A stretch of DNA of 64,000 nucleotides from Macrocystis pyrifera. Its lineage: Eukaryota > Sar > Phaeophyceae > Laminariales > Laminariaceae. The stretch is from positions 124,001 to 188,000 of the forward strand of contig JASSKH010000044.1 of the NCBI GenBank assembly GCA_031763025.1, written 5' to 3'. A program made the position numbers and the translations under genes. Below, piece after piece: positions 1-64,000 of this stretch; the first letter of the stretch is position 1; every line of letters starts with the position of its first letter. The notes below the pieces were generated by a model, which saw only the letters and a program-made list of their open reading frames with translations, searched no databases and was not told the DNA's origin.

Positions 1-113
1 GGCGCCATGTACCAACTGCTCATACCCCCACCCTTGAAAGTTATGCTTCGTTCCTGCATGATAGGGATGCGAGGGTCCGAGGTCGTACGTCTACCACCAA
101 TCCTGATATCTCT

Positions 114-217
114 TACGGGGGACCATATCAAATAGGACCTACGGTACACACAAAACCTCTATATTTCGCTATTTTTATTAACAATATCTGGTCCTGTTTT
201 CCATGACCCCCCCGTAA
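114..217. mobile_element. short inverted-repeat element (MITE-like), copy A
   Basis: The ends are inverted repeats: TTACGGGGGACCATAT on the left, and on the right the complement of a segment ending in CCCCCCCGTAA. The AT-rich middle carries a second pair of inverted motifs (AGGACC and GGTCCT). The same element occurs at 53516-53626 and, split, at 12735-18404. It has no coding capacity, so it must be non-autonomous. The superfamily is not recognised and no clear target duplication is seen. Confidence 0.6.
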
Positions 218-3202
218 TATTACACCCCCCCACTCACTACAACAGCAATATCAAGATCGTGGTGATCAACAGTTGGTCATAGAATCTCCCTGCATGCGAG
301 CAGATGCATATATGCTCTTCTACACCGTTTGTACTGCAAGCACGATGATGCATCAGAAAGCCAGCCGCAGAAAACCCCCTTGCCTGGATTTTATATTGGC
401 AGGCCATCGGAATCAGTCAGTATGTCAGTCAGCCTTGACGTGCAGCCTTCCTCGCCTCTTCCCTCAGCAAATATCTTTGAGCAGATTAACCCACCAAAAT
501 GGGCCGCCGACGCTATTATAACTCAGAAGAAGATATCATCATGCTCATGATGACGGGATCGTCCTGATAGAGGTGGCAACGAACAGAACAAGACAAAACA
601 GAAGTGACAACGTCGTATGTTGTACTGAACAGTGAAAACGTACTTGAGGGGAAACCCAGTCAAAGTCCCGGCCACGTTGCGGCCATATGTTCACTAGGCA
701 ACACGGAACTCGACGAACTTAAATGGGATCAAGTATTGCACCCGACGTGAATTTCACGTATACCAATGAAGCTAACCTTCGGTACGCACGAATGAAGCGA
801 TGCCACTCCCACTCGTTTTACATGTCGACATGGTCTTGACTCCTGATCTTGTGGCGGAGGGCTTACTCCACTGCCTCGAATTCCTCTGCGCTTTCTTCAT
901 AAAAAGCGCATCTCCCAACCACAGAAAACAATGCAGACCACGGTTGCTGCCTTCTGTATTAGTAGGTAAAGAGAAGAGAGACATCGTGGGTACAGACGAT
1001 AGCCATCTACTAGAGGGATTGCTGCGCAGGTTGAGACCGGCACGGCAGCCGTGCAAGTTGTGACGCACCAAACAGGTGCCTCCCTTGTAGGCAACATTCT
1101 CTTACAGCAGTCAGTACCTGGTATAACAGCAGTGCAGTACCTCTCCTGCGCACACTGGTACAAGTGAAGTCAGTATGGGAGGCGCGCAAAAAAAAATGGC
1201 AACTGCTGCTGTTGTGGTAGACGGTACGAGCACAGATGCCCTTGTGAAGCCCGTACGGCACAGACAGTCTGAGAGATCTGCTGTAGGGACTCCTGTGGTA
1301 CTCGGACAGCAGGTGGGTACAAGTATACAACAGCAGTAGTACGTATGGTACAGCCGTAGTTTTGTGGTGGAGGTGCAGTACTCTTTTAGGTACCAGGTAT
1401 AAAACTGCTGTGCCAGCAAGCGACACTCGTAGGTGGTACATTACTCCTGTCGCCAGGGGAACACACAGGCAGCATTTGGCACAACACGACAACATACACG
1501 CGCACCTGTTACATAGAGGCCTCCCCCTCTGCAGTGCAAGCCTTCTTGCAGGGGGTGTGGAAGCGCTCCGTGGTGACTATAGATACGTGTTCATCCCGCC
1601 ACGCCGAAGTTTTGTATCCCCACCAGCACCACCAGCTGAACACCCACATTGCAAAGAAATACCTCCACCACCAGCAGTTTGCCCAGCGCCTCTTCGTCTT
1701 GGAAGGTGCTTCAAAGCTGGCAACGGAAGAGGGGCGCCATAATATATACTCTTAACGCTACGCCGTGGCGAACCAAACGAAGCCTAGTGACCTTCGGCAG
1801 GTCCCCAAGTGGGGCTCGTGATATTTATACTCTAAAGACAACAAACAACTTTACGTTTTGGAGGCCACACGCTTAGTGTTCAGGATCAATAGCTTTTATA
1901 TTGATTTTCGCGGACAAACACCGCTCGTGGGGCGCGTGTTTTACTTGGTTTTGGCATGTATCAGGTACATGATTTGGACCCAGAACGATCAGGTCTACCT
2001 AATTTTGCCCGGCGCTCAAAACTAAAAAACACGAAATTCCGCTTCATTCGAAATAAGCAACCAACCCCACAGCAGTTCGACAACCGTGGTCACCTCGACG
2101 TGGTTTGCTACCAACCATGTTTCATCCTCCGCTTACGTAAACCAATCGTGTACATCTCACGGATTCGGTGATGACATCAATCGCGACTGTTGTTACAGAT
2201 ACTCCAGAAAACAACAGACAAACCGGCAAATTAAACAAATGTCGGAAGATTGTGCGCACCACGCGAAAGAGAGGTCTTTGCTCCCATTTAGTAATGCTGT
2301 CCCGTTGTGGGGACAAGCCACTCAAATTCCGTGAATGTCTGCTTTGCTCAAAACAGCAGTGCAGTGCCGAAGGGATTAATGCCTTACAGGTTAAGCAAAA
2401 GACTAATTACCACAGACGTAGTCCTGATTGACGCAAGGCTTCCTGATACATGCAGTACGCCGTTGGTGATCACGCACAACAATCCTAATGCGAACGCAAC
2501 AATCTCCTCTGCATTAACAAAAATACCACCGCCTAAACATGTCAGCACGGCGACAACGAATAGCATTCCACTGCAATTTTGGTGATTTCGTCAACGTCGT
2601 CGGCATCTGCACGCGCCGGAAATGTGGAAATCAGTAGCGGACAGCTCTCTCAATCAAACATTCAAAAACATGATAAACAAACAAGAGCAAATGGACAGAT
2701 AAAAAAACACACATATATTTTCTGACGTAACGGAAAGACGCTGCACGGCCCAATGAACAAGCTTTCGTGCTGCAGGAAACCAAGGTCATGTGCCTCCGAA
2801 GAGCACGAAAAATCAAACAAACCAAAAAGACAACGCAGGATTCTAATACCAAACCGCGGAAGAGGGGCAACACCGGCCGACTTAGCACGTCTGACGACGA
2901 TCCGTGTCCCACGCTTCAAGAGCCCGCTTATGCAATTTCCGTACAGCAGTATTTACAGTTCATGACGCAAGCACGCGACATATACTTATGAACCTACTGT
3001 AGCTCACAGCAAACAGGCACACAAATAGGTATAATACATCGAAAGAGTAGAAGCCCGTATGCGTCCCTCAATGAAAAAGCGCATTCGCCGTGATGCCTAC
3101 CACCGTCCCACCAAAACAAATTAACTATAGTTTCCCTCGTTCAATGCTTTTCCGTGGTGTCTCAGTATATGCCATTCACAATTCATCTTTCTCATTCTTC
3201 AG
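218..3202. other. no gene recognised; 5' flank or intron of the LRR gene
   Basis: No LRR exon, RNA gene or recognisable protein was found here. Open frames exist on both strands (for example around 1010-1495), but they have no domain signature and are of a length expected by chance. The segment at 1080-1450 is rich in GTA/CAG-type trinucleotides. A start exon of the LRR gene could lie here or upstream of the window. Confidence 0.5.
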
Positions 3203-3274
3203 GCGGCTCGACGACAACGACCTGACGACGTTGGACACCGGGCTCTTCGATAACTTGGGGTCTCTTGCGAGCTT
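3203..3274 (+). CDS. LRR exon 1 (72 nt)
   Basis: The sequence reads TTCTTCAG, then the exon, then GTGAGTGG. In the shared phase (one leading base, two trailing bases) it encodes RLDDNDLTTLDTGLFDNLGS followed by LASL. This is a 24-residue LRR with Leu, Asn and Leu at the usual spacing and the LF.NL.SL end typical of this array. Exon length is divisible by three and flanking phases are identical, so it can be skipped or duplicated without a frame shift. It is the most upstream clear LRR exon in the window. Confidence 0.8.
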
Positions 3275-6200
3275 GTGAGTGGAGCCCATGGTTTTGGATT
3301 TAGTAGTGACGATTGGCGATAGGCAGTAAGGATGAGAATGTCAGCGATTGTGGTGCTACTACTCTTGTGGAACATGTCGACCATCAAGGGACTCGCGGTT
3401 CATGGTCGACGTTAGCGTGGCATGTCTCAGCAATCGTAAGCGAGGTTTCAGCGAAGAAGCCGAAACCGCGATAGCGATGGTGAAATCAGTAACCAAACCG
3501 GGTCTATCTAGCAAGCAATACCCGATATCTGTGCAACTTTTGAAACGACCTTTAACACTCCTCGTACGATGGTTAGATACTCTGATTGCTTTTGTGACGT
3601 AGTGCGGCGGTCGATGAGCAGCCCTCTGCCTGACAAACGTCGGTGGAACACGAACCGAACGTCTACCGTTGAAGTAGTGCAGCTCATGGCTCCCGAGAAA
3701 ATTTCAAACGCATTATGTGGTCATATATTCGCCGGTTACTGCTCACGCGCTCGACTACAATGACAGGATTCACATTCCGAAGCACGAACCTGTCGTCCGG
3801 CAATGCATCCCATTTTCCAGAACCCGGAAGGTCTTACACAACATCGTGTATTTATTGTTCGATGTTGACTGTGCTCACGTGCAGAAATCAGTTCAACGCA
3901 AACTGTGTACCGCTGTGATTGTTAAACTAACCCAACAATGGAGTCCGAGCGTGTACGGCCTGATACATGCGCATTATCGCGCAAATATCGGGTATATACT
4001 TGGAGTACACAGTCACTAGCCACATGAGACCAACACAATCGTGAACCACCGTAGAGTATACATTCAGAAAGAGTATCATGGTCGTCACCACAGGCGCGTG
4101 ACGTGGAATAGGTAGCGATTGTGCGCATGTGTTGTGTTGCCTCGCACCTTCAAGTTCACGACCATGAGATTTTCAGTCGTCTCTTGCCGCATATTCGGCT
4201 GCAGTCTGGTGGACTCGAAACGCTCGCCCACCCCATAACGAGCTTGGGCCAGTTTTAGGGTTGTCGTTTCTCGTACAGTGTTGCGGTCGTCCCGACGTGA
4301 AGTGAAACGTTTGCTTTCGGGGTTCATTTTGTATCTTCGAACGTTCGGCCAAATGCCACCACCTTAACACCCCAACGTCGAGGTGCACAGCAGATGCCCG
4401 TTCAGAACTTGCAGATAGCGCATTCGGAGATTTGCACGACTTTCTTTAGATCAAATGCTTGGTTGATGCACGTACTATCTATCAAGGAACAAACCAGCTG
4501 AAAGTTCAAAGGCAGAGGGGACTTGTGGGGCGATTGGCTGCACAGACAGACATCTTACTGTCAACGTAAGCCGGAAATGCGGATATTAAGGACGGGTGTC
4601 ACCTTCCGGTGCCCTAATCTTGCAAACCAAGTAGTACGGGGGTGCACACCAGCTGAGTTCCACAGCTATCAGATTTCGTTGCCCTCATTGAAGGCTACAG
4701 CCTAGGCAGAGAACATGATTATCGCCGAATCGTATCAGGTAATTGCCCTCTTTTCCCTGTTGCCATCGCTTCAAGAACTCCACCACCTGTTTGACGAGGG
4801 CATACACAACCCCTAGTATGGGCGATTGAATTTCTACACACAGCATGCCACCATGAGGAATTCAACAAAAACCTCGTCCACACAGCTGGGGAATATGACG
4901 TTGTTTTTCAGACACACCCTGGACAGTAGTACTGCTCCGTCACCGCTACTGGTACTGCTGAGACTGTCGCTACTGTTGCATCCACCCTGCTACGAATACA
5001 CATACTGTTATATTTACTTACTTCTGCGGATGCTAATGGTATCGCGGGTGCTATAGTGTCCACGTTATTAGGTTCCTACAGCATAAGCTTCAACAAATAA
5101 GGCGGGTATTCACTGCTTCAGATGAGGGTACATCCGTTGGAAGTACTGATTGTTTGAGGAGTCGAGAAAGTAGTAGGCGTCCCGGACCCGACGGCGGGCA
5201 TCTGCCGATCGTGATAAATACGTATGTGTAACCTACTGCTTGCTTTCTGTCGAGGCACGGTAGATCGTACAGTAGTTCGCCATCGATACCTGCGGCTACT
5301 ACCCATCGAGACGGAGAGCTATAACCATGGAGTTTGATGGAGAAGAGGCCGGCGCCTTGCGCACTCGGCTGGGTTCCACGGAGGGGCTGCGGAGGGGTCT
5401 CTAGAACCCCCGGAGATTTGTTTCTGTGTAGGGTCTGTTTCAGACAAGGCTTTGCTTTACAGGCGCTAAGTAAGCCGGAATACTGTATTCAGTTGGCAGT
5501 TTGCAAGGTTGTGTCAGTGATGTAGAGGGCCTGCATGAGCCCTCTACTATTTCCGTGCAGTTGGCCTCAAACTAAGGGGCATGATTGAAAAAAGTACGAT
5601 TCAGCTACATGTCAGACATCGTCTGGAACGGTTATCGTTCTACATCTCTGGCAGCAGCTTCGCCGTAAGAACATATACATATAAAATATGTATCACTAAT
5701 GAGATATACGACTTAATTCAACAGTATATCAGCAGCCAAAGATCCATTGTATAGTAAGAGCCCCATGATTCATTAATGTCGCCCACGTCTTCGCTTGCGT
5801 CGTGATGTTCATAAAGTGCCTCAAACCATTGCCTCAACATTGGCTTGGGCCACAGCGGAACCATGTTGCATACCACAGACGTACGCGTTGCTCAATAGGC
5901 TAATTTAACGATCAGTGTGGTAGTCAAACATTCGCGGAACAGCGCAAACCCTATCGAAAGCTCGTGTTCCCACTCACACGTAAAGGGTCGGTGACCAGTG
6001 ATACTACCATCACGATCTCTGTTTTCTTCCCGCTAGCGCTTGGACAGGCAGTCTAGACTGGCCACGAAAAAGACAGCTGCTCACAGCATCGACGACGTTT
6101 CTGTCGGTTCGTAACGCTGAAATAGAACGTCAGTTTGGCGTTCGACTTGGTAAATCCTCCGTTAGACATATATTGCCTATTTCTCAAGTCTGTGGTAAAA

Positions 6201-6432
6201 CTACCGTCTTCCAGACTCCGACGAGGACTTACACCCCACATAGCGATATACCCGTTTGTCCCTTGCGCACCAACATCAGGAGTCATTCCGCAAACATGGG
6301 CGAGGCTACGCTTTGACACTCCGCCTCAAGAGAATAACACTCGTGCATTGAAGTTCCGCTCATGCATCGTGCACCGTACTAACACGGAATGTTTGCCACT
6401 CATGACTACGCTTGATGTATGGCATTCTCCAG
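3275..6432 (+). other. intron between LRR exons 1 and 2
   Basis: The segment begins with GTGAGT and ends at TTCTCCAG. About 3.2 kb were scanned for LRR-like exons and none could be supported. Small open frames on either strand show no motif. Confidence 0.5.
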
Positions 6433-6504
6433 GTGCCTATTCCAGAATGCGTTGACTACGCTGGGTGCCGGTGTCTTCGATGGTTTGGGGTCGCTTGGTA
6501 CCCT
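6433..6504 (+). CDS. LRR exon 2 (72 nt)
   Basis: The exon is bounded by a TCTCCAG acceptor and a GTGAGCGG donor. In the common phase it encodes CLFQNALTTLGAGVFDGLGS then LGTL, a clear LRR with the NALTTL core and VFDGL end. The first consensus Leu is replaced by the pair Cys-Leu. The following intron to exon 3 is only 313 nt and holds nothing recognised. Length and phases are the same as in exon 1. Confidence 0.8.
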
Positions 6505-6817
6505 GTGAGCGGAGTGTGTGATTTTCGTCATTCTATGTAATGACTAACTATGTTTGGTTGTAGGTAACGAAGCGTTTACTTTTCTAGTTCATCTGCCTTT
6601 GGTACCAACGTGTTGTTGTTGTGTTGCCACATGTAGTAGCAAGATACCAAGGTGCTTCAGTTGAGCCCTAGTTGAACAATTTCAAGCTGTTGCTGTAGGA
6701 TATCAGAACGTTGCATGTGGCACGAGGTAGCATATTCCCACGCACGTACGGAGAGATCCTCGCACTATGCATTATCATGTACATCTCTTCCGTGGTGGTT
6801 CGTGTTGGTGTGCACAG

Positions 6818-6889
6818 GCTGGTGGGGGAAAATGACATCGGAACAATCTATGTTGACGTGTTCCAGAGCTTGGGGCTTCTCAGAACCCT
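6818..6889 (+). CDS. LRR exon 3 (72 nt)
   Basis: The exon is bounded by TGCACAG and GTGAGTGA. It encodes LVGENDIGTIYVDVFQSLGL then LRTL. The asparagine-hydrophobic core (ENDIGTI) and the VFQSLGLL end fit the array consensus, although this is the most diverged of the intact copies. Exon size (72 nt) and intron phases are unchanged, which supports real splicing rather than chance. Confidence 0.75.
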
Positions 6890-9800
6890 GTGAGTGAGCG
6901 ACCAACTGGGAGTACAGCGATTCAATACATTAATCTCGAACCGCCCGATGAAACAACCATGCCTGACACGCTTCCTAGGCTGACAATTTGTTTCACGTCT
7001 TCGTGAAGGAAGCCTACGCGAGGATTCAAGCCTCTGGAACACAGATCCAACGCGTGCTACGTTAGACGTTCGTAGAATGTTTTGTATGAAATATGCTTGG
7101 AACGACGGGACTCCCTAATGCCAGTTTCCTTGTTTTTACGTTATTATTCGTACACTGAGATTTTATTCATCGTATTCGCGCTTACGGTTTCCGAGTGACT
7201 CCGTGATAACTTGTTTATAGTATAGAGACCCTCAAGCGAAAACCGTCAAATGAAAATCCAGTGCGTTTTGTTTCGTCGCATATGTCTCCCACTGTCAATG
7301 GTTTTGCGGAATTTTGGGACGCCCCCCTCGTTAATACCAACAAACATTGACGGTATATTTTAGTATTTAATGATAGGGATCATTTGTGGGATCGCGAGCG
7401 TTCACAAAAATCACCTTTCACCCGTTTCGAAGCAGGGTTGCATCCGGGGGAGGACACATTTTCAAGGTATTCGGCTTATGGGGACATCATGCTTGAACGA
7501 CGGAAACATCGACTATTGCACCGAACGTTCTGCAGAAGTTGTCACAGATATATCTCATGTTTGTTTGCTGAACCACCAGTCTGAACGCATTAGTTTGTCC
7601 TTTTGCAGACTGTGTATTTATCGCTCCAGTAATGAAAACAGAGGTGACGTCGAGAACGAAAGTCAGCGTTGTCGTATGATGACTGTTGAGTTTGTTGCCG
7701 GTCTCATTATATAGCCCAAGTTCGAGGATTATATTTTTTTCGGTGTTTGTTCTGTCACGTGCTACAGTAGAAGCTGCACCTGTTAATTTTTACGCTCTTC
7801 ACGTGACTGTGGTGGAGGAAATCGTTTCGCTCTCCCTCAAAAACGTTTTTTTTTGTAGCACAGAACAAACAGACGTTTTTTCAGGCTGCCAACTGTAGAT
7901 GTTCCTCGAGACATTTTGCGAAATATTATGAGATTGGCGATATTTAGCGATAATTATTACTGTAGGTTCTCGGTACCCTTTAGAAACCCTGCTAGCCAGA
8001 CACACAATCCGGCAGAAAAATGTAGTCGTTATCGTGGCAGGCATACGTTTTCCAAATATCTTCCGAGAACGGCTACGAAACAGCAATTTACCCGAAGAGA
8101 GCCGTACAACTGACGGGGAAGCATCTGTTTCTGGGGTTTCCACAGTAAAGGAGTTTCACACTCAGAATTTCTGAAAAACAACTTAAGGGGAATTAAAAGT
8201 GAGCAAAGCCATGGTAGGGGTGGTACCTTAGTAAATGAGCTTTCTACACGAGGAGCTCAACATCTCACCCGGAACATTCGAAACACAACATGTTCACCCA
8301 ACTTGACGTACCCTGTCTACGCGCTCATCTTGAACTTAAATACAATGTATTAGTAGCAGTAAAGTTGTCATACTATTAATAGCTGGTGTCGAGAAGCTCA
8401 GCAATTGTGAAACCATTGAATGAAAACCGTGCAACCCCTACGCGGTGAGATGGGTAAAGTGCAACACGATGAACTATCGTGTGGACGAAACCTTCAATAA
8501 AAATCAAGTGAACACCCAACTCATTGTATTGCAGCAAAACTCGGCACAGGACTCTCGTGCTAATAGTAGACGCGAACTACGGAAAAAGAGGTGGCACCTG
8601 GTATTTCTGAGGCTCTTGGATTAACTTCAGTTTAGAAGCTCTATATTTTTCTCAAGAAATGTTTTTTTTCCCAGAAAAAACGGACGATTCAAGCTCGACC
8701 TGTTGAAGGTGTTGTCGAAACATATAACAAACGAAACTGAGACTACCCACGTTGGGTTGACAGCATTTCCTTAGGTGCCCTTTAAAGACCGCACCGATCA
8801 GAAGCAAAATATTACACAATAATGTTGCATCCATCTCCTGGCGGGCCCTTAATAGTGTCAAACGTTCATGAGTGGAGAAGGTTGGTCGACCAGGAATTGG
8901 TTTGCCCAAAACTTGACACCGGTGTGTCTCGAAATGTATACTTGTATCAGTGGTCAAACGTCAAATGGCTACCATTCTGTGGCTAAACCTGAGGGTTTTT
9001 TTCATCCTAATGTTGGCATATACGTTCCTCGAACTGTTCGGTGCAGAGTGATATGGAACGCATGCTAAGATGGGGTGCATCATCTTTGCCCTGTAAGTTT
9101 CCTCACTTGAAGCGCTCAAAACATTTTGAAGCGGAAGGATTTTATGAGAACAACCATCCCCGTGACCTGTAGAGAGTAGGTATGCACAAAACTACCCTTT
9201 TCTAACAAAAACAAAAGACGGTCCGACGAATTTTGCTCAAGGAGCCCTGTTAATCAGGAAATTTCCCAGGTAAAACGTGCCATCGGTGTAGTTGTAGAAG
9301 GCATCAAAGCAAGGAACATATGTCTGACCTCCCCTCCCCCCCGTCCACTCTATTGTAACGTGCGTCTTATCACGCTATACACGCCGCGTACAGTCAGAGT
9401 AGAGGTATCCAAAATGTAAACCACCGTCGCAAACCAACAAATATTTTCAACCAACAGAGCCATCCTAGGTATGCATTCAAGATCAGAATGAAGACTCAGA
9501 GCTTCAACTCCTCAGCGAGTTCGCAGTCGTTGAGTCGTTTATATTCAAGTTCGAACTTCAGGTCCAATACCTATTCTTCTATTGCTTCCGCTAGTACCAC
9601 AGCAGGAGAAAAATATACAACTACTCGCACTACGGTAGTGACACACTTGAGGAAAGCCATGACAGGGGTAGTGCCTTCTTTTCGTGAAATCCACACATGG
9701 GTACAGCTCAATATCAGACCCGGACGATCAGTTCGAACAAGCTTGTACCCACAACCCGTTCAACAATTCTATGCGCTACAGTCGTGCTTGCAAAACCCAA

Positions 9801-10382
9801 ACGTACTCGTGGACGTCTCATGGTACTCGATACATTAATCGTTGCTCCCTTGAAGTGCGCGATCGGTCAGAAACGTCTAAGCCGATAAACTGCATACTGG
9901 GTGACCTCTTCAATGTTATTAGCTGCGGATTGAACGGGTAGTATCCAAAGTAAAGAGCAGGCACTACCATCACTATCACCGTGGTTTGGGACAGGCTGCT
10001 GTCCGCGGCGAAAAACGTCGAGAACATCGTTCATTCACACCATTATTGGAGAGCCTTCATAGGCACGGCAACAAAGCACTGTTGCCATAAGTAGTGGTGG
10101 GTGTCAAATATGTAGCATGGGAGGGATCGTGTTTGTTGCGTTTGTCTTCGTCTTCGCAGAAGGGACGACACATCACCAATCATGGCCATGACAGCGTATA
10201 ACAATGCGGCGTACGTCTGTTTTTCGATTGAGGCGAGATCCGGTATAGGCGACGTCACGGTCTGTAGTTTACTTGGTTTTACCATATTTTCTTCTTACGT
10301 CCTAACCTGGAGCCGGTCTGCCTCCCCCAACCAGTTCTAAATTTCATGTTGCTCCATAAATTGCACGTATGCAATTGTTCAG
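6890..10382 (+). other. intron between LRR exons 3 and 4
   Basis: About 3.5 kb begin with GTGAGT and end in a GTTCAG acceptor. A region near 9044-9090 ends in a GTAAGT donor and vaguely resembles a shrunken LRR exon, but it lacks the core motif and was not accepted. Otherwise nothing is recognised. Confidence 0.45.
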
Positions 10383-10454
10383 GGACCTGAGCGACAACGC
10401 GCTGGTGACTCTAGAAGCCGGCGTCTTCGACAACTTGGGCTCCGTTCGTCTATT
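10383..10454 (+). CDS. LRR exon 4 (72 nt)
   Basis: The exon lies between GTTCAG and GTGAGTTG. It encodes DLSDNALVTLEAGVFDNLGS then VRLL, very close to the array consensus (L.DNAL.TLEAGVFDNLGS). Length and phases match the other LRR exons. A decayed LRR exon follows only about 300 nt downstream, suggesting local exon duplication followed by loss. Confidence 0.8.
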
Positions 10455-10758
10455 GTGAGTTGATTATACCAGCATGCTTGCGTGCTCGGTAGTATGGACT
10501 GATCTGGTTTGGACATATCCCTAGTCCCGCGTGTTTCAGGTATGCCTACTCTCGAAAACGATGGTTGTCGTGATAGGTTTTCTTGCAAGTCAGGCGTTTT
10601 GGTCCACGGTACCAACTCACGAAGATGACGGGCACGTCCGCGTAGCAAAAAGGGGTGTAATAAACGCCTAGCCGACCCGCTCTCAAGTGGAAGCTGTTCC
10701 GCACACTTTTTCTTTGATGCATGTCGCTCTGGTTCAGCTATTTCGACGTCGAAAACAG

Positions 10759-10829
10759 GATTCTTAACGACAACGGCATCGCAACCATGGAGACAGGCGT
10801 TTCAAGGACTTAACCGCGCTTGGACTTGT
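10759..10829 (+). pseudogene. decayed LRR exon (71 nt)
   Basis: An AACAG acceptor and a GTGAGT donor are both kept. The reading ILNDNGIATMETGV is a good LRR start. The exon is 71 nt instead of 72: one T is missing near 10800 in what would be a Val-Phe pair, so the frame shifts and a stop appears before the donor. If spliced in, it would truncate the protein; skipping it would keep the frame of its neighbours. Basis: direct comparison with the 72-nt exons nearby. Confidence 0.65.
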
Positions 10830-11153
10830 GTGAGTGAGGGAGTGAGAGGTTTGCATCCCGACCGGATAGCATTCTTCACATATATAACCCACGGCCGCAC
10901 ATGTCACTCGGTCCAGGGGTATAGCAATTGACCCCTGAGCGTTAATGATCCCTCTTGTTGAGGTCAGTTGCATTGTTGTTTGCTCGGCGACGAGGTTTGG
11001 GACAGCGTCTGTTCCCCCTACGGGCACAAAACGTTGGGGATGCACGGTGAGGAGGGGTGCTCAACCCCGGGGTTCGAGGGCCTATATGTGACCTAACGTC
11101 CCCTTCGATCAATGCGTGTCGTTCCGGAGATGAACCGACTGCAGGATAGCACG

Positions 11154-11225
11154 TATGGTCACCGCAGATGGCGTCATGACCCTGGAACGGCGAACCTACA
11201 GATGGTTGCACCGATGATGTCGTAC
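11154..11225 (+). pseudogene. probable decayed LRR exon
   Basis: Reading from 11155 gives MVTADGVMTLERRTYRWLH, which lines up residue for residue with the consensus DLSDNALVTLEAGVFDNLG in length and in the V.TLE core. The acceptor AG at the expected place is gone, there is no GTGAGT donor at the end, and a stop follows within the window of the expected exon. I regard it as an eroded array member. Chance resemblance cannot be excluded. Confidence 0.35.
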
Positions 11226-12734
11226 CACATTTGCGATATTCTTCGAATAATGTTGTCCAAGGACCAAGTGAAAACTTTAACACACGAACTTCCCGATCTG
11301 CACAGTACGCCTGCCGCTCCCGCAAAGACAGTGGGTATGTAAATGATATGACGTGTTAAGTTACATGATGGACTCTGTTGAACATCATTGAGACTGCGGT
11401 CACTCTCGCAGTCATCCGGGTAGCGCGGTCTCAACCTGTGCGGTAGTGACCAGCGTTGCTCTACCGTCCACCCCACTACCCTCTAAAAACTGCCACAGAA
11501 TCGCACACGAAACGCTAACGTACTGTACGGCATCCGCAACTGCATCAGCATCAGTAATATACATCATGTGCAACTATACCTGGAATAAAAGAATACAGTG
11601 CAGACAGAAGACATTTAGAGGGTCGAAAAAACAGACACGCAGCATCCGCGACCTAAACTCGTGCTGTGTATGTTCGCTTTTCGTTTTTGTATGTATAGGC
11701 TATAAAAGCGTATATATCTCATGATATGTTTTGCTGCCACTGCTACATCTCCTGTTCAACAATGACGCTACTGGGTTAAAGGACAGTGTTTGAACGCTTC
11801 TCTAGTAAGATAAACTCGTCCTGATACTTCGCCCAAACCTTCTTCTACTACTACTACTACTACTACTACTACTGCGAGTGGTGTGGTACTCTTAATACTA
11901 ATAGTCCTTCCACTCCTACTTCAGCTACTACTGCTACTGCCACTCCTACTTCAACTACTACTGCTACTGTCACTGCTACTTCTACTATTGTTACTACTAC
12001 TACTACTACTCCTCCTCCTGCCAATATACTACTGTAGTAGATATACCCATGCTTGAGTCTAGATTTTGTCTCTTAACGAGAGGTGGCAGTGAAGTGTCAG
12101 TGAAGATCACTAGTGACGAAGAGGAAACACATTAGTTTAAAATCGGCGATCACGTAGCAAGTGTGAACATCAACTAGAGAAGTCAAAAACATCTCAGGAG
12201 ACGAGAACCATGAAACCTAAAATGAGTAAAAGAGAGCGGATAAGGAGCAGGAGCAAAAGAGGAAAAAATGAGTAGAGTACGGCACTAGCGACAGTAGTCA
12301 CATGGGGGTGATGATGCAGTCTGTTCGGCTAACCTACGTTGGGGTGACGACCTCGGAGTTGTTTGCTCCGTGCTAGCCGGACCTGATTCGTCCGTTCCAG
12401 GCTGAGTAGTAGCCGAGGAAACGGGAACACATGTTGCCCCCAGCCAGTGTTTCAAGCCGACTCGTCTACGCTTTTTTGTGCGCTGCACAGCGCGTGCAGA
12501 TCTTATTGCCACAGAAATCGCCGAGAATAAGTATATTCGGCCTCAGGGTAAACATGTCCCTCCGGGACGCTTATGACGGCCTGAGCAGTCCTCTCTCATA
12601 CGGGGTAAGTCTGTTGAACTGGCAGTGGACCGACGTTGCCATATCGTATGCTGATGTTGCTGCTCTCAAAGATCGAACATTGCTCTTGATAAAGTTGATT
12701 GTACCATATTCTAGCTCATGCACGTGAAAACTGA
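11226..12734 (+). other. intron sequence with trinucleotide repeats
   Basis: No exon was found. The segment contains CTA/TAC-type simple repeats (described separately) and A-rich sequence at 12060-12260. Open frames such as that at 12431-12727 have no recognised motif. Confidence 0.45.
11844..12023. repeat. CTA/TAC trinucleotide microsatellite and degenerate flank
   Basis: A near-perfect run of TAC/CTA units covers 11844-11873. It is followed by degenerate units (CTACTACTGCTACTGCCACT-like) to about 12023 that alternate CTACT with CTGCTACTG. It is a simple sequence repeat in an intron. Confidence 0.85.
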
Positions 12735-12750
12735 CTATACGGGGGGTATA

Positions 12751-12980
12751 TGGCCTCTGCCAGATGATATCAGCAAGAGGGCTTCCAGCGAGGGACTCCA
12801 CCAGTCTCGCTGGCCTCGCACTCAGTAAGTCTTGTTCTTAGAGCTTGTATTATCACGGAGTGATCCTCATCGGACCACGAGCCAGGTGGCTAGGGGACAT
12901 CACACAGGATCCCCGGCCACTGCTCCACTCACACATGCGATTACACTGAAACCTCCACGGCTTGGTATCTTTTGGCTACA
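12751..12980 (-). repeat. LTR (3' LTR of the minus-strand element)
   Basis: A 230-bp direct repeat beginning TGGCCTCTGCCAG and ending TTTTGGCTACA. I found no difference from the copy at 18074-18303. The sequence next to its inner side, read on the minus strand, is a G-rich tract that fits a polypurine primer. Confidence 0.92.
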
Positions 12981-13059
12981 GCACCCCCAAAGCGAGTTCA
13001 CTCGACACGAACGAGCTTGACAAAACCAAAAAACCAAGACGAAATCGCATGCGGCAAAT

Positions 13060-13300
13060 CACAAATCAATGCTGAACTCTGAAGCAATTTTAATCTTGAG
13101 CGCACGGGTCATCCGTAATTTGCGCAATTCCTTCACGACGAATTCAGGCGCAGCAGAATAAATCGACCGCAAAGACTCCCACGTGCGCTCCTCTGCTTCG
13201 AAACCATCCCAATCGACCAAGACAATCACCTCGTTGGCATCATCTTCGGCCACATGCACCAAAGCATTCATGCGGCATTCACCCTGCGCAAAGGAATGTT
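13060..13300 (-). mobile_element. chromodomain part of the LTR element (approximate)
   Basis: The minus strand encodes VLVDWDGFEAEERTWESL, which matches the chromodomain pattern (V.W.G......TWE). In chromoviruses this domain lies at the C-terminus of integrase and is thought to guide insertion to chromatin marks. Boundaries are approximate. Confidence 0.75.
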
Positions 13301-13449
13301 GGAAAACATCCTTCAGATCAGCGGTGACGTTCAACGTCGCATCCGCATAAAATCGTAAACGTTGTTGTCGCGAGACACGGCAACAGCTGCGCGAATATCG
13401 GCGCAAAATCTCTCCTGCTCTGCAACGACTTCACGGACGTTCGCACGCA

Positions 13450-16250
13450 ACAAGTCAGCATTCATCACGTCAACATTCCACCTGCCATCAGACTCAGAAA
13501 CGAGCGCCGAGAAATCGGTACGCGGAGCACGCCCAAACATCACGCTGTACGGAGTGCTTCGGTAACGTTCACGAAACGAAGTGTTCAAGGCCCACTGAGC
13601 GGCCGGCAAAACATCAACCCACTCCGAAACCTGACGACGCTGTTCTGACAGAATGGAACGCAGAGCACGTACCACCTCTTTTACCATGCGTTCACACGTA
13701 CCGTTCGACCACGGCGTGTAAGCGACAGCAAAACGATGTTCGATGTGCAACGCGTCGCTCAACAAAGCAAGCACCCTGTTCTTGAAATGCGTGGCGGTAT
13801 CACTCACCCACACACGCGGCACCCCCAAAGTCTTACACCAGGCTAGCAAATGCTTCGCTGTGACCTCGGCTGTACAAGCCTCGGCCGGTTCCAACGCCAC
13901 GTAGTTGGACAAATCATCCATGATGACCAAAACATATCGGAAACCATCCTCATCAGGCAGGCCATCGCTACCTTCGGGCCCGCTGTGGCCAACATACAAA
14001 AAATCAAAGTGCACCACTTCTCCCGGAGCGGTACCATGCACCGTGTCTCCGTAGGGACGAGGAATGAGTGCACCTGCACGCGTGTCTACACAGTGCAAAC
14101 ACTGGCGAACGAATTCGCGAACCTGAGAATCCATGTGAGGCCAAACACAATATTCCTTCAGGCGAAACAAAGTCGGCGCCACACCACGGTGACCAGCCGA
14201 GCGCATGTGCGCGCACACTATCAAACGAGTTTGAAGAGCAAGATCATCCGGCGGAATCCACAAGACGTCACGCACCCCAACACGCACACGAAACAAACCA
14301 TCATCGGCCAAGGTAGCTTGACCGAAGGTTGTCGAAAATTCATGAACACCAACGCCGATACGAGCGACAGACCTTTGTTGCGAGGCACGAATCACATCCA
14401 ATGCGGGAAGCGAATCGTCAGCATTACATGGGCTGTGCACGGCAACCGAACGAACAGGCACCGTAGGAACTTTGACCCAACGAGACAACAGATCCCCCCA
14501 ACAGTTTCGATCGCCAGGGATGTGTTCGATTGCATAGCGGTATTGTCCTAAAACACCCTTCCAATTCTCTAGGCGTTGTGCCATGGTCTTTGTGACCGTC
14601 GTGACACACTTCTCCGGATTGAAAATGTACTGCAAGTTTCGATGATCAGTAAAGATATGAACACCACCCCAAAGCAGGTATTCGAGCCTCCGGAACGTAT
14701 TAACGATCGCAAAACCTTCTTTGTCGACAGTCGCCCAGCGCAACTGCGAACCTGTGAACGAACCACTCAGAAATCCGAGAGGCTCGTGAGACATGCTTTC
14801 CAACGCCAATCCACTGCGAAATTCGTGTTCAGGCACTTGGGTGAGAAAACTACCCCAATGGAAATCAGAAGCGTCAGGAAACATCAAAACAACGCACCCG
14901 GACGAGGATGATGAAGCGGCACTGCTTGCGCCACCAAACCCCGTGCGGCATTCCACGCCCGCACCCGATCCTCCGTCCACGCGGTATCCTTGATGACACG
15001 ATTGCGCGCCACTCGCTTAGTCCGACGTGTAGCCCCAACAAGGAGCTCCTCCAAAAAATCACGTAACGGTGCTACCGTTTCCGCTAAACGTGGTAACGAT
15101 GTACGCAACCAGTTGACAGCCTGCAAGAATTGCATTAGTTCTCCAGCGTTTTCGGGACGACGCATTTCACTTAAACCTTGCACTCGAGCGGGGTCATGGG
15201 ACACGACACCATTGGAATACACCTTACCACACCAGACCAGTTCACGAGAGAAGAAGGTACACTTGTGGGCGGCGACAAACAGTCCAACATTCTCCAGGCG
15301 TTCAAGAATGTCATCAAGCAGCTGCAGAAGAGCTTCTTCGGTGTCTGCGAAAAAGAAAACGTCATCGACCCAAACTTTGCAATCCAAACCACGCAACACT
15401 TCAGTCATGACACCTTGGAAATAAGAAGTCGCATTCAAAACACCTTGGGGAACACGGGTAGGCGTGAACAAACCGTCGCTTGTCGCCATGGTGAAGACGT
15501 CTTGCGCCTCCGGAGCCAAAGGCATCTGCCAGTACCCTTGAAGTAGGTCCAGCTTGCCGAAGAAACGCGCCCCCAGCAGATCTCCCATGTCTTCATGGTT
15601 GGGCATGACGCCCGGGGACTTCTCCACCTGTGCGTTCACCGCCGAGTAGTCGCTCACCAAACGGAAAGAGTCCTTCTTGGGCACCGCCATCGCCGGACTC
15701 GCCCACACCGCCTGGATGTTGTGGTAGACAAAGCCAAAAAACACCAAAGCAGCAATGCACTTCGAGAGCCAGTCCCTTTTCGTCGGTTCGTACCGACGTG
15801 GCGTTGCCTTGACAGGCTTCGCCTGTTGCTTCAGCTGCACTCGCATCGGCTCCACTTGCGCTGGCGGATCACCACACAGCGCACGGCGAAAAGCACCCAC
15901 GCGACGAGCCAAAATTTCGCGCAAACGGGTTGCTCCGCCGACGCTTAATCCACTCTGCTCTGCCTGCTGCACGCTGTCCTCCAACGCCCGTTCTCGGGCC
16001 GTCCGCTCCTCCTCCGGATCCATGAACATGTCTGGCCCCCGGTCGACCAAATGTTCCACCGCCTTGTCCTCCGGAGCATCCACCGTAGCCTCGGTCTGAA
16101 AAGCACGCACGGAAACCGTCACTCTGCGCGCCGCAAGGTAACTCGGAGTCTCCACACCGGTCGATACCGGCACTGCGCGAGGGCGAAGCTTCTCCAGAGC
16201 TTCACGGTAGACGTCGATGCCAAGAGCTTTCATGGTAGCCATGCCAAACA
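13450..16250 (-). mobile_element. pol part of the LTR element: RT, RNase H, integrase (approximate)
   Basis: Reverse transcriptase lies at roughly 15.0-15.9 kb, with the motifs LLQGYWQMPLAPEAQDVFTM, RVPQGVLNATSYFQ and a VWVDDV version of the YxDD box. RNase H is at about 14.5-14.9 kb (PDASDFHWG, FTDHRNL). The integrase zinc part is near 14.1-14.2 kb (H...H...C..C ending CLHCVDT) and the catalytic core at about 13.5-14.0 kb (HFDFLYV, SDTATHFKN). This order is diagnostic of Ty3/gypsy. Boundaries are approximate. Confidence 0.88.
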
Positions 16251-17864
16251 GAACGACGTTATCTGTACCAGGCATGACCGCGAAAGTGATGGGCTCCAAT
16301 TTCACACCGCTCCCCACGGCGTCCGTACACTCACGGCAATCGGCACCGTTTTGTGCGTGACCATCACTGAAACACCCGTAGCGGTTTTCGCCTGCTGCGG
16401 GCCATTTTCGAACGGAATTTGCAGATCGGCGCCGCCGAAATGCGAAGACAGCTGCTGAAGTAAGCCGACACCGATGGACGTGAGCGCCGACCCCGAATCA
16501 AGGATCACACGCGCCATCAGCGAACCAACCGACCCTGGCAAAGAGAGATCAGCGCGTAAACACTCAGCGCTGCGATCGACAGGCACTTCACCTGCCGTTG
16601 AACTCTGGTCGGTACCAAGAGTCACCTGACGCCATGGCTGCCCTCCTACAGCCGGCGCCGAAGAAATAGAATCGGCGGTCCACCCCGACCAAGACGTCGA
16701 ATATACAGACGGTTCCGGCGCTACCGCCCCTGCAGCAGCACCAGACACTGACTCCGCCCGCTCGGTGGATGGCGAAGTTCTCGCTCCAGCAGCACCCACC
16801 GATGTTCCAGCTCCTCCAACGTATACAGCTCGGCCGGCAACAGACGAACCAGATCCCGACCCAGCGGCTCCTGCCGCTGGCGCACCAGAAGTTGAAGAAG
16901 CAACAGCAGAAGTTCCACCGCCCGCTGTCAATTGATTGCCACCACGGCCACCGCGCCCGCGTCCATGGTTGAATCTGCCCCGGCCGCCATTGCGGCCCCC
17001 GCGATACCCTGACGACCCGCGCCCACCACTGCTGGGAGCTGTGCCGCCACCGCGAGCTTTTGGGCAATCAGAAACATAATGGTTGGGATCACCACACTCG
17101 AAACAGACGCGAACAAACGACTTTTTCGCGGACTGCTGCTGTTTCGGTTTCTGCTGCTGTTGGCGTCGCGGTTCAGCTGCCCCTGCAGCATCTTTCCGAC
17201 CATACGCCTCGATGAATTTCCACTGTTCTGCAGCAGAAAAAATTTGGTCCATGACCAATGCCGGGTCCTTCTTCCACCCTGCAGCGTACGTTAGCTGACC
17301 TTTTACGTACTTTTTGAACTCGGACGGCCATAAGCCATCCACCAACGCCATGCTCACAAATTCCGCCGGTCCGGGCAACCACGAACGGTCCTGCGCGCGG
17401 TACATGGCATGCACCGCGTGATTCTCCGCAAAATACTTTTCCATAGCGGAGTTTACCATCATCGCGCGGTCTTTGACGGATGTTTCACCGCCCTGCTTTT
17501 CATCGCGCCTCATTGAGAGAACGCGACGCAAGTCCGCTGCCGCCCGCGAGGTGTCAAATCTGTTGCTGGTGGTTGTGTAACCAGCGTGCTGCCTAACAGC
17601 GTCCAACAACTCCGAGGCGGTCATCGTAGTCTGATGCTTGTAAAATCCCTCAAAACACCGATGAATGTAATTGGGGATAAGCTGGCCCATGCTCACTTTG
17701 GAGTGCTGAACCACCCCCTGAGCGTTGGCGAGCTGCAGCCGTTCCTCATAATCGAGGTACGCTGCGTAAAAAACACGAGAGGCCTGCTCGGTCCACACCT
17801 CTCCGTATTTCGGTGGAGTCAGAGACTCCCCTACCACCAGCGGCGTGCTTGCCGTGTGCGCCAT
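16250..17864 (-). mobile_element. gag-protease part of the LTR element (approximate)
   Basis: The Gag-like region starts MAHTASTPLVVGE and has a single zinc knuckle near 17.1 kb (CFECGDPNHYVSDC). A long Gly/Ser/Ala-rich stretch follows. Near 16.5 kb an aspartic-protease active site appears as VILDSGSALTSIG. These are the nucleocapsid and protease parts of the element. Confidence 0.88.
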
Positions 17865-18073
17865 AATCCACAGCAGTCCACCTGGACTCTACTGTAATAA
17901 CGGAGAAACTGCCGCCTGACCTGTGCGTCCTCCAGCTCCCGGAGCGTCCTCCCCTGCTGTGCGCTTCAAGCCGTTTCGATCCGTCCAACGGGCCAACTGC
18001 CTTCCCAGCTGTGACCCAATACTCCGCAGCCGAAAACTCCTCCAACAGAAGTTCCGAGAATATCTAGATATTT

Positions 18074-18303
18074 TGGCCTCTGCCAGATGATATCAGCAAG
18101 AGGGCTTCCAGCGAGGGACTCCACCAGTCTCGCTGGCCTCGCACTCAGTAAGTCTTGTTCTTAGAGCTTGTATTATCACGGAGTGATCCTCATCGGACCA
18201 CGAGCCAGGTGGCTAGGGGACATCACACAGGATCCCCGGCCACTGCTCCACTCACACATGCGATTACACTGAAACCTCCACGGCTTGGTATCTTTTGGCT
18301 ACA
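18074..18303 (-). repeat. LTR (5' LTR of the minus-strand element)
   Basis: A 230-bp direct repeat identical to 12751-12980 by eye. On its inner side, read on the minus strand, follows AAATATCTAGATATTCTCGG. I could not identify the tRNA primer from this. Confidence 0.92.
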
Positions 18304-18404
18304 GGTAATAGTAAATAGGACCCACGGTAAACACAAAGACCTATGTATTTACCTATTTTTACTAAACATTTCTGGTCCTTTTTTACTACGGTCTCCCGTA
18401 GTAC

Positions 18405-21400
18405 TCACTAGCTTTGCTGGAGATGGTAAACAAAATGTCTTGCGACTTTCTCCGTGCGAACAGCGTGGAAATAGTGCGAGTCTAAATTAGCGTATGTTAC
18501 GGAGACATATAGAGTGACGTGTCTCGCGCTTGCAGTTTGAAAAAAGTTTTTTTATAACTTTTAGTTGTTGTATGTTGTGGCACAAACGTAGTCGTCTGAT
18601 GTTGTTGGCTCTTACAGCGTGAAACAACGTTGGCTCGTACGAGTACGAGCTTCGCGCGTGAGCGCGGGAAGCCGGACTCCTAATTCGTACGTGCAACACG
18701 TGTGAATGCGCGACAGCAGTGCCCCCACCTGCTTCGCGCGTGAATGCGCGAATGCAGCCCTTCTTGAGTATAACTGTCAAACGAACTTGATGGAAGTCGA
18801 CATTGATGCCGTAGAGTCGACACTGATATTATGGTTTTAGAGAGATAGTCCGACGTCTCCGCACCTTGAAAACTTGATGATTTTTCCACCTATTTTTTTG
18901 TGAAGTTCGACAAACTCAAAATTTCCTCGTTTAGTGATGCCAGTAGATTCAAAGGCCCTTGTCAGAAACTGAAGGACTGTCCTCCAAACCCGACGAAACG
19001 ATAGTCGTAGCGAGGCTCGTCTCTGTGAAGAGATACCGCGGAGGTAGCAACGAGGTGTCTGTGAATATTACTTGTGATAAAGAAGAAATTATAATGGTGT
19101 AAGCAGGTGCAGTATTGAAAATATGAAGCCTTTCGAGAGAGAAGAATACATTGATCGCAGGAAAAGAGAAAACATTAGAGATAATGACAGAAATAAGTGG
19201 GGCCGAGAAGGATAAGATAACGAGACAAATGGAGAAGTGGCCGCGGGTGTCACTATATTTCCTTCGGACAACGCCCACGCTATGAGCAGGCGTACTCTGC
19301 GGGAGACTGCCCTGTTCCTATATTACTAAAAACGTTTTGTACAGTGCTCTAGCGACGTTCTTACTTATGTTACCGAAGGTTATTCCTACAACTCTGCCCT
19401 GCTATTACACTCCCTGCAAATAATATGTACATGTCGTTATTGCGAAAGGCAGTCAGCACTTGAGAACAGCAACACCCCTTAGAGTTATGATGAATGGACA
19501 GACGAGGGTATCAGCACATCGATTGAAAGACCCTTTTGCAATTTTGTCATTTCGGTGCTGCTGTGGTTCCTGCCGATCAACAGCGCCACCCCTGTGGTAT
19601 TTCGTTGATCGATGCGATGCACGGAGTTCTCGCTTCCGCGCTTACTTGCTGTGTCATGTGTGAACCTCGTATGAAGCGCTTCATCTCCTATGTTGCTTTT
19701 TAATTTTTCAAGATCCGCCGCGAGAGGTAGATCAGAATTCACGAATACCTGGCCCAGCGAGCGACCACTGTCCAGGTGCGAGCCACAGCCCTGTCTGTTC
19801 GCGTGTTCTACGAGTCTGCCAGTACCATTGCGTCCGGTGCCTACCTGGTACTGCCACAAACGCGATCAACCAAACATTATCAGCTGTTGTTGTCGGAGTG
19901 GACTACGTACTACCGATACATACCCAGCCATCAACATGAACCATAACGCCAGTTTCTCGTCTACGACCACATTCTGCAGATTATTTTTGATATCGGTACC
20001 CGAAACCTCATACGAGTAATCGTCATTTATTGTCGATGTGTACTGGGAGTTAGATGACATGATCCTACCTTTGTGGCCCCACGAACATTGAATCGGGGTA
20101 CAGTATACTAACGTTGCCAGCTGTTCTTCGCCCCTACTGCGTTGCCTAAAGCATCAACATCGAGGGTACCCATAGCTTGTGTCGGCAGTGTCTGCGTCGG
20201 TTCTTGCTAATAGATCACTGGCCCGATTACAAACACCGAACGTTTACCTCGTAAACACGCTTTCCACTAAACTACCAGGAAAGTGGTAACTCGGGGTGTA
20301 CCGTATCTACATATGTATCGAAAGGCGTACCGTAGACGCAGGCGGGACAAAATCGTTCGGTGATGACCGTGGACAGTAGCACAGAATCGCTGACTTGCTG
20401 ACTTGCGCTGGTCCTGAGCCGTTGCGCTGACTCTTACTTCTTGAAGATATAAACAACACGTCACATCGACAAGTTTGCCATCTCTCCCAGCATCCCAACA
20501 TCCCACAGCCATAATATTTCTCCACCATGAAACTCTTAGATCTGCGACTTCAATTGCAACAGGTTTATTTATCATGGAAGTTCTCGAGCTTAGATATTGT
20601 CGAAAATTGCATTGATCAAAATATAGAAGCGTTCTGCCACCGTTTATAAAACTATTCACAACACCAAATATCAGAAAACCTAAAGCGCACAAATTTGAGA
20701 TGCGAAGCAAGAAACTCTTGAATATCATATAAGAAGCTACACGCAAAACAACGTGGGAAAGATGTCCGATAAAAAAAAATGAAAGCCGTGGCGTCGAGTA
20801 CAAAGCAACTTCACACTCCGCTTCCGGACCTGCAAATGAGAACAGTCCTCACGCGAACATCGGCCAGACCACGCCCAAACAATGACCACTAGGCTGCTAC
20901 AATAGGAGAGTTGTAATAGGGGAGATTTGGCCGTCCCCGTGTTCGGTGGAAATCCTTTTACGCTCGTGTTTCTCTTCTCCGGCTGGCTGCCGGAACTCGC
21001 GTCCGTCCTCAAACAAAACGAGGTTGAAGTCATTACACTCCCATACACCCGTACAGCTACAGCAGCAGTATCGTAGTTCATAATATTACGGTAATAAAAC
21101 CGGCTAGGTTGCATCGCGAAGTAGAATCAGTGTTTCAGAGGTTCTCGACGTACGGTACATAGTACAGCATTCGTACTTCGTGGTAGATTGTACAACACTG
21201 CAGAGCAGCAATCGTCCGGGCACAACACAGCAGTAGCGCTGGTGAGGGGTGCCATATTGGGCGTTAGAACCAATAGAAAACGCACCTGACACATCACATA
21301 GATATGCTGATAAGCGGCGAGCTCGAGAATCCACCCTGACTGTAGTACTCTCTCGTCGAAGTAGATGAAAGCTTCTACTGGAAGAGTTGGAAGTAAATGG

Positions 21401-22241
21401 TAGATTCCACGGAAGTAGGCATTGCAGGCAGGTGAAAGCTTCAATGGAAGTCGATAATTAATACCTGGAAAGTAGATTTCAGCCCCCTCCTATCGGAGAG
21501 TGTCTATTGCAAAAACAATTGATCTTTCGGAATTTTCCGAAATTAGTGTCAAGATACGGAGACGTTTTGTCACTTGGTTGGGACCACTAAATCAAGAAAC
21601 CCTTCAGTATTACAAAGTTGCGGAAAGCAAAATTGTGGGTACCATGGAAAACAGAGGTTCTCCGACAAAAAAGTCCTCATCTCAATCGACTTCGATCGAC
21701 CTTCACCGAATTGTTGTACTTCAATGGATCTCCTCCATAACGTGCGTTGACCTCCACCGACATCAACTGACTTCCATTACCATCTGCGTACAGTACGCGC
21801 TATCGAGGTAATAGATTCCGTTAGTAAGAGCCCGTGTGGCAGCCGTTTTCTGTCCCGTGTGGTGTATGTAGTACTGCCCCTCAATTATGGACCAAAATCA
21901 GCGCGGCCATTATTTCCATACAGCTCAAAGTCCTGATGTCCCGTCGTATAAAGGGTGTGCCTTGTGAGTCTTTACAGCCGGTGCTCGAACAGCGGGCTCG
22001 TTGGTATTGCACACCTCGACGAGCTCCTAAAGGTTTGCAAAGAAAGCGGCGACCGTAGACGGACCCTATCGTGCTCGTTTTCTTATGCCGAGATCATCGC
22101 GGTTGGTTCATAGTGCATTCTCAACCGGGTTGGAATGCGGTTTATCTTGAATGCAGAAATACGTCCCCACATAATTAATATGCTTGATTAGTTTTAACAA
22201 ATACATTATGCATACACTCACGCGGCTAGGTCGTCATATTA
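18405..22241. other. intron sequence, nothing recognised
   Basis: No LRR exon or domain was seen. Short alternating motifs GCGCGTGA/TGCGCG occur near 18650-18750. Minus-strand open frames up to 178 codons (20267-20803) lack any motif and are within chance expectation for this much sequence. Confidence 0.4.
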
Positions 22242-23142
22242 GAGTGTTTGAGATAGAGGTAAAACAAAACAAAATTACTTCCGCTACAAAAAGGGAATTT
22301 CATTCCCTTCCTGATTTCGGTGTGTTTGCGAGTGAGGTAAACCAAATCCTGCAGGCGACGGCTCCAAAAATAAGAAGGAAAGTGGGAAAGTGAGGGAACG
22401 CGGCAAACAAAAAAAAGAACGAACGCTGTGAACAGAAAACACAGCGTGCGAGTGGCAGCCCAGCAACGTTTCGGCGGCACAGTTGACCGCGAAGCTACCA
22501 CAGCCATCGCACGACTACAAGCAGGAGCTAGCTGGTGCTAGATGCAGCCAGGGGCACAGCGTGAGCAACAAAAAAATACAGCGTCAGCACCAGCAGCAGC
22601 ACCAACCAGCTTCCATTCTTGGATTGCTGCTGCTGCTGCAGCTCTGGTATGGTGAAATCGAAATGATACACTGGCTGTCATGCTGTCGCGCTCTCTACGA
22701 GCACGAGTACGAGTGTGAATACGAGTCCTTTTTTGGGACGGCGTCCTCCACGTCGTCACCAAGCGGGCGAAAGCGTGCACCGTAGCAGCGGTGGCGACCC
22801 GCTGGCACGATCCAATCGCCGCTCGTGCGCGCTACACTCAAGCTGCACCTCTCGAGCCTCTGTGCTCCCAGCGGTTGCCGTCATGCGTACGGCAAGCAGC
22901 ATGTTGGCATGGAATATGCTCTGTGTTTGAATTCTTCGTCATTTGATTTGCGTACTGCGTCGGGACAATGCTCGGTGCGTGTAGGCCCATAAAACAGAGA
23001 GCCAAAAGTGTCCGTAACTTTCGATGGAATCCTTGCTGCGCTAGAGTACGTTTCGGCCGTTTTTTTCAGAAATTTACCTCAAAACTTTACCTCGGGAGAA
23101 TATTTAGAGAAGCAAAAGTAAAAAAACATATCGCAAACACTC
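22242..23142. mobile_element. non-autonomous TIR element, 0.9 kb, copy 1
   Basis: The ends are GAGTGTTTGAGATA on the left and CAAACACTC on the right, an inverted pair extending over about 15 bases. It is flanked by TA on the left and CA on the right. The body matches 38223-39112 over most of its length (for example GTTTGCGAGTGAGGTAAACC and the GAGCACGAGTACGAGT block). TA next to the ends suggests a Tc1/mariner-like TA duplication. There is no transposase, so it must be mobilised in trans. It lies in the long intron of the LRR gene. Confidence 0.65.
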
Positions 23143-26072
23143 CATTGATGTTTCTTCTCACGGCGCCTACTAGGTTGTGCGACCAAAAATTAGTACACTC
23201 TGTTCGATGCATGGCTTTAGTAATTACAGTGGGTATAGCAAGCAAGGCTGCCTGATGAAACAGGCTGAGTCTTGATCGCCAAAACGATATATATTCACGG
23301 TCCGTGCCAGAAAAACAAACACATTTCAGCGAGACACCGTAGCACGACAACCGAAATCTATACACGGTACATTCTCCGCAAATATGTTCCAACCGTACGC
23401 CCACGCTCTCCCGCTTGTGTACAAACCGGTATTGCCAAAATCGGTCACTTGGGGCTCTCGAAAACATGATGTCAAAATATGTTCAAACCAGTTAAAGGGC
23501 GGTACTTCAGACACAGCGACGACAGGCAGACAAATAAACAACCAGATGCACAGACGGCGTAAAAGGTTTCCGAAGCCGGTATGAGACGCGCTATGCCAGT
23601 AGAGAAAAACTCGAGCAACACTCATTGATGTCGCAGGCCAATTGTGTTTGTAGTAAAGTAAAGTTGAATATACGATTAAAAGTCGTCAGCACCAAACAAA
23701 TACCACCGAAAACCAAAGCAGCCCGGCGACCGCCTCCACCTCGAAAAAATGGTTCCACCAACAAAGTCGCCCGTGGTAACCCAGGCTCGCTCGCTTCTGG
23801 TGACACTAAGTATGTTCAAAGCCGACTCATACAGCTATTTTCAACAAATAATCATGCAGAACAACGCACACAGACAAAACCCAACAAAACAGACGGAATA
23901 CACGTTGGTAGCCCGTACGAAGTTTAGTATCGAGAGGCTTTTTTCATTTTTGCCACTATTATAATGAAATCGGCCTCATTGAAAAGTTTTTTTTTTTCAA
24001 CTTCATTGCCAAAAGATGTATCATTGAGGGGTAACAGGCCCGCGGCCGCCTACAGTAAAACATGCCGTAGGCCGTGAGCGTTCGAACAACAACAAAAAAA
24101 ACAATTTAGTTTAAAACATGTTACGTATACGTGTGCCGCCACCAAATCCACCGCTCCAAGGCTGCGGCGACCAGGTCGAATTGGTTTTACGTCGCAACAA
24201 GTATTTTGCCGCGGTAGACCGTGTGTTTGCGAAAGCCGTCTCCTCACAGCTTTCGCGATCAACAAAACAACGTCGCGTCAGACAGAGCACAAGTTAGTTC
24301 ACGCCAGACTAGCAGGCATCGATACACTATGTGAACACAATATGCACCGTGCGCTGAAGAGTAGTTCTTCTAAAAAGTGAAATAAACAACGGCATATTTA
24401 CTATCAAGTTGGACGGTAAATATAGCAAGGCTCCCTGATACACACAGGAAGTCATGCGTACTCGAAGGAGGCACTCAACAACAAACATAAAATAAAGTGG
24501 GCATCGCAAGTGTCGCAATGAATGATGTATAAACACGACCGACAACAGTACCTATTAATAGCTGGCAGATGTGGCAGGAAGGCATACCAGGACCAAATAC
24601 AGCAGGGGCACCTATACAAGGCGGTTTGAGTAAGGCGGTAATCGACTTAGCCAATGAAAATCGGCTCTACGCGACAGAAGATGCGAACTGACCATCGACC
24701 GCATTATATAGCAACGAACCCAATAGAAGGCGGTAGGTGCCCTATTCAGGGCGGCTTCCGCCGCATTCACCGCCCACTTTCACCTCCACGTCAATTTTAT
24801 CAGTACAAAACTTCGCTCCGGGGTTGCGTTTGAGCGAGGTATGAGCAGTAGTATCACACACGCTGCTGTTGTTGCTGCGAAAACGCACGCGTCCTTAGCA
24901 CCCAAGGAGCACAGGCATATTGTCAACGTACAAGGGCTAAAAAGGGGAGGGGGAAGGGGGGGGGCACAGTGGAGGACAGCTGTAGTGTATTTCGGTATAA
25001 AGTACAGCAGTAGCATGCCGTAGTATAGGTTAGAGTTCAGTTGTGAATGTGTAGCAGGGCGAACTGTCCTCTCTGTACAACATTACCGCGGTGTGTGTCT
25101 TCAGCGGGTAGTGTGTGTCCTCGGCGGGCTATATTATGCTTTTCAACATGCAAAGTGTGTGTGCACCCCTCTGCTCGTCTCAGCTAGTGTCTCGTCCGCT
25201 CTGCTGTGCTTTGGTGTGTCTCTGACATCACGCATGTTCGCTGTGCTCAACACTGGTAGTCCTGCAACGCTGTACCACCCTTGTCCGAACACATCTGTCA
25301 CATCCCTTTTCGTGAGGCCCTCTGGGTAATAATTTGGGTTAAGCGCACTCTGTGCTGTACCTTAAAACGCTGTATGTATTCGATAAAGAGGTTACCGCCT
25401 TACTGAGATATCACCAAAATCCCATTAGCGCGGTCAGTCGCCAAAAACCCAAAATTACGGTCTGTCTAGATAGGGCGGTCAAAATCTGCGTGCCCTACAC
25501 TTCATTTTATTGGTCGCTCTGCTGTACAAGATCTGTGCGTGCTCCACAATAAAGGGCATAATCCGCCTGACGTTTGTGCTCGGTCTCGCGTTCTAAGCTC
25601 GGCATTGTCTGCTCTCCTGTTAAGGGTTAGATGATGCAAGCGTTACTGATGAATTAAGTACGCGGTGTGCAGGCAAGTGCGAGAACAACGTGGACGCGAT
25701 GCTTGGTCCGCTCCATTATAAACACAGCACATCGACAATCATGGTCAAGTCGAGACTGCACGAGAGGAATCAAGCCCCGCGCGTTCGCTATGACTCCCGG
25801 CTCGAGTACAAGTTGGGTTTGTCAACGATAGGTTAGATGCACCTATCGTAATCATTGACGCGAACGCACACCAGGCAGTAGATAACATACAGGCAGACTA
25901 GCGGGCACACGCCTCTCATCGGTTGGACGACAAACACATCCCCCCACTCCGCGATAAAGAGATCTCCAAGCACTGCCGCATAAAACTAATTCCATTTTAG
26001 CCCTAATCGCACTTTCCGCTTCATTGATATGTCTGCCAATCATAACTGCGATGCATCTACGCTGTACCTCAG
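23143..26072 (+). other. intron sequence, nothing recognised
   Basis: About 2.9 kb lie between the 0.9-kb TIR element and the next LRR exon. A G-rich run sits at 24943-24964. No LRR exon, known protein or RNA was found. Confidence 0.4.
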
Positions 26073-26144
26073 GGATCTTCAGTTCAATCAGTTGACGACC
26101 GTGGACTCCGGGATCTTCGACTCTCTGTCGTCTCTTGTCGTATT
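26073..26144 (+). CDS. LRR exon 5 (72 nt)
   Basis: The exon lies between ACCTCAG and GTGAGTGC. It encodes DLQFNQLTTVDSGIFDSLSS then LVVL, a clear LRR of the same type as the upstream exons. The 72-nt length and the one-base/two-base phase are conserved although the nearest intact upstream LRR exon is more than 15 kb away beyond the inserted elements. This supports one common array. Confidence 0.8.
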
Positions 26145-29100
26145 GTGAGTGCGGCATGTGATTTCCATTTCTTTTAGTAATGACCGCTATAATACAACTC
26201 GGAAATTATCGGTAGTTCAGGTGTTGAGGTATTTGTCGCCATGGACGCAATTTGGTTTCTGTAGCGAGGCTGTTGGGACGAAGCCCGTCGCACGAGATGG
26301 CGCACCCCTCACTGCAAGTGACAGCTAACGTTAAACGCGAATTGCTGAAAAATAACGTGAACAATCGCATGCTTGCATACATTTCAAATGGTGCAGCGGT
26401 GACGAACGAAGAACAGGGCGGGTCGATCCGAGCAAAGTTGATGTTTCCGCATTAAAGTATAAAACTAGATGACAAATGTACTATAGTACAAACGCAGACC
26501 ATAACACCGTGTGCGCACATGAAGTCGCATGAGTCTACGTGAATTCGTCCCCCCGTTTCGTTCCTCCGCATTATTTTGTTTCCACCAATACACATCTCCG
26601 AAATCTACTTCTGTCAACCTCATAGTCCATAACTCTGTCAGAAGCGTGCTTTTTGCCGCGTATAATTTGGAATTCCTCTAAGTACCTAAGAGCACTACTA
26701 CCGCTACTGCTACCGCTACTTGAACGTTTGATAAGATCGGTGTCGCTATATAAGAATCCTTCGCTTACCGTCTACGACCTTTCCCACGATGCTTGTCTGT
26801 TTCCATGTTCTTATAGGCGGCCAACTTCAAAATCCACGTACCGTGCACCTGCTCGATGAGGCAACGAGAGCTGCTGTAGTATGAAAAAATGAACGGAATG
26901 GTGTGCTCGTATCACTTGTCAAATCGCGCTGTTCGTACACACAATATCTGTTGCTCACTGTTGCTGCCAGTCGTCGGCGTGATCCACGACGATAGCCTGG
27001 CCCAATAAGGCGCGTACGAACCCAACGCCTTATAGCAGTATCACAAAGTGCAGCTGCCGGTGTTAACCAACCGTCAGTCGATTGGCATGCGCCATCATGC
27101 ACGCACGCATGCGTTACAGCGAAGCAAAATATCTAGATGTTTATCCTCGTCTGTTGGCCTGCCACTCCTATTCGTTCGTTGAATTATTGTCAACACGATG
27201 CATCAGAACGAAATTTCTCAAACAATACCCTAGAGAAGGTATTAACAGCTGTCGATGGCATCGAGCTCAATCCCTCTGTCGATCGACAAGGTCATGGAAG
27301 GGATATTCTAAATATGACGCGAGTGACGCTAAATTGTATCTGTACGTAATAGTACTATAACGACAATGTGATCGAGGACAGAAAAGCCTTGGTCGTCTTC
27401 ACTGAAGTGTGTTGCAACGTATACGGTTCCTGTCCTCCTATGAAGCGTATGTGCGTTGCAAATGCGCCCACGTTGTTGGCACCTTGGGGACGGCAGGTAG
27501 GAGTGATTTTCGAGACTGCGAATACGTGTCTGAATATCAAACAAACCTTCCTTTCCGAAAGTACAATGTGCACCTCGATGAACGGGTTTTTATCAAGCGC
27601 GATTTCCAGTCAAAATATATCGCCGCGGTTTCCACACTTTTCGTTGAGAAACCAAAAACCACGGAATACCCACGCAAATCGAGACAACGAAACGCCACGT
27701 GCACCGTGAGAATTGGCTCAGTAAGGTTCAGGCCGGATACGCGAAATTTGGCGTGCTGCAACTATCTTCCACGCCGTACCTTTCCGAGCGTTCACATGTG
27801 GAAAGTAAACAGTTGGGAAGAATCGAAAACGTTACTTCCGCTGGGAGATCACACAAAAACAATACCAGGTACAGCCTTTCTAGCTGTACGTACTAACATG
27901 AAAATATCAGCAGCGGTTCTAACCCGTTGAGGCACTGTAACGTATCAACGAAACAACCTCACAAAACCACACACCCGCCAATCACCAGGCAACAGATGAC
28001 CCGACACGACTAGTCTGCCCTGGGCGCTTCGCTATATTCATTGATCACTCCGTTGATTTCGATTTGAATTGTCGTTTAGTTGAGGGGTTTTCTTGTTCGG
28101 GGTGCTGTACTGTACCAGCACGTGATGAAGACGTGCGTTACGTATATTGTTTAGTCGGCGTTGTGGAAACAGATGGGCGAAATTTGTGACAAACTTACGA
28201 GACGGGGCTATTGGGAGACGGGCCACGAAACTGTGTAGTGACATTCCGAACACTTCATTTCCCGGACATCAATATTGTTCCACGGGATCGACAGAGAAAT
28301 GAACTACAGGTCTACAGCAGCTTTGGTCTCGTGCGTTCGTTGCAACACAACATGTAGTAAAATATATGCAACAACCTGAGCAGTAATGGCAGGGCATGAG
28401 CTGATAACGCCAGCAGCCGGACAAGACAAGAATGTACCTTCCCCGGATGTACATCTGCTTGGAACGGGGGCAAGTTAATTGTCGTTGAGGCAGCCGATTC
28501 GTGTTTACGGGGGTATATCTTATTTGACAACCGTGTCCTACAAATAACAGCAAGCTTGTACAGATAACTTCGGTTTCACCGGTTGAACACTTTCAAGACT
28601 ATAGTCCCGTTATGTGGACAAATAACTCAAAATTCTAAGTATTTCGCTGCCGAAACGGGAATGCAGTATTGAACGGGTTGATTTAAACTACTGAACAAAG
28701 TTGCCAAGCAAATGTCAAGAAGCACTACCAAAGCAGTGTTTGAGTTCGCAGAGGGATACGTACTCGCGTAGACAACCCTCAAGACCAGGAATCGTTGTCT
28801 GTCAGGGGCAACTATGTTATTGTGGTACCGGGCCGACGGGGAGGAGGGTTTAGTGTTGAGTACCGAATGATCCGGGTCGAGGGTGATATATTACATATAT
28901 ATAGTAGTTCGCTTACAAGGTTTCAAGAGAGGCTACACCCTAGAACGCGTCAACGTCGACGGTTCCCATGTCGGTTTCGTCCATCCAGATATTCCCACAC
29001 CCAAACACGTCCCGGAGCGACGTACAGTCTGGGCTTGTTTACGTAGGACACGTAGGGCGCGCGATAAGTGAGATTCTATCTATTTTTGGTGTCAACAGTT

Positions 29101-31028
29101 GCCGTAAACTGTTGCTTGGAAGTGCAGGCTTCTCTCAAGTGCTCAACCGCGTGTGTCACGAGCGAACATGATATGTGGATGTAGTAATGTACAGTAATTC
29201 AAGGTGGGCATGTATTGTTCGCTGCTCACGCACTCGACTACGACGTATCCCGGAAAAATCGCGACGCTGGACTAGCTAGACGCCAAGAACTCGTGAAATA
29301 CATCAAACGTTCGTGTCGCGTATCCCTGAGCACCATACAGCTGCAGTAGTAATACCATTCTTCCGTTGTTGCTGTAGCCACTGCCTTTCCGTACCAGTCC
29401 GGTAGAGCCTTCATTTAGATTGTTCCGAAATAGTTGACACTCTACCAATCTGTCCGGCAACGAAAGGACCGATTACTGTAATTTTGAAACTGCAAACGGT
29501 CCGAATATTTATGAGCAGGGCGGTATAAGCTTCCAGCGTATCTGGTACTTGGTATCTGGTACTTGATATCTGGTACTTGGTCTCTGGTACCCAATATCTG
29601 ACACTACACACCCTAAGATAGAGGTGGACCATTTTTTTCTTCGGTTCCGGACTTGCGGAGATATGTACTACCACTCTGTCCGGGAATATATGGACGGTCC
29701 AACTTGAATATGAGAACAAAAGGCTCCTTAAATTTCCCGACAAAGTGGTAGGAACATGTGCTTACCGAGTCAATCCTAACTAAAAACTGATGTTCTCGGC
29801 GAATCGAAGCGCGAAGGCTAACAATCAATCACATGGCGCATGTAGGTGTACAAATACTACAAGAATTTCACAAAAGAAAGTCGTTCGGACGACTGAGGGT
29901 TGAGGAGCCCCATCATTCAGGACACGATATTACTGCTGTCACAACTACTGCTCGTATTGCCACCTTGCTGGTTCTGCATGCTACTTTTGGTCATACACAG
30001 TATACGGTAGTGTTTCTTCGACTGCAAACGCACCGCCCAGCCATCGCCGCCGACACCCCGAAACCGTCTGATCTAAGCTTGAGCAGGCTGATTATAGCAA
30101 CTAGTAGTCCTACTGCTGTGCCACAACTGCTATCACGTCTACTGTTGTTACTACTGCAGCTGTTACTATCCTAGAGCTACATATTTACTACCTTTACTAC
30201 CAATACGAGCTGCTTGAAAAACAACAGCACCACTCCGTACGCAGTCTACTTAGGACGAGCTTCGATTTGTTGGACGTACTGCTAATCCTTTAACGCCTTC
30301 CGAAGATATCTTCCGAAGTCCTTGAACAAAAGCGGAACCGGCGCCGGGCATACGCCCGTCGTGGCTACGGCTCGCTTGAAAATGATACTGCAGTAGTCCT
30401 GTCAACTTGAAGGTGTTGGATAAAATTGTTTAATTCCGACGGATGCATGCTGCCATCGAATTCTTTGCGTAAGAACATCCCTGCCCCGTGAGCAAGAAAT
30501 AAAAGACCAATCGTATGTAAGACACGAATAATTATTTTTTTACACTATCACACAGTTTTTGCTCTTCTTACCAGTGACAGCTACACGGTTGCGTTGGCTA
30601 CACCTGCGTATTTCGGTGCTGCTGAGTACGTAGAAATATTTACCGTAGAGCTTGCTCAGTGTATCGCCCGTGAATCAGTGCAGATAACAACGAACTCATC
30701 GGTCGTATAAGCATTGCTGTTTGCCAGCAATCCCGCACGAATGCATGTCGCTGTTCCTCTATATATCACAAACGTGCCAAATTGATTTATGTTTGCGCAA
30801 GCACGGGCGAGACCATGCCTACTCCACTGTACAACGTTTCGTAATATGAAGCCTTCGGTGGATTATAGGTCTCCACCTTCACAGCTATGTTCATATAATA
30901 CTCCGTACCACTTTGTCCCGAAACATCAGTAGCGTTTGAATTGAATGATAATTTTTATTTCTGATATATTGAGGTACATTAGGTAGTTAGCTAAATGTTC
31001 CCTACGCTACCTGCATGCGCTTGTTCAG
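26145..31028 (+). other. long intron, nothing recognised except a short tandem repeat
   Basis: About 4.9 kb. The plus-strand open frame at 27409-27930 is long (173 codons) but has no recognised motif or exon signals tied to the gene; it is probably chance. A 15-bp tandem repeat lies at 29537-29602. Confidence 0.4.
29537..29602. repeat. 15-bp tandem repeat (TATCTGGTACTTGG type)
   Basis: Four to five slightly different copies of a 14-15 bp unit containing TCTGGTACT(T/C) stand head to tail in intron sequence. Confidence 0.75.
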
Positions 31029-31100
31029 GCACATAAACATGAGTGGTTTTACAACGATAGAAGACAGCTTCTTTAACAATTTGAGCTATGTCCGACGACC
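31029..31100 (+). pseudogene. degenerate LRR exon lacking a donor
   Basis: A TTGTTCAG acceptor is followed by a 72-nt window encoding HINMSGFTTIEDSFFNNLSY and then VRRP, in the phase of the other LRR exons. The N..GFTTIE.SFFNNLS pattern is a recognisable LRR. At the expected donor position the sequence is CCTGACAG rather than GTGAGT, so normal splicing out of the exon would fail. It may be dead or use another donor downstream (GTGATT near 31128). Confidence 0.5.
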
Positions 31101-31395
31101 TGACAGATATCAGTATTTCAAGGTTGTGATTGGCTGGGTCTTTGGACTTACGAAGGGTCTTCTACGCTCGGGCTGCCTCTTTTGGTGACCGTATGTGTTT
31201 GATTGTTTTCCTCGCAAGAGGAACCCTTCGATCAAGCGCCAGTTTGCCAGTCTGACGCCGTCAGAGGGCGACGGTATTGAAGCCTTGCACGCAGCCCGAC
31301 CCCCCCCATCCCCCCGTCCCTCAGGTAACTGGTATATTCACACTGACCTTGCCATTGTACGTCGCTGCTTTATCGCATATGGGCTGTGGGAACAG

Positions 31396-31467
31396 GTTAC
31401 TGGACGACAATATGATCGCAAGGATCGAGGCGGGCGCGTTCAATGGTTTATCGTCAATCCGTGTCGT
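31396..31467 (+). CDS. LRR exon 6 (72 nt)
   Basis: The exon is bounded by GGGAACAG and GTGAGTTA. It encodes LLDDNMIARIEAGAFNGLSS then IRVV, a good LRR (L.DN.I..IEAGAFNGLSS). Length is 72 nt with the shared phase. The next downstream introns are much shorter (a few hundred bases) than those upstream. Confidence 0.8.
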
Positions 31468-31815
31468 GTGAGTTAATTCAGTTACGAAATCTTCGAAATG
31501 TGCGCGTTCCCGCAACGGCATATGCACCGTGTGACATGGTGGTGAGGCCACCGCTGAAACTAACATCCTGCTGACGACCAATGTTTCGCCCCCGTTCAGC
31601 TTGCCTTCACCAATGTTTAGCCCTACCAAAATCTTAAAGATTTTCTCCATGTGGGCCGGGATGTATGGAGAATATACTCTGCCACATTTACGATATTCAA
31701 TCACTGGTCGAGCAAGGTCAAAGGTATGTACATTCTCTCCATCGGACCAACCGTCAATGAAACCCGGCCTGGGAAACACGGATTGTTTAACAATTGAGTG
31801 AGTGGTGGGCGATGA

Positions 31816-31887
31816 AATGTTCGTCCGGGAGATGGCGGCATCACGCTGGATCAGCCGAATTTTCAGACGCTTGGGTAGAGCGTGCTG
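31816..31887 (+). pseudogene. possible decayed LRR exon
   Basis: Around 31830-31875 the frame reading GITLDQPNFQTLG resembles the core of an LRR with one residue missing, and the bases align with the exon at 10759 (GGCATC, then CTGGA or ATGGA, then TTTTC). There is no CAG acceptor and the donor is not GTGAGT. This is weak evidence for another eroded repeat in the array. Confidence 0.25.
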
Positions 31888-32224
31888 AGCAACAAGCTAC
31901 AGATAGGTTCACATGTCGTCATCATATTTTCCAGCAGAGTCCCTTGTCAATCAAACCACCGGGATATTGTGCAGATAACTGCATACAGCGCCGTATACTC
32001 AGTTTCGTCTCCTCCCCGCTTGAATTAAAGGGCTTACGTAAACACCGTTCCGCATCAGCCCGTCTAGCGGGTTGGGGTCTTTTTTCTCGCGCGACTTCAC
32101 AGAGTAAGTATCCAAAGTTCAATTCGAACATTAGGGTGCGCCTCTGTAGATAGACTACGCGTAGACAACGATCTTTCTGCCCTGGTTATACACTATTTTT
32201 CTCATCTGCCCCTCGCGTCATCAG

Positions 32225-32305
32225 GTCTCTGAACAATAACGCTCTGACGACGCTTCCCGCCGACCTTTTCAAGGACGTCGGAAGTGGCTCGTCACTGCAG
32301 GAACT
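32225..32305 (+). CDS. LRR exon 7 (81 nt, with a three-codon insertion)
   Basis: The exon lies between TCATCAG and GTGAGTAC. It encodes SLNNNALTTLPADLFKDVGS followed by GSSLQEL. This is an LRR with NNNALTTLP and ADLFKDV, lengthened by nine bases (a Gly-Ser-Gly type insertion) before the last SSL. It keeps the one-base/two-base phase, so it remains symmetric. The insertion near the C-terminal end of the LRR may mark the transition to the cap that follows. Confidence 0.8.
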
Positions 32306-32529
32306 GTGAGTACCTCTGCGTTATTCGCGAGAATGGCCATGGCCGCAACCTAGCCTTTAGCAAAGGCGGAAGGTTGCTGCGTTTGCCACGTAAGCCGTTG
32401 ACATTTGTTGACGAATGTGCGTCACAACTCCATGACGACATTCCATCGGTGGTCCCTTCGATGCACACGTTCCGGCCTAAAACTCTCCTCCCCTTTGCGG
32501 TGTAATAAAACCGTCGTGGCTTCGTTCAG

Positions 32530-32571
32530 GAATCTGGACGGCAATTCAGGGCTACAATGTGTTCCCACGAT
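32530..32571 (+). CDS. LRR-cap exon (42 nt)
   Basis: The exon lies between CGTTCAG and GTGAGCTA. It encodes NLDGNSGLQCVPT, the pattern of the last half-repeat of an LRR block (L..N.GL.CVP), which closes the solenoid with a cysteine. Its phase (one leading, two trailing bases) fits the LRR exon before it and the linker exon after it. Confidence 0.7.
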
Positions 32572-33064
32572 GTGAGCTATGTTTGTAAATGATTTCCTCG
32601 TGGTATGTCAGTGTGAATTATATACTGCGGCCGTAGGTTCGCCTGAAGGGTCATGAAGCTCGGCTGAATTCGACTATTTGGGGACGAACGACGCAGAATT
32701 CACGCTTACCATTGCCCCTTTGCTATTTCGCTCGATGCTACTCTTACAGCACATACACCGCTGCTGTTTGGGCTGTCTACGCGGAACATCTGTTGTGTGC
32801 ATCTTATTTCGTGGCGTAAGTGAACGTCTTGGCGTAGGTGAGACAAGAGCTGCAATGTTAGTCAAGTATTCTCCACCGGTGGGTATCAGCATCTAGGTGG
32901 GGGTGAGATATGGGGTAGAACTTGTTTCGGAAATCCTCCACTGTGAGTATCAGGGCCCGGACCCGCATGCGAGCGAGGCAAGTGCCAAGAAATCGACGAT
33001 CCCGCGTGCAACCATTGTTTTTACTTCAACCTCATTCCCCGTGGTTGCGTGCCGGTATATGCAG

Positions 33065-33111
33065 CAACTCACCCTTCTCTGGATCGCTGCCTTCTACCGC
33101 GGACATGCGCG
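33065..33111 (+). CDS. linker exon changing intron phase (47 nt)
   Basis: The exon lies between ATATGCAG and GTAAGCGT. It encodes NSPFSGSLPSTADMR, a Ser/Pro-rich spacer. With one leading and one trailing base it is the only exon found that converts the phase of the LRR block to the phase of the cysteine exons. Both joins work: CVPT-I-NSPF upstream and ADMR-E-CVPV downstream. Recognised from phase and splice signals rather than homology. Confidence 0.55.
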
Positions 33112-33510
33112 GTAAGCGTCTACGGAGTCTGTGCCGGCCTCTGTCGAGAGTAGTGTGTGATGAGGATAGTTTCCGACATGTGTATGATTGTTTCAGCATG
33201 TTGGGTTCCAACAGAAGGTCAACGGCCGGTCATTTTCAGAGTGAAAATGTGATGTGTTAGTGGAATAAATTTTGCTAGTCCGACTCCATTGTCGAGTCTA
33301 TCACATAGGGAACTCAACAACCCAGTGAATAGTCACAGAAACTCCTATGACGTGAAGTCGCGCGACATAGTGACTTTAACGCACGGCTTGATGCAAAAGT
33401 GTCACGGAAATTCACGAACGATGTTCGCATGATGCACGGCCAGCCCTTTTAACCGATGTTTCACCGATACACTCTGGCCCCTGTCAAACGTCGGTATTGC
33501 CACCCAACAG

Positions 33511-33594
33511 AATGTGTCCCAGTCGCCGCAGTGGCGTGCGTTGCAGACTCGGAAGTGTGCGTTCCAGGGGCCGTGGGCTACACCTGCATTCCTG
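33511..33594 (+). CDS. Cys-rich exon 1 (84 nt)
   Basis: The exon lies between CCCAACAG and GTAAGACT. It encodes CVPVAAVACVADSEVCVPGA then VGYTCIP, with four cysteines spaced like a small disulfide-bonded module. It resembles half of an EGF-like or similar Cys-rich repeat but is too short to assign. Exon length is a multiple of three and the phase is the same at both ends, so it is a shuffling-competent unit like the LRR exons but in a different phase class. Confidence 0.6.
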
Positions 33595-34761
33595 GTAAGA
33601 CTGGTTGGAGGGTGTTGCAGCGACAAGTCAGCGGAACGCCTCCCTACTGTCGCGGGCATGCAGCTGTGGGTGAAGAGCTAGTCAAGAGATATTTCAGCAA
33701 ACGTACAGCACGGGCTTGTTCATATTAGCCGGGGTTCGCAGAATTTTGGATTATCCTAACGACTGCATATTTCCTGAGAATCTAATTGGCTAACTCACGT
33801 TTCCCCGACACGCCAAGCCTCCACATCGCAATAGCAATGATACTACGCTCGCCTGCAAATTTGGTGTAATCCGAATCACAATGAACAATACATAATATGT
33901 AGGCCCATACGAAATAAACCTCGACGTACACTATGGAGGTCACACCTAAACGCTTGATGCAGGGGTGATGACACGGTCTCTCTGCTGATACGTAACGTTG
34001 GAGGTAGAACATGTCATTGACCACAGAACGCTGGGTTTGCAGGAATATTCGGAGTAGGACCCATGTTTAAATACGTTCCGTACCAATGCAACCCGATCCC
34101 TATTCGAAGGCGCTCACCAAGCCCCCCGGCGACGTTACTCCAGCAATGCTGGCATCGTTGAGGCCTCCGCCCAATCCACACCTGTAATCATAAGATTGCC
34201 AATTGTGCAAGCAGTTCAACATTGAGTGTATTCAACACTCCGACCCTACCCATACGTCGCGGACAGCGACAATATCGAACTCATTGGCGACCTTCAAGGC
34301 CGCACGAGAGTGGGTCCTGCGTCCAGCGCACATTGATCTCCGTTCAGTACTGTGGACGGGCCACATGCTTTTTCGGTGGAAATTCAAAACCAACCCCGAC
34401 ATAACCTACTGTATTTTTGCGTGGCAGTTTTCATCCAGACGTTGGAGATGTTGCAGTATCAAATCTACATGTGAACATCAAGGGTGTTCTATAAAGGTTA
34501 TGATACTTGTAAAATCATTCCCTCTCCATTGCCCCCCCTCCCCATGTGCTGTGTTTACCTGTGTCTTGAGCTTCGCTTTGCTGCATACTTAGACTATTCA
34601 GTAGGTGGTTCGCCGTAGGGGTCAACGCAAGCATTGTCACGGGGCGATATGATTGCTACTTACTAATGTCATCACTCCATGCACGTGGTTCTTTCGGCGG
34701 TGGTCCCGGCTGTGCACTTGGTGGGTGTTGTTGTCCAACGTCTGTCATAAATTCCGCACAG
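33595..34761 (+). other. intron between the two Cys-rich exons
   Basis: 1.17 kb beginning with GTAAGA and ending TTCCGCACAG. No further exon with matching phase and splice sites was recognised. Confidence 0.45.
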
Positions 34762-34863
34762 CTTGCGTCGACAATGACGACTGTGAATCGTCCTCTGGCG
34801 AAGTATGCCGCGCATTGACGAGAATTTGCGAAAATCCTGACGAGGTCGACGCGGGTGCTTGTG
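34762..34863 (+). CDS. Cys-rich exon 2 (102 nt)
   Basis: The exon lies between TTCCGCACAG and GTGAGAAG. It encodes CVDNDDCESSSGEVCRALTR then ICENPDEVDAGAC, with five cysteines and acidic residues. The C.D.DDC....GEVC pattern is common in secreted multi-domain proteins as a small disulfide module. The intron phase at both ends matches its neighbours, so the reading runs from CIP-G through A-CVDND to GAC-G-DPHM without a break. Confidence 0.7.
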
Positions 34864-35489
34864 GTGAGAAGATCTACGTTACAGTAGTGCGATTGTGTCT
34901 CATCCCACCGTTCGGGTATGTGGGGTGTTTGCTTAATTTATTCTAGCCGGTTCAGCTTCTCAAGTGAGCGTAGTACAGGATGACACACATTTTTCTAGTG
35001 AATGTAACTAGGATCAACTCATAAAAACGTTTACTGGTTGGTGGCGAACATATGTATTTGACGTTAAGGTGCGGGTGAAATTTTGAGCTTCTCGTATGAG
35101 TAGCTAAGAACATGATGCACCACCGCTATCTGCCGTGGGATCGGTCGTGTTGTCGTCTATATATCTGCGCCATAGGTACTGTTGCCATGGCCGAAGACGT
35201 AATGGGCCTTCCATGAGTATTGCAGGATACGCTGGCAGTTTCAGCAACTGGCGGAACACATACGACGATCAAGGGTTGGTTTGTACAGAGTCCGTGAGGA
35301 TAGCAGCATGTGCGCCGCGCCGTTCAAACAAATGTCAGCGAGCGGGTATGTACAATCGCATGCTCGTAGTGTAAAAACATCGGCAGATCGGCAGCGTTTG
35401 GGTGCGCATAAAATAATTTCATGGGCTTTCCCCGCGTCCCATGGACAAAATTCCGTCGCGCTCTCCTGCCCCCCCTCCTTTCCGTTCAG
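34864..35489 (+). other. intron before the GDPH exon
   Basis: 626 nt from GTGAGA to a pyrimidine-rich acceptor (CCCCCTCCTTTCCGTTCAG). Nothing else is recognised. Confidence 0.5.
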
Positions 35490-36339
35490 GTGATCCGCAC
35501 ATGACGGGGTTCCGCGGCCAGACGTTTGATCTTGCGGGCGAAAACAATGGGTGGTACGCTCTCATCTCGGACCTTCCGTACATGCACATTAACATGTGCA
35601 TTACGTCACCTGTCCCTTCCGTTCCCGAAATTACCTATATTACTGGACTTTCTATTGTCACCAATGACGCCGACGGTCTCGAGCACATCATTATCATCTC
35701 TGTTGTCAACCCGCACAGCTTGGAGAGCTCCTGCCCCGTTGGCACGTACTCCTGTCTCGCCGATGGGTCCCTTCACGTGGCCGTTGACGGGGATGAAGTT
35801 CTGCTAGCGCCCGGCGAAGTTACGGTGGCCCGAGATGTTTCTATCGCCGCGGTCAACCTTCCCGGGGCATGCCGTAGCTTTGGATTTGAGAAATACTGGG
35901 AGCGGAAGAAGCTCGAGCGTGTTGCTCAGTCCGACCGCAGGCTCGGTTTGAGGAACACTATGCAGGACATGTCTGAGTGGGTTCTCGCCGATCCCACCGC
36001 CACCAACAAGGCGGAATGTGCCGAGTACGTGGCTCGCTCTACGGCTCGTGACGGCGTTGGTCTTTTCGCGAAGCAGTCTGAGCATGTCTCCTTCCAAATC
36101 ATGACCCCGACAGCAAAGATTGAGCCACGGTAGGCTGCATCAGCTGCCGATGCGCGATCCCACCAACCAGTTCGACCTTCCAGACCACCTGACATGGCAA
36201 ATGAACATGGCCATTGATCATCACGATATAAGCCTGGACGCCACGGGCATCCTTGGGGAGACGTTCGTGCCTACTCTCAGCGCGAACGGGACCCCAATCA
36301 TGCAGGGTATGGACGCCATTCGCGGGAAGCAGGAAGACT
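35490..36339 (+). CDS. GDPH-type (vWD / root-cap-like) domain exon with a frame break
   Basis: After a strong TTCCGTTCAG acceptor the exon reads GDPHMTGFRGQTFDLAGENN then GWYALISDLPYMHINM. This is the start signature of vWD-like GDPH domains, which often have GDPH-x5-G-x2-F/Y-D-F. The C-terminal part (36135-36339) encodes ATGILGETFVPTLSANGTPI and GMDAIRGKQED, like the ILG.T/V.G.LG.TY end of plant root-cap/LEA-type proteins. The two parts are in different frames: the first stops at 36131-36133 and the second opens just upstream, so one extra base near 36131 (or a missing pair) separates them. A GTGAGTAC donor at 36340 shows that the exon once continued to another exon. It may be a pseudogene, a truncated allele or a sequence error. 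Confidence 0.7.
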
Positions 36340-38222
36340 GTGAGTACGCAAATGAACGATAAATCGATAAACACTTGACACCAGCGCGACAGAGGTTTCT
36401 TCGTGGCCTTTACTGGGATTTCTTTTGCCTTTGAACGGAGTGCGCTATACTTAAGTAAATTATACAAACGGCTGCATGTCTTTCGTATAACGATGCTATG
36501 CACGAAACTGCTACAGGCCAGTGACCGCAGATAGTAGGGGACACCCTCATAGTAGGGGAACGCCAAATCCTCGCATGACTAGCCGTAAACAGTGTTGCTG
36601 TGATGTCAACTGTCGTCATCAAGTTCGCATGATAGGTTACGGTGGGCATGGTGGACCTCCACAGAAAACTCGAAGGAGTACACATAACTCAATCTACGTC
36701 CGGTAGCTCTACAATATGCATGATACATCCCATAAGAGACATCATAACATGTTGTTGGAATGTATTCGACAGTCGTGGACGGCACCAAATAATGTCAACA
36801 ACAATGTTGTTTTGTTTAAACTCGCCAATTCGGTGCCTCTCCATGCCTACTACCAGATCGCGTCAAGGGTCCCGTTGGAACCATCTTTCGCCAGGGCCAG
36901 CGTCTCGGCTAGACTAACACTCGTGTTCGACTACATCGGCACTGATTCACCTACGACGGGATGGTGCATCCTCTGAACGATCGAGGACCGATTTCGGGCA
37001 TCAGCAACGGGCTAAGTTTTTCGTTCCTCCCCGCGGACCCATGCTCTAGCGTCGGGACTATAGCAAATGTACCGGACATAAGGTGTCATCAAGTGCGGAT
37101 GCGTTTGGGCTACGTAGATACCTACAGTTATCGATGATTCGTGACCTGTTCGTAGTGAATGCTAGTGCTTCAACGCAATCCCGAAACAGAAGCATGTGCA
37201 CACTCTGTAGTTATACTCACTCCGAGGGATCGCGTGCATGCCGGTTTTTTGCCTTTACCAATTCCCTGATACGGCGTAACGCGCCCCACATATTTGATCG
37301 GACGTGAGCACAACAAATTCGGAAGATTATGCGAAGACGTCAGTCCACAGCTGGAACTGAACTTGTCACATATCTCTGAATGGATATCCTCGTACGTTTC
37401 GGGAGGGGGGATGCTCTTGGCGCAAGCAACGCATTAGCGATATATCTGCATGGGTTGTTCAATACCCCTGTATAACATGTGTACTGGGATCCCATTTTCT
37501 TTTCTGCAACACAATTATTTGTGTTTGGAAGACGGTCGGAAGTTGTTCAGTGGATGACCAAGCGCACACGTTTCCCTTGACGTCAGGTTTTCGTTGATGT
37601 AAACGCCTCCGCTAGCGAGGAGCCCAGTGGAGTTGTGGTTCACCCCTTTGTGTCTGCAGTGCGGGGCGAGGGTTGCGTATACCTCTATTGATGTGGCTTT
37701 TAGCATTCAAGACGTGATGTTGTTCGTGTCTTCCACGAAATACTACCGGTGCGCCAATGTTGTCGGGTGGTGTGTGCCGGGTCTACTTTGTGAAGACGTG
37801 GGTATATATTGATTGTGTTCGTCGAGATTGTACCAGCATACGTTCGTATATTTGATTTTTCAATTTTCCCGTTGATTCTGTCTCCACAAGGTTAAGAGAT
37901 GACTTTACGAAGGAAGTAGAGATTATATATCAGGATTCCCGTTTTAGCGTGGAGATCCTACCGTCCATTGGATCATGATAGAATTTGAGATGTGCCATTA
38001 TTCTGTGACAATTCACCGCCCGTACTCGCATGTTGCACCTAGCAGGGGAGCTCTTTGTGATACTGTGATACTTGTCTACGAAGAACTGGGGATTAATACT
38101 GTGTTACGAGGGATTATTGTGTTCGGTGACTTCACGCCGGATAAATCATCCGCTGGGTGAGACTTTACCTTCGAGGCAATACAAAACTACGATAGGACCC
38201 GAGTTTTTTATATTTGAAAATA
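36340..38222. other. no gene recognised
   Basis: The segment starts at the donor after the GDPH exon. The expected next exon (the end of a root-cap-like domain) was searched for and not found. Several open frames of 60-90 codons without motifs are present on both strands. Confidence 0.4.
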
Positions 38223-39112
38223 GAGTGTGTGCTATAGAGGTAAAAAAAGAAAACTTTAATTTTGCTAAAAAAAAGTGAATTTCCTCCCCGTGTTTGCGAG
38301 TGAGGTAAACCAAATCCTGCAGGCGACCCCTCCGAAAATAAGCAGGGAAGTGGGGAGGTGGGGCAACGCGAGAAAAAAAACAAAAGAAGAACGGACAAAA
38401 AAACAGCGGCAGCCCAGCAACGTTTCGGCAGCAGAGTTGACCGCGAAGCCACCATGGCCATCCCACGACTACAAGCAGCAGCACAGCAAGCGGCAGCTAG
38501 TTGGCGATAGCCGCAGCCAGGGGCAGCTTGACAAACGAAAATAAACAGCGTCAGCACCACTAGTACCAGCACCAACCAGCTTCCGTTTTTGGATTGCTGC
38601 TGCTGCTGCTGCTGCTGGTGACATCGAAATGATACACTAGCTTTTATGCTGTCGCGCTCCGTATGAGCACGAGTACGAGTGAGTACGTGTGAGTACGAGT
38701 CCTTGTTTGGGACGAAGCATCCTCTACGTGGTGACCAAGCGGGCAAAAGCGTGTACCGTAGTAGCGGCCGCGAGCCGTTGGCACAATCTAACGCCGCAAG
38801 TGCGCGATATACCCAAGCTACATCTCTCGAGCCTCTGTGCTCCTAGCGGTTGTCATGATGCGTACGGCAAGCAGCATGGTGGCATGGAAGATGCTCGGTG
38901 TTATGATCCTTCGAGATTTGAGTTGCGTTCTGCATGGGGATAATGGTCGGTGCGTGTAGGCCAATGAAACAGAGAGCCAAAAAGTACCGTAACTTTCGCT
39001 GAAATCCTTACTTCGCTAAAGTACTTTTTGGCCGTTTTTTCAGAAATTCACCTCGAAACTTTACCCGGGAGAATTTTTAGAGAAGTAGAAGTAAAAAAAA
39101 ACTCAAACACTC
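38223..39112. mobile_element. non-autonomous TIR element, 0.9 kb, copy 2
   Basis: The left end is GAGTGTGTGCTATAGAGG and the right end is CAAACACTC, flanked by TA on both sides, consistent with a TA target duplication. The body is clearly related to 22242-23142 (shared blocks include CAAATCCTGCAGGCGAC and GCAGCCCAGCAACGTTTCGG), with many small differences and indels. The two copies are therefore separate, older insertions. No transposase is encoded. Confidence 0.65.
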
Positions 39113-39500
39113 TAATATCTCTGTTTTTCCTTAACACACTGCACAAAACCAGCCGAACGGTTGTTTCAACGGTAAGTGATTTTAAAACAGTGTGTAATGA
39201 CACGCCTAGGGCGAGAGCGATCTAGGGCACCGCGAAAAACAGTATCGCCGGCGTATGTTCGACTACGCCACCATCCCATGATCATTATGCTGGCATCGAG
39301 AAGATAATGTTTTTCCGTTACAAGCGATCATAGATGTCAGCCGACGGCACATTTGCCGCTTGGCGAACAGTCGTCAACGACATCCCAATGCTCAAAACAT
39401 TTTTATTTTAGATGAAGGCATGACGGGCCAAAGGTAGGCTTGACGGGGCAAAGGTAGGTCCTCAGCTAAAACCTTCGGCCAAGAGATCAATCAAATATCG
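39113..39500. other. unannotated spacer with a short local duplication
   Basis: No gene was seen. A TGACGGG(C/G)CAAAGGTAGG motif is repeated at 39420-39457 and again in changed form near 39630, showing that the next segment is itself a duplication. Confidence 0.4.
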
Positions 39501-39705
39501 ACCGCTCTACTGGTCCCACTCACAGCTGACGTTTTCATTCAAAGGTTCTGCAAGAAACGAGCACGACACATCCTGTCACAGCTGTCACAGATACCCCAAC
39601 GGTAAAGAAGTGTTTATTTTGATAAGAGGGTTTGACGGGACAAAAGAAAGCCTGAGGCACAGATAGGCCGTCCACCATTTTTTTTTACCGCGAGACTGCT
39701 GTAAA

Positions 39706-39966
39706 TCAGTATCGCCCAGTCAACTTGTCCGACTCACAGCTGACGTACTCACACCCAGCCAGTCGACAGCCAGGGCACATATTCTGTTCGAAATAAAAAT
39801 ATCGACCACTCAACTGATCTGAATCACAGCAGGCGTATTCACACCCGAACAGCCAGCAGCCAGAACACATCGCGAACATGTCCGAGGCCGCCCCCGACAC
39901 AGTCCTCGTAACGATGAGGCAGTGTCGTTCCGTGAGGTGACCTTCGTCTCGCGCTCGCACGCACAA
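39706..39966 (-). CDS. small Cys-rich repeat protein or exon (hypothetical)
   Basis: An 86-codon minus-strand frame contains two copies of a 30-residue repeat: CSGCWLFGCEYACCDSDQLS-GRY and CPGCRLAGCEYVSCESDKLT-GRY. The shared pattern is C.GC...GCEY..C.SD.L.GRY. A third, broken copy of the same 90-bp unit lies at about 39495-39560. The family is not recognised. The conserved cysteines despite base changes suggest past selection on the protein, but expression is unproven and the frame may be one exon of a larger gene. Confidence 0.4.
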   Translation of the reverse strand: MCVRARDEGHLTERHCLIVTRTVSGAASDMFAMCSGCWLFGCEYACCDSDQLSGRYFYFEQNMCPGCRLAGCEYVSCESDKLTGRY

Positions 39967-40280
39967 CGCAAATAATACGTCTAAAATTCGGTGAGAAGCG
40001 CTGAGAGCAAAAGGCCAACAACATCGTATCTATATATATATTCTATTTTTTGTTGTGCACAGAGTTCTATACAGCTGAGCTCAGAGTTAGTACACTTGTG
40101 TCGTTCCGTGAGGTGAACTTCGTCTCGCGCTGGCACGCACAACGCAAGTAATACGTCTAAAATACGCTGAGGAGCGCTGAGAGCAAAGGGCCAACAACAT
40201 CGTGTCTATATCTATATTATAATTTTGGTTGTGCACACAGTTCTATAGCCAGCGGAGCTCAGAGCTACTGTAGTACACTT
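39923..40280. repeat. two tandem copies of a ~180-bp unit
   Basis: Copies at 39923-40098 and 40099-40280 both begin TGTCGTTCCGTGAGGTGA and contain GCGCTGAGAGCAAA and CAACATCGT(A/G)TCTATAT. They differ at scattered sites and small indels. No coding sense was recognised. Confidence 0.85.
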
Positions 40281-40790
40281 TGTCCCTAAACGAAAAGACA
40301 CAGCTTGCATTACAAAATTGGACACGACCGATTCTTGTATTTGAGGACCGGGTGGTACCTAATTACACATATCCATACATAAATACACTCATACGTACAT
40401 ACTTACATACCAGGTACATACAAACATACATACGAACCAACAACCATGCGTATATAGTACAAGGTTCCCCTTACGGATGTGGATGGCATGAAATCCGGGG
40501 GTGTTGACAGTTGAAAAGGGAGACCTAGATAAAACCCATGCACCTATGCTTTTTGACGAAAAAATGATCTCGGAGCAAATGAGAAATGGGCTACTGTGTA
40601 GCTAAAAACGAAGAGTAGTAGCCTAGTCTTCGATTCTCTCGGATGTCTTGGCTTATAGGCGGTATGGACGGCGGTACTACACAAAGGAAAGCGTAGCTCT
40701 CAGAAGGAAATGGACGGGATTTATATATATCATCCAGGTATTTGTCGCCTGGGTGGGATCTGTATCATCGATATATATATATATGTGAAT
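40281..40790. other. spacer with ACAT/TA simple repeats
   Basis: TACATACA-type simple sequence lies at 40368-40440, and TA-rich runs at 40725-40740 and 40772-40785. The last run abuts the large tandem duplication. No gene was seen. Confidence 0.5.
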
Positions 40791-41013
40791 ACAAGGCTTT
40801 CCTTCGGAGTGGGTATTCCGTCGTTTCGTGTACATAAAACTGCAATTAATTGGCGACATAGCCCAAAGCCAACCAAACTAAATGTATTTGTGTAAAAAAC
40901 GGTGAAGGATGTCATGATAGCGTTTATTTATGAATGTAATGTGAAACGTAAGATCGGGTGACGCAAGAGTAAAAATGACAATCGTCTAATAATAAGAAGA
41001 ATAACATATTTCA

Positions 41014-41516
41014 TCAGTGTGGGGAGAGAGTGGAGCAGTGCTTGGCATGTGGATGATATACAACATACAGGCTGTTGTTTAAAAGAAGGTTTGGGACAGG
41101 AGAGAAAGCAGCAGTGCCGGCAACGACAACGGTTATGGAAATGTTGTATAGTTGCTGGGCGGCCGCGATTTCGATGTAGCCAGCATAGGAGTTTGGATGA
41201 GACATGATATATACATGCAAATAGTCTTCCAGGATGCTGTAGTAACGAGGCGGGAGGCCCAGAATGTGGATCTGTTCGCTGTTGAACCCGTTGGATATGT
41301 GTTGGAAGAAATAATCGTGATTTTGGGAAATGTGGGAAACAATTTGTTTCCTTTCGTTCGTCCTAGATGGCGACAATCTGCTTGGTGTACTGCTTCGGAA
41401 TTCCACGAAGCCCTGGAGCAGGCGAAATGGAAGGGAGTCTTTTTGCGCTTGATGATGATGTCTCCGTCTTTGATGGTGGAGTCCGTCAGGCGGCAGTTGT
41501 AGCACTTGCCACGGAC
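41014..41516 (-). CDS. OTU-like cysteine protease C-terminal exon, unit 1
   Basis: An acceptor at 41517-41518 (TTTACTTCGACCAG) is preceded by a long C-tract. The frame runs to two consecutive stops at 41011-41016. The protein carries RKQIVSHISQNHDYFFQHI, EDYLHVYIMSHPNSYAG-YIEIAAAQQLYNISITVVVA and SLYVVYHPHAKHCSTL. This matches the second half of the OTU fold: the R..V..I..N..F helix, the YL..M....G.IE..A.A..Y...I.V strand-helix and a final Y....KH histidine. OTU enzymes remove ubiquitin. The catalytic Asp-Gly-x-Cys is not seen. The first 40 codons are poor in this frame, whereas another frame reads GKCYNCRLTDSTIKDGDIII and TPFHFACSRA, a zinc-finger-like run. The phase of this exon fits the CxxC exon at 43724. 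Confidence 0.45.
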
Positions 41517-41579
41517 CTGGTCGAAGTAAACATATAGGGTGCGCGGGGCGGGAGTTGCGTGCAGGGAATGGCGGGGGGA

Positions 41580-41604
41580 GGGGGAAGGGGGGGGGGGGGG
41601 GGGG
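41580..41604 (+). repeat. poly-G tract, unit 1
   Basis: A run of G interrupted by a single AA. On the minus strand it is a C-tract just before the OTU exon acceptor and could act as its pyrimidine tract. Unit 2 has a shorter version at about 45140-45166. Confidence 0.9.
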
Positions 41605-41990
41605 CAGTGTTCATTATTTGTACTACTCTACAGCGGCACAACAGCAGTACGTAATCGCTTGCTATACGACGGCAGCAGCAGCAGCAGAAGCAGCAAGTAC
41701 GTAATTTCATTGACGATACAGAAATATGTAGACACACAAGTGTAGTACAGTAGTACACACACACAAATCACGTCCAGCATGATGTACGGCAACAACGCAG
41801 CAGCACCACAAAAAAATCATTGACGACACAGAAATATGTACACACGCACAAGTTTAAGTGTAATAGACACACAAATCATGTCCAGCATGATGTACGGCAA
41901 CAACGCAGCAGCGCCACAAAACGACCAGGAAACACAATTATCCGAGTACATACAAACATTCAGTGAATATTGCGGCAGCACTAAAAGCAG

Positions 41991-42021
<31 letters not shown>

Positions 42022-42367
42022 GCAACGGATCGCCACAGCGTTGGCAGCAGCAGCATAGCAACGATATGAAAAGAAGGGAGAAAAAAAGTATGTGCCCCGA
42101 GGCCGTCCGAAAAGTATTTTTTGGTACCTCACTATAGACCCACCTCCGCATGCTGTACAGCAACAACGCAGCAGCAGCATAGCAACAATACGAAATACGA
42201 GAAAAAGTAGTATGTACGCAAAATGCAGGAGCAAAACGACCCAAATATTTTTTTTTTTGTATCAAAAAAAACCATTTGGGTAGAAAAATGGCCAATAAAC
42301 AATAATCCGCGTTGGCAGCAGCAGCATAGCAAGGATATGAAAATAAGGAAGAAAAAAAGTATGTACC

Positions 42368-42671
42368 TGCTCAGGTTGTTACTCTACAGTCAGTGGTTCA
42401 TCCGTTATCGTGGATATTGACTCTTGTACTAAAAGTGGCCGCAGATCTCCGTAGATCTGATGATAGTTGAGGCGGGGAATTACCAGCCTCCATCACCAAG
42501 TAATTGCTGATGACTGTCATGTGAGATGACTTGCGTCATGCTTCATGACCACTTCTGCTCGGCTGACAGTGCCGAGCCTCACCTATACCTGGCGTGTCCT
42601 CCACGCTATACCTTACCGAAAGAGACGCTTGCTGCAGACCCAGGTCGAACCTGAGATACACCCATCTAGCA
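42368..42671. mobile_element. 304-bp insertion, possible solo LTR or other element
   Basis: The segment is present in unit 1 and absent from the same place in unit 2, where the flanks read TATGTACCCTGGTATGCCGC without interruption. It starts TGCTCAGG and ends ATCTAGCA (TG...CA). No clear target duplication is seen; four bases present in unit 2 (CTGG) are missing at the site. It therefore inserted after the duplication or was lost from unit 2. Its identity is unknown. Confidence 0.45.
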
Positions 42672-43004
42672 TATGCCGCAATCGCAAAACCTACGGAATT
42701 TCATTGACAATACCGAAATATGTACACACACAAGTGCAGCATGATGTACGGCAACAACGCAGCAGCACCACAGCAGCAGCATAGCAACGATATATATGAA
42801 AATAACCAAGCCAAAAACGAGAAATTGCAGTACGTACGCAAAATGCAGGAGCACAACGACAAAAAAAAAAAATCACGTACCAAAAGGAACCACTTGAGTA
42901 CAAAAACGACCAAGAAAGACAGTAATCCGAGTACATACGTACGAACATTCAGTGGATATTGCGGCAGCATTAGCAGCAGCAGCAGCAGAAGCTGCAACGA
43001 ATCG

Positions 43005-43110
43005 CCACAGCGTTGGCAGCAGCAGCAGCAGCAGCGTTGGCAGCAGCAGCAGCAGCAGCGTTGGCAGCAGCAGCAGCAGCGTTGGCAGCAGCAGCGTTGG
43101 CAGCAGCATA
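43005..43110. repeat. 21-bp CAG-type minisatellite
   Basis: About five head-to-tail copies of GTTGGCAGCAGCAGCAGCA-like units vary in the number of CAG triplets. In unit 2 the matching place (46200-46305) has only short CAG runs and two GTTGGCAGC copies. The array therefore expanded in unit 1 or contracted in unit 2 after duplication. Confidence 0.88.
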
Positions 43111-43723
43111 GCAACGATATGAAAGTAAGGAAGGAAAAAAGCATGTACCCTGGTATGCCGCCATCGCAAAACCTACGGAATTGACGATCCGAAAATATGT
43201 ACGCTTCCAGCATGATGCACGCGGAACAACGCAGCAGCACTACATACAGCCGCAGCAATTGCACAGGAGCAGCAAGTGCACAGCACGGCAACAACGCATC
43301 AGCACTACAGCAGCAGCGAGTGCACAGGAGAAGCAGGTGCACAGCAGCAGCAGCACTCACGGCGTGGCGCTGACAGCAGCAGCAGCATCAGCGGCAGCCG
43401 AAAACGGGCAAAAAATGAGTACGTGGGGTCACCAAAAAAACATGTACACACAGAAATCGTGTGCATGCACCGAAAATGCACCACAGTAGCAGCAGCACTG
43501 ACGTCGTTCGGTGCAGCGGTGACGGCGACAGCTGAATCCTCCGTTCCTTCGTTCACGTCCCGCAAACAGTTGTGCATGTGCGCGTTCGCGTGCACTGTGT
43601 GTAAGAGGAGCCGACGAAATAAATAAACGCTTTGACGTAGGATTGTATGCAAAAAGGCAATTGAAAACCCCCAAAAAACGTACTGGCAACATACAGCATG
43701 CACAATAGACGTAAGACACTCAC

Positions 43724-43800
43724 CACTGTCAGCAGTCTCGAGGGAGTACGAGACAGTCCCTTCCTTGATCGGGCGAGCACAGAAGTCGCAGTCGGATGCC
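43724..43800 (-). CDS. CxxC exon, unit 1 (77 nt)
   Basis: On the minus strand an ATCCTGACAG acceptor is followed by 77 nt and a GTGAGTGT donor. The frame encodes ASDCDFCARPIKEGTVSYSL then ETADSG. The CDFC pair and the spacing to I..G resemble the first half of a treble-clef or PARP-type zinc finger. It ends with one base, which joins in frame to the OTU exon at 41516. An open frame extends further upstream to 44333, but its composition is unconvincing, so I annotate only the part supported by splice sites and by conservation with 46866-46942 and 60935-61005. Confidence 0.45.
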
Positions 43801-44705
43801 CTGTCAGGATGATCCCGCCACCACGCACATGAGATCCTTGCTGGTGGCGAAGGCCACATTTTTGCCACCAGGCGCGGAGTTCTTGACCAAGTAAGTGCTG
43901 GTCCGTGCACTGGTCGCAAACAACAGCCGGCACCAGGTCGGTCTTTGTCGTTGCCGCTCTCTTGCCAGAGGGCGAGGACCACGCGCCTCTCGACGAGGGG
44001 GAGGTGAGCTTCGGGGGCGTGGAGAAGGGAGAGGCGGGGGTTGCAGCACCAGCAGGTTCGCCACCGACAGCAGCAGCTTGGCCGCCGACAGCTGCACCTA
44101 TCTATGCCGTTCGTCGAAGGCGAGACGCCACTTTTTTTAGGCGCCGTGCGAAGAGCTATTGGTTGGCAGTTTGCGGAGGAAGAAAGAAGAAAAGGTTGTT
44201 TGGCTGTTTGGCGAAGAAGAAAGAAGAAAGGTTGTTTGGCTGTTCGGCTGTTTTTAAGAAGAAGGGCTGTTTGCGAAGGGCTGTCTATCAGTCGGTCTGT
44301 CTGCCAAGAGCTAGCAAGTGACAACGACCTCAAAAATCGTAATTATAGTTGTATTTACAAGGCTTTCCTTCGGAGTGGGTATTCCGTCGTTTCGTGTACA
44401 TATAACCGCAATTAATTGGCGACATAGCCCAAAGCCAACCAAACTAAATAATGTATTTGTTTAAGAAACGGTGAACGATGCAATCATCGCGTTTATTTAT
44501 GAATGTAATGTGAAACGTAAGATTGGGTGACGCAAGAGTAAGAATGACATTCGTCTAATAATAAGAATAACGTCTTTCATGATCAGTGTGGGGAGAGAGT
44601 GGAGTAGTGCTTGGCATGTGGATGATATACAACATACAGGCTGTTGTTTAAAGGAAGGTTTGGGACAGGAGAGAAAGCAGCAGTGCCGGCAACGACAACG
44701 GTTGG

Positions 44706-45083
44706 TTATGGAAATGTTGTATAGTTGCTGGGCGGCCGCGATTTCGATGTAGCCAGCATAGGAGTTTGGATGAGACATGATATGTAAATAGTCTTCCAGG
44801 ATGCTGTAGTAACGAGGCGGGAGGCCCAGAATGTGGATCTGTTCGCTGTTGAACCCGTTGGATATGTATAGGAAGAAATAATCGTGATTTTGGGAAATGT
44901 GGGAAACAATTTGTTTCCTTTCGTTCGTCCTGGATGGCGACAATCTGCTTGGCGTACTGCTTCGGAATTCCGCGAAGCCCTGGAGCAGGCGAAATGGAAG
45001 GGAGTATTTTTGCGCTTGATGATGATGTCTCCGTCTTTGATGGTGGAGTCCGTCAGGCGGCAGTTGTAGCACTTGCCACGGAC
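44706..45083 (-). pseudogene. OTU-like exon, unit 2 (frame-broken)
   Basis: Matches the exon at 41014-41516, including the TTCACTTCGACCAG acceptor. The frame carries RKQIVSHISQNHDYFFLYIS and EDYLHIMSHPNSYAGYIEIA, two codons shorter than unit 1 at the YLH-MSH point. A four-base insertion (GGTT doubled near 44700) then shifts the frame after QQLYNISIT, so the final strand and the KH histidine are lost. The zinc-finger-like reading GKCYNCRLTDSTIKDGD is preserved in the same alternative frame as in unit 1. Confidence 0.45.
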
Positions 45084-46865
45084 CTGGTCGAAGTGAACAT
45101 ATAGGGTGCGCGGGGCGGGAGTTGCGTGCAGGGAATGGCGGGGGAGGGGGAAGGGGGGGGGGGGGGCAGAGTTCATTATTTGTACTACTCTACAGCGGCA
45201 CAACATCAGTACGTAATCGCTTGCTATACGACGGCAGCAGCAGCAGCAGCAGAAGCAGCAAGTGCGTAATATCCTTGACGATACAGAAATATGTACACAC
45301 ACAAGTGTAGTACAGTACACACACAAATCACGTGCAGCATTATGTACGGCAACAACGCAGCAGCACCACAAAAAAATCATTGACGATACAGAAATATGTA
45401 CACACGCACAAGTTTAAGTGTAATAGACACACAAATCATGCCCAGCATGATGTACGGCAACAACGCAGCAGCGCTACAAAACGACCAGGAAACACCAAAT
45501 TATCCGAGTACATACAAACATTCAGTGAATATTGCGGCAGCACTAAAAGCAGAGCAGCAGAAGCAGCAACGGATCGCCACAGCGTTGGCAGCAGCAGCAT
45601 AGCAACGATATGAAAAGAAGGGAGAAAAAAGTATGTACCCCGAGGCCGTCCGAAAAGTATTTGTGGTACCTCACTATAGACCCACCTCCGCATGCTGTAC
45701 GGCAACACCACAGCAGCAGCAGCATAGCAACAATACGAAATACGAAAAAAGTAGTACGTACGCAAAATGCAGGAGCAAAACGACCAATTTATTTTTTTTA
45801 CGTATCAAAAAAACCATTTGGGTACAAAAACGGCCAAAAAAAAACAATAATCCGCGTTGGCAGCAGCAGCATAGCAACGATATGAAAATAAGGAAGAAAA
45901 AAAGTATGTACCCTGGTATGCCGCAATCGCAAAACCTACGGAATTTCATTGACGATACCGAAATATGTACATACACAAGTGCAGCATGATGTACGGCAAC
46001 AACGCAGCAGCACCACAGCAGCAGCATAGCAACGATATATATGAAAATAACCAAGCAAAAAACGAGAAATTGCAGTACGTACGCAAAATGCAGGAGCAAA
46101 ACGACAAACATATTTTTCACGTATCAAAAGGAACCATTTGGGTACAAAAACGACCAAGAAAAACAGTAATCCGAGTACATACAAACATTCAGTGGATATT
46201 GCGGCAGCATTAGCAGCAGCAGCAGCAGAAGCAGCTACAGCATTAGCAGCAGCAGAAGCTGCAACGAATCGCCGCAGCGTTGGCAGCGTTGGCAGCAGCA
46301 GCAGCATAGCAACGATATGAAAATAAGGAAGAAAAAAAGCATGTACCCTGGTATGCCGCCATCGCAAAACCTACGGAATTGACGATCCGAAAATATGTAC
46401 GCTTCCAGCATGATGCACGGCAACAAAGCAGCAGCACTACATACAGCAGCAGCAAGTGCACAGGAGCAGCAGGTGCACAGCACGGCAACAACGCAGCAGC
46501 ACTACAGCAGCAGCGAGTGCACAGGAGAAGCAGCTGCACAGCAGCAGCAGCACTCATGGCGTGGCGCTGACGGCAGCAGCAGCAGCAGCGGCAGCCGAAA
46601 ACGAGCAAAATGAGTACGTGGGGTCACCAAAACATGTACACGCAGAAATCGTGTGCTTCACGTCCCGCAAACAGTTGTGCATGTGCGCGTTCGCGTGCAC
46701 TGTGTGTAAGAGGAGCCGACCCAACGCACGAAGGGGAAAGAACCAGGATGGATGAGTCAAAAAAAAAAAAAACGCTTTGACGTAGGTTTGTATGCAAAAA
46801 GGCAATTGAAAACCCTTAAAAGACGTAGCAACATACAGCATGCACAATAGACGTAAGACACTCAC

Positions 46866-46942
46866 CACTGTCAGCAGTCTCGAGGGAGTACGAGACAGTC
46901 CCTTCCTTGATCGGGCGAGCACAGAACTCGCAGTCGGTTGCC
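46866..46942 (-). CDS. CxxC exon, unit 2 (77 nt)
   Basis: A second copy of the exon at 43724-43800 with the same length, acceptor (ATCCTGACAG) and donor (GTGAGTGT). It encodes ATDCEFCARPIKEGTVSYSL then ETADSG. The few changes (Ser to Thr, Asp to Glu) are conservative and spare both cysteines, which hints at constraint. The exon it should join in unit 2 is frame-broken. Confidence 0.45.
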
Positions 46943-47584
46943 CTGTCAGGATGATCCCGCCACCACGCACGTGAGATCCTAGCAGGTGGCGAAGGCCACG
47001 TTTTGGCCACTAGGCGCGGAGTTCTTGACAAAAGTGCTGGTCCGTGCACTGGTCGCAAACAACAGCCGGCACCAGGTCGGTCTTTGTCGTTGCCGCTCTC
47101 TTGCCAGAGGGCGAGGACCACGCGCCTCTCGACGAGGGGGAGGTGAGCTTCGGGGGCGTGGAGAAGGGAGAAGCGGGGGTTGCAGCACCGGCAGGTTCGC
47201 CACCGACAGCAGCAGCTTGGCCGCCGACAGCTGCACCTATCTATGCCGTTCGTCGAAGGCGAGACGCCTCTTTTAGGCGCGGTGCGAAGATCTGTCTATT
47301 GGTTGGCAGTTTGGGGAAGAAGAAAGAAGAAAGGTTGTTTGGCTATTTGGCGAAGAAGAAAGAAGAAAGGGTTTTTGGCTGTTTGGCGAAGAAGAAAGAA
47401 GAAAGGTTGTTTGGCTGTTCGACTGTTTCAAAGAAGGAAGAAATGTTGTTTGGCTGTTTGGCTGTTTCAAAGAAGAAGGGCTGTTTGCGAAGAGCTGTCT
47501 ATCAGTCGGTCTGTCTGCCAAGAGCTAGCAAGTGACAACGACCTCAAAAATCGTAATTATAGTTGTATCTATATATATATACGT

Positions 47585-49860
47585 GTGATCCTTGATGATC
47601 TGAACGCCTGAACCGGGTGGAGTCTACACGATCTGCACGAATTACACATAATTTTTGAGCATACATGTACCGTGATAAACTGATTTTTAGCTTTGTGTGG
47701 GTGGGTCTGCGTGATCTCTAGGATCTGTAAGATCTGCGGGATTTGTATAATGTGGATATATCACCCCTTTTTGGCGGTTAGATCTGCTTGGTATTTATTA
47801 TTGCACTCGCGTGCCGAGTGGGATGGTGTGAATGCCATATGTGCATGATGTGGAGGATCAGTCTGCATAATCTGAGGGATCATTGGCTACACACTTCAAC
47901 TTGTTTGTCTGGGGAGACATGTACGTTTCGTATCATTTGCACTTGTGTGCCAGGTGGGATCTGGTTGATCTCAACGACATGTACATGTTTAGCCTGAAGG
48001 GGATCTGTGTTGTTACAATTTTCAGATGTGTACCTGAGTAGAATATGTGTGATCTGTACAATCAAAACATTTCGACAGGGATGGGATATGTCCGATTTGC
48101 GAGATAGGGTCTGTACGATCTGCAAGATCTTCACGTGTTTATCGGTAGGTCTCATTGATCTGCAGGGTGTGCACAGTCTGCAGGATCCGTATGATCTACC
48201 TGAGTAGAATCTGTGTGATCTATTTGATCTGTACACCGGAATAGGGTATGTACGATCTGCATGGTATTTACATTTTGATCCGTGGGTCTACATGATCTGT
48301 AGAGTCTGTAAGATCTGGGGTATTTGTGTATGATGTGGAAAATCTGTAAAATTTGGAAACTTCACACTTGTTTACAGCATGTTTCGTAGGGATAAGGTCC
48401 GTATGAGGTAGATACTTCACATATGTGTTCCTGAGTGGAATCTGTGTGATATGTACATTTTTGTTCGGTGGGATCTGTATGATCTGCAGGATCTGTATGA
48501 TCTGCAGGATCTGTATGATCCACAGGATCTGTATGATCTACCTGTGTGGAATCTGTGTGATCTGCATGATCTGTACATCTAAACCGGGATGCGGTCTGTA
48601 CCATTTGCAGGATATGTATGATCTAGAGGATCGGAAAAATCTGAATACTGCATACTTGCTTTCAGAATGTTTCGCCGAATGGGGTCTGTATGAGGTAGAT
48701 ATTTAACACTTGTGTACCCGAGTGCGAACTTGTAGGGATTTCTTCATGATCTGAAAGATGTAAAAAATCTGAGTACTTCACACTTGTTTACATCATCTTT
48801 AGCCGAGCTGGGGTCTGTGTGAAGTAGATATTTCACACGTTCTACCTGAGTAAGAACTTAATCTGTGTGGTCTGTACCTATGTGTAATCTGCAGGACCTG
48901 TATGATTTGTACACATGTAGATGTGTATTTGCAGGATCTGTATGATCTACCTGAGTGGAATCTGTGTGATCTGTATGATCGGTTCATCTTGACCGGGATG
49001 GGGTCTGTATGATCTGCATGATCTGCACATACATGTTATCGGTGGGTTTGCGTGACCTGCAGGAATTATATGATCTCCAGGATCTTTAATATTTGGCAGA
49101 TGTGTGTACCTGAGGGGGATGTTGATGTGTGTGGTTTGTACATATTTACCGGGTTGTATCCTGGCCGGCGTCTCCGGTTGCTTGGTAGGTGGTCCGCGTG
49201 CCTATTATTATCGATATCGTGGGTTCGAGTCTCACCGAGTGCATGCTCGAAGGGACAAGGGGCCATTTATTTCACGAAAAATGATTGGCGGAAAGCACGA
49301 GAGCGTGAGTTAGCTACATTCGATGAAAATCGGAGTGCAGTGGGATTGCTTAACACAATGCGCGACAAAACATAAAGGCACGTACCGGGGCGGAGAAGGG
49401 ACGACACCTGTGACCACGGCTTGTCCAGAAGCTCGTTGAGGGTAAAACCTCCTCTTAACATTAGGTTCCAAAGAATAAGTGATGAAAAAACAAAAAAAAT
49501 GATGGCGTGAGGTAGATATTCCCCGTGTATGTCTGAGTGGGAACTTGCAGGATTTCTGCATGATCTGCAGGATTTGTAAATCTGGATACTTCATATTTGT
49601 TTCATCATGTTTAGCCGGGATGGGGTCCGTATGAGGTAGATATCTACACGTGTGTGCACGAGTAGGAACTTGATCTGTGTGACCTGTGCCTATGTGATCT
49701 GCAAGATCTGTGTGAATTACCTGAAGTGGAATACATGGGGTCTATATGATCTATTAATCTTGATCGGGATGGGGTCTGCACGATCTGCATGATCTGCACA
49801 TCTTATTGTCGGTTGGGATCTCCATGATCTGCATGAACTCCGCATAGGTTTCGTCGGGAA
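47585..49860. repeat. GATCTGTATGATCTGCAG-type tandem array with higher-order repeats
   Basis: The region is made of variants of a 9-18 bp unit (GATCTGTATGATCTGCAG; also GATCTGTGTGATCTGTAC). The cleanest run is at 48470-48545. Larger blocks recur: ACTTCACACTTGTTTACA followed by a CCGGGATGGGGTCTGTATGA-like segment and then GGTAGATATTTCACAC appears near 48360, 48650, 48778 and 49590. Open frames rich in ICMICRIC are by-products of the repeat. It is interrupted by a SINE-like insertion. Confidence 0.9.
49150..49494 (+). mobile_element. SINE-like insertion with tRNA-like head
   Basis: The array motif ACCGGGATGGGGTCTG is interrupted here; repeat sequence resumes at about 49498 (GATGGCGTGAGGTAGATATT). 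The insert holds a tRNA-like segment: GGTTGCTTGGTAGGTGG as an A-box-like part and GTGGGTTCGAGTCTCAC, a perfect T-arm (five-pair stem, TTCGAGT loop) and B-box. The acceptor stem is poor. It ends in an A-rich tail (AAAAAACAAAAAAAAT). Together these suggest a tRNA-derived SINE of about 340 bp rather than a working tRNA gene. Confidence 0.5.
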
Positions 49861-50034
49861 GATCAAATAATCAATAAAGACAAACAAAGCTCGAAAATGA
49901 GTTGATGAACAACCCTATACACGCGCAACGCAATTAGCACCCGGTACAAAATATACTGGTACACGAAATCGCCAGGGTGTGAAAAAAACATCAGCCGTGC
50001 AGACGCAAAAAAACGAACGGTAGCACCAAGGAAA

Positions 50035-50475
50035 GCAACCTGCGCCAACAACAACAGCAGTAGCTATGCCGTGACAGTGTGCAGCAGCAGCGTCATCAGC
50101 ACGAGCACCAAGATATGCCACCGTATGCCACGGACAAAAATATACTTTGGGTAGCAGCAAAAAAAGCCTCAACAGTAGTAGTAGTAGTAGTAGTAGCAGT
50201 AGAAGTAGTAGTAGTGGTAGTAGTGGTAGTAGTAGTACCAGCTATACCGTGATTGTGCGCAGCAGTGTGCAGTAGCAGCGGCAGCAACAACAGGGCCAGC
50301 AGCAAGATAAGCAACCGCGTGGCACGGGCAAAAATAATATTAGGGCAGCAGGAAGAAAAGCAACCTGTCCCAGCAACAGTACCAGCTATATACCGTGAAT
50401 GTGTATAGCATTAGCGGCAGCAACAACAGGAGTAGTAGCAGAATAAGAAGCAAACCGTGTGGCACGGGCACATTG
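50035..50475. repeat. three degenerate tandem units with CAG/AGT-rich spacers
   Basis: Units are anchored by AGCTATACCGTGA(T/A)TGTG-like motifs near 50063, 50240 and 50384, each followed by CAGCAG-rich sequence and a (G)TGGCACGGGCA block. An AGT microsatellite (50174-50240) lies between the first two. Confidence 0.75.
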
Positions 50476-50609
50476 TACAAAGGGCAGTGAACACTCGGCT
50501 GTTACACGGAGCGCAATACGTTGTGGAAAGATACGAAAAAAGTACCACCAGGTACGTACGTACGTACGTGGTGGCTCAGCCTTTTCTCACGTCTTGTGGC
50601 CAAGCAGTC

Positions 50610-51060
50610 ACGAGCACACGAGCACTCAGCAGCAGCAGCAGCAACACTCAGCAGCACTCGAGCAACACTCGATTCGAGCAGCACTCGTGCGCCTGTTGTT
50701 GCTGTGTTCGTACTGCTGCGTACTGCTCGAGCAGCACCCGAGCGCACGAGCACGATGAGTAGGTTTTCCAAGCCAATATTGCACCGCAAAAGAAAGACAC
50801 GGGACCACGATCACTCGATTGCTCAAGCGTAACGAGCACGAGACGAACACGAGCACGACGTGGCCAAGCAGCCACGGGCACAGGAGCACTAAGCAGCAGA
50901 GCAGCAACACCCAGCGACACAGGAACAACATTCGGCTCCAGGTGCATTCGTACGCCTGTTTTTGTTGATGTTTCGCTGCTGCAGCTCGACTTATGCAGCA
51001 CGAGCTCGAGCAGCACTGCTGCGTGCTGTTGTAGTTGCAGCAAGAAGCGAGAAGAAAGAA
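50610..51060. repeat. CAGCAG / GAGCAC-rich low-complexity region
   Basis: Degenerate repeats of CAGCAGCA and GAGCACGAGCAC. Open frames here on both strands are alanine-, serine- or cysteine-rich by-products and are not called as genes. Confidence 0.7.
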
Positions 51061-51401
51061 CAAAGTATTTTTTTGTCATAATGTTTGAAATACGTCAGCT
51101 GTGAGTTCGACTGATTAAATAGTTGATAATCAACTTTGCAAGCTACGTAATACGCCTCGTCTATGTTCCATTTTTACGTAATTTTACAAGTATTGCGATA
51201 AACCGAGCGCGCGTATTCTATATGTGATTCCTTGTCAAAGATATTGGCCAGCGGCTCCCCTGGATGCTGCCCGGGTCAACAGGACAATTTTTATATAATC
51301 ATTCTGCGCACTGATACTATATAACCCGAACAAGGGATATTGATATAATGTTGCAACATGTTGAAACCTTTTCATTTGCAGCTAAAGTAAAACGAAATCC
51401 G
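51061..51401. other. spacer, nothing recognised
   Basis: AT-rich sequence between the CAG-rich region and the 1.36-kb duplication. No gene or repeat was recognised. Confidence 0.45.
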
Positions 51402-52759
51402 GTAGGTTTCCAAGCCCCAAGATGGCTTTTCGGAAGTGGGACCCCATCCGCTGAGTTACTTTCGGGATCACGTGACTTTGACCACCTATTAATAGAGCAT
51501 GTGCCACGGAGTCCGGCCGCAGCCAACGCTTGCACCGCACTGTCCACACCGCCCCTCTGCGGGCCCGGCAGCAGGAAGCACGATAAAAGTCCCGCGGCCA
51601 AACGAGAAAAGTGAACTATTCTGGAAAAAACGGCCATCAGTAGAAAGTAATATTATTGTTGTAGGAAAACAGCAGGACGGGATGCCCATTCAGAAAAAGA
51701 GCAAAGAGAACGGCAGGCCAAGAGATATACCAGAAAACTTATTTTCGGAATTAGTTTTACGATGTACTGAAATAAAGTTATAAGGCACACACTCTCGAAG
51801 AATATATCCATCATGGACCAGCTTTCCCACATTTATTGCTGAGTCTATTTACTTTGATATACCAAGGTAATATAATACAATTATGATGAGTGGATGACGG
51901 TGTCAAAATATGTATGTGGAAAGGTACAAGATGTGAAGTGTGGAGAGGGGATGGCCCTACTGCAACAGAGGAAGCAGGACGGTGTGGGGAGAGTCTGCTA
52001 GGTACGGCCCTCAGGCCAAGCTTCATCAAGAGTCTCCTGGTCCTCGGGATCCTGTATCTCTTATTTCTGAGTGTTTCATCGGAACAGAAAAAAAAACGTC
52101 GCTATTTGAGCACACTGCGTTTAGAACTCCGGCTGGTTATCGCTTTCCGGAGAGCGACGGTAACTTGAAAGAAGCGCTTCATCGCAGCAGCTTGTATTGC
52201 CTCAATATTCATCTCCCGCGAGTTCTCAACAGAAGCCAACACCACTATCATCTAGAGGAGCTGCAGTGAGTGGTTGAACTTGGTCGAATATCCGGGTGAA
52301 CAAAATGAGACCAAGAAATCACCCCCTACTGGACGTTTGCACCTTACTTGTCAACAGCTACATACGTCTTCCCGTAGGAAACTACAGCCGAACTCGAGGG
52401 ACGCTGCTGATGGCGTATGTGAGGGCGTCGGGTGCGCTAGGCGGTGGTCGCAGGCAGCGAGGAGTAATAACCCACGACAAATTTTCGGGTTGGAAAAGTC
52501 CCTTTCAGCACGTTCGCATACATGATCCTTTGCCCCGGAAAGGTTGAAAATTGGTCCTTCTCGCCTCAGAATGGTTCGGAGTTCTCTCCGAGATCTATCA
52601 GGGGGTGTTTCCCGCTGTTCGAGTGGGCCCGTTGCATGAAGTCAACGTCCGCACTTTTTCGATCCAACTGAGGTGAAGATGATTGCTAACGTGGATCGGA
52701 TCGAAAAATACGTTTTTTTCGATCCAATTGGGCGTTTGGATTGTATTTGACCCGAGTTG
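51402..52759. repeat. 1.36-kb direct duplication, copy 1
   Basis: Begins GTAGGTTTCCAAGCCCC and ends GACCCGAGTTG. It matches 55161-56521 with only scattered substitutions. It contains plus-strand open frames with some protein character: ESNIIVVGKQQDGMPIQKKS followed by GRPRDIPENLFSELVLRCTE (51640-51783), and VGNYSRTRGTLLMAYVRASG (52296-52547). I recognise no family. The GRPR..P...F.EL part resembles a small helical DNA-binding segment, so a decayed transposon is possible. Confidence 0.9.
52646..52759. mobile_element. left part of a small TIR/palindromic element
   Basis: Same sequence as 56407-56521 (GTCCGCACTTTTTCGATCC onward, with internal TCGATCGGATCGAAAA and its complement), but the right terminal repeat is missing. 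The end of the 1.36-kb duplication coincides with this truncation. Confidence 0.5.
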
Positions 52760-52770
52760 CTTTCCTCCAT

Positions 52771-53006
52771 TAATTGCTGAGTCTATTTTCCTCGATATAC
52801 TGAGGTAATGTATGCAATTATGTTGAGTAGATTACGGTGTCATAATATGTCTGTGGAAAGGTGCACGATGTGAGGTATGGAGAGGGGATGCCCCTACTGC
52901 ATCAGAGGAAGCAGGATGGTGTGGGGAGAGTCTGCTAGGTACGGCTTTCAGGCCACGCTTCAACTCAAGAGTCTCCTGGTCCTCGGAATCCTGTATTTCT
53001 AATTTC
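52771..53006. repeat. diverged third fragment of the 1.36-kb repeat
   Basis: TTAATTGCTGAGTCTATTTT onward aligns with copy 1 at about 51833-52070 (GGTGTCA.AATATGT, GGAAGCAGGA.GGTGTGGGGA, GAGTCTCCTGGTCCTCGG) with clearly more changes than between copies 1 and 2. It is an older duplicate of the inner part. Confidence 0.8.
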
Positions 53007-53010
53007 TGAG

Positions 53011-53445
53011 TGTGGTGGAAATCGAGTTTAAGCCTCAAATTCATGTAGCGTTTGATACGTATTATTTTTAGTCTACATTTCCCTACAATGGCGTCGACGG
53101 CAGGACGTGAGATTATGAAAAACGAGCTCCGTGGTTCGAATCTCTCCTTCATCCCCTGAAAGAAAAGAAAAAAAAAAGGGGGGGATCAAGAACCTGTGAA
53201 ACTCACTCACTTAGAAAACACCTAGGAAGGAACGATGAGAGCAAGACGATCATTGCATACTGAGTCCGGTAGCGAAAAGTCGGAAGTAAAACTTGGATAC
53301 TCGGAGTCTCATCGGGGTTCCTGACTTACTCGCAAGGAGAGATAAGTCAGGTTTAGTGAGGGAGAATGTGGTGGAAATCAAGTTTATAACCCTTAAATTC
53401 ATGTAGCGTTTGTTACGAAACATTTTTTGTCTACATTTCCATACA
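53011..53445 (+). mobile_element. TRIM-like miniature LTR element
   Basis: Two terminal direct repeats of 77 and 79 bp (53011-53087 and 53367-53445) start TGTGGTGGAAATC and end TTTCC(C/A)TACA. One base after the first lies TGGCGTCGACGGCAGGA, a possible tRNA primer-binding site. Just before the second lies GTGAGGGAGAA, a possible polypurine tract. The inner 280 bp have no coding capacity. This layout is that of terminal-repeat retrotransposons in miniature. The repeats differ at several sites, so it is an older insertion. No target duplication was found. Confidence 0.55.
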
Positions 53446-53515
53446 ACGATATTGGGCAGGAGATCCCATACAGGTTGGAGGAGACAATGCGAAATATCGA
53501 AGGTACGGGGTACAA

Positions 53516-53626
53516 CTATTACGGGGGACCATAGCTAACAGGACCAAATATTGTTGTTAAAAATAGTTAACTATATAGTCTTTTATGTATAGGATACATC
53601 CTGTTAACTATGGACCCCCGTAATAG
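53516..53626. mobile_element. short inverted-repeat element (MITE-like), copy B
   Basis: CTATTACGGGGGACCATAGC at the left is mirrored by a right end of AACTATGGACCCCCGTAATAG, giving terminal inverted repeats of about 28 bp. Total 111 bp. It is the best preserved of the three copies (others at 114-217 and split at 12735-18404). The middle is AT-rich and partly palindromic. Confidence 0.75.
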
Positions 53627-55160
53627 CCAAACGTACACTCGCAAGTGCAAGCGGTGAGAGATATGTTGCCACAGGATACAAGGTCTGCTGTGATACGCGA
53701 GGTAGGCCTCGAATATATGAGCGTGAAATCATCGGATCGTACATCTATTTCAAAACATCCCGTGCAGGTTGGTAACTGGCCCGAGTGGTTATGGTGGCCG
53801 AAGATGCGGAGAGCAAGGAACTGCCGTATACAATCAAGCTATTGGACCTCGGGAAGAGATACAATGTGCATCTTCCTGAGGAAAAGCTTACAACTACTAG
53901 CGAGGAAACAGGAACTTGGTGTTGGCATGTGCATGTTACAACCCAGAGTAGTAAGAAGTTTTTGCATACTATTTAAAAGTAGAGGGGCTGATGATGGTGT
54001 AGCTGGGCAGTATTCAGAAACAAAGGCATACACAGGGGGAAGGATAACAATGCGAATATTGTGATCCCAGTGAAGGGAACTAGACGAGAAAGTCATGATC
54101 CTGTGAAACAAGACAATATAATACACACTGTACGATCACATATTCAACAGAAGGGTGGAATGGTGGTAAGTAAAGCAGACTATAGTCGGTATTTTGCGGC
54201 TGTGTTTAGTCAAACATCAGATGGAGGACTCACTCACATCCGATGTGTTGCGGGGTTGGTGATTGCTGGGGATGGATAGGGTAACAACAAATATATGACT
54301 AGAAATTTGAGACATCACTTGTATTGAGGAGTCTAAGTACTTGAATTTAGTCTATGTTTAAGGTGTAATTGTTGTACCACCCAAGTACATGTACCAGCAG
54401 TCTTAGCCCCAGCGTAATTATTTCATTGAAACCTAAGATAGGAAGGTGACAATGAACTTAGGGGGGCAAGTGTGGTGAGATTGGCTTCCTCTAGCAATTA
54501 GTATGGACAGTATAGTTTTATTGAGAATCAGTACGTGAAGGAGGGTTTCAGTGGAAATCATTAGGATGTTCTCATAGGGGATTTATAGTTTAGGCAGATA
54601 TGAGAGCTTCCTGAATTGCCTCTTGAGAGCTTCAACTAGGTACTCTAACCGGCTCATATACAGGAAGGGTATTATTGAGTAGGTGAGAGCATAGGAGAAC
54701 TAGGGTAAGGAGACTGTTACAGGAGTAAACCAATCAACAGCAGTGAATTGGATGAGATCTACGTCGAGTAAGATGAGAGATCAGGATGAGTTATTGGGCA
54801 AGATATATAGGAAAAAGAGTGAGAAAGTACCAAAGAAAGACTAGAGAGCGTAGCTGGGTTCTTCCAAGAAACAGGAACTTGGGAGGAGCGTTGGATCAAC
54901 TGCTACCAAGAGCGGACAAGCTATTGTAGGGTCCCACAGGGCTAGCAGTGGAGAAGAGGACAGAGAAGCAAGGAGGATCACACGCCACATCGGCTCAGTC
55001 CACTTCTTCCCTCTCTCTCAGTCAGCAGACGAGACAGTTAATAAAATACATCAAAAGGAATCCTCGACTTGAGCTAGTGCATCGACACATCGAATCAGCA
55101 ATCAGTTCAGTGGCAACCATCTTCGAGAGTGCCAACCTCTCAATCCCTATCAGAAATCGG
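53627..55160. other. unrecognised, purine-rich; weak coding-like pieces
   Basis: Plus-strand frames at 53785-53976 (PYTIKLLDLGKRYNVHLPEE) and 54061-54279 (DNIIHTVRSHIQQKGGMVVS) look somewhat protein-like but are short, interrupted and of no recognised family. From about 54290 to 54960 the plus strand is strongly A/G-rich. An open frame at 54948-55373 runs into copy 2 of the 1.36-kb repeat and is partly a by-product of it. Confidence 0.35.
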
Positions 55161-56521
55161 GTAGGTTTCCAAGCCCCAAGATGGCTTTTCGGAAGTGGGA
55201 CCCCATCCGCTGAGTTGCTTGCTGGGTCACGTGACTTTGACCACCTATTAATAGAGCATGTGCCACGGGACCCGGCCGCAGCCAACGCTTGCACCGCACT
55301 GTCCACACCGCCCCTCTGCGGGCCCGGCAGCAGGAAGCACGATAAAAGACCCGCGGCCAAACGAGAAAAGTGAACTATTCTGGAAAAAACGGCCATCAGT
55401 AGAAAGTAATATTATTGTTGTAGGAAAACAGCAGGACGGGATGCCCATTCAGAAAAAGAGCAAAGAGAACGGCAGGCCAAGAGATATACCAGAAAACTTA
55501 TTTTCGGAATTAGTTTTACGATGTACTGAAATAAAGTTATAAGGCACACACTCTCGAAGAATATATCCATCATGGACCAGCTTTCATACATTTATTGCTG
55601 AGTCTATTTACCTTGATATACCAAGGTAATATAATACAATTATGATGAGTGGATGACGGTGTCAAAATATGTATGTGGAAAGGTACACGATGTGAAGTGT
55701 GGAGAGGGGATGGCCCTACTGCAACAGAGGAAGCAGGACGGTGTGGAGAGAGTCTGCTAGGTACGGCCCTCAGGCCAAGCTTCATCAAGAGTCTCCTGGT
55801 CCTCGGGATCCTGTATCTCTTATTTCTGAGTGTTTCATCGGAACAGAAAAAAAAACGTCGCTATTTGAGCACACTGCGTTTAGAACTCCGGCTGGTTATC
55901 GCTTTCCGGAGAGCGACGGTAACTTGAAAGAAGCGCTTCATCGCAGCAGCTTGTATTGCCTCAATATTCATCTCCCGCGAGTTCTCAACAGAAGCCAACA
56001 CCACAATCATCTAGAGGAGCTGCAGTGAGTGGTTGAACTTGGTCGAAATCCCGGGTGAACAAAATGAGACTAAGAAATCACCCCCTACTGGACGTTTGCA
56101 CCTTACTTGTCAACAGTTACGTACGTCTTCGCGTAGGAAACTACAGCCGAACTCGAGGGACGCTGCTGATGGCGTATGTGAGGGCGTCGGGTGCGCTAGG
56201 CGGTGGTCGCAGGCAGCGAGGAGTAATAACCCACGACAAATTTTCGGGTTGGAAAAGTCCCTTTCAGCACGTTCGCATACATGATCCTTTGCCCCGGAAA
56301 GGTTGAAAATTGGTCCTTCTCGCCTCAGAATGGTTCGGAGTTCTCTCCGAGATCTATCAGGGGGTGTTTCCCGCTGTTCGAGTGGGCCCGTTGCATGAAG
56401 TCAACGTCCGCACTTTTTCGATCCAACTGAGGTGAAGATGATTGCTATCGTCGATCGGATCGAAAAATACGTTTTTTTTTTCGATCCGATTGGGCGTTTG
56501 GATTGTATTTGACCCGAGTTG
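55161..56521. repeat. 1.36-kb direct duplication, copy 2
   Basis: Begins GTAGGTTTCCAAGCCCC as in copy 1 (51402-52759) and is collinear to GACCCGAGTTG. The copies share the open frames described for copy 1. The low divergence implies a young duplication or gene conversion. Copy 2 keeps the complete small TIR element at its right end, whereas copy 1 ends inside it. Confidence 0.9.
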
Positions 56522-56537
56522 AATCGAAAAGTGCGGT
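56407..56537. mobile_element. small TIR/palindromic element, complete
   Basis: The left end TCCGCACTTTTTCGATCCAAC is mirrored by a right end GTTGAATCGAAAAGTGCGG. Inside is another inverted pair (TCGATCGGATCGAAAA and TTTTTTTCGATCCGATTGG). About 131 bp, non-coding, and it can fold into a long hairpin. Confidence 0.55.
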
Positions 56538-57190
56538 CGGCAATTTCCTGTATCTGGGTGACGTTTGCGAGACTGTGAACAACTGCGATGCTCTCACACC
56601 TGGTGCTTGAAGAAACGGGAAACACCCCCAGATGTGTCTTTGAGAGAGCTCGGACACATTCCAAAGCGAGAACGATCAATGTTCAACATTTCCGGGGCAA
56701 AAGCTCATGCGAATGTGCTGAAAGAGATTTATTCAACTGATTCCAATCCGACTGAATACGAAGAGGTCCTAGGAATCTTCTGTATTTCATCAACTATGTG
56801 TCAACTACGAAATACCGGTACGAGTCTTGGTTACACATCCACTTTTCTCTAGTTTCAATCCGAATGCCTGTGTTGCCGAAGCATTTACGCGCGCGTCCCG
56901 TGACGACGCACTCCTGAGGGGGATAGCGTTCCATAAGCAGTATTGTGCAGCTGCACCGCAAAACATTCTAGCCGTTGCAGTCAAAGCCTGAACGTCTACT
57001 ACAACGGCAGCAGACTGTCATTCGACGATCACCGACATAGTCGGGAGGGCGAGCAAGGTGAGGAGTGAACAGGAAACAGCGTGCCGCTTCAGGATTAGTA
57101 AACCTCATTGCGAGCTGGCTCGAGAATTGCAAACCATAACAAAAGGTAAGAACACCGTTCTTTCGATCGTTCACACCTGACCCCAATCAA
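56538..57190 (+). pseudogene. decayed coding-like region, family unknown
   Basis: The frame at 56565-56852 reads, among others, PKRERSMFNISGAKAHANVL and KEIYSTDSNPTEYEEVLG. A different frame continues FNPNACVAEAFTRASRDDAL, then, after one stop, SEQETACRFRISKPHCELAR. The pieces look like one former gene with a frame change near 56850 and an internal stop. No domain is recognised, so this is a guess based on protein-like composition. Confidence 0.3.
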
Positions 57191-58272
57191 CTTAGTATCT
57201 GTATGTGATACGTGGGTGATGAAAACACTAGGCTTGAACACACATTGAATCTCGTAGTAGTTTGTATGAGAACATAGAACCCATCACCGTGTACGCCACG
57301 AAGCGGCAGGACCTATTTGGATGCAACCCAAGATCGAGACGTTCAGGCGAGGCGTTTGACGGTAGGGTTTCACCCTACTTGTTCTACGATTTCTCAATTG
57401 AGGAGCTCCATACCTCACCTTAAAACTGACTTCAGATAAAAATCCATTTGTATCCAGATGAAAATCCCTTTGCCGAAGAATACAAGTTACGTCATGTTTC
57501 GAAACAAGAACGATATTCCGACAATTTTGGGTGATGGCACCCCGTCATTCCGAAAATATTCTAGCGGATATGTTCTGCCTCTATCGTATAATGCGTCGGG
57601 CTTGGAACCCGAATCATCCGGGATATTCTGTGGAACACGCGACAAAAAAAAAAGAAATGAGCGGGTGGGCTTTGCAAGCCTTCGTCCATCGGTTTTGGTC
57701 TGTTCTATCATTGCCGTTATGGTTCTCGACTTTATGAATTATTCCGTCCTGTGACAACAACTAATATTTTCGCTATCCTTCTCGAAGGTATTTAGGCTTT
57801 ATCGTACGAAAATATTTTTAGCTTCGATGTCCAACACTAGGTACGTACCATTTTCACTCCGCAGTCCGCAGCTAGCTGACAAGCCTCTCCCTGACAAGCT
57901 TCAGAGTCTACCTCCATTGAAACGCCCGACAAACTTCTATTCCCATATATAAACTTCATAACACGTATTAGCATGATGAAGCCCGTATTGGTGTACACAG
58001 AAAAAGTAGAGGGTTATTGGGGAACCTGGTGTTTGGAACGTAGCGGATACAAACACCCAGCGAAACAGTATACTATCGGACCATGGGTTTCACACAGACC
58101 CGATGAGATGTGCTCTACGGGGTAGTAATAGAAAGAAAAATAATCTACTCGTACCAATGCCATGTGCGTTGCGGGGTGGTTACAGAAAGAATAATAGGAT
58201 TCGTACTCGTACGAAGATAGATTGCCCCCGTTTTAGGTAATGTAGCGAGTAAGGCAGCGGGGACAGCGGGGC
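57191..58272. other. no gene recognised
   Basis: Short open frames on both strands (for example 57458-57754) have no motif. No repeats of note. Confidence 0.4.
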
Positions 58273-59042
58273 ATGCTGAGCCGACAGCTAGCAGGCAAGA
58301 AGCTCGGAAAGAGGGCGAGAGAGAGTCAGGTTCCGAGCAGGAAGCGACGTATATCACCCAGATATCGTTTCGTTCTCAAGTTTTGTGTTTTATTTTCGAG
58401 GAGTCATCAGATCGCTAGCAGGCTAGGAAGGTCAGTACGTCTTGCGATTATTCCCGGTATCAACCCAAACCGAGACGAGGAAGAAAATGAGGGTGGCATC
58501 GAGACAGTGGGCCAAACGCAGTAGGTCATGGACAAGAAGCGGCCGGCATAGCAGAGGACAACGAACGGCCAAGAAATGGATTGGGAGTTGGTAATGTGCT
58601 CGGAAATATGTTGCGGTGGTTTGACATTCCTGACCACAACGAGAGAGCGTGGGCACGACAAGTTACATGTTGCCACCCAGCCGAGGAGCTCGTACACAGC
58701 AAGGTCGCGGGCTACGGGTTCGGCCGCGATAGGGGTATGGCGCAGGATTCCACACCCCGGGTCCCCTCAATCGATCAACCGCAAAAAACAATTCGCCCCA
58801 GGCAGCGGTTTGAATTCTCCCTGGGCGGAGCAAGAGTTTGCGCGGACATTTGGTGGATCGATCGTGGAGACATACCAAGTACACGGAGGAGGACACGCGC
58901 CTTCGGTCTCCTAGTAACCCGTCAGTCCCGCTTCGTCGGCAGCAGCGGCAGCAGAAGCAGCAGAAGCAGCAGCCTGGTTCACCGCAACAGAAGCACGAGT
59001 GGACGCACGAAGGCCGGCGGGGGATCGGTTTGCCTATTTTAG
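58273..59042 (+). other. weak open frames, unrecognised
   Basis: Overlapping plus-strand frames at 58273-58524 (SVRLAIIPGINPNRDEEENE) and 58581-59042 (GNVLGNMLRWFDIPDHNERA) show some protein character, followed by an AGCAGCAGAAGCAG run near 58940-58975. I cannot assign a family or decide whether this is a gene, an exon or chance. Confidence 0.25.
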
Positions 59043-59280
59043 TGGCACACCGCGGTATGTGCCATGGTTGTGTCAATGGCCATCCACGGCGGTGCCCGGG
59101 GTACAGCACCCGCTTATTTTGGGCAGCCATGGCTCCCCATGGCGCGCCACGGCCTAACCATGGCATACCGCTCGACACCTTGGTTCCCCCTGAAGTGTGC
59201 CACAGCAAACCAGGGCACGGCCGCCATGGGGAGGCCCATGGCACACCGCGGCAACCCTCATGGCAATCCTTATGGTATAA
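59040..59280. repeat. CCATGG-rich degenerate repeat
   Basis: Frequent CCATGG or CCACGG words spaced 15-30 bases apart. It grades into the cleaner palindromic minisatellite that follows. Confidence 0.5.
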
Positions 59281-59365
59281 CTCGGCATGTCTCTACCTAC
59301 CACGTCAAACCATAGCGATACCCCCGTGGTATAGCACGGCGACCTGAATAGTATAACCACACATC

Positions 59366-59625
59366 CCCCCCCGGTGATCCCCACGGAGACCCCCACGGTG
59401 ATCACCGTGGGGACAACCGTGGAGACCCCCATGGTGACTCACCGTGGGGGTCTCCGTGGGGATCACTGTGGGGACAACCGTGGTGACTCTCCACGGTGTG
59501 TCAGGAGAGGCCTCACGGCGAGTCACCATGGGGGTCTCCACGGTTGTCCCCACGGTGATCACCGTGGTGATGACCATGGGAGTCTCTGTGGGGATCACCG
59601 AGGGGGTCTCCGTGGCGATCTCCAT
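59366..59625. repeat. palindromic minisatellite (GTGATCACCGTGGGG type)
   Basis: Alternating short units such as GTGATCACCGTGGGGACAAC, CGTGGAGACCCCCA and CGTGGGGGTCTCCGTGGGGA, many of them self-complementary (ATCACCGTGGGG against CCCCACGGTGAT). Both strands look alike and give Thr/Val/Gly/Glu-rich open frames that are not genes. Confidence 0.85.
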
Positions 59626-59640
59626 AAGACGGGAACTCCC

Positions 59641-60735
59641 ACGGAGAACGGCATCATTGGCATACTTTCCACGGACGACGCTGGCATCATTTCGCGGAGA
59701 TACGATAAGTGTACTACCCCTGCGGGCTCATCATTATTCTTTCGCGAATAAACTTGCACAACACACGCTGGACGAAAGGTTTACATGGTAGGATAAGCCA
59801 TGTCAAGGAATCACTTCGTCTGCACGGTCACATGTTGCCACGGCTATTCACACTTATCCCTCGATCAAACGCATCCCAGCAATGAAACGGTGTCCTATAT
59901 ACGCGAAACCCAGACGCCACTCCGAGTTGTTTTCTGAACGGCACAGGTGCTCCCCCCCAACATTTCACGTAGAGGGTGTCTACCTAATGCCCCAAGGATG
60001 GTATGGTGGCCGGATACACATCCCACGAGCAGTAGTGCTCACGGTCTGCGCGGAGAGACCGAACCCCTTCCAGTGCAAAAGTATTGTTGCGCCAAGGTCA
60101 GTGATGTTGGAGCACGGCTGGAAATTATCGTGATTGAGACAATAAAACTCCTTATTCGAGCATTGAAGATTGTACAGGGTAATCCAGGGAAAGCCCGGGG
60201 GGCGTAGGAGGCTTATCCCCGCTAGGATCACAAGTTGACATACATGAACGCGAAGTTGGTTGTACTTTATGCTTTTGAGCGATCAGCAAATCTGATCCTA
60301 ATTATAGGTTTGTATGTTTACCTTCAATACAACATATCCTTAGATTTAACGAGAGAGTGACATGTTGTTGTTGTGTTTGTTTTTACGCACTACACACCAG
60401 TTTCATCCAAGTTCGTGAACGGGTGTAAGTAGCGCGTAGAACTTCTCGCTCACACCAGCGTCGTCGACCATGTTCTCTACCCTACATGCCTTCGCCATGG
60501 TCGCAGCAGGTCGCACGGACACTGCACGAGTTCGAGAGTGGAAACTAGTTAGGAAGGAGCTGCGCAAGTGAGATAAAAAACAGGGGTTCGAAATTTTGAT
60601 GTGGGAGTTGGGGGGCAGCGGGCCCACATGAATTCCCTCTAACCACCCTTCTTCCATAACACCGAATCAGCCTCGCCGCAAGAACGTAATGCGGTTATCC
60701 GACATCACTGCCTAAGAGCGTTAACGACGCCCACC
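59641..60735. other. no gene recognised
   Basis: Minus-strand frames at 59980-60231 and 60403-60657 and plus-strand frames at 59882-60207 lack motifs. No repeats of note. Confidence 0.4.
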
Positions 60736-61098
60736 ATGCACGTGCTTGGTGCGATGCCCTCAGGACCGTGGCTATGGTTTGCGCCACCCAACGCGGAGAT
60801 TCTGGCGCACGCACCCCAGGAAGAGGCCATATTGTCCATGTATGGAGACGAGGCTGGAGCGAACGATTGGGAGGGTCTAGGAGAGCCGATGACAGAAGTG
60901 CTGCAAACTGTGTGGGAAACTTCAGCTTCGGCAGGGCATGCGTGCGACTTGTGCAGGACGGACATCGTCATCGACGGTGAATCTTACTCCGTGAAGGCTG
61001 CGGCGGTGGACGGCATTACGGTTACACGACCTGCCAAAGTTGGGCGGACGAAGGTATCAAGAACGAATAGGAATCCCACCTTTGTGCAGGACTACTAG
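60736..61098 (+). CDS. hypothetical protein or exon with CDLC motif
   Basis: A 120-codon frame whose ATG follows CCCACC, a reasonable start context. It encodes an acidic N-terminal part (EEAILSMYGDEAGANDWEGL) and then GHACDLCRTDIVIDGESYSV. The stretch 60935-61005 follows a TTCGGCAG acceptor-like site, and its start (GGCATGCG..TGCGACTT) closely matches the start of the 77-nt CxxC exons of the tandem duplication. A shared ancestry of this motif is therefore likely. In another frame just downstream HYGYTTCQSWADEGIKNE could supply a missing His and Cys of a zinc finger, which would imply a frame change. Function unknown. Confidence 0.35.
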   Translation: MHVLGAMPSGPWLWFAPPNAEILAHAPQEEAILSMYGDEAGANDWEGLGEPMTEVLQTVWETSASAGHACDLCRTDIVIDGESYSVKAAAVDGITVTRPAKVGRTKVSRTNRNPTFVQDY

Positions 61099-64000
61099 AA
61101 TACCAAAAGGATGTCGGCAACATAGACGTTGCGCGCGGGACACACGTGCTGCTCGAACGTTCACTATCTTGGATCGGCTCAACGTTTTCGTACACTTGGC
61201 GAAACGCGCAGCCTGGAGGCGGTACGGACACACCCCCAGTAGCGCATACATGTGCGACCCCGAAAATGTCACCACGGTCGAATGTTAAAAAACTTGACAC
61301 ACAGGTCGCCCGTGGACGAGACTTCCTCGACTAGTCGGAGGGTAGGGGGCGTGTGTTGAACGATGCAAGTGGTTCAGGCGTTATGCTACAAAGTCCCACA
61401 CAACAATATACCTCGTGGCATATGTGGTGCCGATGTAGAGGCATTGGAACTATAAATATAACCCGCGGCGTGCTATTGTACGACTTCATCGATTGTACTG
61501 CATTGGCAGATGCACGCTATTAACAATATGTCCCAAATGGCGTAAGTAGGCATCGACGTCACATCGCTGAGTTGACACCCTGACTGCTTGACAACATCCG
61601 AGGGAATCAGGTTTTGTGCAGCGCATGAAGAGGAAGTCGGCCACCTGTGCGCTGTGACAACGCCACAGCAGTGCACAAACCACCACCAACCCAACACACT
61701 GACGTGCGAGGGACGTTCCCACATGGAGGATACATGGACAAGCCACAACGAGAAGACGGGGTGGAGGAGGCGACTAAGCGCGCAGGGTGCAGACGACACA
61801 CCCGGGGTAAAGCATGATCGCCAATGGAAAATGCTACAAATAACCCGTCCTGTAGTGCACAACGCAGGTGGGTTCCTAACGAAAATAACGCCGCACAAAC
61901 CTACGTTTGTCCCGCAACGACGTCGACACGGAACTACATTCGACAACTTTGGGCCTCAATGTCCTCCGGGCTAGTGTGTTCTTGTGCTGCTACGTAAGGA
62001 CTTACACAATAGATCGACATGGACATTGGATCAATGTCGTCGATGCGCAAAAGTAAGACAAATCAGACCTGGACTATAGTGCGGGCTCGTGGATCAGCGT
62101 AACCACGACAGAAATGTTTGTTGACCACAGACAAACGCGACAAAATGTTTACGACACGGCTAATTTTATGCGACAGACCCGAAGGCCTTCGAGCAAAAGC
62201 CATTTTGCTGGGCTACACAGGAATCAGGCGTTCGTCAAACAAGCGCCACCGTGGCATTGGCGTTCTACATAAGGCGTAGGCCATAGAGACGTTAATGGAC
62301 AATTTCAGTAGTGGCATGGGCACGATCCGGATAGACGAATGGCGACATGCTCGAATGCTCACGGTTTAACGCCTACTTCCAGCGTGAACGGAGGTGGCAC
62401 CCCAACAATACCGGACGTACAAGAAGACGACCCAAAATAAACAGCGTTCGGGGATCACGACATGGAAAGGACTTGCAACATCATACACATAATCATTAGA
62501 CGAATCAACACGACTAGTCAACAAGCATTTGTCCGCGACGAGGCATATCGCTCACGTAATCGGCGAAAACAGCAAATGGATGGCCAGGTCAAAGACAAGC
62601 CTTTCGATTGTTCAGCCTGCAAGGCACACGACGCTTACGCCATCGCTAGCTAGAGCGTGCGGAAAACATTTAGAAACTTCAGTGTGTGGTCGATGATTAA
62701 TACATTGCCATCCAGAACAGTACCGTATAAGACGTTCTAAAATCGTGACTAGTTCGTCCGACACAACATTCGTTACATGACTATTATGGGGTGGTGCCTG
62801 CATCGAGCTCCAGTAGGTACACAAAGTTTGGTTTAATCCAATCATAGCTGAACATGCGCGGCTAGCGGTAATGCCAGTTTCGCCGATATTCGTGCGACTA
62901 AGAATAGTTGCCTTCGTATGTTTAGACACACGAATTACACCTAACAGGGGAATTGAAACTCCTCGCGGCACCCACAGTACGCATTCGTTCCCCGTGCTGG
63001 CGAACAAACAAATAGAGGCGAAAACTTGCGCAAGTCCGCCTCCTCTCCAACAATGGGCTTACCCACACCGCGGCGCACCGGCCACAAAATGTATCCCTTC
63101 ACCGCGCCGAAGGAGGAACACATTCGACTCCTCAAGTTCATGTTCACACCCCCAGGACAAGCTTCGGACACTTTGTCGTGAGCTACACTTGCGGCATCAT
63201 TGCAGGGATAGCTCCTTTGTGGGAATCAGAGGGGATGGAGGAGGTCCAACAGGCGCTAACACTTATATAGAAAGAGGAAGCAGAGCGACCACAGCTGCTT
63301 TTCTACGACTTGGCGTGCCGACGCCGCCGGTACTTGCTGAACCACCCTGACCCTTCGTGGGGGGGCACCATCAACATCGTCGACCGGTAAGGACAGTTGG
63401 AGAATAACGTTCCTAAGGCAGTTAACGACTACGTGGTTGGTACCGCAGGGAATGACACGTCAAGTATACCAATAAAAGAGGCGTGACGGTACGTGCCAAG
63501 AAAGGCTACTATGACATCGGCCTTTGGGATATTTAATGGCGACAAAACTATGAAGTTACTTTTCGGTTGGTGACAGGTTTCCATTCACCGTTCCACAGTG
63601 AGCCTCTATGCGAGCGCGGTCCACATTTTCGTGCAGTGCCGAACCGACACAACCCACCCATAGATAAACGGGCGCAGCGAGGATGGCAGGGAGACTAGGA
63701 GTAGGTGATCCAAACAGGCAGAACGCTCCCATCGGGTATTGTTGCGTGGGTCGGGGAGTGCGCATCATTAATTATAGAAGGTGAGCGAGGTACAAGTGTA
63801 CACACGGAAAAATTAGCGATCATAAAGAGAAAAAGTGACTCGTCACGGGGGCAACTGAACGGTCAACTAATTCTAAAATCGCGCCCACGTGCACGGCAGG
63901 TTCCACTTCAGAAGCCATAAGGAACCAGACTGCCAAGACTATTCTGCAATCCAGAGCAGCAGGACGATCCATTTATATGGCACCGGGACGAACAAAACAG
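61099..64000. other. no gene recognised
   Basis: The frames at 61588-61974 (plus), 61473-61946 (minus) and 62871-63350 (plus) are the longest and overlap on opposite strands. None shows a domain, splice context or conserved motif, so none is called. Confidence 0.4.

Follow-up and report, generated by a model that had tools for sequence, protein, structure and literature searches.

The locus described here is probably a degenerate member of an algal gene family with many copies, which would encode secreted proteins of the matrix in which the LRR heads vary and the GDPH tail is constant. It lies in a window of 64,000 nucleotides (C134:124001-188000) of the Macrocystis pyrifera genome, and the search space was the whole 537-Mb genome in 223 contigs (C numbers denote contigs, and L numbers the stretches fetched for comparison). 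An earlier reading of the window had proposed that an LRR block, Cys-rich modules and a GDPH domain are joined; this was borne out as a recurring genomic architecture, found at many loci. The same exon order and strand at these loci indicate a gene family and not a misreading.

Exon chain in the window and in the genome

The chain of the window copy lies on the forward strand. It includes an LRR exon of 72 nt at 31396..31467 and the last LRR exon of 81 nt at 32225..32305 (both phase 2-2, recognized by splice borders and the LRR exon scan), followed by the LRR cap exon of 42 nt with the motif LQCVPT at 32530..32571 (splice borders and paralogues). The linker exon (33065..33111) ends with Arg in place of a conserved Cys. 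Then come Cys exon 1 (33511..33594, 84 nt, phase 1-1) and Cys exon 2 (34762..34863, 102 nt, phase 1-1), in which a conserved Cys-Cys is Cys-Arg. The GDPH exon extends over 35490..36133 as far as its premature stop; its remainder (RLSHGRLHQLP ... LGET) occupies 36117..36338 in a frame that differs from the preceding part, with a donor at 36340. The terminal exon, RVKGPVGTIFRQGQRLG-stop, is conserved and lies at 36857..36912.

In the spliced reading, the exons from 31396 to 35490 onward have AG/GT borders and fitting phases, and there is no stop before GDPHMTGFRG. The sequence-only reading had started the chain at 32225 and taken it as continuous. The exon at 32225 does belong to it, but the gene goes further upstream, the LRR exon at 31396 being part of the chain; the passage into GDPHMTGFRG is open and in phase, but 36339 is not reached, the frame being lost near 36117 and a TAG standing at 36131-36133. 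The linker of 47 nt that switches the phase from 2 to 1 was read correctly and has the same length in the L026 and L036 chains. Of the exon set, the two Cys exons are supported, whereas a candidate extra Cys exon at 35226..35345 (+), if it was among the seven exons of that reading, is not conserved in an open state and is probably due to chance. It was rejected as part of the gene on the grounds that only broken, chance-like partial matches to it were found, in two of the 20 fetched stretches: L025 (residues 20-39, with borders and frame lost) and L032 (with a stop). A chance scan found candidates resembling it in 10 of 74 equal-length stretches elsewhere in the window; on paralogue introns, the same scan found one candidate in L025, two in the long L028 intron and none in seven others.

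The conserved last exon closes the protein soon after the GDPH domain. A second disablement in this exon was considered and rejected: eight matches, the window among them, have the stop there, and it is the C199 copy that reads on.

Further LRR exons of 72 nt are found upstream on the same strand and may belong to this gene. Those at 3203..3274 (phase 2-2, cag/gtgagt borders), 6433..6504 and 6818..6889 may equally be part of an upstream copy; those at 10383..10454 and 26073..26144 lie where the window is syntenic with the C199 paralogue. An LRR exon at 31024..31095 (+) is decayed and has no donor, and its C199 counterpart is decayed too.

There are at least 150 six-frame matches to the GDPH exon at E up to 0.001 (150 of the 221 candidates were scored), a few of these rows being pieces of one exon. 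The LRR examination covered a minority of these places, 19 GDPH loci besides the window, in 20 fetched stretches. Strict LRR exons and an LQC(V/I)P cap are present upstream, on the same strand, in 11 of the 19 loci; in the other eight (L030, L032 and L038-L043) no strict LRR exon occurs within the fetched stretch, although a weaker LRR match stands at the edge of L030. In three of the eight (L039, L041 and L042), Cys modules are repeated and the part fetched contains no LRR, so that the tail carries other heads as well. A splice-anchored LRR exon scan of 22 sequences gave 34 matches on the gene strand and none on the reverse strand, and chance LRR matches were rejected on this basis.

The L026 chain is open when spliced and has exon lengths of 72, 81, 42, 47, 84, 102 and 855 nt; those of L036 are 72, 81, 42, 47, 84, 96 and 855 nt, Cys exon 2 alone differing. 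An example of an intact paralogue is C199:7259801-7269800. AG acceptors precede Cys exon 1 in 13 of 13 loci, Cys exon 2 in 11 of 12 (L027 has CG) and the GDPH exon in 12 of 12; the donors of these exons were inspected in three chains (window, L026 and L036). The 47-nt linker is present in six of 13 loci (window, L025, L026, L027, L036 and L047); a candidate of 53 nt was seen in L035, and the same scan found none in the remaining loci. In five distant paralogues (L028, L031, L033, L035 and L036), DNA similarity to the window is concentrated at the predicted exons and extends somewhat into the flanks.

Genome-wide, the last LRR exon and cap have 39 matches. Going downstream, 21 of them meet their next GDPH place within 15 kb and on the same strand; these reach 18 distinct GDPH exons on seven contigs, including exons on C198, C189 and C134 that are just 37-38% identical to that of the window. 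This test used 139 of the at least 150 GDPH places, and about 0.08 such pairings would be expected by chance (for 139 places in 537 Mb, a figure that treats tandem copies as independent, which they are not). The 18 matches without such a partner comprise six heads of an array on C194, five on C216 and seven elsewhere. All 14 matches to Cys exon 2 are followed downstream by a GDPH place on the same strand (compared by eye).

Nature of the LRR head and of the GDPH exon

The earlier note had called for profile searches with Pfam LRR, VWD and Root_cap. The LRR part was recovered above the cut-off of 27 for LRR_8 (PF13855), both in the spliced window head (36.7 bits, E 3.5e-9) and in L026 (39 bits, E 6.7e-10), but VWD and Root_cap gave no match. 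The head matches the extracellular animal LRR proteins LRRC15, LRRTM and VLR, and the LRRs of this family carry a conserved Phe.

Pfam VWD (PF00094) matched none of 17 aligned algal GDPH exons at E up to 10, and did not match the window exon at E up to 5. Run over the genome itself, the VWD profile found no place, but its controls were silent too, so that this result is uninformative by itself. Root_cap (PF06830) matched none of the 17 exons at E up to 10 and found a single place in the genome, below cut-off and not a GDPH place. Scans of the GDPH exon against Pfam and NCBIfam gave nothing meaningful (two chance-level Pfam rows); the best PDB match by profile fell on the GDPH motif of FCGBP, with E 0.91; and a peptide-pattern search of viral and prokaryote contigs found no useful relatives.

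A bacterial set was assembled with a DNA pattern for GDPHxxxFxGxx(F/Y)xF, which occurs in at least 120 prokaryote stretches, with 80 loci among the matches listed; it gave 81 pattern matches, of which the 71 with >=170 residues were aligned. All seven bacterial GDPH sequences tested are Pfam VWD. A profile of the 17 algal exons matched the 71 bacterial sequences with 92.8% probability over residues 1-120, as compared with 0.7% for the reversed control. As the GDPH motif had itself selected the bacterial set, its removal served as a control: the probability then fell to 9.3% over 30 columns (as compared with at most 3.8% in 40 column shuffles), and in HMMER the true algal sequences overlapped in score with the reversed ones. 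A structure model of the window exon alone had a mean pLDDT of 34.8. With 57 bacterial sequences added, the mean was 56.6 and 74 of 213 residues were at 70-90, in a model biased by its VWD-made alignment. The top four Foldseek rows for this alignment-biased model are D domains of VWF and MUC2 (best E 0.075, no row at E<=0.001).

The vWD reading of the GDPH domain, made in the earlier note, can thus be held with weak to moderate confidence: the profile match speaks for it, but that match is mostly the motif and Pfam is silent. Given this silence, the motif-driven signal and the biased model, we call the exon vWD-like and not a VWD member, the distant likeness being confined to its first ~120 residues. 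The exon and VWD have the GDPH start in common, and in the alignment-biased model the first ~120 residues are strand-rich and the VWF/MUC2 rows come first; they differ in that the algal LG.T lies ~257 residues in, whereas the GLLGN element of bacterial VWD lies ~140 in. Plant root-cap proteins may have GDPH, LG(Q/E)T and the following end in common with the GDPH exon, and a match of the root-cap type could suit the whole exon better.

Decay of the window copy and homogenization of the tail

The frame change near 36117 and the TAG lie upstream of the LG.T segment; in paralogues, unlike the window, ...TPTAKI continues in frame into RLSHGRLHQLP and the LGET segment. The sequence-only reading had overlooked this frame break. 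The Cys at the linker end is present in all five other linker-bearing loci, and the Cys-Cys of Cys exon 2 in all 11 other loci. Compared with the C199 paralogue, the segment 26322..29026 (-) stands in inverted orientation, in the two aligned pieces 26322-26724 and 27526-29026; on the minus strand it contains an LRR exon (28916..28987) that has a stop. A repeat element is inserted between the LRR exons at 10383 and 26073. A full-length protein is unlikely to be made from the window copy. There are further damaged members, L027 with a stop and L037 with a frame break in the GDPH exon, and decay and turnover look normal for the LRR-GDPH family.

The GDPH exons of the window and of its C199 copy (L025) are 96.3% identical, and their flanks 70.8% upstream and 75.6% downstream. 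The GDPH exon has dS 0.107 and dN 0.017 in this pair, as against dS 0.55 for four head exons. The GDPH dS of the window is 0.38 with L026 and 0.43 with L027, near the divergence of the flanks (65-66% identity). A similar gap is observed for L029-L030 (GDPH dS 0.217; exon 94.1%, flanks 64.5% and 71.6%) and possibly for L031-L035 (dS 0.027; exon 98.7%, flanks 91.6% and 92.1%); in L033-L037 and L031-L034 the exon does not stand out. The GDPH exon is more similar than its flanks in 12 of 12 pairs, as selection alone would produce, and the argument for gene conversion rests on dS and not on exon-versus-flank identity. The low GDPH dS, with an exon at 96.3% between flanks at 71-76%, implies that the tail exons of the window and of C199 were kept alike by gene conversion. 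Synonymous constraint is an alternative, but would be expected in all pairs equally. Conversion of the tail exon would keep the constant part alike while the heads drift.

The dN/dS ratios are 0.14-0.34 for the GDPH exon (20 pairs listed) and 0.25-0.54 for the heads (16 comparisons), the latter being below 1 in every pair measured; head exceeds tail in all six pairs with both measured. The heads thus appear freer than the tails, without overall positive selection in these tests.

Proposed protein and alternative explanations

An intact member is predicted to consist of an array of 24-residue LRRs, one repeat per 72-nt phase-2 exon, then a Cys-bearing cap, in some members the 47-nt phase 2-to-1 exon, two Cys modules of putative disulphide type, a GDPH domain of ~285 residues and a short last exon. 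Splicing of these exons into one transcript is inferred from their borders and phases, and secretion from the extracellular type of the LRRs, the GDPH context and the modules rich in Cys. A scan at phase-2 donors, which covered parts of L047, the window (3000-10383), L036, L044, L029 and L035, found neither a 5' exon nor a signal peptide. In the simplest mechanism, that of a recognition protein fixed in the matrix, the LRR head would bind a partner, such as a microbe, a neighbouring cell or a wall signal, and the vWD-like tail would join the proteins to each other or to the extracellular matrix; LRR exons would decay, move and turn over, while selection and gene conversion would keep the tail exon constant. 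The linking role of the tail is proposed by analogy with the GDPH/vWD proteins of the diatoms Amphora and Seminavis, a large family proposed to be secreted adhesives (PMC7335047, PMC8027222). The GDPH motif domain and the size of the family are common to both; no LRR head is mentioned in the available text of these two papers, whereas here GDPH follows LRRs encoded one per exon and lacks a Pfam VWD match.

Among LRR systems, the LRR-ROCO GTPases of brown algae have one LRR per 72-nt phase-2 exon, and these exons are shuffled and diversifying (PMC11378527). This exon type is common to both families, but the ROCO proteins have a ROC-COR GTPase core where Cys modules and a GDPH tail stand here; the spliced L026 model has no Pfam match to a ROC-COR, kinase or GTPase domain, and its chain ends with GDPH and the last exon. 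The same source mentions 15 non-ROCO sequences of Saccharina japonica with shuffling LRR exons, mostly LRR motifs alone; some may be heads of the LRR-GDPH family, although GDPH has 0 occurrences in its main text. The 47-nt exon may be regarded as a way to join this phase-2 LRR pool with the phase-1 Cys/GDPH pool. In plant LRR-extensins (LRX), an LRR sensor is anchored in the wall through the C-terminal part. Here the comparison is functional alone, with no sequence kinship claimed: the tail is extensin in LRX (named in PMC8307928) and GDPH in the algal family.

It is very improbable that an LRR-Cys gene and a GDPH gene are two neighbours, duplicated together, that only seem joined. LRR and Cys1 heads of the C194 array have no nearby GDPH match, and some GDPH exons have Cys-only heads, both of which would fit separate genes; but L026 and L036 are two intact spliced chains with no stop between head and tail, every border is a phase-fitting splice border, the 12 GDPH acceptors are all AG, and the pairing persists on seven contigs even where the GDPH exons are 37-38% identical. 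A family of cell-surface immune or recognition receptors, in which the GDPH tail just oligomerizes the receptor and is not part of a structural matrix protein, is unlikely, if less so. The exon class shared with the shuffled ROCO genes (PMC11378527) and the higher dN/dS of the heads agree with a receptor; against it, the C-terminal end of the protein, encoded by the conserved last exon, shows no hydrophobic stretch (judged by eye), the L026 model lacks a kinase or GTPase match and head dN/dS stays below 1.

The suggestion that the GDPH family is the brown algal developmental family 'Imm upregulated 3', with LRR heads as one form of it, is rather doubtful. That family, for which CBN74763 is named in PMC3652789, is expanded in S. 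japonica, where a weak likeness to moss BIP2 is reported for it (PMC4421812). It is large: enrichment is described for 32 of its genes in the basal blade and for 28 in a profile of juvenile sporophytes (PMC6909449). The two families were compared by description, which makes this purely a lead. That the window locus is a dead relic without bearing on function is quite likely, and is compatible with the family explanation preferred here. The frame break, the loss of two conserved cysteines, one inverted and one decayed LRR exon and the inserted repeat element agree with a relic, but the dS and dN values against the C199 copy show that constraint or conversion acted on its GDPH exon until recently, and a shorter LRR-Cys-partial-GDPH protein could still arise from it.

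The earlier note knew of no description of such an architecture, and within the partial literature consulted we found no description of a brown algal LRR protein with GDPH, vWD or root cap, nor of an LRR head, a Cys-rich stalk and a GDPH domain together in one protein. In brown algae, complex bodies and defence arose independently, and their known secreted recognition proteins are few; the family offers concrete candidates for proteins that sense the cell wall, mediate adhesion or recognize microbes. It also suggests that in gene calling such a gene may come out as two models, one 'LRR only' and the other 'GDPH only'.

A further arrangement, in which arrays of LRR-Cys1 heads would be spliced as mutually exclusive alternatives onto one Cys2-GDPH tail, is highly unlikely; it would provide many recognition heads for a single constant matrix-binding tail. 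At C194:11.966-12.028 Mb there are six GDPH-less LRR-Cys1 heads in steps of 11.5-14.8 kb, followed at 12.042-12.046 Mb by a complete gene with a single Cys2-GDPH tail.

An array of LRR heads on contig C194

Six matches to the LRR and Cys1 exons follow one another at intervals of 11.5–14.8 kb on contig C194 (11965634–12028383), and none of the 150 scored GDPH matches (of 221 candidates) lies among them. A complete LRR-GDPH gene comes after the array, at 12.042–12.046 Mb. In the array unit that was read, L047 (C194:11991501–12001500), the LRR, cap, linker and Cys1 exons are open and well bordered; neither a GDPH nor a Cys2 match was found in this stretch. The dN/dS of the L047 head is 0.42–0.53 against four other heads.

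GDPH exons in other contexts

In the three GDPH loci L039, L041 and L042, repeated Cys modules precede the GDPH exons in place of LRRs in the stretches fetched; the module types include CNDDSHCPQDTCC and DACEC. A cluster of GDPH exons on contig C201 (68 to 693 kb) occupies both strands, with about 49–51% identity to the window GDPH exon. The search scores of its members are almost equal, and the cluster suggests a young, local expansion.

Among the prokaryote loci listed for the GDPH pattern (L048–L127), the proteins include some from cyanobacteria, Crocinitomicaceae and other Flavobacteriales, Azospirillum and Myxococcales; all seven tested belong to the VWD family (7/7).

Insertion and inversion in the window

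The repeat at 12749–18303 is a recent insertion between LRR exons, probably an LTR retroelement. It lies on the opposite strand to a C199 copy adjoining the paralogue L025, with 100% identity over 12749–12980 and 99.7% over 13590–18303, the C199 match reaching the edge of the fetched stretch. The segment 26322–29026 is inverted relative to the C199 paralogue and aligns in two pieces (69.5% and 68.3% identity). The short reading FASEVNQIL occurs in the window both near 22260–22290 and near 38270–38310, as if repeat-derived.
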